Of a stretch of DNA of 64,000 nt, positions 1 through 64,000 are shown one piece after another (within the stretch, counting starts at the first letter, position 1; every line of letters starts with the position of its first letter). The position numbers and the translations under genes are program-made. The notes under the pieces are model-generated. The model did not search any database, had not been told where the DNA came from, and saw only the letters and a program-made list of their open reading frames with translations. The DNA is taken from NCBI RefSeq assembly GCF_000283655.1, contig NC_016622.1, forward strand, positions 632,501 through 696,500. Reading direction: 5' to 3'. Source of the stretch: Azospirillum lipoferum 4B. Lineage in GTDB: Bacteria; Pseudomonadota; Alphaproteobacteria; Azospirillales; Azospirillaceae.

Positions 1-1488
1 GGTCTGGCTGGCGATCTCCTGGATCAGCTGGACCACGGTGCCGATGCTGCGGGCCTGATCGGCCATGAGCTGGACATTCTGCGACGCCTCATCCGCCCGT
101 TCCACCGCCTGGCGGGCCACCGCACTCGACTGCGTCACCTGACGCGAGATCTCGCCGATGGAGGCGGTCATCTCTTCCGCGGAGGCGGCGACGGTCTGCA
201 CGTTGGTCGAGGCCTCCTCCGATGCGGCGGCGACGGCCGCGGCGCGCCTGCGGCTGTCCTCGGCCATGGTCGAGAGTTCCTGCGAACTGCCCTTCATCCG
301 GCTGGCGGAGCCGATGACCTGCCCGACGATGGTCTTGACCGTGTTCTCGAAGCTGTCGGCCATCCGGCCCAGGGCGTTGCGCTTGTCCCGTTCCGCCTGC
401 TCGCGGGTCTGGCGCATCTCCTCTTCCATGGCGCGGTTGCGGGCGAGATTCTCCTTGAACACCTCCAGCGACTGCGCCATCGCCCCGATCTCGTCCTTGC
501 GGTCGAGTGCCGGGATGTCGGCCGACAGATCGCCGGCGCTCAGGCGCGACATCGCGTCGGTCATCCGCGTGATCGGGCGGGCGACGATGCGGGCGATCAA
601 CAGCCCCAGCAACGGCACGACGAAGACGATGGCGCCCAGTACGGTCGCGGCCAGCAGCTTGGCCAGAAGCTCCATCGGAGCCTGCACCTTGGCGCGCTCC
701 ATCGACACCGCGACATACCAGTTCAGGCCTGGCAGGCCCTTGATGTTGTAGAACCGCACCAGCCGGCCGTCGTCGGTCGCGATCTCGCGTCCCTCGACCG
801 GCTTGCGGCCGAAGGGCTTCATGACCATCGCCTCGTCCGGGTGGACCAGGATCTTGCCGTCGCCGTCGGCCAGGAAGACGAAGCCTTTGCCGTCCATCGC
901 GAAGGAGCGCAGGAATTCCTGCAGCACGTCCAGCGGCAGATCGGCCCCGGCAACGCCGCGCAGCGTCCCGCCGCTGGCGACGGGCATGACCGCGCTGATC
1001 ACCAGCTTCTTGGTGGTGGCGTCCTGATAGGGTTCCGACAGGGTGAGGTCGCGCGTCGTGACCGCGGATTTGTACCAGGGGCGCTTGCGCGGGTCGTAGC
1101 CGGGCGGCAGTTCCGACGGGTTGAAGGTGGTGAAGCGGCCATCCGCCTCGGCACCGAAATAGACCTCGGAGAAGGTGTCGCGCAGGGTCTTGCGCGCGAT
1201 GATCGGCAGGATCGCGTCCGGGCCGGCGGACGTGACGTCCTCGGCCACCAGACGGACAAGCATCATTCGCCCCGCCAGCCATTTCTGGATGCCGTCCACC
1301 GCGGCGGTGCCGGCCGTCTCGATCCTGGCGTCGATCTCCGCCTGCAAGGCCTGCGACGACAGCCGGTAGACCAGAAGACCGAGTGCGCCGACCGAAAGAG
1401 TGATGAGAAGCGTGGCGGCGATGAGGATGCGGTGGATGAATTTTCTTGGTGGCCGGGAAGAGCCTGCCTGAAGAACGCGATCGGACAT
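1..1488 (-). CDS. Methyl-accepting chemotaxis protein, dCache type (3' end outside window)
   Basis: Transmembrane chemoreceptor that signals to CheA/CheW. The start is the ATG ending at 1488 (MSDRVLQAG), and the frame stays open for 496 codons to the window edge, so the protein is cut inside its signalling domain. A first membrane helix (FIHRILIAATLLITLSVGAL) is followed by a periplasmic region of about 250 residues of the dCache kind, containing FNPSELPPGYDPRKRPWY and a DLPLDVLQEF stretch typical of that fold. A second helix, a HAMP-like segment (ARPITRMTDAMSRLSAGDLS) and the start of the MCP signalling helix follow. The ligand is unknown; dCache receptors commonly sense small organic molecules. 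It points the same way as the next receptor. Confidence 0.9.
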   Translation of the reverse strand, partial: MSDRVLQAGSSRPPRKFIHRILIAATLLITLSVGALGLLVYRLSSQALQAEIDARIETAGTAAVDGIQKWLAGRMMLVRLVAEDVTSAGPDAILPIIARKTLRDTFSEVYFGAEADGRFTTFNPSELPPGYDPRKRPWYKSAVTTRDLTLSEPYQDATTKKLVISAVMPVASGGTLRGVAGADLPLDVLQEFLRSFAMDGKGFVFLADGDGKILVHPDEAMVMKPFGRKPVEGREIATDDGRLVRFYNIKGLPGLNWYVAVSMERAKVQAPMELLAKLLAATVLGAIVFVVPLLGLLIARIVARPITRMTDAMSRLSAGDLSADIPALDRKDEIGAMAQSLEVFKENLARNRAMEEEMRQTREQAERDKRNALGRMADSFENTVKTIVGQVIGSASRMKGSSQELSTMAEDSRRRAAAVAAASEEASTNVQTVAASAEEMTASIGEISRQVTQSSAVARQAVERADEASQNVQLMADQARSIGTVVQLIQEIASQT

Positions 1489-1706
1489 GGAACCCCCAAG
1501 GATCGGCAACTGCCTTCCCGACTGCCGGGCGATGGCATCAGCATATCCAACTATATCGGCCGGCCGAGCGCCGCCAATCTGGGGATATCCCTAGCATTCG
1601 AAGGGTGAACTTTTTGTGATGGCGGGCCCGATCAAATGGGAGTTCAGGCACATTTTCCTTGTGTGCCTGAGCCGGCCTGTCCGATTCCTTCACCAATCCG
1701 TTCCGG

Positions 1707-3197
1707 TCAGCGGGCGAGCACTTGGGCTGCTTCCTTGGTCGCGGCGATGGCGGTTTCGACCTGCGCGAAGGCGGCGGAGATTGCGTTGATGTTCCGGTCC
1801 ACAACGCCCACCGAGGTCGATGCTCCCTGCATGTTGGCGGAGATGCTGGCGGTGACGGTGGTCTGTTCCTCGACCGCGCCGGCGGACATGACGACGAATT
1901 CACGCAGATCGGTCATGGCCGTGCGGATTGCCGACAGGGAAGACACGACATCGCCGGAGACGGAACGCATCCCCTCGATTTCGCGGGAAATCTGGGCGGT
2001 CGCGCTCGCCGACTGGTTGGCCAGGTTCTTGACCTCGTTGGCGACCACGGCGAAGCCCCGGCCCGCCTCGCCGGCCCGCGCCGCCTCAATGGTTGCGTTC
2101 AGGGCCAGCATGTTGATCTGTCCGGCGATGGAGCGGATCAGTTCGACGATGCCACCCATTGCCTTCGCCACTTCCGACAAACGGGTCGCGGCGCGGTCGG
2201 CGTTGTCGGCCTCGCTTACGGCCGCGTCGGCCGCCTGCTGCGACCGCGACATGCTGTCGGCGATCTCACGGGCGGCGGCGGCCAGTTCCTCCGCCCCAGC
2301 CGCGATGGTCTGCACCGTTCCCCGTGTTTCCGACGATGCGGCGGCGGCGGTGTCGGCCTGTCTGTGGGCGTCGCTCATCGCCTGTTCGATCTCGGTGAAA
2401 TTGGTGTCGATCAGGGATTTCAGGCGGTCCAGCAGGCCGATCTGGTCGGTGATGTCGGTCGCGAACTTGACGACTTTGCGCAGGCGGCCGGCGTCATCGA
2501 AAACCGGGTTGTAGGATGCCTGGATCCAGACGACACGTCCACCCTTGCCGATGCGCCGGTATTGGGCGGCTTCGAACTGTCCCTTGTTCAGCCTGGCCCA
2601 GAACTCGCGATAGGCGGAAGTCTCGCGCTCCTGCGGATCGACGAACATGCTGTGATGACGCCCGCGGATCTCGTCCAGACGGTAGCCGAGCACCTGGAGG
2701 AAATTCTCGTTGGCGGTGATGACGGTGCCGTCTGGATTGAACTCGATCATGGCCTGCGAGCGCGAAATGGCTTCGACCTTGCCGCGCATGTCGGCGTTGA
2801 TGCCCTGTTTTTCGGTGACGTCGGTGGCGATCTTGACGACTTTGCTAGGGCGACCGGCGGCGTCGAGGATGGGGTTGTATGTGGCCTCGATCCAGACCTC
2901 GCGGCCGTTCTTGCCGATGCGCCGGTACAGCGCCCGCTGGAATTCGCCGCGATTCAGCCGATCCCAGAACTCCCGATAGGCCGGGCTGGCATGTTCGGAC
3001 GCATCGACGAACATCCTGTGGTGCTTCCCAACGATTTCCGGCAATGAATAGCCCATAACCGCCAGAAAATTCGCATTGGCGGTCAGGATCGTCCCGTCCA
3101 GGGCAAATTCGATCATCGCCAGCGAACGGTCCAGCGCGGACAATACCGATTGGCCTTCTGAGTCCTTGCCGTAGATCGACTGAATGAAACCGAACAT
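1707..3197 (-). CDS. PAS-PAS methyl-accepting chemotaxis protein, probably soluble (aerotaxis/energy-taxis type)
   Basis: Chemoreceptor of 496 residues with no membrane helix. I chose the ATG at 3197 ([10 protein letters not shown]) because an AG-rich ribosome site precedes it and homology-like sequence begins there; the frame is open about 80 codons further upstream without plausible protein. Two tandem PAS domains occupy roughly residues 25-140 and 150-265. They are near copies (each with MIEF.LDGTI.TAN.NFL.V.GY and a PAC-like YNP..D..GR..KVVK.ATD). The MCP signalling domain with the hairpin tip follows ([22 protein letters not shown]). Tandem PAS with no membrane anchor resembles cytoplasmic redox or oxygen sensors of the Aer kind. 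Its position downstream of nifHDK would suit oxygen seeking during nitrogen fixation, but that link is inference. Confidence 0.9.
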
Positions 3198-3529
3198 TGC
3201 CGCCCCCCCCGCCTCGCAACACGCCTGAATGTTTGCTGAACATGCATTATCAAAACGTATGGAATGGAGGCAGTCAATAAGTACAAATCCTGAGGATCTA
3301 GGCGCGGAATTCGGAATGCAACAAAGGTATGACGCATTCTGGGAAGAAAGATTCGCATTTTGCAAATCGTGTCTATACATTTTATCGACAACATTATTTA
3401 CAATCGTTCGTAAAGAAATGAATCGAGATCTGGGCATTCCCAAAAATTTCTATTGGCGGACGCAAAATATCCAATTCCGGCCGGTCCTGTCTTAATCGCC
3501 CCCATGAACTCCCTGGCATTCGCTCATAC
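3198..3529. other. AT-rich intergenic stretch upstream of the PAS receptor
   Basis: Clearly lower in GC than the surroundings, with no coding sequence I can support. It lies between the start of the PAS-type receptor and the nif terminator, so it presumably holds that receptor's promoter. I could not pick convincing -35/-10 or sigma-28 boxes by eye. Confidence 0.5.
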
Positions 3530-3569
3530 AAAAATACCCGGAGCGTGCCGTTGCCGGCGCTCTCCGGGT
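3530..3569 (-). terminator. Rho-independent terminator of nifHDK
   Basis: On the minus strand the arms CTCCGGGT and ACCCGGAG (3562-3569 and 3536-3543) pair around a GC-rich loop and are followed directly by TATTTTTG. It lies about 115 bases past the nifK stop, with no gene between. A second GC hairpin sits at 3659-3680. Confidence 0.75.
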
Positions 3570-3658
3570 TGGGGAGGATGCCGCCAGGCCGGGGGGATGG
3601 AAACCCCGGCCCGTCGGGTAGGCTGGAACCGATGCCTGTAGAACCGATGCCTGGATTG

Positions 3659-3680
3659 CCGCCGGCCTTTCGGCCGGCGG
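3659..3680 (-). other. GC hairpin immediately downstream of nifK
   Basis: Perfect 9-base arms CCGCCGGCC and GGCCGGCGG with a 4-base loop begin five bases after the nifK stop. No T-run follows, so it more likely protects the mRNA 3' end than terminates transcription; the U-tract terminator lies further down. Confidence 0.55.
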
Positions 3681-3685
3681 GCCGA

Positions 3686-5245
3686 TCAGCGGATCAGGTC
3701 GAACGAGTAGTCGGTCTGGCCGACAATGTTGGTGTTGGCGTCGATGTCCTCGAAGATGCGGTCCAGGATCCGCACCAGCACGTTCAGCGCGCCCTGATAG
3801 CCCCAGGTCGGATAGCGGTGGTGGTGGTGGCGGTCGAAGATCGGGTAGGTCAGGCGGATCAGCGGAACCTTGGTGTCGCGCTCCAGATACTTGCCGTAGC
3901 TGTTGCCGATGATGTAGTCCACCTTGTCGGTGAAGATCAGCGAGCGCAGGTGCCACAGATCCTTGCCGCCATAGGCAGCGCCCGAGGCGCCGAAGGGCGA
4001 GCCGTCCAGCACCTTCTGGACCTGCTTCTCCCACTTCTTGGAGCCCGAGGTGGACAGGATGTGCACCGGCTCCGCACCCAGCTCCAGCAGGAACCTGGTC
4101 ATGCCCAGGCAGAAGTCCGGGTCGCCGTAGACGGCGAAGCGCTTGCCGTGCATGTGGGTGTGGCTGTCGGCGATGGCGTCGACCAGACGGCCGCGCTCCA
4201 GCTTCAGGCTGGCCGGTACCGGCTTGCCCGACAGTTCCGCCAGCTTCAGCAGCAGCTCGTCGGTGGCGGTGACGCCCATCGGGTAGTTGAACTTGGCGAC
4301 CTCCTGGCCCTTCTCCTTGCAGAACTGCAGGGTCTGGGTCGTGTTGTACTCCTGCATGGAGATGGTGGCCTTGGCGTGCAGGGCCTCCTTGGTCTCCTCG
4401 ATGGTGGTGCCGCCGTCATACATGCGGTACTCGCCATCCATCGGCGTGTCGAAATTGTCGGACACGTCGGACAGGATCTGCAGCTTCAGGCCGAACTCGC
4501 CGGCGATGCGCTTCAGTTCGCGGTTGTTGCCGACGGCGAAGCCGTCGAAGCCCGGGATCAGGTTGATCTGCTCGGTCTTGGGCGTGTCGAAATTCTCCGA
4601 CGTGCCCCAGAAGCTGCTCAGGATCCCCTTGATCATGTTGTCGTAGCCGACGATGTGGCTGCCGACGAAGGCCGGGGTGTGGGCGAACGGCACCGGGAAG
4701 TCCGCCGGCACGCTTTCCTTGTTCTTGGCGTTGGCGATGAAGCCCTGCAGGTCGTCGCCGATGACTTCGGCCATGCAGGTGGTCATCACCGCGATCATCT
4801 TCGGCTTGTAGAGCGCATAGGCGTTCGCCAGGCCGTCGATCATGTTGTTCAGGCCGCCGAACACCGCCGCGTCTTCCGTCATCGACGAGGAGACCGCGCT
4901 GTTCGGCTCCTTGAAGTGGCGGGTCAGGTGGGTGCGGTAATAGGCGACGCAGCCCTGGGAGCCGTGGACGAAGGGCAGGGTGCCTTCGAAGCCCTGGGCG
5001 GCGAACATCGCGCCGATCGGCTGGCAGGCCTTGGTCGGGTTGATGACGACCGCTTCACGGGCGAAGTTCTTCGCCTTGTATTCCTCGGACTTGGTCCATT
5101 CGGAAACGCGGGCGACTTCCTCGTCCGAATGGCCGTACTCGAACTCGGTCTTCTTCTTCTCGAACATCGCCGCGTATTCGGGCTGCCGGAAGAGGGTGTA
5201 ATGGTCGAGGACCTTGTCGGCGCTCTGCGAAAGCTTGTCGGTCAT
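3686..5245 (-). CDS. nifK: Nitrogenase molybdenum-iron protein beta chain
   Basis: Beta subunit of the NifD2K2 MoFe protein, which shares the P-cluster with NifD. Full length at 519 residues, starting [19 protein letters not shown]. The P-cluster cysteines are recognisable at C74 (TKACQPIG), C99 (GSQGCVAYY) and C157 ([12 protein letters not shown]). The C-terminal [17 protein letters not shown] region is typical. It follows nifD by 31 bases, which contain a GGAGAATT ribosome site just before the ATG, so it is the last gene of nifHDK. It should be expressed from the sigma-54/NifA promoter ahead of nifH. Nothing is missing or unusual. Confidence 0.99.
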
Positions 5246-5276
5246 TGTCGAATTCTCCTGTTCCAGAGGCCGATGG

Positions 5277-6716
5277 TCAGAACGGGGCCTTCATCACGCC
5301 CCAGACGGGGTTGTTGATGGCCAGGTCCATGTCGCGGGCGAAGATCGCGAAGCCGTCATAGCCGTGGTACGGGCCGGAATAATCCCAGCTGTGCATCTGG
5401 CGGAACGGCAGGCCCATCTTCTGGAACACGTACTTTTCCTTGATGCCCGACGCGACGAGGTCGGGACGCATCGCCTCGACGAACTTTTCCAGTTCGAACG
5501 CGGTGACGTCGTCGTAGATCAGCGTGCCTTCCTTCACATAGTGCGGCGTGCGCTGATAGTCGTCGTTGTGGGCGAACTCGTACCCGGTGCCGATGATCTC
5601 CATGCCCAGGTCGTGATAGGCATCGACGACGTGGCGGGGACGCAGGCCGCCGACGTAGATCATGACCTTCTTGCCGTCCAGCCGCGGCTTGTACTTGGCG
5701 ATGACCGCATCGACCATCGGCTGGTAGCGGGCGATGACCTTCTCGGCGTTCTCCTTGATCTTGTCGTCGAACAGAGCGGCGATCTTCCGCAGGGACTCGG
5801 CGATCTGGCTCGGGCCGAAGAAGTTGTATTCCATCCAAGGAATATTGTACTTCTCTTCCATGTGACGCGCGATGTAGTTCATCGAGCGGTAGCAGTGGAT
5901 CAGGTTGACCTTGGCCTTCGGCGTGTTCTCCAGTTCGGCCATGGTGCCGTCGCCCGACCACTGGGCGATCACGCGCAGGCCGATCTCCTCCAGCAGGATG
6001 CGGGACGACCAGGCGTCGCCGCCGATGTTGTAGTCGCCGATGATGGTGACGTCATAGGGGGTGGAGACGAAGCCGGCCTTGGGTTCCGTCTTCTCGAACA
6101 CCCAGTCGCGGATGGCGTCGTTGGCGATGTGGTGGCCCAGCGACTGGGACACGCCGCGGAAGCCTTCGCAGCGCACGGGGATGACCGGCTTGCCGATTTC
6201 CGCCGACTTGGCGCGGGCGACCGCCTCGATGTCGTCGCCGATCAGGCCGATCGGGCATTCCGACTGGATCGAGATGCCGTTCACCAGCGGGAACAGCTCG
6301 TTGATTTCCTCGATGACCTTGTGCAGCTTCTTGTCGCCGCCGAAGACGATGTCCTTCTCCTGGAAGTCGGAGGTGAAGTGCATCGTGCCCCAGCTGTCCA
6401 CGCCGGTGTCGCCGATGTAGTAGTTGCGGCGGCCGGACCAGGAGTAATAGCCGCAGCCCACGGGCCCGTGGGAGATGTGGATCATGTCCTTGATCGGACC
6501 CCACACCACACCCTTGGAACCGGCGTAGGCGCATCCGCGGATCGTCATGACGCCGGGGATGGACTTGACGTTCGACTTGACGCCGCAATCCTTGGCCTCG
6601 GCCTCCAGCACGTTCAGGTGCTTGGCGCGGCGTTTGCGGGATTTTTCGGGATAGGCTTCGAGGACTTCGTTGACGAGGTTCTTGACGTCGACCGTGGTGT
6701 TCTCGGACAGGCTCAT
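5277..6716 (-). CDS. nifD: Nitrogenase molybdenum-iron protein alpha chain
   Basis: Alpha subunit of the MoFe protein, carrying FeMo-cofactor and half of the P-cluster. 479 residues. All ligands are present, at positions matching Azotobacter numbering counted with Met1: P-cluster cysteines C62 (IRGCAYAG), C88 ([10 protein letters not shown]) and C154 ([11 protein letters not shown]), and FeMo-cofactor ligands C275 ([11 protein letters not shown]) and H442 ([11 protein letters not shown]). The start at 6716 has a ribosome site (CAGGAGGCC) a few bases upstream. It is separated from nifH by a 185-base spacer with a strong hairpin. Confidence 0.99.
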
Positions 6717-6847
6717 AGCCGGCCTCCTGCTTGAATTTTCCGCGCCGCTTCAGCGCGTGACCGAGCCCCTCCCTCCCACGCCGTCGCCCCTGGCTTTGCT
6801 GGGTCGGCGTTGTGCGGGGCTGGGGATGGGGCCAGTGTTCAGGCGGT

Positions 6848-6872
6848 CCCCCCTGCGCGGACGGCAGGGGGG
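6848..6872 (-). other. nifH-nifD intercistronic hairpin
   Basis: Perfect 9-base arms CCCCCCTGC and GCAGGGGGG around a 7-base loop lie about 30 bases past the nifH stop inside the 185-base nifH-nifD spacer. There is no T-run. Such a stem would favour accumulation of a nifH-only mRNA over full nifHDK, which fits the known excess of Fe protein; the effect here is inference. Confidence 0.6.
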
Positions 6873-6901
6873 CCGGTAGGCAACCGTCGCTACGCCCGGG
6901 A

Positions 6902-7873
<972 letters not shown>

Positions 7874-7881
7874 TCATGGAT

Positions 7882-7897
7882 TGCACGACCCGTGCCA
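7882..7897 (-). promoter_or_regulatory. Sigma-54 (-24/-12) promoter of nifHDK
   Basis: The minus strand reads TGGCACGGGTCGTGCA, matching TGGCACG-N4-TTGCW at all but one base (G for the first T of the -12 box). It is about 85 bases upstream of the nifH ATG. A NifA-type upstream site lies further up. Confidence 0.85.
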
Positions 7898-7965
7898 GAG
7901 CTGAGTGAATAACTAAATCGTTGTAATATATGGTAAAATTTAGAGGGGTGCGCTTTTGCTCCCTT

Positions 7966-7981
7966 TGTCGGGGTCCCGACA
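7966..7981. promoter_or_regulatory. NifA upstream activator sequence (TGT-N10-ACA)
   Basis: TGTCGGGGTCCCGACA is an exact TGT-N10-ACA site and a perfect 16-base palindrome. It is centred about 77 bases upstream of the -24 box of nifH. A second GACA/TGTC cluster at 7987-8006 has half-sites only and does not meet the spacing rule. Confidence 0.8.
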
Positions 7982-8295
7982 CACCCGACAAAGCCCGACA
8001 TTTTGTCAGGTCTTTCCCGGCCAAATGGGCCGGTCGCAAAACCGGTCGGCTGGTGGTCTCGCGTAGGTGGATTGTCCACGAAATCGCTGGCGGGCGGGAC
8101 AGTGTCCGCTCCCGGTCGTGGATGATTCTTAGCCTCTTCGCTTTTAATCGTATTCAGCAGCGCGTGTTTTCGATTGAAATCGTCGAAATTCAGTACGCAA
8201 AACGAATTGACATAAACAATTTTCCGCGGCAGCAAGGGAGAGGCATGCGCCAGATTTGTCGATATGCCATCGACAAAGTTCTACTAGGGAGACGA

Positions 8296-8718
8296 ATGAT
8301 GAGCGGCGTCGATTTGGGCGTGTTTAACAACAGCACCTTTTCGTTGAACTCCAGCGCACAAAATGCCGTGTTGAATGTCTATCTTGGCGGCAGCCTCTTT
8401 GAAAGCACCAGCGGCCAAGTAACAGAATACACGGAAACGACTTTTAACACCACATGGGGCAGTAGCGAAAATGCATTTTCTATAGATTATAACACCGATG
8501 GGACTTTCTCAATAAATGCTAATATAATCGGTGTTGGAAGTTATGTCGGCACTGTGACGACTTGGTCAGAACTGGAAAATGGCTACAGTTTCGAGGGCGA
8601 TTCCGTCTATTTGAATGTTGCGGCAAATTCCAAGGGATCCGGAATCGCTATCTGGATTTCCCTCACGGCTGGAACCCAGAATCCGTCGGCATACGCTGTA
8701 ATCTGCCAGCCCAGCTAA
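8296..8718 (+). CDS. Orphan hypothetical protein, low GC, beta-rich
   Basis: I do not recognise this protein of 140 residues. The chosen start is the ATG at 8296 (MMSGVDLGVFNNSTF), preceded by an AGGGAGA ribosome site. It is rich in Ser, Asn, Thr and Gly with alternating hydrophobic residues (SIDYNTDGTFSINANIIGV, VYLNVAANSKGSGIAIWISL), suggesting an all-beta fold. It has no clear signal peptide or membrane helix and only one Cys, near the C-terminus. Codon use is much more AT-rich than in neighbouring genes (AAT, ATA and TTT are common), suggesting recent acquisition or relaxed selection. It lies between nifH and draT, divergent from nifH and sharing its upstream region, so NifA control is possible but unproven. 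Confidence 0.65.
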   Translation: MMSGVDLGVFNNSTFSLNSSAQNAVLNVYLGGSLFESTSGQVTEYTETTFNTTWGSSENAFSIDYNTDGTFSINANIIGVGSYVGTVTTWSELENGYSFEGDSVYLNVAANSKGSGIAIWISLTAGTQNPSAYAVICQPS

Positions 8719-8841
8719 GGCTGAAGAGGCTCGAGCTCGTAAGGATTGGTCGCTTTTGAACGTGCTGGGCGGCTGTTGCGTTTGGCTTGGGGGATGGCGG
8801 ACGAATGCCGACTCCCCCAGTCTGAACCACGGGCCGAACCG

Positions 8842-10182
8842 TCAGTCCACTGAAGTGGAAGGGGGGGGCTCGGAGGGACGTTCGAGCGTTTGTCCCGCTA
8901 CCAGCAGGCGCAGCGCCAATTCCTCCACCACCGTGTCCTGCTCCATGTCATAGAGCAGCTGAGCGATCATCTGCCCACGCACCAGCAGGCGGTGTGCCTT
9001 GCTTGGGTTGGCCGGGCGGGCCAGCAGCGCGGCGATCAGATGGTCGCCGACGCTCTGTCCCAGGGCCGTGCCGCAGGTGATCAGCCGTTCCTTCAGCGCA
9101 TCGACCGTTGCCGGGCGTTTGCCATGGGCCAGATCGACACAAAAATGGTGCAGGCTGCGCAGCTGGCGCAGCAGGGCGGCGAACAGCAGGTCGTCCAGCT
9201 CGCCGCCGGCGGTGGCCTTCCCGACAAGATCGAACAGCGTGTCGGAAAGCCGCCATGCCGCCGACAGCCAATCGGTCATCGCCTTGCGGTCGGCCGGCTC
9301 GACGAAGGGGCCGGCCTCCTCCTTCGTTTCCTCCTGGTCGTCCAGGTTGCGCAGCGCGATGACGATCAGCCCGTCGGCCTGGGCCAGCGTGGCGAGGCTG
9401 GCATGCAGCGCCTTCAGCCCGCGGTCGGCGACGAAGCCCTCGATCGCCTCGGTGGCGCGGTGCAGGGAATAGCGGGCCAGCCGGCGCGACTGATAGACGA
9501 CGTCCTGCAACGCACTGCCGCCGCCGAGCGCTTCCAGCACCATGCGCCGCACCTCGAAGCGCAGCAGGGCGCGGGCCAGCCGGTCGATGCCGCCGACGTC
9601 GATGGGGCGGCGGTCTCTGGTCAGCGCGTCGGCGGTGGCGCGGGCGTCGGTTTCGATGGCGGCGATCACCGCCTGGAGATGGCCCTTGCCGCCGCCGCGC
9701 ATCCGGCTGACCAGCGCCCGCATCGCTTCGGCAAGGTCGATGGCGCTGGGCAGGCTTTCCTCATGGGCGGTGCGGCCGGTCACCAACCGGTCGATCAGAT
9801 GGTCGCGCACCCCCGGCAGCAGCACGTCGGTGACGATCTGGCCGATCGGCCGCAGCAATGCGTCGAGCATCCGGCCCGGCGGCTGCCCGGCCAGTCCCGG
9901 CAGCGGGTTGACCGGCTTGGGCACCAGCCTCGGCCGGTGCGGCTCCAGCAATTCCAGCACAGCGTCGCCGCGCAGGGGGGTGATGGTGCCGCGCAGGAGC
10001 TGGGCGAGGCGCAGGGCGGTCCGCGCCTCGTCGATGCCGCGCGGCGGGCGACCGTCGGGTTCCGCCGGAGCGGCCGGTATGGGCTGGGAGGACGGCGGGG
10101 GCGTCCGGACAAGCGTCTTCGCTGGCGCCGGCGGGGTGCGCCGGCGCCGGCTGTCGTCGTACTTGGTCGGCCAGAAGGCCAT
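8842..10182 (-). CDS. Hypothetical helical protein, 446 residues
   Basis: Not recognised. The start at 10182 (MAFWPTKYDDSRRRR) is the first Met after an unconvincing Pro/Arg-rich stretch; the frame is open further upstream, so the start is uncertain. A basic, Pro-rich N-terminus of about 60 residues leads into a long, mostly alpha-helical body full of Leu, Ala, Arg and Asp with no membrane helices (LAEAMRALVSRMRGGGKGH, DLLFAALLRQLRSLHHFCVD). No catalytic motif is evident. It is transcribed away from draT, with about 185 bases between the starts. Codon use is high-GC and native. The ordered third-position bias and length argue for a real cytoplasmic protein. Confidence 0.75.
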   Translation of the reverse strand: MAFWPTKYDDSRRRRTPPAPAKTLVRTPPPSSQPIPAAPAEPDGRPPRGIDEARTALRLAQLLRGTITPLRGDAVLELLEPHRPRLVPKPVNPLPGLAGQPPGRMLDALLRPIGQIVTDVLLPGVRDHLIDRLVTGRTAHEESLPSAIDLAEAMRALVSRMRGGGKGHLQAVIAAIETDARATADALTRDRRPIDVGGIDRLARALLRFEVRRMVLEALGGGSALQDVVYQSRRLARYSLHRATEAIEGFVADRGLKALHASLATLAQADGLIVIALRNLDDQEETKEEAGPFVEPADRKAMTDWLSAAWRLSDTLFDLVGKATAGGELDDLLFAALLRQLRSLHHFCVDLAHGKRPATVDALKERLITCGTALGQSVGDHLIAALLARPANPSKAHRLLVRGQMIAQLLYDMEQDTVVEELALRLLVAGQTLERPSEPPPSTSVD

Positions 10183-10367
10183 GCGGGTGCCGCCGGATCG
10201 TAAGCGTCGCTGTAGTGAGTATGGGGACGGACCGTTCGGCTTCAAACGGACAATGTTGCGACATGCGGCGATGGAACCCCACCGGTTGCAGTGGTCCAGG
10301 CTTGGCACGCGCCCTCTTATACAATATCCATATATGGAGTAATGGCATTCAGGCGGAGCGGACCGGC

Positions 10368-11273
10368 GTGGCGGATGGGGTGGCGATTCAGGATGCGAGC
10401 GGACGGACACCGAAGCCCGATTTGCCGCCCGATTCCTCCCAGGCCGATTCCCCCCTGGCCCTTCGCGCCCACCGCACCAACCTCGTCAATGTCCCGGCCG
10501 CCACGCTGTGCAGCGAAGCCTACAACGACGAACCGCGGCGCCTGCGCATCGGCGCCACCCGCAGCGAACATGCGGCATTGTTCGAGGCGCTGGACGAAAG
10601 CCCGGATGCGCTGACCGCGTCGGACATCTTCCAGCGTTACATGGCCGAGCTGTTCGGGGTGAACCCCGATTTTTCCGGGGCGGAGGGGCCGGACGGCAAG
10701 CGGCGCTTCCGAGCCAGCTATCTGCGCCTGCTGAAGGGCTGGATGTTCGACAGCAACCGGGCGGAAGGCGCGGTGCTGAAGGGCTGGGTCGAGAGCCGGT
10801 TCGGCCTGCTGCCGACCTTCCATGGCGAGCCGATCCGCCGCTTCGCCTCCGACGCCTGGGCGGCCTATGGCGAGCAGAAACAGTCGACCCGCTTCCACAA
10901 CAACAACATCCACCTGCAACTCGACCTGCTTTACGAGTTCTGCCAATGGACCATCCGCCGCGGCTGGCCGGATGCGCCGATGCCCAACTGGGCCTCGCAT
11001 ATCCGGCTGTACCGTGGCGTCAACGATTTCGCGGAACACCACATCGTCGCCCGGCCGGACAAACGCACGGCGGTGCTGCGGCTGAACAACCTGTGTTCCT
11101 TTTCCATCGACCGCGACATCGCCGGCCAGTTCGGCGACCATATCCTCGATGCCTGGGTGCCGCTGCCCAAGGTCGTCTTCTTCCGCGACATTCTGCCGCG
11201 CTACCCTTTCCAGGGCGAAGGGGAGTATCTGGTGGTCGGCGGGGATTATCGGGTGGGTGTGTCGCTTCTCTGA
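10368..11273 (+). CDS. draT: NAD+--dinitrogenase-reductase ADP-D-ribosyltransferase
   Basis: Inactivates NifH by moving ADP-ribose from NAD+ to its regulatory arginine after ammonium shock or darkness/anaerobiosis. No ATG lies in a sensible place: the frame opens at 10215, but GTG at 10368 has AGGCGGAG nine bases upstream and gives 301 residues, close to the family length. The protein has the DraT core, including FHNNNIHLQLDLLYEF, SHIRLYRGVNDFAEH, LNNLCSFSIDRDIA and a C-terminal GEGEYLVVGGDYRVG. The R, S and E of these blocks are the plausible ADP-ribosyltransferase triad. draG follows 76 bases later on the same strand, and the target nifH lies upstream on the other strand. Confidence 0.95.
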   Translation: MADGVAIQDASGRTPKPDLPPDSSQADSPLALRAHRTNLVNVPAATLCSEAYNDEPRRLRIGATRSEHAALFEALDESPDALTASDIFQRYMAELFGVNPDFSGAEGPDGKRRFRASYLRLLKGWMFDSNRAEGAVLKGWVESRFGLLPTFHGEPIRRFASDAWAAYGEQKQSTRFHNNNIHLQLDLLYEFCQWTIRRGWPDAPMPNWASHIRLYRGVNDFAEHHIVARPDKRTAVLRLNNLCSFSIDRDIAGQFGDHILDAWVPLPKVVFFRDILPRYPFQGEGEYLVVGGDYRVGVSLL

Positions 11274-11349
11274 CAACCTCACGTCCGGCGGCGGCCTGTT
11301 GGCCGGCTGCGGGGCGCACCAGGAAAGGGCGGGCATTTCGCCCCATGGC

Positions 11350-12288
11350 ATGACCGATCCCAAGATTCTGACGCCCGAGATCCGATCCGCCGAGATCCGA
11401 TCCCCCGAGATTCGATCCAGGGCACTCGGCGCCTATCTCGGCCTCGCCTGCGGCGACGCGCTGGGGGCGACCGTGGAGTTCCTGACCAAGGGCGAGATCG
11501 CCCACCAATATGGCGTTCACAAGCACATCAAGGGCGGCGGCTGGCTGAAGCTGACTGCCGGGCAGGTGACCGACGACACCGAGATGTCGCTGCATCTCGG
11601 CCGCGCCATCCTGTCGGGGCCGGAGTGGGACGCCCGCCGCGCGGCGGAGGAGTTCGCGATCTGGCTGAAATCGGTGCCTGTCGATGTCGGCGATACGACG
11701 CGCCGCGGCATCCGCCGCTTCATCATGCACGGCACGCTGGAGGAGCCGGAGTCGGAATACCATGCCGGCAACGGCGCGGCGATGCGCAACCTGCCGGTGG
11801 CGCTGGCGACGCTGGGCGACGATGCGGCCTTCGAACGCTGGTCGGTGGAACAGTCGCACATCACCCACTGCAACCAGCTGTCGGATTCCGCGGTGATCGC
11901 GCTGGGCCGGATGGTGCGCCGGCTGGTGCTGGGCGGCGGCATCGTCGCCGCGCGGGAGGAGGCGAACGCCCTGATCGCGAAACACCGTCAGTTCAAGTTC
12001 GAACCCTACCGCGGCCTGTCCACCGCCTTCATCGTCGATACGGTGCAGACCGTCTTCCACTATTACTTCCAGACCGATTCGGTCGAATCCTGTGTGGTGG
12101 AAACGGTAAACCAGGGGGGAGACGCCGACACCACCGGCGCCATCGCCGGCATGCTGGCCGGCGCCACCTATGGCGTGGAGTCGATCCCGCCGCGCTGGCT
12201 GCGCAAGCTGGACCGCGAGGTCTATGACGAGATTTGTCAGCAAACCGACGCGCTGCTGGCCCGCGCGCCGCTGTTCCGGGAGGCATGA
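11350..12288 (+). CDS. draG: ADP-ribosyl-dinitrogenase-reductase glycohydrolase
   Basis: Removes ADP-ribose from NifH and so restores nitrogenase activity. The start ATG at 11350 gives 312 residues. The binuclear manganese site blocks are present: GLACGDALGATVEF near the N-terminus, TDDTEMSLHLG, and GGDADTTGAIAGMLAGA near the C-terminus. The N-terminus before the conserved RALGAYLGLACGD block contains three tandem EIRS units (EIRSAEIRSPEIRS), encoded by a direct DNA repeat at about 11387-11420, which probably adds a short extension. Its stop overlaps the possible ATG of the next gene. Confidence 0.95.
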   Translation: MTDPKILTPEIRSAEIRSPEIRSRALGAYLGLACGDALGATVEFLTKGEIAHQYGVHKHIKGGGWLKLTAGQVTDDTEMSLHLGRAILSGPEWDARRAAEEFAIWLKSVPVDVGDTTRRGIRRFIMHGTLEEPESEYHAGNGAAMRNLPVALATLGDDAAFERWSVEQSHITHCNQLSDSAVIALGRMVRRLVLGGGIVAAREEANALIAKHRQFKFEPYRGLSTAFIVDTVQTVFHYYFQTDSVESCVVETVNQGGDADTTGAIAGMLAGATYGVESIPPRWLRKLDREVYDEICQQTDALLARAPLFREA

Positions 12289-12290
12289 CG

Positions 12291-12713
12291 ATGGCTGACG
12301 TGACTTTCTTCGAGAAGCCCGGCTGCGGCGGCAACGCCCGGCAGAAAGCCCTGCTGGAGCAGGCCGGTCACCGGGTGATCGCCCGCGACCTGCTGGGGGA
12401 GCCCTGGACGCCCGAAACGCTGCGCCCCTTCTTCGGCGACCGGCCGGTGGCTGACTGGTTCAACCGCGCCGCCCCGGCGGTGAAGAACGGCGAGGTGGTG
12501 CCGGAGGCGATGGACGAAGCGTCGGCGCTGGCCGCGATGGTCGAACGCCCGCTGCTGATCCGCCGCCCGCTGATGCAGGTCGGCGACCGCCGCGACTGCG
12601 GCTTCGAGACCGACCGGGTGGACGCCTGGATCGGGCTGGGCGACGCGGCGCCGGCGGAAAGGAAGATGGAGGGATGCCTGCGGCCCGATATGCCGCCCTG
12701 TCCAAAGCCCTGA
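12291..12713 (+). CDS. ArsC/Spx-family nitrogenase-associated protein
   Basis: Thioredoxin-fold ArsC-like protein of 140 residues. The glutaredoxin-like motif is KPGCGGNARQKALLEQAGH, with one Cys where arsenate reductases keep the catalytic Cys; a second recognisable block is FFGDRPVADWFNRAAP. Relatives in nif regions are annotated as nitrogenase-associated protein or NifO; the exact role is unclear and arsenate reduction is unlikely. ATG 12291 is chosen because GGGAGG lies seven bases upstream; ATG 12285 overlaps the draG stop. It is almost certainly translated from the draTG transcript. Confidence 0.85.
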   Translation: MADVTFFEKPGCGGNARQKALLEQAGHRVIARDLLGEPWTPETLRPFFGDRPVADWFNRAAPAVKNGEVVPEAMDEASALAAMVERPLLIRRPLMQVGDRRDCGFETDRVDAWIGLGDAAPAERKMEGCLRPDMPPCPKP

Positions 12714-12813
12714 CATGCCCATGGGGCTCCGCCATGTCAACGCGTGACCTCGCCCGCCACCTGTCGTAGCTTGTCGCCCCCAAGGGCGACGACCAGCGGC
12801 AGACGAGGACATC

Positions 12814-13584
12814 ATGTGCGAACTCCTGGGCATGAGCGCCAACGTGCCCACGGACATCTGCTTCAGCTTCGCCGGCCTGATGCGCCGCGGCGGGCAGACC
12901 GGGCCGCACCGCGACGGCTGGGGCATCGCCTTTTACGAAGGCAAAGGCTGCCGCACCTTCCATGACCCGGCGCCCAGCAGCGAATCGGAAATCGCCCGGC
13001 TGGTCAGCCAGTATTCGATCAAGTCCTGCACGGTGATCTCGCACATCCGCCGTGCCAACCGCGGCCGGGTGTCACTGGAGAATACCCATCCCTTCACCCG
13101 CGAGCTGTGGGGCCGGGTGTGGACCTTCGCCCACAATGGGCAGCTGAAGGGCATCAAGGACCGTATCCTGACCTTCTACGAGCCGGTCGGCAGCACCGAC
13201 AGCGAGCATGCCTTCTGCTGGCTGCTCGACCAGATCCGCATGCAGTATCCGGAGCCGCCGAAGACGACCGCCGGGCTGATGAAGCTGATCCGCCATCTGG
13301 CCGCCGATCTGGGAACGCTGGGCGTGTTCAACATGCTGCTCAGCGACGGGCGGTATCTGTGGTGCCACTGCGCGACCAACCTGGCCTGGCTGACCCGCAA
13401 GGCGCCGTTCGGTGCCGCCACCCTGGTGGATGCCGACATGAGCGTCGATTTCTCCAGGGAGACGACGCCCGACGACGTCGTCACCGTCATCGCCACCCGC
13501 CCGCTGACCAGGGACGAGGCCTGGACGGTGATGCAGCCGGGGCAGATGGCGGTCTTCCGCGGCGGGGCGCTGGTGACGCGCTGA
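12814..13584 (+). CDS. Class II glutamine amidotransferase-like protein (YafJ family)
   Basis: An N-terminal-nucleophile glutaminase-type domain spans the whole 256-residue protein. After Met removal, Cys2 ([10 protein letters not shown]) would be the catalytic nucleophile. Other family blocks are the [20 protein letters not shown] loop, [15 protein letters not shown] and [10 protein letters not shown]. There is no synthase partner domain, as in YafJ/YerO-type proteins, whose acceptor is not known. It starts about 100 bases after the ArsC-like gene and is on the same strand, so it may be read with draTG. Its presence beside nitrogenase regulation genes hints at a glutamine or nitrogen link, but this is inference. 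Confidence 0.88.
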
Positions 13585-13731
13585 ACCGGGCGCACCCAGG
13601 CCGATTGTTGCTTGTCCAGAGACGATCTTTCGCGCACAGGCCGGCTTAACCGCCGGAAAACAAAGGGGCATCTTGGGCGTCAGAACCCGGCCGGACATGA
13701 CGGCCGCAACAACCAAGAGGCTCCTTCCGCC

Positions 13732-14355
13732 ATGACCACGATCCTGCATGTCGACTCCAGCCCACTCGGCACCGCCTCCGTCACCCGCCAGCTGACCGCC
13801 TCCATCGTCGAGGCCCTGGTGAAGGCCGACCCGGCCGCCACCGTCGTCACCCGCGACGTCGCCGCCAACCCGCCGGCCCATCTGGACGGCGAACTGCTCC
13901 AGGTCGTCAAGCTCGGCGTCGTCGAGGGTCTGAGCCCGCGCCAGAGCGAAGAGCTGGCCCTGACCAATGCCCTGCTCGACGAGTTCCTGGCTGCCGATGT
14001 CGTCGTGGTCGGCGCGCCGATGTACAACTTCACCATCCCGACCCAGCTGAAGGCCTGGATCGACCGCCTCGCCCAGGCCGGCCGCACCTTCCGCTACACC
14101 GAGAAGGGGCCTGAGGGTCTGGCCGGCGGCAAGCGCGTGATCGTGGCGTCCGGCCGCGGCGGCGTCTATTCGACCAACCCGGCGCTGGCCGGCCTGGACC
14201 ACCAGGAAGCCTATCTGCGCACCGTGTTCGGCTTCTTTGGCATCACCGACGTGACCTTCATCCGCGCCGAAGGCATCGGCATGGGTCCGGAAGCCAAGGA
14301 CAAGGCGCTGGCCGGCGCCGCGAAGGAGATCGACGGGCTGTTGGCGGCGGCTTGA
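13732..14355 (+). CDS. azoR: FMN-dependent NADH-azoreductase / quinone reductase
   Basis: Flavodoxin-fold NAD(P)H-quinone/azo reductase of 207 residues, normal length for AzoR. Visible blocks: LHVDSSPLGTASVTRQLT (flavin phosphate loop), APMYNFTIPTQLKAWIDRL (the classic MYNF.P..LK.WID motif) and ASGRGGVYS. The start at 13732 is the ATG before MTTILHVDSSP. It likely works against quinone or electrophile stress in the cytoplasm. It follows the amidotransferase by about 150 bases; an intergenic palindromic repeat lies after it. Confidence 0.93.
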   Translation: MTTILHVDSSPLGTASVTRQLTASIVEALVKADPAATVVTRDVAANPPAHLDGELLQVVKLGVVEGLSPRQSEELALTNALLDEFLAADVVVVGAPMYNFTIPTQLKAWIDRLAQAGRTFRYTEKGPEGLAGGKRVIVASGRGGVYSTNPALAGLDHQEAYLRTVFGFFGITDVTFIRAEGIGMGPEAKDKALAGAAKEIDGLLAAA

Positions 14356-14379
14356 TTGGTTGGGGGCGCTGCACTTGCC

Positions 14380-14543
14380 CCCACCCTAACCCTCCCCCGC
14401 TCTCAGCGGACCTTCGGTCCGCTTGCCGCGTCAGCACAAAGCGGAGCTTTGTGCGAGAGCTAGGCGGGGGAGGGGACAAGTGCTGGTATGGGAGAGTGGC
14501 GGCAGTCCCTCCCCCGCCCAGCGGGGGAGGTTAGGTGGGGGTC
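14380..14543. repeat. Intergenic imperfect palindrome (family member 1)
   Basis: A long, broken inverted repeat between azoR and amn. It begins with a CCCCACCCTAACC..CCCCCGC-type arm and ends with GCGGGGGAGGTTAGG.TGGGGG. Smaller nested hairpins sit inside (for example GCGGACC/GGTCCGC near 14406). The same outer arms occur at 59929-60028, so this looks like a dispersed intergenic repeat family of the genome. Confidence 0.6.
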
Positions 14544-14573
14544 TAACTCAGCACCTCAAGCCGACACTCCCCC

Positions 14574-16082
14574 CTACTGGAACGCCACCTCTGCCAGACT
14601 GCGCAGCTTGCGGGAGTGCAGCGTCTCCATCCCGTGCGCGCGCAGCAGTTCCATCGCCAGCACGCCGATCTTCAGATGCTGGTCGACCCGCTCGCGGTAG
14701 AAGCGGTCGGCCATGCCCGGCAGTTTCAGCTGCCCGTGCATCGGCTTGTCCGACACGCACAGCAACGTCCCGTACGGCACGCGGAAGCGGAAGCCGTTGG
14801 CGGCGATCGTCGCGCTTTCCATGTCCAGCGCGATGGCGCGGCTCTGGCTGAAGCGCATCAGCGGTTCGCGGTGGTCGCGCAGTTCCCAGTTGCGGTTGTC
14901 GATGGTCGCCACCGTGCCGGTGCGCATGATGCTCTTCAGGGCGAAGCCCGACAGTCCGGTCACCCGTTCCACCGCCGTCTCCAGCGCGCGCTGAACCTCG
15001 GCCAGCGCCGGCACCGGCACCCACAGCGGCAAATCGGCGTCCAGCACATGGTCCTCGCGGACATAGCCGTGGGCCAGCACATAATCGCCCAGCCGCTGGG
15101 TGTGGCGCAGCCCGGCGCAATGGCCCAGCATCAGCCACGCATGCGGACGCAGCACCGCGATATGGTCGGTGATGGTCTTGGCATTGGACGGACCGACGCC
15201 GATGTTCACCAGGGTGATGCCGTTGCCGTCCGGCCGTTTCAGGTGATAGGCCGGCATCTGCGGCATGCGCGTCAGCCTGGCCGTTGGAACATCCGTCGTG
15301 CCGCCCAGATTCTGGTTGGTGGTGACGATGTCGCCCGGCTCGACGAAGCTGTCGTACTGGCAGCGGTAGGCCGCCAGATCGGCATCGCCGCTCGGCTCCA
15401 TGATCTCGCGCGACAGCCGGATGAACTCATCCACATAGAACTGGTAGTTGGTGAACAGGACGAAGTTCTGGAAATGCTCCGGCGCGGTCGCGGTGTAGTG
15501 GCGCAGCCGGTGCAGCGAGAAATCCACCCGCGGCGCCGTGAACAGGGCCAGCGGCTTCACCGCGTCCGGCCCGCCGTCGCAGGTGCCGTTGACGATGGTG
15601 TCGTCCATCCGCGCCAGATCGGGCAGGTCGAACAGGTCCGGCAGCTTGGTCAGCCGGTCGGGCGGCAGATCGCCTTCCACATACATGCCGTTGGGGAAGG
15701 CGAAATGGATCGGGATCGCCTCCTCGCTGACGCCGACCTCCAGCGGGACGTCGTGGTTGCGCAGCAGAAGCGTGAACTGTTCCAGCAGATAACGCTCGAA
15801 CAGGTCGGGCCGCGTCACCGTGGTGGAATGGACGCCGACCCCCTCGACGAAGCCGTAGGACAGCCGCGTATCGACCGCGGCGCCGGACACGGCGGTCAGC
15901 CGCACATAGGGGTAATAGGCCCGGTTCCGCCCGCCCTCCTCCTCGCCCTGGGTATAGGCGGCGAAGCGGTCGCGCAGGAAAGCGGTGTTGCGGTCGTAGA
16001 TGTCGCGCAAGCAGGCCAGCGCGGCTTTGGCATCGGTGAAGCGCCCGGCCGACCCGGGCTGGAGCGGGGCTTTATCGGTCAT
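14574..16082 (-). CDS. amn: AMP nucleosidase
   Basis: Hydrolyses AMP to adenine and ribose 5-phosphate, a purine-balance enzyme. I start it at ATG 16082 (MTDKAPLQPGSAGRF); the frame extends 21 codons upstream without good sequence. The resulting 502 residues fit the family. The N-terminal Amn domain spans roughly residues 1-190 and the C-terminal nucleoside-phosphorylase-like domain the remainder, with NIGVGPSNAKTITDHIAVLRP, GHCAGLR and ALDMESATIAANGFRFRVPYG (the DMES nucleoside-binding motif). It reads toward azoR, with the repeat between. Confidence 0.95.
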   Translation of the reverse strand: MTDKAPLQPGSAGRFTDAKAALACLRDIYDRNTAFLRDRFAAYTQGEEEGGRNRAYYPYVRLTAVSGAAVDTRLSYGFVEGVGVHSTTVTRPDLFERYLLEQFTLLLRNHDVPLEVGVSEEAIPIHFAFPNGMYVEGDLPPDRLTKLPDLFDLPDLARMDDTIVNGTCDGGPDAVKPLALFTAPRVDFSLHRLRHYTATAPEHFQNFVLFTNYQFYVDEFIRLSREIMEPSGDADLAAYRCQYDSFVEPGDIVTTNQNLGGTTDVPTARLTRMPQMPAYHLKRPDGNGITLVNIGVGPSNAKTITDHIAVLRPHAWLMLGHCAGLRHTQRLGDYVLAHGYVREDHVLDADLPLWVPVPALAEVQRALETAVERVTGLSGFALKSIMRTGTVATIDNRNWELRDHREPLMRFSQSRAIALDMESATIAANGFRFRVPYGTLLCVSDKPMHGQLKLPGMADRFYRERVDQHLKIGVLAMELLRAHGMETLHSRKLRSLAEVAFQ

Positions 16083-16180
16083 GTCGACAAAGATGGGGTA
16101 CGAACGACCGGCTGGGAAGGCCGAATTTCGGCCAATCCCCAACACTTATCCCTTCGGAGATGACGAAACGCCCCCACCGG

Positions 16181-17410
16181 TCAGTCGGCGTTCAGCCCCA
16201 TCAGCGATTTGGCGAAGGCATCCGCATCGAAGGGCCGCAGGTCATAGACTCCCTCGCCGACGCCGATGGCGTGGACCGGGATCTTGAACTTCTCCGCCAG
16301 CGAGACCAGCACGCCGCCGCGGGCGGAGCCGTCCAGCTTGGTCAGGATCAGGCCGTTGACGTTGACCATGTCGCGGAAGATCTCCACCTGGCTGTGCGCG
16401 TTCTGGCCGGTGGTGGCGTCCAGCGTCAGCAGGGTGGTGTGCGGCGCCGTCTCGTCCAGCTTCTTGATGACGCGGACGATCTTGCGCAGCTCCTCCATCA
16501 GGCCGGTCTTGTTCTGCAGGCGGCCGGCGGTGTCGATCAGCAGCACGTCGACCTTCTCGGCCTTCGCCCGCTCCAGCGCGTCATAGGCAAGGCCGGCGGC
16601 GTCCGCCCCGGTGTCGCGGGCGACGACCGGACAGCCGGTGCGCTCGCCCCAGATCTTCAGCTGGCTGACCGCGGCGGCGCGGAAGGTGTCGCCGGCGGCC
16701 AGCATCACGCTCTTGCCCTCCGCCTTGAACTGGCGGGCGAGCTTGCCGATGGTCGTGGTCTTGCCGGTGCCGTTGACGCCGACGACCAGGATGACATGCG
16801 GCTTCAGCGCCGGGTCCAACACCAGCGGCCTGGCGACGGGGGTGACGATCTTCGCCACCTCGGCCGCCAGCGTCGACTTGACCTCCTCCGGCGAGACCTC
16901 CTTGCCGAAGCGGGTGCGCGCCAGTTCCGCCGTTACCTTCGCCGCGGTGGCCGGGCCGAGATCGGCGGTGATCAGCAGTTCTTCCAGCTCCTCCAGCGCC
17001 TCGTCGTCCAGCTTGCGCTTGGTGAAGATGCTGGTGATGCCGTCGGTCAGCTTGGACGAGGACTTGGACAGTCCCTCCTTCAGCTTGGCGAACCAGCCCT
17101 TCTTGGTCGGCGGCGCTTCTTCGGCGGCAGCGGGAGTCGCCGCGGCGACCGGGGCCGGCATCGGAGCGGGGGCCGGCGGCAGTTCCGGCACCGGTTCAGG
17201 CTCCGGCACCGGAGCGGGAGAAACCTGGGCAGGGGAGAGCGGCGGCTCGACACTCGGCGGGGCGGGCGCCGGTTCCGGCACCGGCTCGACTTCCGGCTCG
17301 GGCTCGGGCGGGGGGGGGGCGGACTCTTGGCTGACCGGTTGGTCCTTCGCCGCCTCGTCATTGGGAGCGGTCTCTTCGGGCTTCTTGCGGCCGAACCAGC
17401 GGAAAATCAT
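16181..17410 (-). CDS. ftsY: Signal recognition particle receptor FtsY
   Basis: GTPase receptor that docks SRP-ribosome complexes at the inner membrane. 409 residues: an acidic Pro/Glu-rich N-terminal region (about 1-100, with many PEPEPE-type repeats), an N domain from about 105, and the G domain with P-loop GVNGTGKTT at 211-219, IDTAGRLQNK and TKLDGSARGG. The start MIFRWFGRKKP carries the basic, aromatic membrane-contact motif seen in alphaproteobacterial FtsY. It lies 22 bases after mtaB on the same strand, so probably co-transcribed with it. Confidence 0.97.
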   Translation of the reverse strand: MIFRWFGRKKPEETAPNDEAAKDQPVSQESAPPPPEPEPEVEPVPEPAPAPPSVEPPLSPAQVSPAPVPEPEPVPELPPAPAPMPAPVAAATPAAAEEAPPTKKGWFAKLKEGLSKSSSKLTDGITSIFTKRKLDDEALEELEELLITADLGPATAAKVTAELARTRFGKEVSPEEVKSTLAAEVAKIVTPVARPLVLDPALKPHVILVVGVNGTGKTTTIGKLARQFKAEGKSVMLAAGDTFRAAAVSQLKIWGERTGCPVVARDTGADAAGLAYDALERAKAEKVDVLLIDTAGRLQNKTGLMEELRKIVRVIKKLDETAPHTTLLTLDATTGQNAHSQVEIFRDMVNVNGLILTKLDGSARGGVLVSLAEKFKIPVHAIGVGEGVYDLRPFDADAFAKSLMGLNAD

Positions 17411-17432
17411 GGAGTGTCCACTATGAAAGGGG

Positions 17433-18701
17433 TCAGAGCGGGGTGCCGGTCAGCACGCCGCTCTCGATGCCGGTGATGGCGGCGGGCACCAGAGAACCGG
17501 GCGCGAAAGTCCGGCCCAGGCGGATCGCGGCGAAATGCTCGGTGCGGCCCAGGTCGTCCTTCTCCACCAGCACCGTGGCGGTGCGGCCGACGAGGCTCGC
17601 CAGGGTGCGGGCCTCCGCCGCTTCCCCAACGGCGCGCAGCCGGGCGGCGCGCTCCTTGCGGACGGCGCCGTCGACCTGCGGCATGCGGGCGGCCGGCGTG
17701 CCGGGGCGCGGGCTGTACGGGAACACATGCAGCCAGGTCAGGCCGCATTCCTCCACCAGCCGCATGGTGTTCTGGAACATCTCCTCGGTCTCCGTCGGGA
17801 AACCGGCAATGAAGTCGGCGCCGAACACCACGTCGGGACGGATCGAGCGCACCCGCTTGCAGAAAGCGATGGAATCGGCGCGGCCATGGCGGCGCTTCAT
17901 CCGCTTCAGCACCATGTCGTCGCCGGCCTGCAGCGACAGGTGCAGGTGCGGCATCAGGCGCGGCTCGTTTTCGATCAGGCGCCAGAGGTCGTCGTCCATC
18001 TCGATGCAGTCGATGGAGGACAGGCGCAGCCGCGGCAGTTCCGGCACCAGGGCCAGCAGCCGGCGCACCATCTGCCCCAGCGACGGCGAACCGGGCAGGT
18101 CGGGGCCGTAGCTGGTGATGTCGACACCGGACAGCACCACCTCGTTGTAGCCGGCCTTCACCAGCGCCTGGACCTGCTCGACGATGCCGCCGATGGGGAC
18201 GGAGCGCGACGGGCCGCGGCCATAGGGGATGATGCAGAAGGTGCAGCGGTGGTCGCAACCCTGCTGAACCTGCACGAAGGCGCGGGCGCGGTCCTCGAAG
18301 CCGCCGATCAGGTGCCCGGCGGTCTCCTTCACCGACATGATGTCGTTGACCAGCACCTTCTCGGCCGGCGGCAGGCCCCAGCTTTCCGGCTGCAGCTTTT
18401 CCTGGTTGCCCAGGACCTGATCGACCTCCGGCATCGCCGCGAAGCGCTGCGGGTCGATCTGGGCGGCGCAGCCGGTGACGACGATGCGGGCGTCCGGCCG
18501 CTCGCGCCGCAGCTTGCGGATGGTCTGCCGCGCCTGCCGCTCGGCTTCCGATGTCACGGCGCAGGTGTTGACGATCACCACGTCGTCCAGCCCGGCACTG
18601 CGCACATGGTTGCGCATCACCTCGGACTCGTAGGTGTTCAGGCGGCAGCCGAAGGTGACGATCTCGGGGCCGTCGTTCTTCAGCGCGATATCATCGGGCA
18701 T
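17433..18701 (-). CDS. mtaB: tRNA t6A37 methylthiotransferase
   Basis: Radical SAM enzyme that converts t6A37 to ms2t6A37 in tRNA. 422 residues from ATG 18701 (MPDDIALKND), which has GGAGGGG upstream. The N-terminal auxiliary [4Fe-4S] cysteines are C19 (TFGCRLN), C47 (NTCAVT) and C78 (VTGCAAQ). The radical SAM CX3CX2C is C149/C153/C156 (GCDHRCTFCIIP), followed by GRGPSRS and LSGVDITSYG. A C-terminal TRAM-like domain is present. Its start overlaps the end of the DUF2442 gene by 11 bases, suggesting the small pair is upstream in one transcript. Confidence 0.95.
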   Translation of the reverse strand: MPDDIALKNDGPEIVTFGCRLNTYESEVMRNHVRSAGLDDVVIVNTCAVTSEAERQARQTIRKLRRERPDARIVVTGCAAQIDPQRFAAMPEVDQVLGNQEKLQPESWGLPPAEKVLVNDIMSVKETAGHLIGGFEDRARAFVQVQQGCDHRCTFCIIPYGRGPSRSVPIGGIVEQVQALVKAGYNEVVLSGVDITSYGPDLPGSPSLGQMVRRLLALVPELPRLRLSSIDCIEMDDDLWRLIENEPRLMPHLHLSLQAGDDMVLKRMKRRHGRADSIAFCKRVRSIRPDVVFGADFIAGFPTETEEMFQNTMRLVEECGLTWLHVFPYSPRPGTPAARMPQVDGAVRKERAARLRAVGEAAEARTLASLVGRTATVLVEKDDLGRTEHFAAIRLGRTFAPGSLVPAAITGIESGVLTGTPL

Positions 18702-18972
18702 GGTCAGCCCCTCCCATTCCGGGCAGCGGCGCACCGGTAACCGACGAGTAGAGAACGGCAGGATCGAGATCGGCCCCGTTCGGCCAGACCACGGTCCCAA
18801 GCTCCGGATCGACGCGAACGGCCGCAAAGGTTTCCGGTTCGCGCAGCACGGCAAAAACTCCGGTGAAAGGAACCAGGGCGGACACGTCGACATTCCCCTC
18901 CGCACCATCCTCGAATCGGAGGTGCAGGTGGTAGCCATCGAGCGGCGTGGCGGCGACAATATCCTTCAGCAT
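18691..18972 (-). CDS. DUF2442-family small protein
   Basis: About 93 residues from Met at 18972 (MLKDIVAATPLDGYHLHLRF); an earlier Met at 18993 is possible. The sequence has the DUF2442 look: YHLHLRFEDGAEGNVDVSALVPFTGVFAVL, then ETFAAVRVDPELGTVVWPNGADLDPAVLY. Function is unknown. DUF2442 and DUF4160 genes are often adjacent and have been suspected of forming toxin-antitoxin-like pairs. Its 3' end overlaps mtaB and its 5' end meets the DUF4160 gene. Confidence 0.85.
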   Translation of the reverse strand: MLKDIVAATPLDGYHLHLRFEDGAEGNVDVSALVPFTGVFAVLREPETFAAVRVDPELGTVVWPNGADLDPAVLYSSVTGAPLPGMGGADHAR

Positions 18973-18976
18973 CGGC

Positions 18977-19237
18977 TCATTCCAGCGGAGCAATCTGATT
19001 CAACGGCGCATGCCTGCGTGCCAGTTCCCAATCGTTCTTCAACTCGACCCTATGAAGGGCGGCCCATTCCGTCACAAGTCCCAACGCCCGGGGCGAAAGC
19101 TCGCCCTCGATGATCCCAAGCGTCGAAATGTCGATCACGGCCTTTTGATTGCCATACCGCACGTGGAAATGTGGTGGTGCGTGATCGTTGTAATACATCG
19201 CGATGATGATGCCGAAGAACCGGCTAATCTCAGGCAT
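18977..19237 (-). CDS. DUF4160-family small protein
   Basis: 86 residues from MPEISRFFGIIIAMYYND; a start four codons earlier is possible. The family signature is clear: FFGIIIAMYYNDHAPPHFHVRYG, followed by KAVIDISTLGIIEGELSPRALGLVTEWAALH. Function is unproven. It overlaps the dapF stop at its 5' end and abuts the DUF2442 gene at its 3' end, so the two form a cassette wedged between dapF and mtaB. Confidence 0.87.
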   Translation of the reverse strand: MPEISRFFGIIIAMYYNDHAPPHFHVRYGNQKAVIDISTLGIIEGELSPRALGLVTEWAALHRVELKNDWELARRHAPLNQIAPLE

Positions 19238-20081
19238 CGCCTTGTCCAACGGAAACCAGCTCGGCCGACAGCCGGCCGCTGAAGGCCAGCGCCACCGGGC
19301 CGGTCATCAGGACGCGGTCGTCCTCGGTCCATTCGATGGTCAGGGTGCCGCCGTCCAGCAGGATGTCTGCCTTGCGCCCGGTCAGGCCGCGGCGGGCGGC
19401 GGCCACCAGCGTGGCGCAGGCACCGGTGCCGCAGGCCTGGGTGATGCCGGCGCCGCGCTCCCACACCCGCATGCGGATGGCGGTTGGCGACAGGACCTGC
19501 GCGAATTCGATGTTGGAGCGTTCGGGGAAGGTCGGGTGGTTCTCGAACACCGGTCCGACCTCGGCCAGCGGCACCGCTTCGGCATCGTCGACGAAGAAGA
19601 CGGCGTGCGGATTGCCCATGTTGACCGCGACTGGGCCCGCGAAGCCGCCATGCTCCACCGTCTCGACCCGCAGCGTGTCGGTGGGGGCGGCCAGCGGAAT
19701 GGCGCTCCAGTCCAGGCGGGGCGGACCCATGTCCACGGTTATGCGGCCGTTGTCGGCGCGATAGGCGTGGAGCAGACCGGCGGCGGTCTGGAAGCTGGCG
19801 CGGTCGCGCCCACTTTCCTCCATCAGCAGCCAGCCGACGCAGCGCGACGCGTTGCCACAGGCCGCGGCCTCGCTGCCGTCGGCGTTGTGGATGCGCATGA
19901 AGGCGTCCGCGCCCGGCGCCTCGGTGCGTTCCAGAATGATGAACTGGTCGCAGCCCACACCGGTCTTGCGGTCGGCGATGGCGCGCACCTCCGCGCCTGA
20001 GGGGCGATAAGGTTCGGAACGGGCGTCGATCACGACGAAGTCGTTGCCGAGGCCGTGCATCTTCAGGAATTCGCGGGTCAT
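19230..20081 (-). CDS. dapF: Diaminopimelate epimerase
   Basis: Interconverts LL- and meso-diaminopimelate for lysine and peptidoglycan synthesis. 283 residues from ATG 20081 (MTREFLKMHGLGNDFVVID). The two catalytic cysteines are C75 (AAACGNASRC) and C217 (QACGTGACAT), each in its conserved block. Full length for the family. It heads the run dapF, DUF4160, DUF2442, mtaB, ftsY, in which each gene overlaps or nearly touches the next; dapF-mtaB-ftsY order is common in alphaproteobacteria and the two small genes are an insertion into it. Confidence 0.97.
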   Translation of the reverse strand: MTREFLKMHGLGNDFVVIDARSEPYRPSGAEVRAIADRKTGVGCDQFIILERTEAPGADAFMRIHNADGSEAAACGNASRCVGWLLMEESGRDRASFQTAAGLLHAYRADNGRITVDMGPPRLDWSAIPLAAPTDTLRVETVEHGGFAGPVAVNMGNPHAVFFVDDAEAVPLAEVGPVFENHPTFPERSNIEFAQVLSPTAIRMRVWERGAGITQACGTGACATLVAAARRGLTGRKADILLDGGTLTIEWTEDDRVLMTGPVALAFSGRLSAELVSVGQGDA

Positions 20082-20149
20082 GGCCGCCGTTATATGGCGA
20101 GCCGCGGGGATAAGTCCATATGGCGCCGCGCAAGGCAGATTCGCGGCGC

Positions 20150-20581
20150 TTACGCCCCCTTGAACACCAGATGCTTCGACGCCGCGAAGTTGAAGAACAT
20201 GCCGGCGATCGAACCGGCGGCAACCGCCAGGAACGGGTGGTCGGCGACCATCTGCACGCCCGATTCCAACCCGACCGACACGCCGTAATTCACCACGCCG
20301 CCGATGGCGTTGGCGGCGATGAACTTTGCCCATTGGCGGTGCAGCGGCTCGCTCGCCGCGCCGCGGAAGGTGAAGGCGCGGTTCAGCGCCCAAGTGGCGG
20401 TCGCCGCGGCGAAGAAGGACGGCACGCGGGCGGCGAAGAACTCCAGACCCAGCGCCAGCCCGGCATAGAGCACGGCGGTGTCCACCAGCAGCCCGACGAC
20501 GCCGACGACGCCGAACTTGGCGAACTGCACCCCCAGCCGGCCGAGCCGGCTGTCCAGCAGACCGGCGACCGGCCCGCTCAC
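20150..20581 (-). CDS. GtrA-family membrane protein
   Basis: About 143 residues. There is no ATG; GTG at 20581 overlaps the stop of the upstream glycosyltransferase gene (GTGA), indicating translational coupling. Four predicted membrane helices: FGVVGVVGLLVDTAVLYAGL, FFAAATATWALNRAF, FIAANAIGGVVNYGVSVGL and AVAAGSIAGMFFNFAASKHLVF, the last ending in the typical N-F-x-x-S/K-x-x-VF. GtrA proteins are thought to help flip polyprenyl-linked sugars in cell-surface glycosylation, which fits its partner. Confidence 0.9.
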   Translation of the reverse strand: MSGPVAGLLDSRLGRLGVQFAKFGVVGVVGLLVDTAVLYAGLALGLEFFAARVPSFFAAATATWALNRAFTFRGAASEPLHRQWAKFIAANAIGGVVNYGVSVGLESGVQMVADHPFLAVAAGSIAGMFFNFAASKHLVFKGA

Positions 20582-21633
20582 CGGCGGCAATCCCCGCCGT
20601 TGGCCGCCAGCGGCGGGTGGTTGCCCGGCGCGCGCAGCGACAGGTAGTGCATCCGCTTGGCCTCGCGGCGGCCATGGGTGACGGTGTCCAGGATCAGGCC
20701 GCAGGTCAGGCTGAGGAAGGCCATCAGCATCAGGCCGGTGGCGAGCACCGCGGTGGGGAAGCGCGGAACCAGCCCGGTCTCGAAATAGGTCATGATCACC
20801 GGCACGCCGAGCATCACCGACAGCAACGCCAGCACGCCGAACAGCCCGGAGAAGAAGGGCAGGGGCCGCTCCTCCTTCACCAGCATGATGATGGCGCGCA
20901 GGATGCGGATGCCGTCGCGGATGGTGTTCAGCTTGCTGTGCGAGCCGGGCGGCCGGTCCTTGTAGGGGGTCTTCACCTCGGCGATCGGCATGCGCAGCTC
21001 CAGCGCATGGACGGTCAGCTCCGTTTCGGTCTCGAAACCGCTGGCCAGCGCCGGGAAGGACTTCACGAAGCGGCGGGAGAACACCCGGTAGCCCGACAGC
21101 ATGTCGCCGATGCGGCTGCCGAAAATCTTGGCGACCATGCCGGTCAGCACGAGGTTGCCGAAGCGGTGGCCGGGGCGGTAGGCGGCGACGATCTCCGTCA
21201 CCCGCGCGCCGTTGACCATGTCCAGCTGCTCGTCCCACAGGCGCTTGACCAGCTGCGGGGCGCTGGGCGCGTGATAGGTGTCGTCGCCGTCGACCAGCAC
21301 ATACACGTCCGCCTCGATGTCGGCGAACATGCGGCGCATGACGTTGCCCTTGCCCTGCAGCGGCTCGTGCCGGACCACCGCGCCCGCCGCACGGGCGACC
21401 TCGACCGTCCGGTCCTTGGAGTTGTTGTCGTAGACGTAGACCGTCGCCTGCGGCAGGGCGGCGCGGAAGTCCTGCACCACCTTGCCGATCGCCGCCTCCT
21501 CGTTGTAGCAGGGGATCAGCACCGCGATGGTCGGCGCCGGCGCGGCGCCCGAATTGGCCCGCGGCGTTTCCGAAGCGTCGGTTCCGGTGGTGCCGGCGGT
21601 GGACGCGGCGCGGTCGATGGTCGATACGGTCAT
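20578..21633 (-). CDS. Family 2 glycosyltransferase (polyprenyl-phosphate sugar synthase type)
   Basis: 351 residues. After a low-complexity N-terminus, the GT-A domain opens with IAVLIPCYNEEAAIGKVVQDF and has the metal-binding DXD-like VLVDGDDTYHA and acceptor block GYRVFSRRFVKSFPALASGFETETELT. Two C-terminal membrane helices follow (FFSGLFGVLALLSVMLGVPV, AVLATGLMLMAFLSLTCGLIL). It resembles DPM1/ArnC-like enzymes that load a sugar on undecaprenyl phosphate. It is coupled to the GtrA gene downstream and follows a polytopic membrane protein, so the three probably form a surface-sugar module. Confidence 0.9.
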   Translation of the reverse strand: MTVSTIDRAASTAGTTGTDASETPRANSGAAPAPTIAVLIPCYNEEAAIGKVVQDFRAALPQATVYVYDNNSKDRTVEVARAAGAVVRHEPLQGKGNVMRRMFADIEADVYVLVDGDDTYHAPSAPQLVKRLWDEQLDMVNGARVTEIVAAYRPGHRFGNLVLTGMVAKIFGSRIGDMLSGYRVFSRRFVKSFPALASGFETETELTVHALELRMPIAEVKTPYKDRPPGSHSKLNTIRDGIRILRAIIMLVKEERPLPFFSGLFGVLALLSVMLGVPVIMTYFETGLVPRFPTAVLATGLMLMAFLSLTCGLILDTVTHGRREAKRMHYLSLRAPGNHPPLAANGGDCRR

Positions 21634-21703
21634 GGCGCTGGCTTTTTGGCTCGAAAAAGGCGGACGAGGCGGTTACCGGCGATAAACAGCACAAACCAGG
21701 CGA

Positions 21704-23344
21704 TTATTCCATTGTCTCCGATTTCCCGGCGCCCCTGTCCACGGCGCAGAGGTTCAAGGTCTCGCCAAGATTGTTGGGAATCGTCCGGCAGCGCTGTGGG
21801 TCCAGCCGCAGGCCGAGCAATGCCGCCGCCTTCGCCGCTCCGGCCGTGTCGGGGATCGTGCTCAGCATCAGGAAGGGACCGCGATGCGCCGCTACCTTGT
21901 CCTTCAGGATGGCGAGATGGCCGTTGCCGACCGAATCCGGCTGCAGGAAGTTGGACTGGATGCGCACGAAGGTGACACGGGGCGGGAAGGACGGAATGAC
22001 GTGCGAGATGGCCCAGTAGCCGGCCATCAGCACCATGGTGTCGTCCGGATCCTCGATGGGCGGCACCTCCGCCGTCACCCATTTGTCATTCGTGCCCTTG
22101 GGCCACGCGACGCGTCCCCAGTCGGCCGGCTGCACCGTCAGCTGCACCAGCGCCAGCAGGGCCACCGCCAGACCGACGCGCAGGAGCCGGGCCAGCGGCA
22201 ACAGACCTACCGCCATCACCAGCCCCAGCGGCGCCAGCATCTCCAGTGGCACCAGATAACGGTAGATGCAGAACATCGCCACCCACAGCGCGTAGGTGAC
22301 GGTCAGCGCCGTCAGCAGGAAGCGCGTCGCCGGCCTTTCGGTCAGCCACTCATTGCGCAAATGCAACGACCACCCGACCAGCGCGGCGGCGGCTCCCACC
22401 GGCACCAGGACGAACAGCGCCAGCACCCGCAGGTCGAAAAACGCCACCTCGCCCACCGTCAGGGGGAAGAAGGTGAACACGAAGGGGAAGAACAGCCGCT
22501 GCCACAGGCCGGGCGGGAAGAAGCTGACATTGACATAGTCGGATATGGCGGCGAAGGGCGACTTGAAGATGTGGTTCATGTGCGGGAAGACCGGATTCCC
22601 GTAATCGTGCCACAAATGCGCCATCCACACGCCGCCGCCCAGCGCCAGCCCGCCCAGCACGCCGATGCCGAAGAAGAAGGCCAGCCACAGCCGACGCCAT
22701 GGCCGGGCGGGCAGTGCCAGGAAACCAAGACACAGCCCCACCGCATAGATCACCGTCGGGTTCTTCAGCCCCATCGCCACCCCGGCCAGCATCCCGGCCG
22801 CCGCCACCCGGGCGAAGCTCGGCAGCGGCCGTCCGTCCAGGATGCCGGGCAGGCTGCCGGCGATGACAGCCAGCGCGCCCAGCACGCCCAGGCTGACCAC
22901 ATTGTCCTGGAAGGTGGTGCCGATCAGCCCCAGCGTTCCGCCGCCCAGTCCGCCCATCACCGCCAGGGTCATGGCGATCAAGCTTCGTTGCATTGCCGGA
23001 TTGTTCCGGAGGCAGGACAATGCAAGCAGATACAGCAGCGACAGGTTGATACCCTGCAGCGTCCCCCACAGGAATCCCGCCGCCCGCGCCGGCAGGTGGG
23101 TCGCCAGCCAATAGAAGGGAACGTCGAGGAAAGGGCTGTAGAAGGTCGGCATCTGCGCCGGCAGCAGGTCGCGTCCGATCCGCCCGGTCAGCAGCGCATA
23201 GGCGTTGTACCAGTGGTAGTTCCGTAGGTCCCAGTTGGCATCCATGCCGAAGGCCAGCGTCAGCAGCCCATAGGCGACCGGGGCCAGCAGCAGGAAGGCA
23301 CGGCCGGTCAGGCGGGCGCGTCGGTCGTCGTCAAGGGTCGGCAT
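21704..23344 (-). CDS. Polytopic membrane protein, possible GT-C glycosyltransferase
   Basis: 546 residues from Met at 23344 ([12 protein letters not shown]); the frame is open 45 codons further upstream. About ten hydrophobic helices are visible. The first outside loop contains [18 protein letters not shown], an aspartate-bearing segment similar in placement to GT-C enzymes that use polyprenyl-phosphate sugars. The C-terminal soluble part ends near [20 protein letters not shown]. No close family is recognised. It is followed 71 bases later by the GT2 gene on the same strand, and a joint role in attaching sugars outside the membrane is inferred. Confidence 0.8.
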
Positions 23345-23637
23345 CGGATCGGGGCGGCCTGGCAGTTGAGCGCTACTGTGGTAGGGGGCAGCCACGCCGT
23401 CCGCAAGGGGAAGCCGGTTGCGGCGCTGCGTTTCGGCCTCCGGAATCGGGCCTGAGCGGGACGATCCGGGCACTTTCAAGCAACAAAGATGCGCGGCGGC
23501 GCATTCGCGCGTGCCTGTTCGCTCATTGCGTGCCGGGAAAAGGGCAAGCTTCCTCTGGCAATGGCTTGTTCGGTCTGCTATTCACCACGCTCTGCATGCG
23601 CACGCTTGCGCCTTCTTGCGCGACAGGATTTCTGGCG

Positions 23638-24249
23638 ATGGAAAAGTTCACGGTTCTCACCGGCGTTGCGGCGCCGCTGCCGATGATCAACGTCGATACC
23701 GACATGATCATCCCGAAGCAGTTCCTGAAGACCATCAAGCGGACGGGGCTGGGCAAGCATCTGTTCGACGAGATGCGTTACACCCCGGACGGGCAGGAGA
23801 TCCCGGACTTCGTCCTGAACAAGCCGGCCTACCGCAAGTCCAGCATCCTGGTCTCCGGCGACAATTTCGGCTGCGGCTCCTCGCGTGAGCATGCGCCGTG
23901 GGCGCTGGCCGATTTCGGCATCCGCTGCATCATCGCCCCCAGCTTCGCCGACATCTTCTACAACAACTGTTTCAAGAACGGCATCCTGCCGATCAAGTTG
24001 CCGAAGGAGCAGGTCGACCTGCTGCTCGACGACGCGTCGCGCGGGTCGAACGCCGTCATCACGGTCGACCTTGAGAAGCAGACCATCACCGGCCCGGACG
24101 GCGGCTCCATCTCCTTCGAACTGGATCCGTTCCGCAAGCATTGCCTGCTGAACGGCCTGGACGACATCGGCCTGACGCTGCAGCAGTCGGCCCATATCGA
24201 CGGGTACGAGGGCAAGCAGCGCACCGGCCAGCCGTGGATGTGGGGCTGA
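23638..24249 (+). CDS. leuD: 3-isopropylmalate dehydratase small subunit
   Basis: Isopropylmalate isomerase small subunit in leucine synthesis; it pairs with LeuC, which is not in this window. 203 residues from ATG 23638 ([18 protein letters not shown]); the open frame upstream is not needed. Conserved blocks: [33 protein letters not shown] and [19 protein letters not shown]. leuB follows after 72 bases on the same strand. Complete. Confidence 0.97.
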
Positions 24250-24321
24250 TCCCCCTCATCCTCCCCCGATTCCCATCAACTTCTGTCTTCTTGACGTCTG
24301 ATATTTGGGAGTGCGCCCGCC

Positions 24322-25437
24322 ATGGCCGCCAATAAGAAGCTTCTGTTCCTCCCCGGTGACGGCATCGGCCCCGAGGTGATGCGCCAGGTCCGCCGGGTCA
24401 TCGACTGGATGGATCGCAAGCGCAAGATCACCTTCGACGTGTCCGAAGGTCTGGTCGGCGGCGCGGCCATCGACGCCCACGGCGTTCCGCTGTCCGATGC
24501 CACGCTGGCCGAGGCGCTGGCGGTGGACGCGGTGATGCTGGGCGCCGTCGGCGGCCCGAAATGGGACAACCCGACCGACTACACCAAGCGTCCGGAAGCC
24601 GGCCTGCTGGCCCTGCGCAAGGAACTGGGCCTGTTCGCCAACCTGCGCCCGGCGGTGGTGTTCGACGCGCTGGTCGACGCTTCCACCCTGAAGCCCGACG
24701 TCATCCGCGGCCTGGACATCCTGATCGTCCGCGAGCTGACCGGCGGCGTCTATTTCGGTGAGCCGCGCGGCATCACCGACATCGGCAACGGCGAGCGCCG
24801 CGGCGTCAACACCCAGGTCTACACCACGTCGGAGATCCGCCGCGTCGCCCGCGTCGCGTTCGAGCTGGCCCGCAAGCGCGGCAACAAGCTCTGCTCGATG
24901 GAAAAGGCGAACGTCATGGAATCCGGCCTGCTGTGGCGCCAGGAAGTGACCAAGCTGCACCAGGAAGAGTTCCAGGACGTCGAGCTGAGCCACATGTACG
25001 CCGACAACGGCGCCATGCAGCTGCTGAAGAACCCGAAGCAGTTCGACGTGATCGTCACCGATAACCTGTTCGGCGACATCCTGTCGGACGAGGCGGCGAT
25101 GATGACCGGCTCGCTCGGCATGCTGCCGTCGGCCTCGCTGGGCGCTCCGGATGCCAACGGCAACCGCAAGGCCCTGTACGAGCCGGTGCACGGCTCCGCC
25201 CCCGACATCGCCGGCCGCGATCTGGCCAACCCCTGCGCGACGCTGCTGTCCTTCGCGATGTGCCTGCGCTACTCGTTCAACCTGGACGAGGATGCCAAGC
25301 TGATCGAGCGGGCCATCCAGAACGTGCTGGGCGGCGGCATGCGCACGGCCGACATCATGGCCCCGGGCATGGCACGCTGCTCCACCACCGTCATGGGCGA
25401 CTCGATCCTGCGCGAGCTGGACAAGGTCGCCTCCTGA
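24322..25437 (+). CDS. leuB: 3-isopropylmalate dehydrogenase
   Basis: NAD-dependent oxidative decarboxylation of 3-isopropylmalate in leucine synthesis. 371 residues, start [20 protein letters not shown]. The substrate and metal sites are visible: [35 protein letters not shown] and [16 protein letters not shown], and the NAD-binding [18 protein letters not shown]. It ends the leuD-leuB unit, with a strong terminator starting about 25 bases later. Confidence 0.98.
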
Positions 25438-25463
25438 TCGGTCCGCTGACCGGCGGTCAAGGA

Positions 25464-25495
25464 AAAAGCCCCCGTCCGCAAGGACGGGGGCTTTT
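25464..25495 (+). terminator. Rho-independent terminator of leuDB
   Basis: AAAAAGCCCCCGTCC and GGACGGGGGCTTTTT form a perfect 10-base GC stem with a 4-base loop, with A and T runs on both sides. It can work in both directions and so may also end the convergent KGG gene. Confidence 0.95.
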
Positions 25496-25518
25496 TCGTC
25501 TGCACGGATCGCAGCGTT

Positions 25519-25809
25519 TCAATCCCCTCCGGCAGGGCGGTCGGTCGACCGTCCGCCATGGCTCGCCTGTCCGCCCTTGCGTCCGGCTTCCGCCGCCAAC
25601 GAGGGGTTCTTGGAGAAGCTGCGCGAGGAAGCGGGCACGCTGCGCCCACCTTTGCGCCCGGCTTCCGCGGCGAGTTCCGGATTCTTTGAAAAGCTGCGTT
25701 TGTCGGCCGGCACGCTCTCGCCACCCTTGCTGGCAATTTGGCGTTGCCGATCAGGGTCCATCGACGCGAAACCGCGGCCCGACGTACGATTGCTCTCTTT
25801 CGAGGCCAT
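25519..25809 (-). CDS. KGG-repeat stress protein (GsiB/Con-10 like)
   Basis: Small, highly hydrophilic protein of 96 residues from ATG 25809 (MASKESNRTSGRGFASM), with GGAGG seven bases upstream. It contains RQ..IASKGGESVPADKRSFSKNPELAAEAGRKGG and a near-copy of the second half, each ending in a KGG motif. This pattern is typical of desiccation or general-stress proteins that are intrinsically disordered. It converges on leuB across the shared terminator. Expression under the general stress response (EcfG type) would be usual, but I could not pick its promoter. Confidence 0.85.
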   Translation of the reverse strand: MASKESNRTSGRGFASMDPDRQRQIASKGGESVPADKRSFSKNPELAAEAGRKGGRSVPASSRSFSKNPSLAAEAGRKGGQASHGGRSTDRPAGGD

Positions 25810-26338
25810 AACCAACCTCCGACTGTGCCTTGCTGTTCAGACAACCAATCGGCGGCAGGCTGGTTCCCGCTTCGTCGTATTAAATCGCCCGTCCCTTTTC
25901 GCAGGGAAGGGATGAAAGTATACCTAAGGTTGCTTTGCGTATTTTCTGATGGTTGTGCAGTTTGAAAAGTAGCGCATCCTTCCGATAGGACGCTCGGAAA
26001 TTGGCCCGTGTCCGGCAGGGTGCGGCAAAGTGATGCAGGTATAACCTGTGTCGACCTTAAGGTTTGTTTCTGAAAAATTTCTTGTTTGGTTTTGGAAAAA
26101 TAACCGAACAATTTACGGCTGTTTTAGAAGGTGCCTGCTGGAATCTTTGGAGGTCATTCATATAGGTTCAAATATCACTCCGTATTTTTATGAAGTAATA
26201 CTTTGAAACATAAAGAAATTTATTAAATTTTCTGGATTTCTCAAAGGTATCTTTAAGAGATTGGCAAGGTGTTCCGAGGTTTGATTGTTAAGGCGGCGGA
26301 TCCGATGCCAAACCGGATTCCTGTGGCAGGGGAGTGCA
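25810..26338. other. AT-rich intergenic region between KGG gene and response regulator
   Basis: About 530 bases with no supportable gene; 26060-26280 is strikingly AT-rich for this genome. It should contain divergent promoters for the KGG stress gene (minus) and the response regulator (plus). A long frame crosses it on the minus strand but lacks protein-like composition. Confidence 0.5.
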
Positions 26339-26737
26339 ATGCCGACCGTGCTTGTGGTTGACGATGATCCCACGCTTCGTCTGACGCTTCGTCATCTTCT
26401 CGAAAGCGCGGGAGTTGAAGTCGTCGAGGCGGAGGACGGCGACGAGGCCATGCGGCTGTTCCGGGCGAACCGGCCGGATCTGGTGATCTGCGATCTGGTG
26501 ATGCCGTTCGCCGATGGCCTGCAGACGATCATGCGGATGCGGCGCCTGGCCCCCGCGGCCAAGATCATCGCCATCTCCGGCGGCGGCCGCAGCAAGGCGA
26601 TGGATCTGCTGGCGGTGGCGCGGCAGATGGGGGCCGATCATGTGCTGGCGAAACCGATCGAACGCAGCCAGATCGCGCTCATCGTCGATTTCTGTGGTCG
26701 TGATCGCGGTGCCCCGCCGCTGCCGCGCGGCGTCTGA
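26339..26737 (+). CDS. Single-domain response regulator (CheY-like)
   Basis: 132-residue receiver domain with no output domain. The start at 26339 (MPTVLVVDDDPTLRLTL) has AGGGGAG upstream. Acidic pocket DDD at 8-10, phospho-acceptor D52 (VICDLVMPFADG), switch Ser in ISGGG, and the conserved Lys in VLAKPIE. It is followed 21 bases later by a degenerate GGDEF/EAL-like gene starting with GTG, so the two are probably translated from one mRNA. No kinase is adjacent. Confidence 0.92.
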   Translation: MPTVLVVDDDPTLRLTLRHLLESAGVEVVEAEDGDEAMRLFRANRPDLVICDLVMPFADGLQTIMRMRRLAPAAKIIAISGGGRSKAMDLLAVARQMGADHVLAKPIERSQIALIVDFCGRDRGAPPLPRGV

Positions 26738-26758
26738 GACGGCGGGAGTGGCGGTGCC

Positions 26759-28207
26759 GTGAAGCAGTCGTTCGCCTCGATGCGGCGTCTGCTGCGCCAA
26801 TGGTTCGGTCGGGGCGGGACGGGCGGGGGGATGGTCGGCGGGGCGTCGCCGCCATCGTCCGTCGGCCATCCCGCCAGGACCGTCAGGCCGTCGGTGGAGG
26901 CGGAGCAGGAGTTGCGCGCCCTGGAGCAGCGGCTGTGGCGCCTGCTGATGCAGCCGGCGGTTGCCTCGACCGGGCGGGTCCATCTGCTCGACCTCGGAAT
27001 GATGCGGGAACGCCTGGGGACGGGCTGGACGGTGCTGCGCCCGCGGGTCCTGACCGCTGCCGACGGCATCATCGACCGTTATCTGACCCGGAACGACATC
27101 CGTTTCAGAACCGCCGGCGACGACTACATCCTGGTGTTCGCGTCGCTCGAACGCCAGGCGGCGTCCCTGGTCTGTGCCAGGATCGCGCAAGAGTTGCTGC
27201 AGCTGTTCCTGGGCGACGACCGCTCGGCCGACCTCCGCGTCTCGACCGCCGTCGGCGTGGCGGATGGGCAGATCCGGTTCGAGCACGCCCTCGCCACCAG
27301 CCTGCTGGCCGAGGCGCGACTGCGGACGGAACCGGCGGGCGGTTCTGCGGGCGGCGCGTTCGCCGACGGCTCGCCGGCGATGACCGGCCCGATCTTCTAC
27401 GCCGAGGATGCCGGCGGCAAGGCCCGGCCGGTCCTGCGCCAGTTGCGCTTGTCCCCCGACGATGCCGGCCGGTTCGGCATCCGCTACCGGCCGGTCTGGG
27501 ACATCACCCAACAGGTGATCTCCACCTATATGGGCACGCCGGTGCGCATCTTTCCCGACGAGTCCTTCATCGAGGGAACGGCGGCGTTGAATTCGCTCAG
27601 CGACGCCGTGGAGATCCTGCAACTCGACGCCGACGCGCTGGTCGAATCGGTGGAAATCCTGAACGGGCTGTTCCGCAACAAATCCCGGCTGTTGATGTCG
27701 GTGCCGATCTGTTTCGAAACCCTGGCGGCCCGCCGCACCCGGCTGCCCTTCCTGGAGATCTGCCAGTCGATCCCGGACTATCTGCGCCGCTTCCTGATAT
27801 TCGAGCTTCTGCGCTTTCCGCCGGGGGTGCCGACCGGCCGGCTCAGTGAACTGCTGCACGAGATCAGGCCCTATTGCCGCTGGACCTTCATGCGGGTGGA
27901 GTTCAAGTTGCAGAGCTTCTCCGGCTTCGCCGGCACCGGCCTGAACGGCATCACCGTGGCGATGCCGGCCGACCGTTCGGCCGAGGCCCGGCTGATGGAG
28001 GAAATGAACGCCATCGTCACCGCGGCCGAGCGCACCGGCCTGATGATCTGCGTCGCCGGCCTGTCGACCACCAGCATGGTGGTGGCGGCGCGGGCGTCGG
28101 GGGTCAGGCTGGTCGCGGGCAACTGCATCGGCCCGCCGCAGGACCGCCCGCGTTCGATGATCCGCTTCGACTGGCCCGACCTGTACCGCGACGGGGAGGA
28201 GGAGTGA
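26759..28207 (+). CDS. Degenerate GGDEF/EAL-like protein
   Basis: 482 residues from GTG 26759. A basic, Gly-rich N-terminus is followed at about 85-180 by a segment like a decayed GGDEF domain (VLTAADGIIDRYLTRNDIRFRTAGDDYILVF: AGDDY where GGDEF would be). The C-terminal 200 residues have an EAL-like beta/alpha rhythm (LIFELLRFPPG, RVEFKLQSFSGF, CVAGLSTTSMVVAARASGV) but no E-A-L or metal ligands. Probably catalytically dead and acting as a c-di-GMP binding or protein-interaction partner of the receiver encoded just upstream. Assignment rests on faint similarity only. Confidence 0.6.
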   Translation: MKQSFASMRRLLRQWFGRGGTGGGMVGGASPPSSVGHPARTVRPSVEAEQELRALEQRLWRLLMQPAVASTGRVHLLDLGMMRERLGTGWTVLRPRVLTAADGIIDRYLTRNDIRFRTAGDDYILVFASLERQAASLVCARIAQELLQLFLGDDRSADLRVSTAVGVADGQIRFEHALATSLLAEARLRTEPAGGSAGGAFADGSPAMTGPIFYAEDAGGKARPVLRQLRLSPDDAGRFGIRYRPVWDITQQVISTYMGTPVRIFPDESFIEGTAALNSLSDAVEILQLDADALVESVEILNGLFRNKSRLLMSVPICFETLAARRTRLPFLEICQSIPDYLRRFLIFELLRFPPGVPTGRLSELLHEIRPYCRWTFMRVEFKLQSFSGFAGTGLNGITVAMPADRSAEARLMEEMNAIVTAAERTGLMICVAGLSTTSMVVAARASGVRLVAGNCIGPPQDRPRSMIRFDWPDLYRDGEEE

Positions 28208-28236
28208 TACCGGGTTCCGGTATGAGGGCCAGTGCG

Positions 28237-29106
28237 TCAGAGCGCCGCAATGGCCTCGGCCAGCGCCACCAACCGGCGGGCGTTCTCGACATGCAGGTTC
28301 TCCACCAGCTTGCCGTCGACCAGCACCACCCCCTTGCCGGATGCTGCGGCCTCCGCATGGGCGGCGATGATGCGGTGGGCGTGGGCGATCTCGTCGGCGT
28401 CGGGGGCGAAGGCTGCGTTGCAGGCGGCGATGGTCTTCGGATGGATCAGCGTCTTGCCGTCGAACCCCAGCTCGCGCCCCTGCCGGCAGGAGGCGGCGAA
28501 GCCCTCGTCGTCGTTCAGGTCCAGATGCACGCCGTCCAGCACCGCCAGCCCATAGGCGCGCGCCGCCAGCAGGCAGAGCCCCAGGCTGGTGATCATCGGC
28601 AGCCGCTGTGCCGTATGGGCGGCATGCAAATCCTTGGCGAGGTCCGAGGTGCCGAGCACCAGGGCACCGACGGCGGGGGAGGCCCCTGCGATCTCCTTGG
28701 CGTTCAGGACGCCGAGCGGCGTCTCCATCATGCACCAGATGGTCTGGCTGGCCGGCGCTCCGGCGGTCCGCAGCACCGCCTCGGCCTGCCGCACGCTGTC
28801 GGCGCTCTCCACCTTCGGCAGCAGCACGGCGTCGGCACCGCTGGCCGCCGCCATGCGGAGGTCGTCATAGCCCCATGGCGTGTTCAGCCCATTGACCCGA
28901 ATGATCAGTTCCCGCCCGCCATAGCCGCCGGCGGCAAGCGCCTGGGCGATGGTGTCGCGCGCCGCGGCCTTGGCGTCGGGGGCAACCGCATCCTCCAGGT
29001 CCAGGATCAGCCCGTCGGCGGGCAGGCTGCGCCCCTTCTCCAAGGCGCGGGCGTTCGAGCCCGGCATGTAGAGCACGCTGCGGCGGGGGCGGACGGTCGT
29101 GGCCAT
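28237..29106 (-). CDS. CoA-ester lyase (CitE / malyl-CoA lyase family)
   Basis: TIM-barrel HpcH/HpaI-CitE family protein of 289 residues from ATG 29106 (MATTVRPRRSVLYMPGSNARAL). Family marks: LILDLEDAVAPDAKAAARD (metal-binding ED), IIRVNGLNTPWGYDDL, LLPKVESADSV (catalytic/metal Glu), CMMETPLGVLNA and GKTLIHPKTIAACN. Likely substrates are malyl-CoA, beta-methylmalyl-CoA or citramalyl-CoA; the sequence does not decide. It is a single gene, divergent from pdxY and convergent with the GGDEF/EAL-like gene. Confidence 0.88.
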   Translation of the reverse strand: MATTVRPRRSVLYMPGSNARALEKGRSLPADGLILDLEDAVAPDAKAAARDTIAQALAAGGYGGRELIIRVNGLNTPWGYDDLRMAAASGADAVLLPKVESADSVRQAEAVLRTAGAPASQTIWCMMETPLGVLNAKEIAGASPAVGALVLGTSDLAKDLHAAHTAQRLPMITSLGLCLLAARAYGLAVLDGVHLDLNDDEGFAASCRQGRELGFDGKTLIHPKTIAACNAAFAPDADEIAHAHRIIAAHAEAAASGKGVVLVDGKLVENLHVENARRLVALAEAIAAL

Positions 29107-29311
29107 GGCGATTTCCCCAGAAGGCGGATAGGTGGTGCGGATGGTTGTAGACGGCAGCTTTAGCTGCGCGTCCCCGCCCTGTCCATGGGCCAAGCCGCCA
29201 CAGCAGACGGCCGGCAGGGGGGACATGCATGGCAGCCATGCCGTGCTCCCCCGGCGTCGCCACGGAGCAGGCGGCTTTACGCCCGGCGGAGCGTCGCATA
29301 GGCTTGCCCCC

Positions 29312-30172
29312 ATGAAGACCGTCCTCACCATCCAATCGCACGTCGCCTATGGCTATGTCGGCAACCGGGCCGCGGTGTTTCCGCTGCAGCGGCTGGGCAT
29401 CGACGCCACGGCGGTGAACACCGTCCAGTTCTCCAACCACACCGGTTATGGCGCCTGGACCGGGCAGGTCTTCACGGCGGAGCATATCGCCGACATCGTC
29501 GACGGCATCGCCGCCCGCGGGGTGCTGCCGGCGCAGGATGCGGTGCTGTCCGGCTATATGGGCGCCGTCGAACTGGGGCAGGTGATCGTGGAGACCGCCG
29601 CGCGGGTGAAGGCGGCCAATCCCAAGGCGATCTACTGTTGCGATCCGGTGATGGGCGACGTCGGCCGCGGCTTCTTCGTGCGGCCCGGCCTGCCGGAATT
29701 CATCCGCGATCATGCGGTTCCCGCCGCCGACCTGATGACGCCGAACCAGTTCGAGCTGGAGTATCTGACCGACCGCAAGGTGGCGACGCTGGACGATGCG
29801 CTGGCGGCGACCGCGGCCTTGCGCGCCCGCGGGCCGCGGCTGGTCCTGGTCACCAGCCTGACCCGGAGCGAGGCCGATCCCGACAGCATCGAGATGCTGG
29901 TGGACGGTACCGACGGCGCCTGGCTGGTGGCGACGCCGCGCCTGACCTTCGATCCGCCGCCCAACGGGTCGGGCGACGCGGTGGCGGCGCTGTTCCTGGC
30001 CCATTACCTGAAGGCATTCGATCCTGCCGACGCGCTGGAGCAGGCGGCGGCGGCCATCTTCGCCATCTTCGAAACGACCAAGCGTCTGGGCACGCGAGAG
30101 CTTCAACTGATCGCCGCCCAGGACGATTTCGTCGATCCGCCCCGCCGTTTCACCGCCAGCCGTTTGCGCTGA
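29312..30172 (+). CDS. pdxY: Pyridoxal kinase
   Basis: Ribokinase-family kinase of the PLP salvage pathway, 286 residues from ATG 29312 (MKTVLTIQSHVAYGYVGN). Blocks: QSHVAYGYVGNRAAVFPLQRLG, NTVQFSNHTGYG, YCCDPVMGDVGRGFFV, LMTPNQFELEYL and the anion-hole region NGSGDAVAALFLAHYL (PdxK/PdxY GTGD-type, here GSGD). It converges on the sensor kinase gene with a 22-base gap. Confidence 0.93.
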   Translation: MKTVLTIQSHVAYGYVGNRAAVFPLQRLGIDATAVNTVQFSNHTGYGAWTGQVFTAEHIADIVDGIAARGVLPAQDAVLSGYMGAVELGQVIVETAARVKAANPKAIYCCDPVMGDVGRGFFVRPGLPEFIRDHAVPAADLMTPNQFELEYLTDRKVATLDDALAATAALRARGPRLVLVTSLTRSEADPDSIEMLVDGTDGAWLVATPRLTFDPPPNGSGDAVAALFLAHYLKAFDPADALEQAAAAIFAIFETTKRLGTRELQLIAAQDDFVDPPRRFTASRLR

Positions 30173-30194
30173 GATCCGTCGAACGTCCCGGCTG

Positions 30195-32435
<2,241 letters not shown>

Positions 32436-32688
32436 CGGTGCGGCGGCTTCCTGTCTGGCGGGCGGCTGGACTGCGCCGGAACATTGATTGGACGAACACC
32501 CTAAAGAAAGTGTAACCGGACGGAAACCAGGGCATTCCCACTGCGCCCAGATGCCGCGCCGGCCAACCGCTGCAAACGCCACCCTGCCATTCCCGCCGCT
32601 GGTCCCCCGCGTGCCGGTCGGCGGTTGCCGGAAGCGGCTCCATCCGTTAGGTAAGGGGCAACTTGGCAGCCGGATAGCGCTTATCCCC

Positions 32689-33861
32689 ATGACCGACGGA
32701 CCGCTTTCGCTCTACCGCGCCCGCCGCGGCAGCGGCACTCTTCGCCCCGATCCCGACCAGGAGCTGGCGGCGGAGAAGTTCCAAAGCCTGTATCAGGCGC
32801 TGAAGGGCTATCAGCCGCAACCCGCTGGCGACGGCAAGCCTGCCGGGGGAGGGTGGCTGGAGCGTTTCGGCCTTGGCCGCCGCCGTTCCACCCCGCCGCC
32901 GCCCGACATCGCCTCCACCGCGCCGCAGGGGCTCTACATCTACGGCAGCGTCGGGCGCGGCAAGTCGATGCTGATGGACCTGTTCTTCGAGACGGCTCCC
33001 GTCGACAAGAAGCGGCGCGTCCATTTCCACGAATTCATGCTGGAGATCCACCAGCGCATCCACGACCACCGCCAGTCCGGCAAGGGGAAGGGTGACGGCC
33101 CGGACGAGGCGCTGCCCGAGCTGGCCCGCGCCCTGGCCGACGAGGCGTGGCTGCTCTGCTTCGACGAGTTCCACGTCACCAACATCGTCGACGCGATGAT
33201 CCTTGGCCGGCTGTTCACCAACCTGTTCGACCTGGGGGTGGTGGTGGTGGCGACCTCCAACTGGCCGCCGGACATGCTGTACAAGGACGGGCTTCAGCGC
33301 GAGCTGTTCCTGCCCTTCATCGCGCTTCTGAAGGAGAAGCTGGACATCCTGTCGCTGGACGGCCCCACCGACTACCGGCTGGACCGTCTGAAGGGGGTGC
33401 CGATCTACCACCACCCGCTGGGCGCGGCGTCGGACGCCGCCCTTGCCAGGGCCTTCTCCGACCTGACCGGCGGTGCGTCGGGCGAGCCCTGCAGCCTGAC
33501 GGTGCAGGGCCGCCGGGTCGAGATCGACCGCGCCGCCAAAAGCGTGGCCTGGGTCGATTTCTGGAACCTGTGCGGCAAGCCGCTGGGGGCGGCCGACTAT
33601 CTGGCCATCGCCACCCATTTCCACACGGTCCTGATCGACCATGTTCCGACCATGAAGGACGAACTGCGCAACGAGGCCAAGCGCTTCATGACGCTGATCG
33701 ACGCGCTGTACGAACACAAGGTCAACGTCGTCATCGCCGCCGAAGGCCCGCCCGAGCGGCTTTATCCGGAAGGCACCCACGCCTTCGAGTTCGAACGCAC
33801 GGTCAGCCGGCTGATGGAGATGCAGAGCGAGGATTACCTGCAAAGGCAGCATCTTACTTGA
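32689..33861 (+). CDS. zapE: Cell division protein ZapE / AFG1-like ATPase
   Basis: Z-ring-associated P-loop ATPase of 390 residues from ATG 32689 (MTDGPLSLYRARRGSG). Walker A GSVGRGKSMLMDLFF at about 86-100, then HFHEFMLEIHQRIHDHR, Walker B LLCFDEFHVTNIVDAMIL and VVATSNWPPDMLYKDGLQR. The final 17 codons (about 33811-33861) are duplicated at 53494-53544, so the present 3' end was most likely supplied by an incoming island that integrated here and rebuilt the reading frame. Compared with the displaced copy, six of the seven differences are synonymous and one is Gln to His. Confidence 0.95.
   Translation: MTDGPLSLYRARRGSGTLRPDPDQELAAEKFQSLYQALKGYQPQPAGDGKPAGGGWLERFGLGRRRSTPPPPDIASTAPQGLYIYGSVGRGKSMLMDLFFETAPVDKKRRVHFHEFMLEIHQRIHDHRQSGKGKGDGPDEALPELARALADEAWLLCFDEFHVTNIVDAMILGRLFTNLFDLGVVVVATSNWPPDMLYKDGLQRELFLPFIALLKEKLDILSLDGPTDYRLDRLKGVPIYHHPLGAASDAALARAFSDLTGGASGEPCSLTVQGRRVEIDRAAKSVAWVDFWNLCGKPLGAADYLAIATHFHTVLIDHVPTMKDELRNEAKRFMTLIDALYEHKVNVVIAAEGPPERLYPEGTHAFEFERTVSRLMEMQSEDYLQRQHLT
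33811..33861 (+). repeat. attL: 3' end of zapE, left border of genomic island
   Basis: 51 bases ending in the zapE stop match 53494-53544 at 44 positions; the first 23 bases are identical. Differences fall almost all at third codon positions. The exact 23-base block (33811-33833) is the likely crossover core. Confidence 0.85.
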
Positions 33862-34149
33862 TATTTTCTGATTACTCTCCGACCGGTGTCACATCTGTGT
33901 CTCACGAGGCATGCCCGATAAGCTAGGCAGCCATGAAAACTTCGCATCCGCTGCCCTGACGGCGCCGCTCTCCCGCCCCGTCCGCCGCTCCCGAGGCTAA
34001 CCCCGTCCTCGCGCCGCGCAAGGCCAAGCCGCCTCCGGCGGTAGCCTGCGGCCAGCCTTGCGCGCCGCTGTGGGCGGGGTTCTCCGGATCGCAGGTCGGG
34101 ACGGGAGGATGGTCGTATTCCCGGTCGAACAGGAGGATGGGGTTGGCGG
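33862..34149. other. Island left end, non-coding; contains GGTGTCACA repeat
   Basis: No gene can be supported. CCGGTGTCACA at 33883-33893, followed by a loose second copy (GTGTCTCAC), matches the tandem GGTGTCACA sites at 53286-53306 near the right border. These are good candidates for recombinase arm-binding sites. Confidence 0.5.
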
Positions 34150-34404
34150 TCAGGTCTCCTCCGGTTCGCGCAGGCGCACACCGGGGCCGCCGGCCCGTTG
34201 TTCCCCGTCGGCCAGGAACACGACCCCCGCAGCCTCCAGCGCACGACGGACAGCCTCAACATTCTCGACCAAGCTTTTGCTCGTCCCTTTCGCCCCTTCC
34301 ATGCGCCGGATCGTTGGCCCCGACACGCCGGACTCCTCCGCCAAGCGGTTCTGCCTCCAGTCGAGCAAAGCGCGCGCCGCCCTGATCTGTGCCCCCGTCA
34401 GCAT
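34150..34404 (-). CDS. XRE-family small transcriptional regulator
   Basis: 84-residue helix-turn-helix protein. The domain fills the first 60 residues: TGAQIRAARALLDWRQNRLAEESGVSGPTIRRMEGAKG, a standard Cro/C1-type pattern. The C-terminal NVEAVRRALEAAGVVFLADGEQRAGGPGVRLRE is the tail common to this alphaproteobacterial subfamily. It is the first gene inside the left island border and may regulate island genes or its own promoter. Confidence 0.85.
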   Translation of the reverse strand: MLTGAQIRAARALLDWRQNRLAEESGVSGPTIRRMEGAKGTSKSLVENVEAVRRALEAAGVVFLADGEQRAGGPGVRLREPEET

Positions 34405-34503
34405 GCCGTTTTCCTTTTTTGATCACGCAAGATCGTTTTGTGTTGACGAATTCCGGTCATGCCTGATAGTAAAACGGTCACGGATGAGGTAGAAGGGAAA
34501 CTC

Positions 34504-34964
34504 ATGGCCGACGCCCATGGCGCATGCCTGTATCCGGGGGCGCCCGCCAGCGTTCCTCCGCTCTCCCGCCGCAGGCTGCTGGCTGGCGTCGCTGCTTCCT
34601 CAACGCTCGCCCCCTCAATCATGGCATCGGGACCCGATCCGCTACGCCGTACCTCGCCGCGATGCCACCCGACGACTACGCCCGCTACAAGGCCGCCACG
34701 AAGGCCGCCGGACTCGATGAGTTGGACGACCGCATCGAGGCCCTGTGCACTCGCCTCAACGACATTGAGACGCGCATCGCCGCACTGCCGGCACACACTG
34801 TCGCCGAGTTGGTGGCTCGCCTCCGTGTCCTCTGGCATATGATCCAGGCGGAACCCGGCCAACTCTTCGCTGGGCCCTCTGCCGATGCCCAACCCGAATT
34901 GCGGCTTACCTGGAGCGTGTTGGCCGATGCTGGCCGGATCGCCAAGATGGCGCGATGTCGTTAA
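34504..34964 (+). pseudogene. Broken small gene with Tat-like leader
   Basis: One frame starts at 34504 with MADAHGACLYPG and reaches SRRRLLAGVAASSTLAPSIM, a Tat-like SRRRLL leader. Near 34650 protein-like sequence moves to another frame and continues as YLAAMPPDDYARYKAATKAAGLDELDDRIEALCTRL to 34964. The two parts join naturally if one base is gained or lost around 34650. Function unknown; similar Tat-led, helix-rich short proteins occur in mobile regions of this genus (recollection, not checked). Confidence 0.45.
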
Positions 34965-35189
34965 CCCGTGGCGGCGCGTCGGATGAAGGGTGATAGGGGA
35001 TTGTAGGACTGGGATAGCAAGATAAAAGGGCGGATACGCCGGTCGGATATGTAGCCAACATCAAATGGATATAGCGTATACAGAACGCGGTAGCTGAACA
35101 CGAGTGAACACAGTCTCTGTCCGCTGCCGGCAACGGCGTGCTGGTTCGGGGCTGGCGGGACTGTCAGGAATTCCGTGTACGGGCAATAA

Positions 35190-35500
35190 CCGAGGGACCG
35201 AAGGATGCCCGTATGCACGACGCAAACAGACGGTCGTAGCGCCCGCAGTCGGCGGCCGGCTCGATGGACAGCGTCAACGCCGCCGGCACCGCCACACACG
35301 GCGCCGGAGTGACGTCGTGGCGCCGGGCCAGGATCTTCAGAATCACGTCCCGGCTGTGCGTGCCGCTCGCCAGCGCCTCGCGGCAGGCGGCCACCACCGC
35401 GCCCAGCCTATCATTGAGAACGGCGATGAGGATCTCCACCATCTGCCGGTCGCCGTCGGTCGCGGCGGCAAGCTTGCGGCGGATGTGGCCGATCATCCCG
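35190..35500 (-). pseudogene. IS21-family IstA transposase remnant (C-terminal part)
   Basis: The minus strand encodes DGDRQMVEILIAVLNDRLGAVVAACREALASGTHSRDVILKILARR followed by PAALTLSIEPAADCGRYDRLF, the characteristic C-terminal tail of IS21 IstA proteins. The N-terminal catalytic part and the istB partner are absent, and the upstream side is cut by the IS630 element at about 35515. Non-functional. Confidence 0.75.
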
Positions 35501-35514
35501 AAAACGGGGGCCTT

Positions 35515-36683
35515 ATACCAGCGGCTTTGAAGTGTGACTCGTCACGGTGGATTCCCTTTTGGTCCGCCCTGTGATTCGCTGCCAGCTCTCGGAAGGAGGC
35601 GGGTATGGCGGCGATTGCGATCACGCGGCTGGAGCTGAGTTCAGCGGAGTTGCGCCAGCGGGCGGTGCGTTTTGGCGATCCGGATGTAGCGCGGCGCCTT
35701 CTCGCCCTAGCTCTGGTTTTGGAGGGGCGATCTCGCGAGGACGCCGCGCGGTCTTGCGGGATGGATCGGCAAACGTTGCGGGATTGGGTTCACCGCTACA
35801 ACGCCCAAGGCGTGGCGGGGCTGCGGGATCGTAAGGCACCGGGAGCCAAGCCGAAGCTGTCGGCGGAGCAGGAAGCGGAGGTGGCGTCCTGGGTCCGCTC
35901 CGGTCCGGACCTCGCCGAGGATGGCGTGGTTCGGTGGCGGCGGTGCGATCTGGCCCGCAAGATCGAGCGCCGGTTCGGCGTGGTGCTGGCCGAGCGCAGC
36001 GTTGGCGGGCTGTTGCGCCGTCTGGGGTTCCGTCGCCTGTCGGTGCGCCCCCAGCATCCTCAGCAGGATGGCGAGGCGCTCGAGGCTCACAAAAAAACTT
36101 TGCCGCTCTGGTTGCCGGCGCCCTCCCCGACACCGCCCGCGGCAAGCCGCTGGAGCTCTGGTGGCAGGACGAAGCCCGGGTCGGCCAGCAAGGGACCCTG
36201 ACCCGGGTGTGGGCCGCCAAGGGCAGCCGGCCACGCGCGCCCCGCGACCAGCGCCATAGCTGGGCCTACCTGTTCGGCGCCGTCTGCCCGAGCCGTGGCG
36301 CCGCCGCGGCCTTGGTCCTGCCCAAGGCCAACGCCGCGGCAATGACCCTGCACATGGCCGAGATCAGCGGCCAAGTGAGCGACGGCCACCATGCGGTGCT
36401 CATCCTCGACGGCGCAGGCTGGCACCAGCCGGGCGACAAGCTGGTCGTGCCCGAAAACATCAGCCTTCTGCATCTCCCGCCCTATTGCCCGGAACTCAAT
36501 CCGGTCGAAAACATCTGGCAGTTCCTGCGACAGAACCACCTCAGCCATCGCGTCTTCGATTCCTATGCCGCCATCGTCGAGGCCTGCTGCGAGGCGTGGA
36601 ACGCTCTCGCCCAGGCACCCGAAATCATTCGCTCAATCGCCTCACGCTCGTGGGCAGCGGTCAATGTCTAAAGCCGCTGGTAT
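35515..36683 (+). mobile_element. IS630-family insertion sequence
   Basis: About 1.17 kb bounded by 14-base perfect inverted repeats ATACCAGCGGCTTT (35515-35528) and its complement (36670-36683). TA-rich dinucleotides adjoin both ends, as expected for TA-targeting IS630 elements. It carries one transposase gene read through a -1 frameshift. It separates the IS21 remnant from the IS30 remnant. Confidence 0.85.
35605..36671 (+). CDS. IS630-family transposase, expressed by -1 frameshift
   Basis: The first frame from ATG 35605 encodes the helix-turn-helix part (MAAIAITRLELSSAELRQRA, QTLRDWVHRYNAQGVAGLRD). A run of seven A at 36091-36097 lets ribosomes slip back one base, giving HKKNFAAL and continuing into the second frame with the DDE catalytic domain: LWWQDEARVGQQG (D1), VLILDGAGWHQPGD (D2) and LPPYCPELNPVENIWQFLR (E). 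The joined product is about 355 residues. A-run frameshifting is well known in this IS family; a simple indel is the alternative. Confidence 0.85.
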
Positions 36684-36689
36684 TATTCC

Positions 36690-36905
36690 ATGCTTATTTA
36701 CAGCTTGGCGTACTCGGTGCCGTTGTCGAAGGTGGCGGAGCGCCGCAGGGCCGGCGGGAGGGGGCTGAGGAAGGCGAGCAGGCGGTCGATGACCGGCTTG
36801 GCCGCCTTTCAGGACTGGCGGAAGAGCTTGGTGAAGCGTGTGAGCCGTTCATGGACGACGAGCACCGCTTGCCCATAGCGGGAAAGTTTGAGGGTGGGCG
36901 CGGAG
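36690..36905 (-). pseudogene. IS30-family transposase remnant
   Basis: The minus strand reads AVLVVHERLTRFTKLFRQS, an in-frame stop, then KAAKPVIDRLLAFLSPLPPALRRSATFDNGTEYAKL. The TFDNGTE block is the second catalytic Asp motif of IS30 transposases. The in-frame stop and the missing N- and C-terminal parts make it dead. It lies just past the end of the seven-gene operon and abuts the IS630 right end. Confidence 0.7.
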
Positions 36906-36987
36906 AGCCGCGACGTCGGCATCGTCAGGCGGATGTCCCGAACAGCGGCACCAGCCTGTGAGAGCGGTACCCCTCGTAGCGGGCCGG

Positions 36988-38013
36988 TCATCGCGTCGGC
37001 GCTTTCTCCAGGGGAGCGGTGCCGGATAGCAGGAAACGCATGTCGATGCGCCGGTTCTGCTCTTGACCCTGTTCGGTGCTGTTGTCCGCGATCGCCCGTC
37101 CGCCAGCGTAGCCGCTGACGCCGAACACGGATCGCCCCTGGGCATTGGCCAGCTTTTCGAGATTGGGCCTGCCTTTCATCATTTCCGAGAACGCCTCCAG
37201 GGCGCGCCGCGTAGACAGCCGCCAATTGTTCGCAAAATCTGGATGGTGCTGGCCTGGGCGCACCTGTGTGTTATCGGAATGTCCCTCGATGAACACCGCC
37301 TCTAGGAACGCAGAGGATCCCGGTGGACAGTCCTGCGACGGGCGCGTCGCGCAATGGACTTCCCGTTCCATGATGCCGGCCAACACCTGTAGGGCTTGAG
37401 CCCCGCGGCGGTCCAGCTTTGCGTCGCCTTTCTCGAAAAGCAGACCGTCGGGGAGCCGCAGTACTCCCTCTTCCAACTCTGCGACCACCTCGAAGCGCTG
37501 CTCGCGCATCGTATTGACGATCCGGTTGAGGAGTTCCGCGCGCTTCTGCTTGTTCTTGGTGTAGAGGATCTGCTCGGTCGTGCGCGCATCCTGCATCTCG
37601 GAGAGCGCCCGTCGCGCCGTCGTTTCGGCGGAGCGCGCTGCGTCGATATCGTTGCGTGCCGCACTGAGCTGTGCGTCCAAGGAGGTCAGACGACTCTGAG
37701 CCGAATGCGCCTCACGCCGCGCCTCGTCGCGCTCGTCGACAAGCCGCTTGGCTATGGTGCGGGCTTCCTTCTGAGCCTCGGATAGTTCGTGCGCGAGGTG
37801 CTCGGCCCTTCCCCTTTCGGCCTCAAGGGCGTTCCGGACCCTGAGCATGTCCCCGTCGGCCCCCTGATTGTCGATGACCACACCAGTTAGCAAGAGGATG
37901 AAGATAAAGAGGATTCCTGTCAGCAGATCACTGACGGAGGCGAAATAGCCGTCCTGCTCGCCGGCTTCTCCGGCGGAGTGGCGCCGGCCGCGCTTCGATC
38001 TGATCGCCTGCAT
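36988..38013 (-). CDS. MotB/ZorB-like stator protein with OmpA peptidoglycan-binding domain
   Basis: Last gene of the seven-gene island operon, 341 residues. The single membrane helix (SVSDLLTGILFIFILLLTGVVI, about 27-48) has an Asp (D29) at its N-terminal end, where MotB and ZorB keep the ion-carrying Asp. A periplasmic coiled coil follows (about 55-160, rich in Glu/Arg/Ala). The C-terminal OmpA-like domain (about 185-332) contains FEKGDAKLDRRG, FIEGHSDNTQ, NNWRLSTRRA and GQEQNRRIDMRF, which should bind peptidoglycan. It follows the MotA/ZorA-like gene by 50 bases. Known relatives are the Zorya defence stator and the flagellar stator; this one has neither a flagellar nor a complete Zorya context. 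Confidence 0.88.
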   Translation of the reverse strand: MQAIRSKRGRRHSAGEAGEQDGYFASVSDLLTGILFIFILLLTGVVIDNQGADGDMLRVRNALEAERGRAEHLAHELSEAQKEARTIAKRLVDERDEARREAHSAQSRLTSLDAQLSAARNDIDAARSAETTARRALSEMQDARTTEQILYTKNKQKRAELLNRIVNTMREQRFEVVAELEEGVLRLPDGLLFEKGDAKLDRRGAQALQVLAGIMEREVHCATRPSQDCPPGSSAFLEAVFIEGHSDNTQVRPGQHHPDFANNWRLSTRRALEAFSEMMKGRPNLEKLANAQGRSVFGVSGYAGGRAIADNSTEQGQEQNRRIDMRFLLSGTAPLEKAPTR

Positions 38014-38063
38014 GGAACCTGCTCCCGAATTTCCCGACCGGGTTACGGATGGTTGTCATCCGA

Positions 38064-40169
38064 TTAAAGACCAAGCTTCTGCCGGATCGAGCTGAGGGGT
38101 GACGGCGCGGCCGCTTCGGGCGCAATGTGGATCACCGCCGGCTGCGCCGCGTCGCGGATGGCCGCCAGCACCGGCTCCAGTGAGGCCAGCGTCTCCACCA
38201 CCTCGGCCAAGCGGTCGATCGTGCGGTTCAAGGCGATTACCTGTTCGGCGGTTCCCGACAGCTCCCGGAACGAGGTGCCGGCCTCTGCCACGGCCTGCGC
38301 CGTTCCGGCCAGAGCGGCCAGCGGGGTTTCCAGGGACGCCACCCGTTGGCTTGAGGAGGTGAGCGCCTCGATCGGCGGCCTCATGCGAACGAGCACGTCG
38401 CCGGCATCCGCCAGCCCGGCGTACGAGGCTTCCAATGCGCCTAGACGCTGCGTCATCGCGTTGAGTGTGTCCAAGACCCGGTCGAGGCCAGACAGATGGT
38501 CCACCAACTCGCCGACCGCCTGCGCCGCCGCCTCCAACTGCTCCATCCGACCCACGGCCTGGGCGAGCGCCTTGAAGGTGTCGTGCATGGCGGCCACGCT
38601 CTCCGCCACCACGGTCACACGCTCGACGGCCACCCGGCCCTTGGACAGGCTTCCCGACGATGCATCGAACGCTTTTCTCAGGGCCGTGGTGCTCAGCTCG
38701 ATGCTGTGCGCCAGTTCCTCCATCGGCCGGCCGGTCGCGTTGACCTTGGCGACCAGCCCCTCAAGCCTGCCGAGGAACTCGGGCAGGGCCTGGGTCGTCC
38801 GCTCATCGGCATTGCGGAAGGCCCCGGCGGCGCGGCCGAGATCGGTGATGATCCGATCGGCGGTCGTCGTCAGCTCGCCGTTGAGCTGTGCCGACACGGT
38901 CTGGAAGTCGTTGTCGATCTTCTCCATGTGGCCGTGCAGGGCATTGCCCGCTTCGTCGAGCCGCGCCGCCAGCCGCGCCGCCGTGTCCGCCAACTGGCCT
39001 TCCATTTGCCTTGTCGCGTCAGCCGCGGATGCCGTGAGCGCCCTGCTGCCTTCCAGCAGGCCACCGATCATTCCGGCGCTGCCATCGTGCAAGGCCTTGT
39101 TCATGTGGTCCGCCGCAGCGCTGACCCGTTCGTCCAGTGCCTGTGTGCTCTGGTCGATGGCCTCCGCGAGGTTCTTGTCCATGCCCTCCACCGTCGCGAT
39201 GAGGCTCTGGAAGTTCCTGCACAGCGTTTCGAGCCGTTCGAGCAGGTCGGCCGTGCGGCTGCTAAGCGATTCCTCCAGCCGGCGGGTGAACGCGCCGATC
39301 ATCTTCTCCATGGAGTCGCGGCTCAGTTCGCCGACCTTGGCGGTCATCTCGTTCACGACGGTGACGAGCGGCTTCATCCCGTCGCCCACAGCCTTGGCGG
39401 TGCGCTCCGACAGATTCTCCACCAGATGATCGCGCCATTGTGTGTCGATCGACTGGAACACCGTGATCTGCCGCGTCAGCAGCGCGTTGGTTTCCGCGAT
39501 GAGCTGAATGGGGTGGCGCACGGGAATCCGGCTGTCGAGCAGGCGGCCGAGATCGTCGATCCTGGCCTCGATGCCATGCAGCCGGTGCCGAAGCCACCAC
39601 GAGAAGACAATGGACGCCAGAAGGCCGGCGATGGAGCAGGTGAACTTCATCGCTGCCGCGGACAGCAGGCCCTGCAGGGCGACGTGCGTCGCCGTCGCCG
39701 TCGCCGCCGACATGGTGCCGGTGGCGGCGACCAGAGCCAGAAGTAGGCTGATGAAGGTGAAGAGCAGCCCGGTGCCGACCAGATACCCGGGGACCGCCTG
39801 ATAGAGGGCGACGTTGATGTTGGCCTGACGCAGCAGGTCTATGGACAGGAACTCCGACGGTTTCACGGTGGCGACCACGGCCATGTCATCGCCGGTCGGA
39901 GGGGCCAGTGTGGCCTCGATCCCTATCCAGGCGCTCTGCAGTCCGGGCTTTCGCCGGAAAGCGTGCTCCATCGCATCCAGTTCGGGACCGAAGCGGGCCG
40001 GCGAGGCGACGGCCTCCACGATGCTGGCGGCACTGCGAAGATCGCTGTCAACCTCCTGGAACCGGGCCGATGCCCGCAGCCCGACCAGCACGCCGAACGC
40101 AACGATCAGGCTGGCGATGAGCGCGATGACCACTGGGTTGTTGGCGGCATGGATGACGGCGTCGAACAT
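38064..40169 (-). CDS. MotA/ZorA-like channel protein with ~500-residue cytoplasmic tail
   Basis: 701 residues. Three membrane helices are clear: VVIALIASLIVAFGVLVGL (13-31), VPGYLVGTGLLFTFISLLLALVAA (126-149) and AMKFTCSIAGLLASIVFSWWL (173-193). The last two match the MotA/TolQ/ExbB pattern (P.YLVG.GLLFTF, K.T.SIAGL..S). From about 200 to the C-terminus is an Ala/Leu/Glu-rich, largely coiled-coil cytoplasmic tail with apolipoprotein-like repeats. This layout is that of ZorA, whose long tail is thought to carry a signal into the cell. It pairs with the downstream MotB-like protein to make a probable proton-driven stator in the inner membrane. Confidence 0.85.
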   Translation of the reverse strand: MFDAVIHAANNPVVIALIASLIVAFGVLVGLRASARFQEVDSDLRSAASIVEAVASPARFGPELDAMEHAFRRKPGLQSAWIGIEATLAPPTGDDMAVVATVKPSEFLSIDLLRQANINVALYQAVPGYLVGTGLLFTFISLLLALVAATGTMSAATATATHVALQGLLSAAAMKFTCSIAGLLASIVFSWWLRHRLHGIEARIDDLGRLLDSRIPVRHPIQLIAETNALLTRQITVFQSIDTQWRDHLVENLSERTAKAVGDGMKPLVTVVNEMTAKVGELSRDSMEKMIGAFTRRLEESLSSRTADLLERLETLCRNFQSLIATVEGMDKNLAEAIDQSTQALDERVSAAADHMNKALHDGSAGMIGGLLEGSRALTASAADATRQMEGQLADTAARLAARLDEAGNALHGHMEKIDNDFQTVSAQLNGELTTTADRIITDLGRAAGAFRNADERTTQALPEFLGRLEGLVAKVNATGRPMEELAHSIELSTTALRKAFDASSGSLSKGRVAVERVTVVAESVAAMHDTFKALAQAVGRMEQLEAAAQAVGELVDHLSGLDRVLDTLNAMTQRLGALEASYAGLADAGDVLVRMRPPIEALTSSSQRVASLETPLAALAGTAQAVAEAGTSFRELSGTAEQVIALNRTIDRLAEVVETLASLEPVLAAIRDAAQPAVIHIAPEAAAPSPLSSIRQKLGL

Positions 40170-40201
40170 TTGCTTGATCCGATCGGATGAGTGGTGGCGG
40201 G

Positions 40202-41125
40202 TTACTGGCGCGGGAAGCGCAGGAGGCCCGGTTCCACCAACCGCGCCCGCTGCCCGTCGAGATCGGCCCGAGCTGCCCGGACGACGAGCGGTGTCTCCAC
40301 GTCAGTGAAGTCGATGTCGAACATCGGACCGAGCTGGCGGCGCACCCCTTCGCCGCGGTTGGCGGCCAGCGCTGAGAAGTTGCGCGTCAGCATCCGCCGG
40401 GACGGCAGGATCAACGCCTTTCCGGCGCTATGCGGCGGCAGCACCCAAAGGTCGGCGGTCGGGGAATCGACCAGATCCAGCCAGTCGGCCCCCCTCCATA
40501 CGGCGCGCAACGCCCGCCGCTGCTCCAGGAAGGCCTCGACCCGGTTCTCGTCCTCCATGACCCTGCGGTACTCGTCCATGAGGTCGGCCAGGACATCCAA
40601 CGATCCCAGGGAGATCGGCCAATGGTCGGCGAGGAGTGCCGGCGAGGGGGTGCCGAAGGCCGTGCAGTCCGAGGTCGTGCCGGTCGAGGTCATGCCGTCC
40701 GGCGCCGCGGCGCGAGGCTCGCGAACGCGGTTGGCCGACTGTTCCCGCGACCGCATCTCCCCCTGCTGGCGAACGTCCGCCCGAAGCACGCTCACTTGGC
40801 CTCCGAGGTCCTTCACCATTCCATTGATGTCCCTCACCGCCATATCCATGCCCTGAACCTTTTCGGTCAGCTTGTGCAGTGCACGGATGAGTTCGGCGTT
40901 CTCCGTCTCTAGGGTCCTGCGTTGCGGGTGCAACGTGCGCCAGACCGGCATGAACAGCGCGCCGACGATCACGCCCCAGAGGAAGGCAGCCAGAACGTAC
41001 GTGCCGGTCAGCCACGCACCGGATTCCGCCCCGCCGGACGGATCGGCGGCAAGCACGGCGGCCGGCGTGCCCGCGATGTACGCCGTTGCGCAAGCGCCGG
41101 CCATCAGGATCCGGCGCCCGATCAT
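40202..41125 (-). CDS. Membrane-anchored coiled-coil protein of island operon
   Basis: Not recognised; 307 residues. The N-terminus looks like a signal sequence (MIGRRILMAGACATAYIAGTPAAVLA), followed by one membrane helix (TGTYVLAAFLWGVIVGALFM, about 41-60) and a coiled coil (ETENAELIRALHKLTEKVQGMDMAVRDIN, about 74-120). The remaining cytoplasmic-looking half is globular (LADLMDEYRRVMEDENRVEAFLEQRRALRAVW), ending VVRAARADLDGQRARLVEPGLLRFPRQ. Its start overlaps the stop of the large actin-like gene by four bases (ATGA), indicating coupled translation. It may link the nucleotidases to the stator pair encoded after it. Confidence 0.75.
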   Translation of the reverse strand: MIGRRILMAGACATAYIAGTPAAVLAADPSGGAESGAWLTGTYVLAAFLWGVIVGALFMPVWRTLHPQRRTLETENAELIRALHKLTEKVQGMDMAVRDINGMVKDLGGQVSVLRADVRQQGEMRSREQSANRVREPRAAAPDGMTSTGTTSDCTAFGTPSPALLADHWPISLGSLDVLADLMDEYRRVMEDENRVEAFLEQRRALRAVWRGADWLDLVDSPTADLWVLPPHSAGKALILPSRRMLTRNFSALAANRGEGVRRQLGPMFDIDFTDVETPLVVRAARADLDGQRARLVEPGLLRFPRQ

Positions 41126-44100
41126 TGGATGAACTGCCTGTTCACGTTGAGATACGTGTTCAGCGCCCGCAGCGCGAGGATGAACGGCGGCTCGATGCCC
41201 ATGGTGCGGACAGCATCCTTGCCGCGCCGGAACATGGCGGCGGCCTGGTTGCGCTCAGCCACCAGGGCTTCGTTAACCTGGGTCTTGACGTGGGACTTGA
41301 TCACCGTGTCGAACGGCACGATCCGGCCCAGTTCGGACCTGTAGCAGGTGACGAAGCGTTCGAGCTGGCTGAGGTCGCCGCAACGCCATTCCGCCGTGGG
41401 GTCGAGCATGTCGGCGCGGCTGTCCCATGTGCAGGGCTTACCCCCGATCAGGATCGACTCGCCGATGATCGAGGGGGGCAGTTCCTCCTGGTTGTAGCGC
41501 AGTTCCGCGGCGTCGGCCCGGTCGATCAGCAGCCCGAAGGCGACTTCTTCCTTCGGGTTCTTGCTGTAGGACAGCGTCAGGTGCTGTTCGGGAACGCCGT
41601 TGTCCTTACCGAGCCCGGCAGCGGTGTTGAACAGCGCGGTCATGCGCTCGGCCACTGTGGTGCCGACGAGCTCCCGCATCATCAGACTGCCACGACCGCC
41701 GTAGCAGACCTGGATGGTGCCGGCGTCGGCGCTGCACACGCCAGAGCGGACCAGCGCCCCGTACACCAGTCCGACGTAGTACAGCAGGCCCGCCATCGCG
41801 AATTCGACGGTGGCGTGCAGTCCCTTCGCCCCAGGCGTTCCACCGATGGCCGCACGCTCCTTCTGGAAGGCCTTGCTGAAGGTGTCGCTGTTGACGAAGA
41901 CCTCGGTCGCGTTGAAGACTCTCTGGGTTTCCTGCACGGTCGTCTGGAACTCTTCGTACGCCTCGCGCAGCGACTGGCTCTGCCGCGTCAGGGCGAGGAT
42001 GTATTCCTTCTGCCGCGCGAGGTAGCCGATCACGATATCCCGGCCGGCGAAGCGGACCGAACTGCGCCACACGAGCCTGCGGGACTGCCACAGCGAGATG
42101 TCGGTGGTGCCGCCGCCCACGTCGAACGTCACCACGGTGCCGGTCAAGGCGATGCCGTGGCTGTGGAAGTACAGTGCGGCGCAGACGCTCTCCGGGCTGG
42201 TCCGGGTCTCATCGGGCGCCGGCACGTTCTGCTGCGAGGACAGCGCCGTCCCCAGCGCTTCGGGAATGATGCCGGTATAGTCGGCAAGCTGCTCGCCCTT
42301 GAACGCTTCGGGGTAGGAGAAGAACCAATGGACGTCGGCGGGATTCATCCCCTCCGCCGCGGCCTCGGCCATCGCCTCCAACGCCGCTTGGGCAAGGAAA
42401 TCCTGGCGGCGGTTACGGTCCTCGGGAATCTCCGACCATTTGAGATCGAAGCGCAACGCCGAGTTGCCGTCGCCGCGCAGCGCGTTCAGCGTTACTTGCA
42501 CATCGCGGACGTAGTAGATCCGTTCGGTCCACAGCGGCCAGCGCGGCATGCCCTCGTTCGGCAGGTTGCTGCGATCCTGAAGCACGGACTGGAACGGCAG
42601 CGGCCGGTCGCTCAGTGGCAGGAACTCCAGGGCATGCTCGTCCTGCGCCTCGGTGGCCTGCTCCTGGCCACGGAAGGGTGAGATGCAACGGTCGCGGAAG
42701 ACCACCCGCTCCGGCGGGCGGCTGTCGCGCCGGTAAAAGATGCAGGTGTTCGTTGTTCCGAAATCGACGCCAATTTTCCAGTTCGACGGCTTTCGCGGAG
42801 CGACCTGCTTGGCCTCCGCCGCCAGGATCAGGCCGACCGGCAGGCGGGTTTTCAGGCCGCCGGCCTCGACTGCGGCGACGGTGCAGAGGATCGCTTCCGG
42901 CTGCTGGGTCATGAGCACCATGGCCCGCACCTGTTGCCGCTCCTCGCGGAGCATGCGCCGGCGCTTGCCGTCGAGGATCGCCGTTTCCAGGCCCTGGGGC
43001 AGCCGGGCCGCGTTGGCGACGCGGTGCGCGGCGGGGGCGGCCGGCTTCAGGGCGGTCAGCAGGTCGGAACGCGTGACCGGGAGCGTCGGCGTCAGGCTCT
43101 CCTCCGGATTGACGCCGTAGAACAGGTAATAATAGTCCCAATGAACCGACTGGAAGTCGGGCCAGACCGACAGGCTGGCCGGCGATGATGCGCGGTGCGC
43201 CTTCGGGTAGAATCGCGACAGCTGGCAAGGACGGCTGTTCTCCCGGTCGTCCAGCAGTTCGACCCGAAGCATCACGCGATACCCGCCGCCCTCCGGCCGG
43301 ATGACGACGCGCTCCCGCAACTCCGACGGCGGGAACAGAAGGAGCGCCAGCGGCGTCAACGGCAGGGTGAAGGATTCCGCGGCACCGTGCGTGGTGATGG
43401 CGCCTTCGCTCAGATGGCACAGGGCCGGCGTGAAGAGATCGTCGATGCCGATGGCGAGGAAGCCGCCCGCCGCGGCCCCGTCGATAACCCTCTGGCGGTG
43501 GGCCGGGTGGCGCAACGCCGTCTCAAGTGTGTCGGTGTCCCAAGCGCGGATGGCCGAGGAGGTGCTATTGAGGAGGCTGGGGAGCCGCTCGTCCAGCAGC
43601 AGAATGCCGGCGAGTGCTTTCCGAAACTCGGCGCGCGTCGGGATCGCGGTGTCGTAGCGCTGGCGCGGAATCAGCGCTTCGAAGTGGTTGATGAGGGAGT
43701 AGAGAGGCGGCGGCAGTTCGAATTGCTGCGGAACCGAGTACACCTCGGTGTCGTCCAGCGACAGACGACCCTTCTGCCCCATGGCCTTGGCGAACGTCCG
43801 TTCGAGCGCTTCGGCGAATTCTTCGAGCCGGGTCAGCAGCTGCGACAGGCGCCGGTCCCGCGGGCCATCGGTTTCCAACGGGCGCAACCCCTGCTGCAGA
43901 GCCTTTGCGTAGCGGGCGATGAGCCCGAGTTCCTCGGGCGTCAGGTTGTCGGCGCACAGCGGATCGTCCAGGCCGCCGCCCGGCGACGTGCGCCATTCGA
44001 TCGTCGCGTCCAGCGCCGCCTCGTGCCCTCGAACCGGACAGATGAGGACGTGCGGCACGATCATCGCCAGCGGCCGGCCGTCGAGCGTGAGGAAGCCGAT

Positions 44101-44526
44101 CTTCGACCATGTCTGCGTGGCGACGAGCGAACACGCCGGGCGCAGGCTGTGAGCGACCCTCACGAACATCGAGCTGCCGTCATCGGGCTCCGCCAGCGCC
44201 TGGACATCGATGAGGCGGCTCTGCAAGGCCATGCCCCGCTGCGCTGACAGCGCAAGCAGGCCGATTAGCCCACGCCATTCGCGCACGCTGCGGCGATGCA
44301 GGGGATGGCTGACGTCGAGCAGCGCGCTCTCGAACACCATCGCCTGTGCCCACACGTCGGGAATGGACAGCAGATCTTCGTCACTTTGCCCTTCCGGCTG
44401 CTGTGCGAGACACTGGGCCAGCTTTCCAAGCCACTCGTAACCCGTTTCCTGGACCCAGACGCCTGGCGTTTCCGGCGAAGGGAGAGCGTCGGAATTGAGG
44501 GGAGAGAGCAGATGCTGCGTGGGCAT
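41122..44526 (-). CDS. Large protein with C-terminal actin/Hsp70-like ATPase domain (SrfB-like)
   Basis: 1134 residues, no membrane helix. The N-terminal 575 residues are unrecognised. The C-terminal half has actin-superfamily motifs: phosphate-1 loop KIGVDFGTTNTCIFY at about 584-598 and phosphate-2 loop FDVGGGTTDISLW at about 801-813, with later blocks (GLLYYVGLVYGALV, QVCYGGRGSLM) in the expected order. Size and layout resemble proteins annotated as virulence factor SrfB. Such domains bind ATP and can act as chaperones or filament formers. Start ATG 44526 has AAGGAT upstream and lies 48 bases after the tubulin-like gene. Confidence 0.85.
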   Translation of the reverse strand: MPTQHLLSPLNSDALPSPETPGVWVQETGYEWLGKLAQCLAQQPEGQSDEDLLSIPDVWAQAMVFESALLDVSHPLHRRSVREWRGLIGLLALSAQRGMALQSRLIDVQALAEPDDGSSMFVRVAHSLRPACSLVATQTWSKIGFLTLDGRPLAMIVPHVLICPVRGHEAALDATIEWRTSPGGGLDDPLCADNLTPEELGLIARYAKALQQGLRPLETDGPRDRRLSQLLTRLEEFAEALERTFAKAMGQKGRLSLDDTEVYSVPQQFELPPPLYSLINHFEALIPRQRYDTAIPTRAEFRKALAGILLLDERLPSLLNSTSSAIRAWDTDTLETALRHPAHRQRVIDGAAAGGFLAIGIDDLFTPALCHLSEGAITTHGAAESFTLPLTPLALLLFPPSELRERVVIRPEGGGYRVMLRVELLDDRENSRPCQLSRFYPKAHRASSPASLSVWPDFQSVHWDYYYLFYGVNPEESLTPTLPVTRSDLLTALKPAAPAAHRVANAARLPQGLETAILDGKRRRMLREERQQVRAMVLMTQQPEAILCTVAAVEAGGLKTRLPVGLILAAEAKQVAPRKPSNWKIGVDFGTTNTCIFYRRDSRPPERVVFRDRCISPFRGQEQATEAQDEHALEFLPLSDRPLPFQSVLQDRSNLPNEGMPRWPLWTERIYYVRDVQVTLNALRGDGNSALRFDLKWSEIPEDRNRRQDFLAQAALEAMAEAAAEGMNPADVHWFFSYPEAFKGEQLADYTGIIPEALGTALSSQQNVPAPDETRTSPESVCAALYFHSHGIALTGTVVTFDVGGGTTDISLWQSRRLVWRSSVRFAGRDIVIGYLARQKEYILALTRQSQSLREAYEEFQTTVQETQRVFNATEVFVNSDTFSKAFQKERAAIGGTPGAKGLHATVEFAMAGLLYYVGLVYGALVRSGVCSADAGTIQVCYGGRGSLMMRELVGTTVAERMTALFNTAAGLGKDNGVPEQHLTLSYSKNPKEEVAFGLLIDRADAAELRYNQEELPPSIIGESILIGGKPCTWDSRADMLDPTAEWRCGDLSQLERFVTCYRSELGRIVPFDTVIKSHVKTQVNEALVAERNQAAAMFRRGKDAVRTMGIEPPFILALRALNTYLNVNRQFIQ

Positions 44527-44574
44527 CAGGCGGTATCCTTGGGCAGAACCGAACGACGGGTTGGCCGGAAGAGG

Positions 44575-46128
44575 TCAGGTCGGGCGTATCAGGGGCTTCC
44601 CGTCGCCTAGCCTGCACTGGTCGAAGAGCGCTTCAACGAATGCCGACAGCCCCTCGGAACCGGCCGGGGGGACGGCCGCGTTGAGATTGTCGAGAATTCT
44701 GTCGAACGATGCCGTTCCCGGGACCGAGTCCGTCACCAGATCGGCGAACACGGGTTTGGCGCGCCCGAACAGTTCGTCCTGAAGGGCGAGCAGCCCTCGC
44801 TCATCCGGCACGCCGTCGGCGCCGACGGCATTGTCGTTGAACAGGTCGACGGCCAAGCCGTCGTGACTGCTGCAACGAACCAGCGTGACCATCCAGCGCA
44901 GGAACGCATGGCAATAGCTGTCCAGCTTCGTCCGGGCGAGCTGCGCCGAATCGCCGTCGAGCTGGGCGTGCGTGTCGGCGAGAAGCCTGCGGTACCAGGA
45001 ATGCCGCTCGTAGCGCCAGTGGACGGAGCGGTCGAGCAGCGGCGCGTAGATGGCACGAAAGGCTACGGCGAAGCGCAGCAACCCTCCCAAGGCGGCTTTG
45101 ACGTCGCTGCTGGCGCCGGGGGGGCTGGCGATAGCGGGCAGATCGTCCCAGGTCAGGGTTGGCGCCGCATTTCTGGCAATGTGCAGTACCTTCGCATTGG
45201 GAATGGCGCCGCCGTGGAAGAAGCCGGCAGCGGCGAGCGCGCCGTAGAGTTCCGGAAGCAGGGGCGGGTTGCATTGCGCCCTTCCCCCCGTGCGCGACGC
45301 GGGGAGAGGCAAGAGCCGGGGCCAGCCGAACATGAAAAGGTTGTCGAACGCCGGCCCGGCCGGCCCCGGCTTGGACAGCAGATCCTGGTAGTGTTCGAGC
45401 GCGCCCCGCGACTGATGGATGAAGGCTCCGGAATGCGCGATGATCGCCCCCGAATCCGTTGGCGGGGCGTAGCTGAAATAGGGAAGGGCCAGCGCCCCCG
45501 AGATCGTCACCCGGGGTGAGTTCAGGGCCTCCCGAAGGCGGCGTGCGATGACCGGAAAACCCGACGCCCCGGTTCCACCGAAGACCGACCCGACCAGGAA
45601 GATCCGCACGTCGCGGTTCTGGTTCGCATCCTGCTGAGCGGCGAAGACGTCCTGCCAGAACTCGTCGTCCGATTCCACCCGTGCACCGATGACGGCCGCG
45701 CCGATCGCCGGCCGCGCCCGGAACCCATGCGACAGATCCATTTCCTGCTCTTCGCGCAGGTAAAGAGCGTCGAACAGATCGCGGCCGTCGTCCTCCATCC
45801 GCGAGTGATGGAAGAGATCCCGCATTGAAGTGATTCCGGCCGGAACCTGCGACCAGGATGCCCCGGACACCGCCGTCTGTACCGAGGTGCGGAACAGCGG
45901 AGCCTTGGGGGACAACTGGCTGTTGCCGGGATTGCGCAGCGTTGCGCGTGTAACCTGATACAGCTTGAGCAGGTCCTTCGTGCGCTCAAGGTTCCCGTTG
46001 CTGGAGTCCGGGTCCACGAAGCCCATCCACAGCTCCTCGGGTCCCAGCCCCGCGGCGCAGAGGTGAAGCATCGCCTCGCCGCAACGGGCGCCGGTGCCGC
46101 CGACGCCGATGAAATAGCACTTGGTCAT
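44575..46128 (-). CDS. Tubulin/FtsZ-superfamily-like protein
   Basis: 517 residues from ATG 46128, overlapping the preceding gene's stop by four bases (ATGA). The N-terminus KCYFIGVGGTGARCGEAMLHL (about 3-22) gives a nucleotide-binding glycine loop, and LVGSVFGGTGASGFPVIARRL (about 178-198) carries the tubulin signature loop GGTGAS. Further family-like features are FVDPDSSNGN and a long helical C-terminal half. It is too divergent to be a division FtsZ and lacks membrane helices. I place it among tubulin-like (Tubulin_2-type) proteins; GTP binding is expected, polymerisation is possible. It has an actin-like partner in the same operon. Confidence 0.82.
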   Translation of the reverse strand: MTKCYFIGVGGTGARCGEAMLHLCAAGLGPEELWMGFVDPDSSNGNLERTKDLLKLYQVTRATLRNPGNSQLSPKAPLFRTSVQTAVSGASWSQVPAGITSMRDLFHHSRMEDDGRDLFDALYLREEQEMDLSHGFRARPAIGAAVIGARVESDDEFWQDVFAAQQDANQNRDVRIFLVGSVFGGTGASGFPVIARRLREALNSPRVTISGALALPYFSYAPPTDSGAIIAHSGAFIHQSRGALEHYQDLLSKPGPAGPAFDNLFMFGWPRLLPLPASRTGGRAQCNPPLLPELYGALAAAGFFHGGAIPNAKVLHIARNAAPTLTWDDLPAIASPPGASSDVKAALGGLLRFAVAFRAIYAPLLDRSVHWRYERHSWYRRLLADTHAQLDGDSAQLARTKLDSYCHAFLRWMVTLVRCSSHDGLAVDLFNDNAVGADGVPDERGLLALQDELFGRAKPVFADLVTDSVPGTASFDRILDNLNAAVPPAGSEGLSAFVEALFDQCRLGDGKPLIRPT

Positions 46129-46640
46129 GATTGTCTCCGCATGAACAGCCGGTTGCGGAAGAGGACAGACGGCCGCATCGTCGGCCGTGTGGCAAGGAAC
46201 GTCGCCAAGTAATAGAATAAAAGGAACAAGACCAGCGCCATGAGGACGATGTGGGTCGTGTAGCTGGTGCGCATTGCGTAAAAGAGCTGGTCGATCTCGT
46301 AATAGACGATGCCGGCGGTGACGATCATGAAGAACAGGGTGTTGAAGACCCAGAACGGCGACAGTGTCGGGACGTCCTTCGGGTGGTGCACGGATTTGAA
46401 AAGCGCGCATAGAAGCCAGACGAGCGATGCCAGGATGGCGGTGCCGACGCTGGACACGGTGACCACCCCCAGCCCGAAGCGCAGATCCTCAAGGGCGAAG
46501 CGCAACGACCTTCCATTGATCTTTTCGTCCATCAAGGGAGCAAACAAGCCGGGATCCAGCATGTTGAGCAGCGCAACGATGGTGACGCCCGCAAGGACCT
46601 GAATGAACACGGTCAACAGGATGGGACTGAATTTCTTCAT
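46125..46640 (-). CDS. Four-helix membrane protein of island operon
   Basis: 171 residues, not recognised. Four membrane helices: ILLTVFIQVLAGVTIVALL, VVTVSSVGTAILASLVWLL, FWVFNTLFFMIVTAGIVYY and HIVLMALVLFLLFYYLATFL. There is a short basic C-terminus (TRPTMRPSVLFRNRLFMRRQS). It lies 12 bases after the vWA lipoprotein gene, and its stop overlaps the tubulin-like start, so all three should be translated together. A membrane dock for the tubulin-like protein is a reasonable guess only. Confidence 0.78.
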   Translation of the reverse strand: MKKFSPILLTVFIQVLAGVTIVALLNMLDPGLFAPLMDEKINGRSLRFALEDLRFGLGVVTVSSVGTAILASLVWLLCALFKSVHHPKDVPTLSPFWVFNTLFFMIVTAGIVYYEIDQLFYAMRTSYTTHIVLMALVLFLLFYYLATFLATRPTMRPSVLFRNRLFMRRQS

Positions 46641-46652
46641 CGCTGCCTGTCC

Positions 46653-48206
46653 TCAGTCCAGTTTGAAAGCTATGCGGAACGCGTGAATACGCTCCGCCGA
46701 GTAATTGTCGCGGATAATGCGGACCATCAGATCGTTCAGCGAGAGCAGGTTCAGGGTCGGGAACAGAAACCGGTCGGCGCTCTCGGCCGCCTCGACCTTT
46801 TCTGGTTCGGGCGCCGCCTTGGATCCCTTGGCCGGCAAGCGCGTGGTCAGCTTCTTTTCCCTTTGCGCCAAGCGGTCGAGCAGAGCCTTTTCCTGGCTGG
46901 CGTCATACCCCCATTCCTGAATCCAATGCCGCACGGGCGGTGCCGGCTGGAGAGCGGGGATCATGACGGCGGCGTCCAGCGTGTAGGGGACCTTCGGGCG
47001 CAAGCCGTATGTCGCCGCCGGTTGGGGGAAGACGTCAAACGACAGCCGATCCGTTTTGCCCTGGGTCAACCGGAGAAGACCGGGATGATCGTCGTCTTCG
47101 ACCCAGCCGTTCTCGCACCCATGCCGGCCGTCCCCGAAGAAATGAAGGGTGGATTTGGCCGATGCTTGGGTGATGTCCGGCACGGCGGCCTGGGCGGCAT
47201 CCCAGCCGGTTTTGGTGTCCTCCTGTTCCAGCGTCACCTCGGCGCCGCCGGCGCGCCGGCCGATGGCGATCTGCTCGACTGCGGTGTGCGGCACGTCCTT
47301 GGACAGCAGCGATGCCGTCGCGGCTCCGTCACGCAGGTCGATCCGCTGCACCCAGCCCCGCTTGGGCAAGGGGCGGCGCGAGTAGACGGCTAGGTGATGG
47401 CTGCCGGCGGGCATGCCTTCCAGAACCTCGGACCGCAGGGTGTCGTACATGGACCGAACCCTGGCGTCGGGGCCGACCAGCAGCACGTAGAAGGGCCGGA
47501 AGCCGTTGGTGAGCTGAACCCCGCTGGGCGTGGTGGCGAGGTCGAACACTCGCCCGTTGAAAGGCGCCTGCACGCCGATGATGGCTACGGTCAGATCCTT
47601 GTGCAGGATGTCGGCCAAAGTTTTGCGCAGCGGGCCCGAATCCCCGCCGTGCACCTCGGCCGCGCTCAGGAAAAGGTCGCTGACGATAACGCTGGTCGTG
47701 TCCGATTCCGAGGCCGCACGCCGCAGCACCTCGTGCAGATGGGTGGCGCCGGCCGACACTTGCGTGTTCGAGCCGCCGGCCTGGGTCCGGTAAAAGCCGT
47801 CGCTGAGGATCTCGGCTTCCAGCTTGCCGGAATGGGGGCGCGGCTCAATGCCGGTGGCGAACCGGAAGACCTGCATGCCTATAGCCGACCGCGCGAGGCT
47901 CTGCGGCAGGAAGCGGAGGGCTTCGAGGTAGGGCGATTCACCCCGGACGGTGACAAAGCCCCGCATCGAGCCCGATCCGTCGAGGTAGAGATGAACCGGG
48001 CCGCCTATGTCCACCGCACCGCGCGGGAGCATTGCGGACGCTTCCTTCGGGGGCAGGGGAAGGCATCCCGGCCGCTTGTCCTGACAGGCCGCCGCAAAAA
48101 GGCATATGGCGCCGAGAAGGCCGAACCGCACCGTCGTTCGCCGCCACGTCGCTGCACGCGGTGCGGCGTGGCCGGGGCTGTGGAGCCTGTTACCGGAGGT
48201 TCCCAT
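46653..48206 (-). CDS. vWA-domain lipoprotein, first gene of island operon
   Basis: 517 residues. A lipoprotein signal VRFGLLGAICLFAAAC gives a lipobox with Cys41; because 25 residues precede the hydrophobic stretch, a GTG start at 48131 is a real alternative to ATG 48206. The von Willebrand A-like domain begins near 70 with the metal-site motif HLYLDGSGSMRGF (DGSGS at 76-80) and has VSAGATHLHEVL and TTSVIVSDLFLS in later MIDAS positions. The rest is beta-rich and unrecognised, ending in LLSLNDLMVRIIRDNYSAERIHAFRIAFKLD. It should sit in the periplasm anchored to a membrane and bind a protein partner. Confidence 0.85.
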   Translation of the reverse strand: MGTSGNRLHSPGHAAPRAATWRRTTVRFGLLGAICLFAAACQDKRPGCLPLPPKEASAMLPRGAVDIGGPVHLYLDGSGSMRGFVTVRGESPYLEALRFLPQSLARSAIGMQVFRFATGIEPRPHSGKLEAEILSDGFYRTQAGGSNTQVSAGATHLHEVLRRAASESDTTSVIVSDLFLSAAEVHGGDSGPLRKTLADILHKDLTVAIIGVQAPFNGRVFDLATTPSGVQLTNGFRPFYVLLVGPDARVRSMYDTLRSEVLEGMPAGSHHLAVYSRRPLPKRGWVQRIDLRDGAATASLLSKDVPHTAVEQIAIGRRAGGAEVTLEQEDTKTGWDAAQAAVPDITQASAKSTLHFFGDGRHGCENGWVEDDDHPGLLRLTQGKTDRLSFDVFPQPAATYGLRPKVPYTLDAAVMIPALQPAPPVRHWIQEWGYDASQEKALLDRLAQREKKLTTRLPAKGSKAAPEPEKVEAAESADRFLFPTLNLLSLNDLMVRIIRDNYSAERIHAFRIAFKLD

Positions 48207-48485
48207 CGTGTTCAGCCGTCTGCCTCAAAAAATGCAGCAAAGGTATAGACTAGATCCACGCTGGATCGATGCCTCGCCCACAATGAATGCACATTGCAAA
48301 GCATTCGTTCAAGATATTTCTTCAAATGTATTAAATACATAGGTGTTCAAGGCGAATGATGGTCAGGGATGCGAGAGGATATCTTGAGCCGTGCGGTGTT
48401 TTGACGCTGCTTTGCTGATGTCGCTTGCTGGACATCTGAAAAATGGCAAGGCGTTCCGGATACAAATTCCGGCTGATCGTTTTTC
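48207..48485 (-). promoter_or_regulatory. AT-rich control region of the seven-gene operon
   Basis: No gene on either strand. Several perfect inverted repeats lie upstream of the operon start: ATGTATTAAATACAT (48326-48340), GAATGC-N10-GCATTC (48285-48306) and GATCCA-CGC-TGGATC (48253-48267). They look like operators for a dimeric repressor or activator. The AT-rich flanks suit a promoter, but I cannot assign -35/-10 boxes with certainty. Confidence 0.5.
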
Positions 48486-48539
48486 TTGCACGCGAAAAGA
48501 GATGTGCTATCGAGTGCGGTGCAGGATGAGGAGGGTGCG

Positions 48540-48818
48540 GTGGTCGCGCGTGAGTACCGGTTCGATGCAGCCGCACTGGAAATATGGAGAGCCTCCGGTG
48601 CTCCCATGGCGGCAGTTGAAGAGTTGGTAATTCGCCTCCTTCAGGCGGATCCGGCGCTGACCGGCCTGGAGGTCTCCCCTTGGAAGGGCCAGGACCAGGG
48701 GTGGGACCTTCTGGTGACAGCCGAACTGGGCTCGACCTGGATACCGGCGGGACGTTCCGGCTGGATCGTCGGAAATGCCCGGACTTATGTAGCATCCGCC
48801 ACCATGGCCGGCGGGTGA
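48540..48818 (+). CDS. Small hypothetical protein
   Basis: 92 residues from GTG 48540, which has GAGGAGGG six bases upstream; the frame is open to a TTG at 48486. Sequence: VVAREYRFDAAALEIWRASG then ELVIRLLQADPALTGLEVSPWKG and SGWIVGNARTYVASATMAGG. It has no membrane helix or known motif. It is divergent from the seven-gene operon and ends just before the IS1595-type gene. It could be a small soluble partner or regulator of the operon; existence is moderately likely. Confidence 0.45.
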   Translation: MVAREYRFDAAALEIWRASGAPMAAVEELVIRLLQADPALTGLEVSPWKGQDQGWDLLVTAELGSTWIPAGRSGWIVGNARTYVASATMAGG

Positions 48819-48894
48819 TCTGGCCGGGTGAGTACAAATCATGAACTTGACGATTCACAGCGGAGTCGTGGCCGGGTAGACTCGGGCAATCACC

Positions 48895-49910
48895 GTGTCG
48901 GAGATCGCCATGCCCCGTCGCACCAAAAGCCAGCACTTCCTTCTCAGCGCCGCGGCGCGCACGCTGTCGCTGGCGACCGTGCTGCGCCTGTCGGACACGG
49001 AAGCCGAGACGGTGTTCGCGGCGATCCGCTGGCCGGAGACGAACGGGCGTCCCGTGTGCCCGGCCTGCGATTGTGATGCGGTGTACGACTGCCGCCGGCC
49101 GAGCGGTGCGCCTCGCTGGCGCTGCAAGCGGTGCCGCAAAGACTTCTCCCTCACCTCGGGCACGCTGTTCGCCTTCCACAAGCTGGCGCTCCGGATGTAC
49201 CTCGCCGCCGTGGTGATCTTTGTCAACGAGGTGAAGGGCAAGGGCGCGCTGCCGCTATCGCGTGACCTGGGCGTCCAGTACAAGACGGTGTTCGTGCTGG
49301 CCCACAAGATCCGCGAAGCGATGGCCGCCGAGAGCCGCGGCGTCGTAATCGGCGGCACGGGCAAGGCAGCGGAGATCGATGGGGCCTACTTCGGCGGCCA
49401 CACGTCCGCCCGGAGAACCGCAAGACGGAGCGCAAGGACCGCCGGCTTGCTATCAACCAGACCGGCAAGCGCCGGTGTGTCGTCACCATCCGCGAGCGCG
49501 ACGGCCGCACCCTGACCGGCGTGTTCCCGTCCGAGGACGCCGCCGGCAGCTTCATCCGCTCGCGCGTCACCAAGGGCACCGAAGTGCATGCGGACGAGTC
49601 CAGCGCCTGGAACGACCTGCACGCCCGCTACCCGATGCACCGCATCAACCACCAGGACGCCTACAGTCAGGACGGCGCCTGCACCAACGGAGCGGAATCC
49701 TTCTTCTCGCGCATCCGCCGCGGGGAGATCGGGCACCATCATCACATCTCGGGCCTTTACCTGCACCGCTACGCCCAGGAAGCCGCCTTCCGGGAAGACC
49801 ACCGCCGGACCAGCAACGGCGAGCAGTTCCGTGCTGTCCTCGCCCTGGTGACGCGCAATGACCCGTCAGTGGACTTCTGCGGCTACTGGCAGCGCGCTTA
49901 CGCGGCGTGA
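48895..49910 (+). pseudogene. IS1595-family (ISXO2-like) transposase, frameshifted
   Basis: The first part encodes the N-terminal zinc-finger region (VCPACDCDAVYDCRRPSGAPRWRCKRCRKDFSLTSGTLF) and the start of the catalytic domain up to AAEIDGAYFGGH. At about 49400-49404 protein-like sequence moves to another frame (VRPENRKTERKDRRLAINQTGK) and continues through VHADESSAWNDLHARY and HRINHQDAYSQDGACTNGAESFFSRIRRGEIGHHHHISG to 49910. A one-base loss explains the change. No slippery run is present, so I call it a pseudogene rather than programmed frameshifting. Terminal repeats were not found. Confidence 0.8.
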
Positions 49911-50359
49911 TCGGCGGGTTCGGCCGGAAGGCGCCAGCGGGCGCCCAGGCCATTGCCGATCTTCTCCACCGTGCCCTTGCCTTTCTGGGCGGTCAGGGTG
50001 TTGAGCACGCGCTGGATGAAATCGGAGCGGGTCTTGCGGTCTTCCGGATCGAGCCCTTTGTCGCGCATGGCGGCGACGGCGATCTGCTCAGCGGCAACGA
50101 CACGTCCCTCTGCCATGCGCAGCGCCTCCAGGCAGCGGCGCGCCAGCTCGCCGGTGGCGAAGTAGTGGGAGCGCGCCGCCGGCGGCCTCTTCGGCGCGAT
50201 GCTCTCCGGCTCCAGCTCCGGGGCGAACAGGCGCAAGGTGGCGTCCAGATGCACCAGGTCGGCCCGGTGCTGAGCCATTCGCTTCTCAAGCTCAAGGATT
50301 GCCCCGGAGATCTCGGCCCGCTTCTCCCGCAAGGCGCTGACGACGTGCGGCTCGCCCAT
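49898..50359 (-). CDS. Hypothetical protein, possible IS1595 passenger gene
   Basis: 153 residues, start MGEPHVVSALREKRAEISGA. The N-terminal half is a long helix (REKRAEISGAILELEKRMAQHRADLVHLDATLRLF); the C-terminal half resembles a winged helix (RVVAAEQIAVAAMRDKG, DFIQRVLNTLTAQKGKGTVEKIGNGLGARWRL). The family seems frequent in alphaproteobacterial mobile regions (recollection). Its 3' end overlaps the transposase 3' end by 13 bases tail to tail, and IS1595 elements are known to carry passenger genes. DNA binding is a guess. Confidence 0.7.
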   Translation of the reverse strand: MGEPHVVSALREKRAEISGAILELEKRMAQHRADLVHLDATLRLFAPELEPESIAPKRPPAARSHYFATGELARRCLEALRMAEGRVVAAEQIAVAAMRDKGLDPEDRKTRSDFIQRVLNTLTAQKGKGTVEKIGNGLGARWRLPAEPADHAA

Positions 50360-50411
50360 ACTCCATGCCCCTCCTGTTCGGCTTCAGGGCTGTAAAGGCC
50401 GAATGAAGTTT

Positions 50412-52150
50412 GGCCCATCCGCATTCCCGATGCAGATCGAAGCGAGGATGAGCACATAGAGGGAACGATTTTCCTCCAGAGCCCCGGTTTCCTTGTCCAA
50501 ATCACTGCTTTCGTTGCTCCCAACCGGCCTTGTCGTCGATCAGGTTTCCGTCGACGCTGATCGGGTGGCGATCACGGCCCACATGCGGGCCACAAGGGCG
50601 GCCTGTCCGCTGTGCCATTGCCCCTCCGCACGCGTCCACAGTCGGTACTCCCGACATCTGGGCGACCTGCCGTGGCAGGGCCGGGTTGGCGACCTCCACC
50701 TGCAGGTTCGCCGCTTCCGGTGTGCGGTGGCGGACTGTCCCCGCCGCATCTTCGCCGAGCCGCTGCCCACGGTGGCGGCCCCTCGGGTCCGGCGCACCCG
50801 GCGGCTTGCCGAGGCGCAGCGCGCCATTGCACTGAGTGCCGGCGGAAATCCCGGCGCCCGGCTGTCCACACGGCTCGCCATGCCGGTCAGTGGCGACACG
50901 CTGCTGCGCCTGATCCGCGCGGTGCCCGTGGTGCCGGCCCCACCGCCTCAAATCGTCGGGATCGATGACTGGGCTTGGCGCCGGGGTAAGCGCTACGGCA
51001 CCATCATCGTCGATCTCGAACGCAACCGCCCCATCGACCTCCTGCCCGACCGTCAGGCCGACACCGTTGCCGCATGGCTGAAAGCCCATCCTGGTGTCGA
51101 GATCGTCGCCCGTGACCGTGCTGGCGCCTACGCCGATGGCGTCCGTCAGGGCGCGCCCTCCGCTACCCAGGTCGCGGATCGCTGGCACCTCCTGCACAAT
51201 GTGACCGACACCTTGCGGGAGGTCCTCACCGGCCATCACCGCGACCTCCGAGCCGCCGCCAAGCTGGCTGTCGCTCCGCTGGGCAAAACCGAGCAGGACC
51301 CGCACCTGCTGCTGTCGGATGAGGTTTCCAGTCCACCGACCCGGCGAGAGCAGCGGAGCGCTGCCCTTCATGCCGCCCGCCATGCCCGCCATGACGAGGT
51401 CGTCGCGCTGAAAACCCGCGGGTGGTCGCAAACGCGTATCGCTGAAACGCTCCACCTCGATCGCAAAACGGTGCGGGTGTGGCTGCGGTCCGGGCAGCCG
51501 CCGGCATGGCGTCAGCCGGCCAAGGGGAGCCGGCTTGATCCGTTCCTCGATCACCTGCAGCAGCGCTGGGATGACGGCTGCCACAACGCCGCTCAGCTCT
51601 GCCGGGAGATCAAATCCCTCGGCTTTACCGGTCAGCGGACACTGGTTCGGGACTGGGCACGGCCTCTGCGACAGGCCGTAGGAAGTGCAGCATCCATGGC
51701 ATTGGCATCATGGCCGGCACCGTCGCGCCGACGGGCAGCATGGCTGGTGATTGCCGACGAGCATGAGGTCGACCCGACCGAACAGGCCTTCGTCTCGGCC
51801 CTGATCGCCCGATCGCCGGAACTGGCACGGACCATCACCGTGGCCCGTGCCTTTCGGGCGATGGTCCGGGGACAACGAGCCGGAGAGTTGGACAACTGGC
51901 TGTTGACGGCGGACGGCACCCCCTTGGCGGGCTTTGCCAATGGTTTGAAGAGCGACCTTGCCGCTGTACGGGCGGCTCTGTCGCTGCCGTGGAGCACCGG
52001 GCCGGTGGAGGGGCAGATCAGCAGGCTGAAGACGATCAAGCGCATGATGAACGGCCGCGGCGGCTTCGATTTGCTGCGTCATCGCGTGCTTGAGGCTGCC
52101 TGAATGCACAAGCCTAGGCTGCTACCCTGCACCGGGAATGCGGATGGGCC
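50412..52150 (+). mobile_element. ISL3-family insertion sequence
   Basis: About 1.74 kb. Left end GGCCCATCCGCATTCCCG followed by ATGCA (50412-50434); the right end is its inverted copy at 52128-52150 with one mismatch in 23. No 8-base target duplication is seen (left flank TGAAGTTT, right flank CAGCGCCG), so one flank was probably lost after insertion. Its right end lies inside the integrase gene. Confidence 0.88.
50493..52103 (+). CDS. ISL3-family transposase
   Basis: 536 residues if the TTG at 50493 is used (MSKSLLSLLPTGLVVD); this start is uncertain. The N-terminal zinc-finger has CPLCHCPSARVHSRYSR and DLPWQGRVGDLHLQVRRFRC..CPRRIFAE, typical of ISL3. The catalytic DDE region includes VGIDDWAWRRGKRYGTIIVDLE, ARDRAGAYADGVRQGAPSATQVADRWHLL and a C-terminal STGPVEGQISRLKTIKRMMNGRGGFDLLRHRVL. 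Complete and probably active. Confidence 0.93.
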   Translation: MSKSLLSLLPTGLVVDQVSVDADRVAITAHMRATRAACPLCHCPSARVHSRYSRHLGDLPWQGRVGDLHLQVRRFRCAVADCPRRIFAEPLPTVAAPRVRRTRRLAEAQRAIALSAGGNPGARLSTRLAMPVSGDTLLRLIRAVPVVPAPPPQIVGIDDWAWRRGKRYGTIIVDLERNRPIDLLPDRQADTVAAWLKAHPGVEIVARDRAGAYADGVRQGAPSATQVADRWHLLHNVTDTLREVLTGHHRDLRAAAKLAVAPLGKTEQDPHLLLSDEVSSPPTRREQRSAALHAARHARHDEVVALKTRGWSQTRIAETLHLDRKTVRVWLRSGQPPAWRQPAKGSRLDPFLDHLQQRWDDGCHNAAQLCREIKSLGFTGQRTLVRDWARPLRQAVGSAASMALASWPAPSRRRAAWLVIADEHEVDPTEQAFVSALIARSPELARTITVARAFRAMVRGQRAGELDNWLLTADGTPLAGFANGLKSDLAAVRAALSLPWSTGPVEGQISRLKTIKRMMNGRGGFDLLRHRVLEAA

Positions 52151-53247
52151 CAGCGCCGGCCTTCCGCGTCACGGTGGCTCAGCTTGTCGGTCAGCAGCCG
52201 GGCGGCGCACGCGAGCCCGTCTACGGTCAGCGTGCCCGCGGTCTTGCCGCTTGGGCTGGGAAACAGCGGGCCATCCCCGCACGCCTGCTGGCGGTGGCGC
52301 AGGACCCTGAGTGCCAAGGGCGGAAGCGGAAGATCGCGGCGGGCCGCTGCGGTCTTGCCGCCGTGCGCGGCCACCCGCAGCAGGATAAAGCCCGTCTCGC
52401 GGTCCTCCTGGATGTCGCTAGCCTGGATGCGCAGCACCTCCCCGGCGCGCAGGCCGAGCAGCAGCGCCAGGGCCATGGCGTCGAGCGTCTGCCGGCTGAT
52501 CGGGCGGGTGCCGTCCGCCTCCCGCTGATAGATCGTGCGGCCGTCCAGCAGACCGAGCGCCAGGGCGAGTTTGCCGAGTTCACCGTCGCTCAGAATGCGG
52601 TCCCGCGAGCGCTCCGCGGCGGCCGATACCAGCAGCCGGTCGGCCGTGCCGCGGGTGGGAAGCCATCCCTTATCCTCCAGGTGCCGCCACAGCGCGGTGA
52701 TCACGCTGCCCAGCCGGCGCGTCTGCACGCCCTTTTGCTTGGCCTTGGCTTGGCGCCGCGCCTCGCGGTCCACCACGGCCGACAGCATGGCGCGATCGAC
52801 GTCGGCCGGCGCGAGCTTGCCCAGCGCCGGCACAAGGTGGAGCTTCAGCAGCCGTTCCCGTTCCTTCCAGTAGCGTTCCGCCCGCCCGACTGCCTTCAGG
52901 TGCGCGATGTAGAGCGTGGCCGCGTCGGCCACCGTGCGCGGTTTTTCCAGGCCGAGGACCGCCCGCGTTTCGGCCGCCTTCGGGTCCTGGCCGCTGCGCG
53001 CCTCCGAGACGATCCGGCCGGCCTCCAGCCGGGCATCGGACAGCGATACCGCCGGATAGGCGCCCAGCGCGACGCGGCGCTGGATGCCCTTGCCGCCGCT
53101 CTCCGCGCGGACGCGGCAGCGCAGGTACCACGTCTTGGTGCCGCTCGGATGAACCTGCAATTCGAGGCCGCCGCCGTCCCTCAGAATGGTGCGAACCCCG
53201 TCCTTGGCGCGGGTGTGGCGGATCGTCGTGTCGGTCAGTCTGGGCAT
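52114..53247 (-). CDS. Island tyrosine recombinase (integrase), C-terminus destroyed by ISL3
   Basis: Phage-type site-specific integrase, 377 residues as it stands. The N-terminal DUF4102-like domain reads LTDTTIRHTRAKDGVRTILRDGGGLELQVHPSGTKTWYLR, with LGAYPAVSLSDAR. The catalytic part keeps the first Arg (LLLGLRAGEVLRI, R267) and a Lys hairpin. The protein ends GRRW then AHPHSRCRVAA, and those last eleven residues come from the ISL3 terminal repeat. The HxxR box, second His and catalytic Tyr are all missing, so recombination activity must be lost. It lies 250 bases from the right att site. Confidence 0.93.
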   Translation of the reverse strand: MPRLTDTTIRHTRAKDGVRTILRDGGGLELQVHPSGTKTWYLRCRVRAESGGKGIQRRVALGAYPAVSLSDARLEAGRIVSEARSGQDPKAAETRAVLGLEKPRTVADAATLYIAHLKAVGRAERYWKERERLLKLHLVPALGKLAPADVDRAMLSAVVDREARRQAKAKQKGVQTRRLGSVITALWRHLEDKGWLPTRGTADRLLVSAAAERSRDRILSDGELGKLALALGLLDGRTIYQREADGTRPISRQTLDAMALALLLGLRAGEVLRIQASDIQEDRETGFILLRVAAHGGKTAAARRDLPLPPLALRVLRHRQQACGDGPLFPSPSGKTAGTLTVDGLACAARLLTDKLSHRDAEGRRWAHPHSRCRVAA

Positions 53248-54072
53248 GGCCGTTCTTAGACTGTCAGAAATACAGTCCGATAAATGGTGTCACAGCCGGT
53301 GTCACACAAATCACGGATGCCACAGGAAAGAGTGGCAAATCCAAGCGTAGCCGCGGCAGCCCAGTCAGTCGCCTGTATGATATCACGCTTTCCGGATTAG
53401 CCTCGAAACTTCAGCCGCTTGCCGGCATATAGGGTTTCGGCATTTCCAGCGTTTTCCGGCCCTCGCGTTCGCCTTGCCGAAGGGCCTGAAATACTGATGG
53501 AGATGCAGAGCGAGGACTATCTGCACAGGCAGCACTTGACCTGAGGGTTCCCGCTGCCTGTGCAGGCGCGTGCCAGCCATCCAGTGGCAGCCCCGCGTCC
53601 GGGGCCGAGCGAAAGTCCTGCCGGTCAGGCTCTCCGCTCAATATCATGGGCGTCAAGGCGGTGAGCGTACGATCGCCGCGCAGCTCCGATTGGCGATGAT
53701 CGTCGGCGACCGGCGTCGTCGCGGTCTTCCACGATCTCCGAATGGCCCGACGGCACCCCCGTTCCGTGGCGTGGCGGAATGGTGACTTGGCTTTCTCGCT
53801 CCTGGCATCGAACGAAGATTGCTGTGGTGTGGAGCGAATATTCGTAGGAACAGATAACAATGGCTGCCGACGTGCGCTGAATTCTCCATTCAACAGATTC
53901 CCAAATAATGAAACAAAAATACGTCAAAGTTTATTGAAATTATGAAATGCGCGTTTTCGTGTTGGAATGGCTTCTGGGGTTTTCCCTGATTGATGATGGA
54001 AGTGAAGATTATAGGCTCATCATCCGGGTGGCTTTCAGTTAATTCCGAAGTCTTGCCGGGAGATGACGTTCA
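53248..54072. other. Gene-poor region spanning island right end and old zapE downstream flank
   Basis: Up to about 53493 this is island DNA (two GGTGTCACA copies at 53286-53294 and 53298-53306). The right att site follows at 53494-53544, then original chromosomal DNA downstream of zapE. The last 200 bases are AT-rich and should contain the promoter of the chemoreceptor that begins at 54073. No gene supported. Confidence 0.6.
53494..53544 (+). repeat. attR: displaced original 3' end of zapE
   Basis: Encodes LMEMQSEDYLHRQHLT plus stop in the zapE reading sense, with no gene upstream of it. The first 23 bases equal 33811-33833; the remainder differs mainly at third codon positions. Codon choice here (GAC, CAC, ACC) is nearer to the host's GC-rich style than the copy now ending zapE, which suggests this is the native end. 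Confidence 0.85.
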
Positions 54073-55770
54073 ATGTTCAGCTGGTTCAGCAATCAAAGAG
54101 TGATCGTGAAGATCCTCACGCCTGTGCTCCTGCTGCTGATTTTCATGGGAGCGATTGCCGTGACGGCACTTCAGCGACTGACTTTGGTTCAGCAGGTTGC
54201 CGAATACGCGCTTACTGTGGAGGCTTCGCGTCGCGCGACCATTCTTGATATCGGTCGTCATCTCAACTCAGCAACCGCTGCCGAGAAGAACGTCATTCTC
54301 GAAAATGTTCCCGACGAACAGCGACGCTTCGCGGCGCTGTTCACCGAGGCGATGGCACTGACGGACAAGGCGATTGCCGAACTTGCCCTGACTGCCGACA
54401 GCGACCTCCGCCGCGAAACGGGCGTGAAGATCAAGGCGCTGGTCGATGCCTATCGGGAGAACGCCTTGAAGGTCATCGACCTCGCCCTGCAGGACAAGGA
54501 TGACGAGGCTTATTCCCTCAGCATCGGCAATGGGGCGAGGAATCGCCGCGCCGCATCGATCCTGATCGACGAGCGGGTCGAGATCACCCGCCAGGGCATG
54601 GAGAAGGCGATCAGGGAGACCCGTGCCGTCGCCGAGCAGACCCACGATGTGGTCCTGATGTTATCCGTCGCCGGCATACTGCTGGGACTGGCGCTGTCGC
54701 TGTCCATTGTGATCTATCTGATCGTCCGCCCGCTGAAGCGCATCACCGATTCGATGACCCGCGTCTCACAAGGCGACCTGGATTTTCCCATCGATGGCAC
54801 GGAACGTCGCGACGAGGTCGGACTGCTCGCCCGTACGCTGGACGTTTTCAAGAGCAATGCGCTGGAAGTCCGGCGCCTGACCGCCGAGCAGGAGGCGCAG
54901 AAGGCTCATACCGAGGTGGAGCGCAAGGCCGAGATGCGCCGGCTCGCCGACCGGTTCGAGGGCAGCGTCAGCGCCATCGTCCAGAATGTCGCATCGTCGG
55001 CCACACAGATGCAGGGCGCGGCCGGAACCCTGTCCTCGTCGGCGACCCAGTCGACCGTCCAGGCGACCGCCGTGGCAGCGGCGTCCGAGCAGTCCAGCGC
55101 CAACGTTCAGACGGTTGCGTCCGCAACGGAGGAATTGGCCGCCTCGATCCTTGAAATCGGTCGCCAGGTGTCGAACCAGAGCGCCATTTCGGCGACCGCG
55201 GTGCAGGAGGCCGACCGCACCAACGCCAGCATGCAGCTGCTGGTCGATACCGCGAACCAGATCGGCGCGGTGGTCGACCTGATCAACTCCATCGCCGGCC
55301 AGACCAATCTGCTGGCTCTGAACGCCACCATCGAGGCGGCGCGGGCGGGGGAGGCGGGCAAGGGCTTCGCCGTGGTCGCCAGCGAGGTTAAGGCACTCGC
55401 CAGCCAGACCGCCCGTGCGACCGAGGAAATCCAGGCGAAGGTGAAGGAAATCCAGAGCGCCACCGGCGGCGCACAGGAGGCGGTTGCCGGAATTGCCGGG
55501 ATCATCGGGCGGATGAGCGAAATCTCGTCGGCCATCGCCGCCGCCATCGAAGAGCAGAATGCCGCGACCGCCGAAATCTCCAGCAACGTCGCCCAGGCGG
55601 CCCGCGGCAGCGAACAGGTGTCCACCAACATCGTCGGCGTGACCAGGGCCGCCACCGAAACCGGCGCGGCGGCCGATCAGGTGCTGACCACCGCGAATGT
55701 CCTGGCGACGGAGGCCGACCGGCTGAAGGGTGAGGTTGCCAACTTCATCGGCACCGTCCGGGCGGCCTGA
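54073..55770 (+). CDS. Methyl-accepting chemotaxis protein, four-helix-bundle type
   Basis: 565 residues. First membrane helix [20 protein letters not shown], then a periplasmic helical domain of about 160 residues (four-helix bundle), second helix [26 protein letters not shown], and HAMP ([42 protein letters not shown]). The signalling domain tip is [36 protein letters not shown]. No pentapeptide CheR docking site at the C-terminus (ends [11 protein letters not shown]). It was the neighbour of zapE before the island arrived. Ligand unknown. Confidence 0.95.
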
Positions 55771-55791
55771 CGGCGTACCGCCGGTTGTCCC

Positions 55792-56706
55792 TCATCGTCC
55801 CGCCCGCCGCCGCAACTCCTCGAAGTCGCGGCCGGCGTGGTGGGAGGAGCGGGTCAGCGGCGTCGCCGACACCATCAGGAAGCCCTTCGCCCGCGCTACC
55901 GTGCCATATCGCTCGAACTCCTCCGGTGTGACGTGGCGGGCGACCGGGTGGTGGTTGGGGGTCGGGCGGAGATACTGGCCGATGGTCAGGAAATCCACCC
56001 CCGCCGCCCGCAGGTCGTCCATCACCTGCAACACCTCCGCCGGTTCCTCGCCAAGCCCGACCATGATGCCGGACTTGGTGAAGATGGTCGGGTCGCGTTC
56101 CTTCACCCGCTCCAGCAGGCGCAGCGAGCCGTAATAGCGCGCCCCCGGCCGCACGTCGGCATAGAGTCGCGGCACGGTTTCCAGATTGTGGTTGTAGACG
56201 TCGGGCCGGGCATCGACGACGGATTCCACCGCCCCCGGCTTGTTGCGGAAGTCCGGCGTCAGCACCTCCACCGTCGTGGTGGGGGCGGTGTCGCGCAGGC
56301 GGCGGATGCAGCGGGCGAAATGAGCGGCGCCGCCGTCCGGCAGGTCGTCGCGGTCGACCGAGGTGATGACGACATGGGCAAGGCCCAGTTCGCCGACCGC
56401 CTCGGCCAGCCGGTCCGGCTCGTGGGGATCGAGCGCGTCCGGCCGGCCGGTGGCGACGTTGCAGAAGGCGCAGGCCCGCGTACACACGCTGCCCAGGATC
56501 ATCACCGTGGCGTGCCGTTTGCTCCAGCATTCGCCGATGTTGGGGCAGGCGGCCTCCTCGCAGACCGTGTTCAGGCCGTGGCGGCGAACCAGCGACTGCG
56601 TGTCCTCGAACGCCGTCCCGCCGGGAGCGCGGGCGCGGAGCCAGGCCGGCTTCTCGGCCCGGTGCTCCGGGCGGGCGGTTTTCATGTGCATCGCGGGCAG
56701 GGCCAT
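55792..56706 (-). CDS. lipA: Lipoyl synthase (cluster-associated copy)
   Basis: Radical SAM enzyme that inserts sulfur at C6 and C8 of octanoyl groups to make lipoyl. 304 residues. The auxiliary cluster cysteines are C49, C54 and C60 (CX4CX5C); the radical SAM cluster is C75, C79 and C82 ([11 protein letters not shown]). The conserved C-terminal RSSHHAG serine motif is present. Its start ATG overlaps the stop of the 2,3-butanediol dehydrogenase gene, so it is the last gene of the acetoin cluster and probably serves the lipoyl domain of the E2 protein encoded there. Confidence 0.96.
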
Positions 56707-57836
56707 CAGTGGACGAGCTCCGGCTGTTCCGCCGCCGCGGTGACCGCCTGCGGCTGCACGATGATCTTAACGTTGCGGTCCTTGTGGGCGACCAGCTCCT
56801 CGAAGCCGCCGCTGACGATGTCGTCCAGCGTGATGCGGCCGGTGATCAGCGGCTGCACGTCGATGCGGCCGTCGGCGATGAAGCGGATGACGTCGGCGAA
56901 CTCGCCATTGTAGGCCAGCGAACCGATGATCTGCTTCTCGGTGGCGACGATCTCGAAGAAGTTGAAGGAGCTCGGCTCCTCGAAGATGCCGACCAGCACG
57001 GTCTTACCGGCCTTGCGGATCACGTCGATGGCGAGCTTCGCGGTGTCGCGGTGGCCGATGCATTCGAACGACACGTCGGCACCGTAACCGCCGGTCAGCG
57101 CCTTCACCTCCGCCACCGCATCGCAGTCCTTGGGGTCGAGCACGATGCTGGCGCCGACCTCCAGCGCCTTGGCCTTGCGGGCGGCGGACATCTCCAGGAC
57201 GATGATCCGCCCGGCCCCCGCAGCCTTCGCGCACATGATGGTGCAGAGGCCGATGGTGCCGGCGCCGACCACCACCACCGTCTCGCCGACGATGCTGCCG
57301 GCCTTCTTCACCGCATGCATGCCGACCGCCAGCGGCTCGATCAGGGCGCCGGCCTCGGTCGGGAAGCCGTCGGGCAGCTTGTAGAGCAATTCGGCCGGGA
57401 CGTTGACCAGGCTGGCGAAGGCGCCGTTGTTCATCAGGCCGGTGAAGGCCAGCTTCTCGCAGATGTTGTACATGCCGTGCTTGCAGTAATAGCACTCGCC
57501 GCAATGCTGACAGGCGTCGGCCGCCACCCGGTCACCCACAGCGAAGCCGGTGACACCCTCGCCCAGCGTCGCGATCTCGCCGCTGAACTCGTGCCCCAGG
57601 ATGCACTGGCCCTTCAGCCCGGTCAGTGGGTGGGGGGTGTCGACGGGGATGAAGACCGGGCCGGCGACATACTCGTGCAGGTCGGACCCGCAGATGCCGC
57701 ACCAATGCACCTTGATCTGCACCCATCCCGCGGGCGGCGCGCCCGGCAGCGGCACGTCCTCGACCCGGATGTCCTTGCGGCCATGCCAGACGGCGGCCTT
57801 CATCGTGGTCGCCGGATCCTTGGTTATCGCATTCAT
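56706..57836 (-). CDS. 2,3-butanediol dehydrogenase (zinc alcohol dehydrogenase family)
   Basis: 376 residues from ATG 57836 ([19 protein letters not shown]). Catalytic zinc site [12 protein letters not shown] and GHEFSGEI; structural zinc cysteines in [18 protein letters not shown]; Rossmann motif [21 protein letters not shown]. Blocks such as [15 protein letters not shown] match (R,R)-butanediol dehydrogenases, which oxidise 2,3-butanediol to acetoin. Position with aco genes supports that use; another secondary alcohol cannot be excluded. It follows the short-chain dehydrogenase gene by 43 bases. Confidence 0.88.
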
Positions 57837-57879
57837 GGTGTTTTCCTCCGGTTTTATCGTTGTCGGCGTTCGCGGTGGC

Positions 57880-58665
57880 TCAGGCGAAGACCATCCCGCC
57901 ATCGACCAGCAGCGATTGGCCGGTCATGAAGTCGCTGTCGGACGAGGCGAGGAAGCGCGCCACGCCGACCAGATCCTCGGCACGCGACGGCCGGCCCAGC
58001 ACGGCGCCGGCGGCGAACATGTCGAAGGCCTCGTTTTCCGACTTGGTGATGCCGGTGTCGCGGAAGCCCTGGTCGATGATCTTCCACATCTCAGTCGCCA
58101 CCACGCCGGGGCAGATGGCGTTGGCGGTGATGCCTTCCTTGCCGAAGCCGCGGGCGGCGGCCTGGGTCAGGGCCACGACGGCGAACTTGCTGGCGGAGTA
58201 ATGGGCCAACGGCTCGTAGCCCTGCTTGCCGGCGATGGAGGCGGTGTTGACGATCTTGCCGCCGCCGCCCTGCGCGCGGAAGGTCTTGATGGCTTCCTGC
58301 ATGCCGATCAGCACGCCCAGCGCATTGACGTCGTTGACCGTGTGCCAGTCGTCCTCGGTGATGTCGAGGAAGGGCTTGGTCTGGGCGATGCCGGCATTGT
58401 TGAAGATGACGTCGAGCCGGCCATGGGCCTTCGCCGTCTCGTCGATCATGCGGCGGACGGCGGCACGGTCGCGGACATCGACGGTGACGGCGATGGCTGT
58501 GCCGCCGGCCGCGCGGATGGCGTCTGCCACCTGCCGGGCGTCGGCCTCGGTGCGGTCGGCGATGGTCAGCTTGGCACCGTCGGCGGCCAGCGCCTTGGCG
58601 ATGGTGGCGCCGATGCCGCGGCCGGCGCCGGTGACGATGATGCTCTTGTCCTTGAGATCAGGCAT
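57880..58665 (-). CDS. Short-chain dehydrogenase, probable acetoin/diacetyl reductase
   Basis: 261-residue classical SDR. Cofactor motif TGAGRGIGATIAKAL (10-25 or so), NNAG in IFNNAGIAQ, and the catalytic Ser-Tyr-Lys in NTASIAGKQGYEPLAHYSASKFAVV. C-terminal GRPSRAEDLVGVARFLASSDSDFMTGQSLLVDGGM is standard. Together with the zinc dehydrogenase it would interconvert diacetyl, acetoin and 2,3-butanediol. Substrate is assigned from context. Confidence 0.85.
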   Translation of the reverse strand: MPDLKDKSIIVTGAGRGIGATIAKALAADGAKLTIADRTEADARQVADAIRAAGGTAIAVTVDVRDRAAVRRMIDETAKAHGRLDVIFNNAGIAQTKPFLDITEDDWHTVNDVNALGVLIGMQEAIKTFRAQGGGGKIVNTASIAGKQGYEPLAHYSASKFAVVALTQAAARGFGKEGITANAICPGVVATEMWKIIDQGFRDTGITKSENEAFDMFAAGAVLGRPSRAEDLVGVARFLASSDSDFMTGQSLLVDGGMVFA

Positions 58666-58761
58666 GAGCTGTCTCCTGCCGGCGCGCTGGCGGACAGCCT
58701 GCGCGCCGGTGGCGAGGGGTTCGGGAACCGGGAAAAGGGGGCGGGAAGGGGGCCGGCCTCC

Positions 58762-59886
58762 TCAGTCCGCCTTGGCGATGTGGCCCTTCAGCAGCGCGTT
58801 CACTTTGCCGGCCGCCTCCATCTGCACCATGTGGCCGGCGCCGGGGATCACGGCGACCTGTGCCGTGTTCGCCAGAGCCTGGGCGTGGTCGGCGGGGATG
58901 ACGCGGTCCTCCTCGCCCCAGACGACGAGCGTCGGCGTCCTGGCGTCGGCGATCCCGGATGCCAGCACGCTGGCCTGCCGGCCGTCGGAGAACAGCGACG
59001 CCGAAAGCGCCCGCAGCGCCTCGTCCACGCCGTCCAGCCGCTTGTATTTCAACAGGTCGTCAACCATCTGGCGGCTGACAAGGCCACGGTCGGCGAACAG
59101 CGTCTCCAGCACCGGTTTCAGGTCGCGGCGGGATGTCGCACCGACGAAGCCCTGGATATAGCCGTTGTCGATTTGCTCACCCAGCCCGGCCGACGCGATC
59201 AGCGACAGCGACGCCACCCGGCCCGGCGCGTCGAGCGCCGTGCGCATCGACACTGCACCGCCCATGGAATGGCCGACGAAATGGGCGCGCTCCACCCCGA
59301 CACTGTCGAGGAAGCCCAGCACCGCCTGCGACAGGCCGGACAGGCTGGGATCGGCGATCTGCTTGGTGGATTGCCCATGGCCGGGCAGGTCGAGCGCGTA
59401 GACGGTGGCGCTTTCCGCCAGCGCGTCGATGGTGAACAGCCAGTTGTCGAGGTCGCCGCCGAAGCCGTGGACCAGCAGGACGGTCGGCCCGGTCTCGCCA
59501 CGTTTGGCGTAGCGGATGGTGCCGGCTGGGGTCTCGGCGGTGTGGTATTGCGGGCCGGCATCCGCCTCGCCGTCGTCTTCGCTGGCCGGGACGGCATAGG
59601 CGCTGATGAAGGCGTCGATGTCGTCGTCCGGCACGTCGGGCTCGGCCAGCACGGCGATCAGCGCCTTGACCGGATAGACGGTGCCGGGTTCGCCCAGCAC
59701 CCGGCGCAGCACGCCGGTCTCTCCCGCCTCGACCACGTTAGTGATCTTGTCGGTCTCGACCTCCAGCAACTCATCGCCGATGGAGATGGTTGACCCCGGC
59801 CGCTTCAGCCAGCCGGTGACCTTGCCCTCCGACATGGACAGGCCCCATTTCGGCATGACGATGGGCTTGATGCGCTCGTTCAACAT
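58762..59886 (-). CDS. acoC: Acetoin dehydrogenase E2 (dihydrolipoyl acetyltransferase) with alpha/beta-hydrolase fold
   Basis: 374 residues. The N-terminal lipoyl domain (about 8-85) has the modified lysine K47 in LEVETDKITNVVEAGE. After a linker, the C-terminal domain is an alpha/beta hydrolase with oxyanion loop LLVHGFGGDLDNW, nucleophile elbow VGHSMGGAVS (Ser about 208) and a late His (GAGHMVQME). This AcoC type, in which a hydrolase fold replaces the CAT domain, is known from acetoin clusters. It follows acoB after a spacer holding an intergenic palindromic repeat. The E3 subunit gene is not in the window. Confidence 0.94.
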   Translation of the reverse strand: MLNERIKPIVMPKWGLSMSEGKVTGWLKRPGSTISIGDELLEVETDKITNVVEAGETGVLRRVLGEPGTVYPVKALIAVLAEPDVPDDDIDAFISAYAVPASEDDGEADAGPQYHTAETPAGTIRYAKRGETGPTVLLVHGFGGDLDNWLFTIDALAESATVYALDLPGHGQSTKQIADPSLSGLSQAVLGFLDSVGVERAHFVGHSMGGAVSMRTALDAPGRVASLSLIASAGLGEQIDNGYIQGFVGATSRRDLKPVLETLFADRGLVSRQMVDDLLKYKRLDGVDEALRALSASLFSDGRQASVLASGIADARTPTLVVWGEEDRVIPADHAQALANTAQVAVIPGAGHMVQMEAAGKVNALLKGHIAKAD

Positions 59887-59928
59887 GGAACTCGGTCTCC
59901 TGGGGAATTTCTTGCTTTGCTAGGGATG

Positions 59929-60028
59929 CCCCCTCCCCAGCCCTCCCCCGCTTCGCGGGAGAGGGAGTAATCGCCAGAGCGGCGGAGTTCCCTCTCCCGC
60001 CTAAGCGGGGGAGGGTTAGGGAGGGGGC
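59929..60028. repeat. Intergenic imperfect palindrome (family member 2)
   Basis: Outer arms CCCCCTCCCCAGCCCTCCCC and the complementary GGGGGAGGGTTAGGGAGGGG, with a nested CTCCCGC..GCGGGAG-type core. It sits in the acoB-acoC spacer and shares the outer arms with 14380-14543. Confidence 0.65.
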
Positions 60029-60045
60029 AAAGGCTTGCGCTTACC

Positions 60046-61077
60046 TCACGCCGCGATGCTGCGCGCCCCCTTGGGCGACAGGGTACGCCGCGCGGCGGCG
60101 GCGATGCTGTCGGCGCTGGGCACGTACAGATCCTCCAGCGACGGCGCGAAGGGCACCGGCGTATGCGGCGCGCTCACCATCTGCACCCCGGCCTTCAGCG
60201 CCCCGAAGGCGTTCTGGCCGACGAAGGCGGCGATGTCGGTGGCGAGGTTGCAGCGCGGATGCGCCTCGTCCACCACCACCAGCCGGCCGGTGCGCTCCAC
60301 GCTCTCGACGATGGTGTCCCAATCGATGGGTGACAGGGTGCGCAGGTCGATCACCTCCGCCTCGGTGCCGTCCTTCGCCAGCGCCGTGGCCGCCTCCATC
60401 GCGCGGTGGACGGTCAGGCCATAGCTGACGATGGTCACGTCGTCGCCGTCGCGCAGCACATTCGCCTCGCCGAAGGGAATGGCGTAGCTCTCCGCCGGGA
60501 CCTCGCATTCCAGGCCGTAGAGGTTCTTGTGTTCGCAGAAGATGACGGGATCGTTGTCGCGGATCGACTGGATCAGCAGGCCCTTGGCGTCATAGGCGTT
60601 GCTGGGGCAGACCACCTTCAGCCCCGGAATATGGGTGAACAGCGGGGTGAGCATCTGCGAATGCTGGGCGGCGGCGCGGAAGCCGGCGCCGACCATGCCG
60701 CGGATCACCACCGGCGTCTCCGCCTTGCCGCCGAACATGTAGCGGAACTTTGCAGCCTGGTTGAAGATCTGGTCGAAGCAGACGCCCATGAAGTCGAGGA
60801 ACATCAGCTCCGCCACCGGCCGCAGCCCGCAGGCGGCGGCGCCGATGGCCGCGCCGATATAGGCGGATTCCGACAGCGGCGTGTCCATCAGCCGGTTGCC
60901 ATGCTTGGCGTACAGACCCTTGGTGACGCCCAGCACGCCGCCCCAGGCGTCGTCCTCGCCGTGGGCGCCGGTGCCGCCGACGATGTCCTCGCCCATGACG
61001 ATGACGGTGGGGTCGCGGCGCATCTCCAGGTCCAGGGCCTCGTTGATCGCCTGCTTCATGCTGATCTTGCGGGACAT
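60046..61077 (-). CDS. acoB: Acetoin dehydrogenase E1 beta subunit
   Basis: Thiamine-diphosphate E1 component, beta chain, 343 residues. Transketolase-type domains with MSRKISMKQAINEALDLEMRRDPTVIVMGEDIVGG, LRPVAELMFLDFMGVCFDQIFNQAAKFRYMFGG, SQMLTPLFTHIPGLKVVCPSNAYDAKGLL and the C-terminal EVIDLRTLSPIDWDTIVESVERTGRLVVVDEAHP. Pairs with acoA 37 bases upstream. Cleaves acetoin to acetaldehyde with transfer of acetyl to the lipoyl arm of AcoC. Confidence 0.95.
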   Translation of the reverse strand: MSRKISMKQAINEALDLEMRRDPTVIVMGEDIVGGTGAHGEDDAWGGVLGVTKGLYAKHGNRLMDTPLSESAYIGAAIGAAACGLRPVAELMFLDFMGVCFDQIFNQAAKFRYMFGGKAETPVVIRGMVGAGFRAAAQHSQMLTPLFTHIPGLKVVCPSNAYDAKGLLIQSIRDNDPVIFCEHKNLYGLECEVPAESYAIPFGEANVLRDGDDVTIVSYGLTVHRAMEAATALAKDGTEAEVIDLRTLSPIDWDTIVESVERTGRLVVVDEAHPRCNLATDIAAFVGQNAFGALKAGVQMVSAPHTPVPFAPSLEDLYVPSADSIAAAARRTLSPKGARSIAA

Positions 61078-61114
61078 GTGTTTCCTCCGCGCGTTTCGCG
61101 TTTATTGGATTGGC

Positions 61115-62098
61115 TCAGTAGGCGACGTAAACGTCGCGGAGCAGGTCTTCCGGCACCGGCAGCGGGGCGGCCTTGGCGGCGCGCGTAGCGTCCTCGATCA
61201 GCGCGTTCACTTCGCGGTCGATGGCCTGCAACTCGTCGCGGCCGATCACCCCGGCCTCGATCACCCGTTCCGACAGGATGGTCAGGCAGTCGCGGGAGGC
61301 GCGGATCGCCTCCAACTCGCCCTTGGCGCGATAGGTCTGGGCGTCGCCTTCGAAATGGCCGTAGAAGCGGACCATGTTGCATTCCAGCAGGGCCGGGCCG
61401 CCGCCGTCGCGGGCGCGGCGGATGATCTCGCCGGCCGCCTCGTACACCGCGAAGAAGTCGGTGCCGTCCACCGTGACGCCCGGCATGCCGAAGCCGGTGG
61501 CGCGGTCGACATAGCTGTCGCAGGACACTGCCCATTCCATCGCGGTGGATTCGGCATAGCCGTTGTTCTCCACCACGAAGACCACCGGCAGGTTCCACAC
61601 CGCGGCGAGGTTCAGGCTCTCCAGGAAGGTGCCCTGGTTCGACGCGCCGTCGCCGACGAAGGTGATGCCGACGCCGCGGTCGCCGCGCACCTTGGCCGCC
61701 AGCGCGGCGCCGCAGATCAGCGGCGCGCCGGCGCCGAGGATGCCGTTGGCGCCCATCATGCCCTTGGACAGGTCGGCGATGTGCATCGACCCGCCCTTGC
61801 CGCGGCAGGCGCCGGTGCTGCGGCCGTAGATCTCCGCCATCATCGCGTGGACGTCGACGCCCTTGGCGATGCAGTGGCCGTGGCCGCGGTGGGTGGAGGC
61901 GATGCGGTCGTTGTCGTTCAGGTGCATCATGATGCCGGTGGCGCAGGCCTCCTCACCGGCATAGAGGTGGACGAAGCCGGGGATGTCGCCCTTGGCGAAA
62001 TCGACGTGCAGCCGCTCCTCGAACTCGCGGATCGTCCGCATGGTGCGGTAGGCCTTCAGCAGCTCGTCCTTGCCGAGGGGGAAGGGATTCTGGGCCAT
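61115..62098 (-). CDS. acoA: Acetoin dehydrogenase E1 alpha subunit
   Basis: 327 residues from ATG 62098 (MAQNPFPLGKDELLKAYRTM). The thiamine-diphosphate motif is GDGASNQGTFLESLNLAAVWNLPVVFVVENNGYAEST (GDG...NN). Other family features: FVHLYAGEEACATGIM and THRGHGHCIAKGVD. It follows acoX by 32 bases. Length and lack of an extra N-terminal domain fit acetoin rather than pyruvate dehydrogenase; the linked acoX and butanediol genes support this. Confidence 0.95.
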   Translation of the reverse strand: MAQNPFPLGKDELLKAYRTMRTIREFEERLHVDFAKGDIPGFVHLYAGEEACATGIMMHLNDNDRIASTHRGHGHCIAKGVDVHAMMAEIYGRSTGACRGKGGSMHIADLSKGMMGANGILGAGAPLICGAALAAKVRGDRGVGITFVGDGASNQGTFLESLNLAAVWNLPVVFVVENNGYAESTAMEWAVSCDSYVDRATGFGMPGVTVDGTDFFAVYEAAGEIIRRARDGGGPALLECNMVRFYGHFEGDAQTYRAKGELEAIRASRDCLTILSERVIEAGVIGRDELQAIDREVNALIEDATRAAKAAPLPVPEDLLRDVYVAY

Positions 62099-62130
62099 GA
62101 GGTGTTTTCTCCCTGGATTGTATTTGGAGT

Positions 62131-63186
62131 TTAGAAAGCGGCCGTGACGGGCACCGGGGTGCCGGTCAGCAGCCGGTTCTGGCCAGCGTGCCGCATCACC
62201 GCGGCGACGTTGACCGTGCGGAAGGCGTCGTCCCGGAGCGTCAGGGACAGACGGTCGCGTTCGGAGAAGGACAGTTCGCGTTCGCCATCCAGCGCGATGG
62301 AGCCGGCGGCGACTTCCGGCACGAAGGCCACGTCGGCCGGCATGCGGCGCCAGTCGGTGATGCCGACCCGGGCCATCATTCCCGGCGCGATGGGGGCGTG
62401 GAGCGTGGTGGTGTTCTTGCGGCAGTCGCCGTCCGGCGACAGGCGAACCATCAGGCCGCCGCTCTCGTCGCGGCCGACGGGTTCCAGCAGGCCGGCGATG
62501 GCCGACATGCCGATCACCTCGGGGTCGGCGAAGGTGACGTAGAGTTCGCGGAAATTCTCGGTTCGCCACAGGGCGCGGGCGCCGATGTAGCGCTCCGTCA
62601 CCAGCGCCACGTCGACCAGCGCCATGTCGGTGACGGCACCGCCGTTGAGCGAGACATCGATGCGCTTGTTGGCGGCGAAGGCGATGTGCGGCGGCACCCG
62701 GCCGGTTACCGCCAGCCCGGTGGCGAGCCCGGTGATCGTCGGCTCGCGATGTTCGGGGAAGGCGTTGTTGGTGCCGGTGGAGATGCCGGCGATGGGCACC
62801 GTCCCGCATTCCGCCGCCACCGCCCGGTGGGTGCCGTCGCCGCCCAGCACCACCAGGGCCGAGACGCCGGCCCGCCGCATCTCGGCCGTGGCGCTGTGGG
62901 TGTCGGCGACGGTGCCGGTGACCGGCATGGAGACGGTGTGGAGGGCGGGGTAGATGTCCTCGCCGCGCGCTCTCGCCCGCATCATGCCGCGTTCGACATG
63001 GGCGCGGATGCCGCCATTCTCCGGCATCATCAGGACGTCACGCACCCCGCAGGCATGCAGCGCCGCCAGCACCCGCAGCAGGATGTTCGCCCGGTCGGCG
63101 ATCTGCAGGCTGGTGGCGTTGGCGACGACCCGGCGGATATCGCGGGCCGAAACCGGATTGGCGACGATGCCGACGACCGGAGCCAA
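62131..63186 (-). CDS. acoX: AcoX, NAD-kinase-like protein of acetoin catabolism
   Basis: 351 residues from TTG at 63186, which has GAGGGGGAGGCGC just upstream; no ATG fits. The diacylglycerol/ATP-NAD kinase-like fold is visible: VVGIVANPVSARDIRRVVANA at the N-terminus, ALVVLGGDGTHRAVAAECG (GGDGT motif) and AGISTGTNNAFPEHREPTITG. AcoX is regularly the first gene of aco operons; its exact role is not settled. It is the first gene behind the sigma-54 promoter. Confidence 0.92.
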   Translation of the reverse strand: MAPVVGIVANPVSARDIRRVVANATSLQIADRANILLRVLAALHACGVRDVLMMPENGGIRAHVERGMMRARARGEDIYPALHTVSMPVTGTVADTHSATAEMRRAGVSALVVLGGDGTHRAVAAECGTVPIAGISTGTNNAFPEHREPTITGLATGLAVTGRVPPHIAFAANKRIDVSLNGGAVTDMALVDVALVTERYIGARALWRTENFRELYVTFADPEVIGMSAIAGLLEPVGRDESGGLMVRLSPDGDCRKNTTTLHAPIAPGMMARVGITDWRRMPADVAFVPEVAAGSIALDGERELSFSERDRLSLTLRDDAFRTVNVAAVMRHAGQNRLLTGTPVPVTAAF

Positions 63187-63246
63187 GATTGCGCCTCCCC
63201 CTCGTTGCGGCGCGCCGTTGATCGACGCGCGGTTCGAAGGGGTAAG

Positions 63247-63262
63247 AGCAACCGCTGTGCCA
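63247..63262 (-). promoter_or_regulatory. Sigma-54 promoter of the acetoin cluster
   Basis: The minus strand reads TGGCACAGCGGTTGCT, which fits TGGCAC-N5-TTGCW exactly, about 60 bases upstream of the acoX start. Acetoin operons in several bacteria use sigma-54 and the AcoR activator, so the site makes sense here. No acoR gene lies in this window. Confidence 0.85.
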
Positions 63263-63326
63263 GATGGCCAGTTCAGCGGATTTTCTTGATTATCAACGGT
63301 TGGGGTGATGCGCTGGGGTGGGGCGT

Positions 63327-63368
63327 TGCAACAGGTGTTGCACGGACTGTTGCGCCGCCGGTGCAACA
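63327..63368. promoter_or_regulatory. Paired palindromes, likely AcoR-type activator sites
   Basis: TGCAACAGGTGTTGCA (63327-63342) is a perfect inverted repeat about a two-base centre. TGTTGC-N9-GCAACA (63348-63368) repeats the same half-sites at wider spacing. Both are 65-110 bases upstream of the sigma-54 promoter, where enhancer sites are expected. The region also lies between the divergent acoX and oxidase genes and could serve both. Confidence 0.65.
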
Positions 63369-63528
63369 GGTGTGGCGGCTTGCGATAGATCTGGAGCCAA
63401 CCTGTGGCAACCCGGCATTCCACCCCTGCGCATCGCCCGTCTTGCCAAGCGTTCGCCCGCCGCTTTAGCTTCGTTTGGTCATACCAATGAACGATCCCAA
63501 TGATCATCGACCGGGGAGGACAACACTC

Positions 63529-64000
63529 ATGACCGTCATCGCCACCACCCAGCCGCGCGCGGCCCTGACCGAGGAGGCTCGGGCCGAGCTGACGGCTCTG
63601 CTGGGCGACCGGTTCACCACCTCCCTGCCAGTTCGCGAGCATCACGGCAAGGACGAGTCCTATCACACGCCCTTCCCGCCGGACGGCGTCGCCTTCGCCA
63701 ATTCGACCGAAGAGGTCAGCGGGATCGTCAAGATCTGCGCGAAGCACAAGCTGCCGATCATCCCCTTCGGCACCGGCACCTCGCTGGAGGGCGGCATCGC
63801 GGCGCTGGCCGGCGGCATCACCATCGACCTGTCGGGCATGCAGCAGATCCTGCGCGTCAGCCCGGAGGATCTGGACGTCACCGTCCAGGCCGGCGTGACC
63901 CGCAAGCAGCTGAACGAGCATCTGCGCGACACCGGCCTGTTCTTCCCCATCGATCCCGGCGCCAACGCCTCTCTCGGCGGCATGTCGGCGACCAGGGCCA
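63529..64000 (+). CDS. FAD-linked oxidase (D-lactate dehydrogenase / GlcD type), 3' end outside window
   Basis: The start ATG at 63529 has GGGGAGGA upstream. The visible 157 residues are the N-terminal FAD-binding PCMH-type domain: FANSTEEVSGIVKICAKHKLPIIPFGTGTSLEGGIAAL (FAD pyrophosphate loop), ITIDLSGMQQIL, VTVQAGVTRKQLNEHLRDTGLFFPIDPGANASLGGM. This pattern is typical of cytochrome-linked D-lactate dehydrogenase and glycolate oxidase GlcD. Divergent from acoX with a 342-base control region. Substrate cannot be settled from the fragment. Confidence 0.9.
   Translation, partial: MTVIATTQPRAALTEEARAELTALLGDRFTTSLPVREHHGKDESYHTPFPPDGVAFANSTEEVSGIVKICAKHKLPIIPFGTGTSLEGGIAALAGGITIDLSGMQQILRVSPEDLDVTVQAGVTRKQLNEHLRDTGLFFPIDPGANASLGGMSATRA

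Follow-up and report, generated by a model that had tools for sequence, protein, structure and literature searches.

Tubulin-like and actin-like proteins encoded with a ZorA/ZorB-type motor pair on an integrative island of Azospirillum lipoferum 4B

The 64,000-nucleotide stretch analysed here (the window) raises the question of why a stator-like pair, a tubulin-like protein and an actin-like protein are encoded in a single operon, and what they might do together. Seven genes occupy the minus strand at 36988-48206, in the order and with the spacing given by a preliminary description made from the sequence alone (Table 1). The gaps between them are 12, -4, 48, -4, 32 and 50 bases, so that none exceeds 50 bases and two are four-base overlaps, as the ORF coordinates bear out. 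The tubulin ORF is listed from 46410; a start at 46128 fits the four-base overlap and the N-terminus of the family. Taken together, the genes seem to link a membrane motor driven by ions with proteins of the tubulin and actin kinds, all carried on a mobile island.

Table 1. Operon genes and island features in the window
Feature	Position	Strand	Description
Gene 1	46653..48206	-	lipoprotein, lipobox-like AAAC, Cys41, vWA-type DGSGS motif
Gene 2 (TM4)	46125..46640	-	171-residue membrane protein, about four helices
Gene 3	44575..46128	-	517-residue tubulin/FtsZ-like protein
Gene 4	41122..44526	-	1134 residues, ~580-residue N-terminal part and putative actin-fold ATPase domain
Gene 5 (cc)	40202..41125	-	307-residue membrane coiled coil
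Gene 6	38064..40169	-	ZorA-like stator subunit, long coiled-coil tail
Gene 7	36988..38013	-	ZorB/MotB-like stator subunit, Asp29 in helix, OmpA-type domain
Left 51-nt direct repeat	33811..33861	+	likely attachment site; 3' end of AFG1-like ATPase gene 32488-33861
Right 51-nt repeat copy	53494..53544	+	86% identical
Integrase-type protein	52114..53247	-	arm-type DNA-binding domain, PF13356 7.8e-19; adjoins right repeat
DDE_3/HTH-type transposase pieces	35605..36671	+	PF13358 9.9e-27; PF13551 3e-17
IS1595-type transposase pieces	48895..49910	+	PF12760 6.8e-10 on 48895-49515; 49521-49910 by position only
ISL3-type transposase	50493..52103	+	PF01610 1.2e-24
Small helix-turn-helix regulator	34150..34404	-	near island's left end; PF13560 and PF01381, both sub-cut-off

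The operon had been taken for island cargo, which the flanking 51-nt repeats and the integrase support. The island is integrative, spans 19.7 kb and adjoins the end of the AFG1-like ATPase gene; none of its other cargo is as large as the operon. The integrase-type protein matched no catalytic-domain family at the thresholds applied. The small regulator scored 24.6 bits against PF13560 (cut-off 27) and 22.8 bits against PF01381 (cut-off 23). Among 200 alphaproteobacteria, the best DNA match was 84% over 0.9 kb, too distant for an empty-site comparison. A nitrogenase component-1 gene is also present, as is nifH, and the host probably fixes nitrogen; the plasmid match that covers the nif region best has 78.8% identity.

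Both cytoskeletal identities in the preliminary description held up. Gene 3 carries the GGTGAS loop and matches Pfam Tubulin_2 (E 4.5e-7; 29.9 bits against a curated cut-off of 27, over residues 167-226 only). Its structural model shows an FtsZ/tubulin GTPase fold with the glycine-rich nucleotide loop, and the protein is predicted to fold like FtsZ, with 15-21% identity to FtsZ in the VIA rows. For gene 4, the VDFGTTN and FDVGGGTTD loops can be read directly, and the phosphate-loop residues are invariant or nearly so across 11 rows. A weak MreB match by sequence and an actin-fold domain in the model, with two phosphate loops in what is a weak prediction, are consistent with an actin-like ATPase. 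The VIA search with residues ~580-1010 returned FtsA for nine of the top ten matches, by small margins from this weak model and at 9-15% identity, while Foldseek on the gene 4 model ranked Mbl, Hsp70 and MreB first. Much of the model of the N-terminal 580 residues is of low confidence. The suggested likeness to SrfB found no support at the level of family profiles, no SrfB family being among the Pfam and NCBIfam matches up to E 0.1.

Gene 6, described as MotA/ZorA-like, matched NCBIfam NF033914 (ZorA_1; 1.3e-53, 182.3 bits, just below the 190-bit cut-off) and PADLOC ZorA (8.3e-50), as well as the solved chains 8qyd_A (ZorA, 2.4e-6) and 8vvn_C (a MotA/TolQ/ExbB-domain protein, 8.5e-8). Gene 7 had been read as its partner, with an Asp in a helix and an OmpA domain. 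Both features can be read in its sequence, with Asp29 in place, and it matches PADLOC ZorB (5.4e-63) and the MotB-related chain 8vvn_B (7.6e-16); the Pfam OmpA match falls short of its cut-off (21.5 bits against 27.2), and every match to a MotB model is likewise under its curated cut-off. Asp29 is kept in 22/22 rows, and Thr138 and Ser179 of gene 6 in 23/23, in agreement with the Asp of ZorB and the Ser/Thr ring of ZorA that PMC11890865 describes as conserved. From their sequences, genes 6 and 7 are predicted to be a ZorA/ZorB-type ion motor with the channel residues retained.

The remaining products would belong to the envelope. In gene 1, the DGSGS motif follows a lipobox-like cysteine, as claimed; the lipobox pattern occurs in 20 of 25 proteins, the window's among them, and Asp76 and Ser78 are invariant in 12 aligned proteins. 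The vWA domain claimed for it found no counterpart at the profile level: no family matched in Pfam, NCBIfam or PADLOC up to E 0.1, and no solved structure up to E 1. The assignment as a putative vWA-domain protein is therefore drawn from the motif alone, and we propose that the lipoprotein is an outer or periplasmic sensor. Relatives of the four-helix membrane protein, gene 2, occupy the corresponding place in plasmid loci and in SAR11; its counterparts in the remaining loci were recognised by position and helix count. Proteins of the gene 5 kind sit at the same place in cyanobacterial and SAR11 loci and on contig G292, with a C-terminal likeness seen by eye. A C-terminal domain shared by the coiled-coil proteins holds among the relatives (82 ORF matches over the examined loci, duplicates and training rows included) but was not recovered for gene 5 itself: a profile of the relatives, made with the window left out, missed it at E 0.01.

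The genes are conserved together in distant bacteria, the motor only sometimes among them, and no description of a housekeeping or secretion operon of this kind was found in the literature searched. A five-gene core (genes 1-5) recurs in SAR11, in two other proteobacteria and in cyanobacteria, on chromosomes and plasmids; genes 1-4 are also found in Prevotella and in viral-collection contigs of unknown host. The tubulin and actin genes lie together in 23 of 28 stretches when the search starts from the actin gene and in 9/9 fetched stretches when it starts from the tubulin gene (4/6 of its plasmid records were fetched), with some close strains or repeats among the stretches, and this co-location exceeds chance. 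The core actin gene has two full-length matches in 385 alphaproteobacteria and is present in 16 of 146 cyanobacteria, the centre genome being counted in each case, in the latter mostly without an adjacent motor. Weak alphaproteobacterial matches in seven genomes (23-27 bits, 419-436-residue frames) were set aside; by length and recall, we take them to be probable FtsA. A spread into Chloroflexi is not claimed: L012 is labelled a Chloroflexaceae MAG, but the phylum search for its genome and the one for the cyanobacterium G003 returned identical sets of genomes.

Besides the window, the loci with a ZorAB-like motor next to the core are L034/L035, L068 and L062/L075, which represent two cyanobacteria and a pair of near-identical contigs from a viral collection. 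No ZorA-like gene was found in 28 of the 32 fetched tubulin and actin stretches, nor anywhere at E 1e-5 in 14 of 24 genomes with the actin gene, and the motor is therefore optional. In 20 cyanobacterial genomes, two ZorA-like genes were seen within 10 kb of the core against 0.066 expected (P 0.002; with the two treated as a single event, the P for one or more is only 0.06). A tree of ZorA places the window sequence on a long branch among Zorya I-type rows (99/98), and the cyanobacterial core motors fall in an FtsZl1-linked clade (100/100); the ZorAs of the window and of L034 are marked by the tree program as long-branched and of unsure placement. Since these ZorAs belong to different clades, at least two motors probably joined the core separately.

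We give about an even chance to the reading that the operon encodes an envelope-spanning, ion-driven cytoskeletal (filament) machine carried as island cargo. Core synteny in distant bacteria, the motor beside the core, the ZorA tree, the ZorA and ZorB genes in 16 of 30 FtsZl1 loci, the ion-path residues, the tubulin fold and the FtsA matches of gene 4 were counted for it. Counted against it were the stretches and genomes without a motor, the 14 FtsZl1 loci that lack the pair, the unsure tree placement of two ZorAs, the Foldseek ranking and weak model of gene 4, and the motif-based vWA assignment. Of the powered machine in the preliminary description, the envelope-spanning set, ion-motor pair and island setting are supported; the SrfB link is not. 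ZorA and ZorB would form a 5:2 ion motor, with ZorB anchoring to peptidoglycan. The tubulin-like and actin-like proteins would assemble as an FtsZ/FtsA-style pair at the cytoplasmic face of the inner membrane, with TM4 and the membrane coiled coil as their anchors. Ion flow would move the long ZorA tail, which may trigger or pull this assembly, and the lipoprotein would sense or grip the outer envelope. As an output, the envelope might be reshaped or sealed locally once it has been disturbed, for instance by phage entry. The core could also work without a motor, or with motors of other lineages.

An anti-phage use is plausible; we consider it somewhat unlikely that the operon is a Zorya-like defence system with the tubulin/actin core standing in for nuclease-type effectors, ZorAB sensing the disturbance of injection and filaments sealing the site, blocking DNA entry or disabling the cell. 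The clustering of the window ZorA with Zorya I-type rows, the operon's rank as the largest island cargo and the patchy spread among alphaproteobacteria would fit such a system, as would the setting of other cores. Core copies occur on plasmids; by eye, G292 bears integrase-like and resolvase-like ORFs and locus L033 adjoins relaxase-like genes. TerD-like genes also noticed beside L033 were rejected, the one tested having no Pfam match at 0.01. Among the 137 core-locus neighbours, taken without a control set, Uma2 (4) and DNA methylase (3) are the commonest of the Pfam families listed, which also include two resolvases and two integrases. Against defence, PADLOC families have at most three matches each in the best 25 of 142, again without a control set and with methyltransferases at the top, and inspection by eye shows little out of the ordinary around the cyanobacterial and SAR11 cores. 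The operon itself has no ZorC/ZorD-like gene or nuclease, and both the usual lack of a motor beside the core and the actin gene's frequency in cyanobacteria speak against it.

An unlikely alternative follows the FtsZl1 (Tubulin_2)-vWA-OmpA operons predicted by Makarova and Koonin in 2010 to serve membrane remodelling (main text of PMC2875224): the core would be a remodelling or vesicle system, with the stator as an occasional helper. The published tubulin-like, vWA and OmpA context, the alignment of core-tubulin and FtsZl1 profiles (hhalign probability 95.6% over 155 columns) and the 28 motorless stretches agree with it. However, 16 of 30 FtsZl1 loci have ZorA and ZorB (the pair is absent from 14), as detected with profiles from which all FtsZl1-linked sequences had been left out, and core motors come from at least two ZorA clades, which argues that ion power matters where it is present. 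That the core and a Zorya I remnant are unrelated island neighbours is very improbable, for although the window ZorAB most resembles Zorya I, lacks ZorC/ZorD beside it and has transposases on both sides of the operon, the genes share one strand with 32- and 50-base gaps, L034/L035 and L068 have a like arrangement with other ZorAs, and ZorA-like genes near cyanobacterial cores exceed expectation (with the P values above).

The ion-driven machine may have wider kin. Tentatively, and with more doubt than confidence, we suggest a widespread unnamed class of bacterial machines whose tubulin-like assemblies at the inner membrane are powered or triggered by a peptidoglycan-anchored, ion-driven stator of the ZorAB type; one branch would be the FtsZl1 quartet (vWA, tubulin, ZorA, ZorB), another the window heptet, with an additional actin-like protein in the FtsA/FtsZ style, and Zorya a relative with nucleases in place of the cytoskeletal output. 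We know of no motor of the MotAB/ZorAB kind coupled to tubulin or actin filaments, and none was found in the literature searched. According to PMC11890865, such motors turn flagella and also drive gliding, type 9 secretion, nutrient uptake and Zorya defence. One reviewer of the FtsZl1 proposal, in an objection published alongside it (PMC2875224), set a cytoplasmic tubulin against periplasmic or outer-membrane parts. If the motor link is true, a membrane-spanning stator could join the two, offering the reviewer an answer, and the FtsZl1 family proposed in 2010 would gain a source of power and a topology open to testing.

Of the known systems, the FtsZl1 operons resemble the window in encoding tubulin-like, vWA-motif and OmpA-type proteins in one operon (main text of PMC2875224). 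We infer that, where the motor is present, the 'OmpA' gene reported there is its ZorB half; no report of this identity was found in the literature searched, and MotA has no occurrence in the main text of that paper. FtsZl1 proteins mostly have 1000 or more residues, extended by a coiled coil and a helical domain at the C-terminus; with 517 residues, gene 3 does not reach that length and is therefore a relative of FtsZl1, not a member as defined in 2010. TM4, the membrane coiled coil and an actin-like protein are found in the window in addition, and the vWA-motif families of the two operons fail to align (hhalign 0.8%).

Zorya type I shares the ZorA and ZorB stator pair, by PADLOC, the solved ZorA match and the tree. 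It differs in having ZorC/ZorD, for which none of the seven operon proteins gave a PADLOC match, whereas the window ZorAB adjoins the tubulin/actin core and a transposase. Five of eight alphaproteobacterial ZorB1 stretches have two large ORFs after ZorB, in the expected ZorC/ZorD positions, two of these five being cut by contig ends; the one tested, L157, has SNF2 and Mrr domains, and core genes occur in 0/8 of the stretches fetched. The FtsA/FtsZ pair is similar in that predicted actin-fold and FtsZ-fold proteins are encoded side by side, but gene 4 has ~580 extra N-terminal residues and its FtsA likeness comes from a weak model. No flagellar, Tol or Ton genes were noticed within the operon. 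MotAB, TolQR and ExbBD are of the same stator type as genes 6 and 7, which have the key MotAB-type residues (Asp in the ZorB helix, Thr/Ser in the ZorA helices) and, unlike those systems, a long ZorA-type tail and cytoskeletal partners.

The seven minus-strand genes of the operon are present as the preliminary description had claimed, with inter-gene gaps of 12, -4, 48, -4, 32 and 50 bases as read in the window; for the tubulin gene the likeliest start is 46128, as against a first possible start at 46410. Genes 1-5 form the core, genes 6 and 7 the motor. The tubulin-like character of gene 3 was borne out by a Pfam match to Tubulin_2 (4.5e-7, 29.9 bits, cut-off 27), and gene 4 matched MreB weakly (Pfam). 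Gene 6 is ZorA by NCBIfam and PADLOC and gene 7 ZorB by PADLOC. With Pfam, NCBIfam and PADLOC searched up to E 0.1, gene 2 (TM4) had only a weak DUF match and genes 1 and 5 (coiled coil) had none. The putative vWA assignment of the gene 1 family rests on motifs, a DxSxS-like pattern occurring in 14 of 25 such proteins (in one of the 14 at an implausible position).

The operon does lie, as proposed, inside an island: together with transposases and a small helix-turn-helix gene, it is enclosed by two 51-nt direct repeats about 19.7 kb apart, with an arm-type integrase adjoining the right copy, and is the island's largest cargo. The island borders on the 3' end of an AFG1-like ATPase gene (presumably of the ZapE family), that end being duplicated at the other border; this 3' end is a possible integration hot spot. 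Pfam matches to nifH and a nitrogenase component-1 gene in the window make it probable that the host fixes nitrogen.

Coordinates of features in the window and in fetched stretches (L-numbers)
Feature	Stretch	Positions	Remark
nifH and nitrogenase component-1 gene	window	3686-7798	
AFG1-like ATPase gene	window	32488-33861	
Left 51-nt direct repeat	window	33811-33861	3' end of AFG1-like ATPase gene
Operon	window	36988-48206	minus strand
Right 51-nt direct repeat	window	53494-53544	86% identical to left copy
Two annotated TIR-domain genes	L001	11408-13102	Gloeothece plasmid
Second, shorter actin-like gene	L001	729-3239	
Second, shorter actin-like gene	L064	13443-15641	
Second, shorter actin-like gene	L066	4949-7879	
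Genes with common C-terminal domain	L008	13297-16289	example
TerD-like genes	L067	1400-2783	place assigned by eye
ZorAB-like pair	L076	6771-9419	cyanobacterial clade

The reading of genes 6 and 7 as a MotA/ZorA-like protein with an Asp-in-helix partner was confirmed by these family assignments and by solved structures. ZorA matched the ZorA 8qyd_A (2.4e-6) and 8vvn_C, named a MotA/TolQ/ExbB-domain protein (8.5e-8), and ZorB matched the MotB-related 8vvn_B (7.6e-16); we take 8vvn to be a Zorya structure. In a stator alignment with rows hand-picked from core loci, FtsZl1 operons and alphaproteobacterial Zorya-type loci, Asp29 of ZorB was kept in 22/22 rows, and Thr138 and Ser179 of ZorA in 23/23. 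Nothing in the motor's sequence suggests inactivity. The conserved ZorB Asp packs on a ring of ZorA Ser/Thr in Zorya structures, according to PMC11890865.

The window tubulin matched six plasmid records (tblastn), of which three cyanobacterial and one Prevotella were fetched. On the former, all five core genes form one block, the vWA-motif gene being divergent from the rest on the Gloeothece plasmid, where TIR-domain genes are annotated with WD40 genes close by. The Prevotella record matched the vWA-motif, tubulin and actin-like genes, a three-helix ORF sitting between the first two. A contig scan gave eight core loci, in SAR11 (3), cyanobacteria (4) and a MAG titled Chloroflexaceae (L012), yet the genome of the latter groups with cyanobacteria; either a wrong title or a mixed bin may account for this. 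With the centre genome included, the actin profile matched 16/146 cyanobacteria, 19/194 in an overlapping draw and 2/398 Pseudomonadota (E 1e-10), and 9/385 alphaproteobacteria at E 1e-5, only two full length. The tubulin gene lay alongside in 23 of 28 stretches reached through the actin gene and the actin gene, sometimes as a weak match, in 9/9 fetched stretches reached through tubulin, counts that include some close strains or repeats. No tubulin gene was seen in L005 (contig edge), L069, L071, L073 and L074. In the other two proteobacteria (G292, G939), TM4 was recognised by position and helices, as was the coiled coil of G939. A second actin-like gene is found downstream in some cyanobacterial core loci, and one core locus adjoins TerD-like genes (one TerD match, 6.2e-74, among 137 core-locus neighbours; Pfam). 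Several genes of these loci combine different N-termini with a common C-terminal domain whose end follows a pattern like KPAKV...W.L.E.G.IEF. This domain gave 82 ORF matches over the loci examined, counting duplicates, and may serve the locus as an interaction module.

A ZorA-like gene was seen in 4 of 32 tubulin-plus-actin stretches and not in the other 28, some of them short. ZorA, then ZorB, directly follow the actin gene in the near-identical viral-collection contigs L034 and L035; both follow the coiled-coil genes on the same strand in L068 (cyanobacterium G522), and in L062/L075 (cyanobacterium G403) the ZorA-like gene is on the divergent strand with ZorB adjoining. Core and motor thus occur together in five cases and three settings, window included. 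ZorA-like genes were found anywhere in 10/24 actin-gene genomes, beside the core in two. Across 20 cyanobacterial genomes, two lay within 10 kb of the core against 0.066 expected by chance (P 0.002; 0.06 for at least one if both are a single event). A ZorA tree of 23 rows, built on the membrane part, places window ZorA with eight Zorya I-type rows (support 99/98); the motors beside the cyanobacterial cores fall with FtsZl1-linked ones (100/100). Window ZorA and above all L034 ZorA are flagged by the tree program for long branches and unsure placement, and the ZorB tree has lower resolution. Since window and cyanobacterial core motors fall in separate groups, core and motor have likely been united on at least two separate occasions, perhaps on three. 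A further pair (L076) lies in a fetched stretch of 17 kb that has no tubulin or core match; in that genome the actin gene is on another contig.

Away from the core, the motors of L077 and L082 (ZorA-like plus ZorB-like) are each encoded in one operon together with a DxTxS-motif gene and a longer tubulin-like gene, and we therefore searched for Tubulin_2 directly. Matches were found in 22/117 cyanobacteria and 4/299 Pseudomonadota, with 3/14 named control genomes matching too. We fetched 30 loci (L118-L147), covering 27/29 cyanobacterial rows (all but the two of G498, of which one was already covered by L082 and the other is a core tubulin) and 3/4 Pseudomonadota rows (all but the G001 core tubulin). 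With a ZorA profile built only from the window, L034, L068 and L062, and a ZorB profile from the first three, both genes were found in 16/30, all from the cyanobacterial search, 3' of the tubulin gene on the same strand (L140 has an additional ZorA-like ORF). The DxTxS-motif gene lies upstream in 15 of these; the L129 contig ends before it. The pair is absent from 14/30, including all three Pseudomonadota loci; L125 has the DxTxS-motif and tubulin genes, and a ZorA-like ORF at the edge is all that L137 shows of the pair. PADLOC found ZorA or ZorB likeness in all six FtsZl1-operon examples tried, while NCBIfam matches were all below cut-off and one ZorA had none. Makarova and Koonin (PMC2875224) describe FtsZl1 alongside genes for vWA, OmpA, kinase and GTPase proteins, and in such loci the OmpA-family gene may be the ZorB half of the motor; no statement to this effect was found in the largely open-access literature searched. 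Tubulin_2 proteins serve as a divergent, sparse outgroup in PMC9871819.

An ion-driven, envelope-spanning filament machine is the reading we prefer, with middling confidence. Anti-phage use is a more tentative alternative: the motor is probably of Zorya lineage, the operon is island cargo, core copies occur on plasmids with a patchy distribution, and Uma2 (4) and DNA methylase (3) are the commonest Pfam families among the 137 neighbours. However, the operon lacks a nuclease, the core is mostly without a motor, no PADLOC family reaches more than 3/137 of these core-locus neighbours in an uncontrolled scan (best 25 of 142 matched families), and the genes around cyanobacterial and SAR11 copies look largely ordinary by eye. 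Motor-independent membrane remodelling is a slightly less likely alternative; the two alternatives overlap.

Zorya type I is one of the closest known systems. ZorB1 matched 9/220 alphaproteobacteria and 0/14 controls, and no core genes were found in the stretches fetched around eight of the nine. Two large ORFs occupy the ZorC/ZorD places after ZorB in 5/8 (two are cut by contig ends); those of L157, the sole one examined for domains, have SNF2 and Mrr domains, the Zorya I-type label of the others resting on ZorB1 likeness and ORF size. Zorya I has ZorC and ZorD, whereas the window motor has neither beside it, so that the operon falls short of a complete Zorya I system, though the motor probably belongs to the Zorya I lineage.
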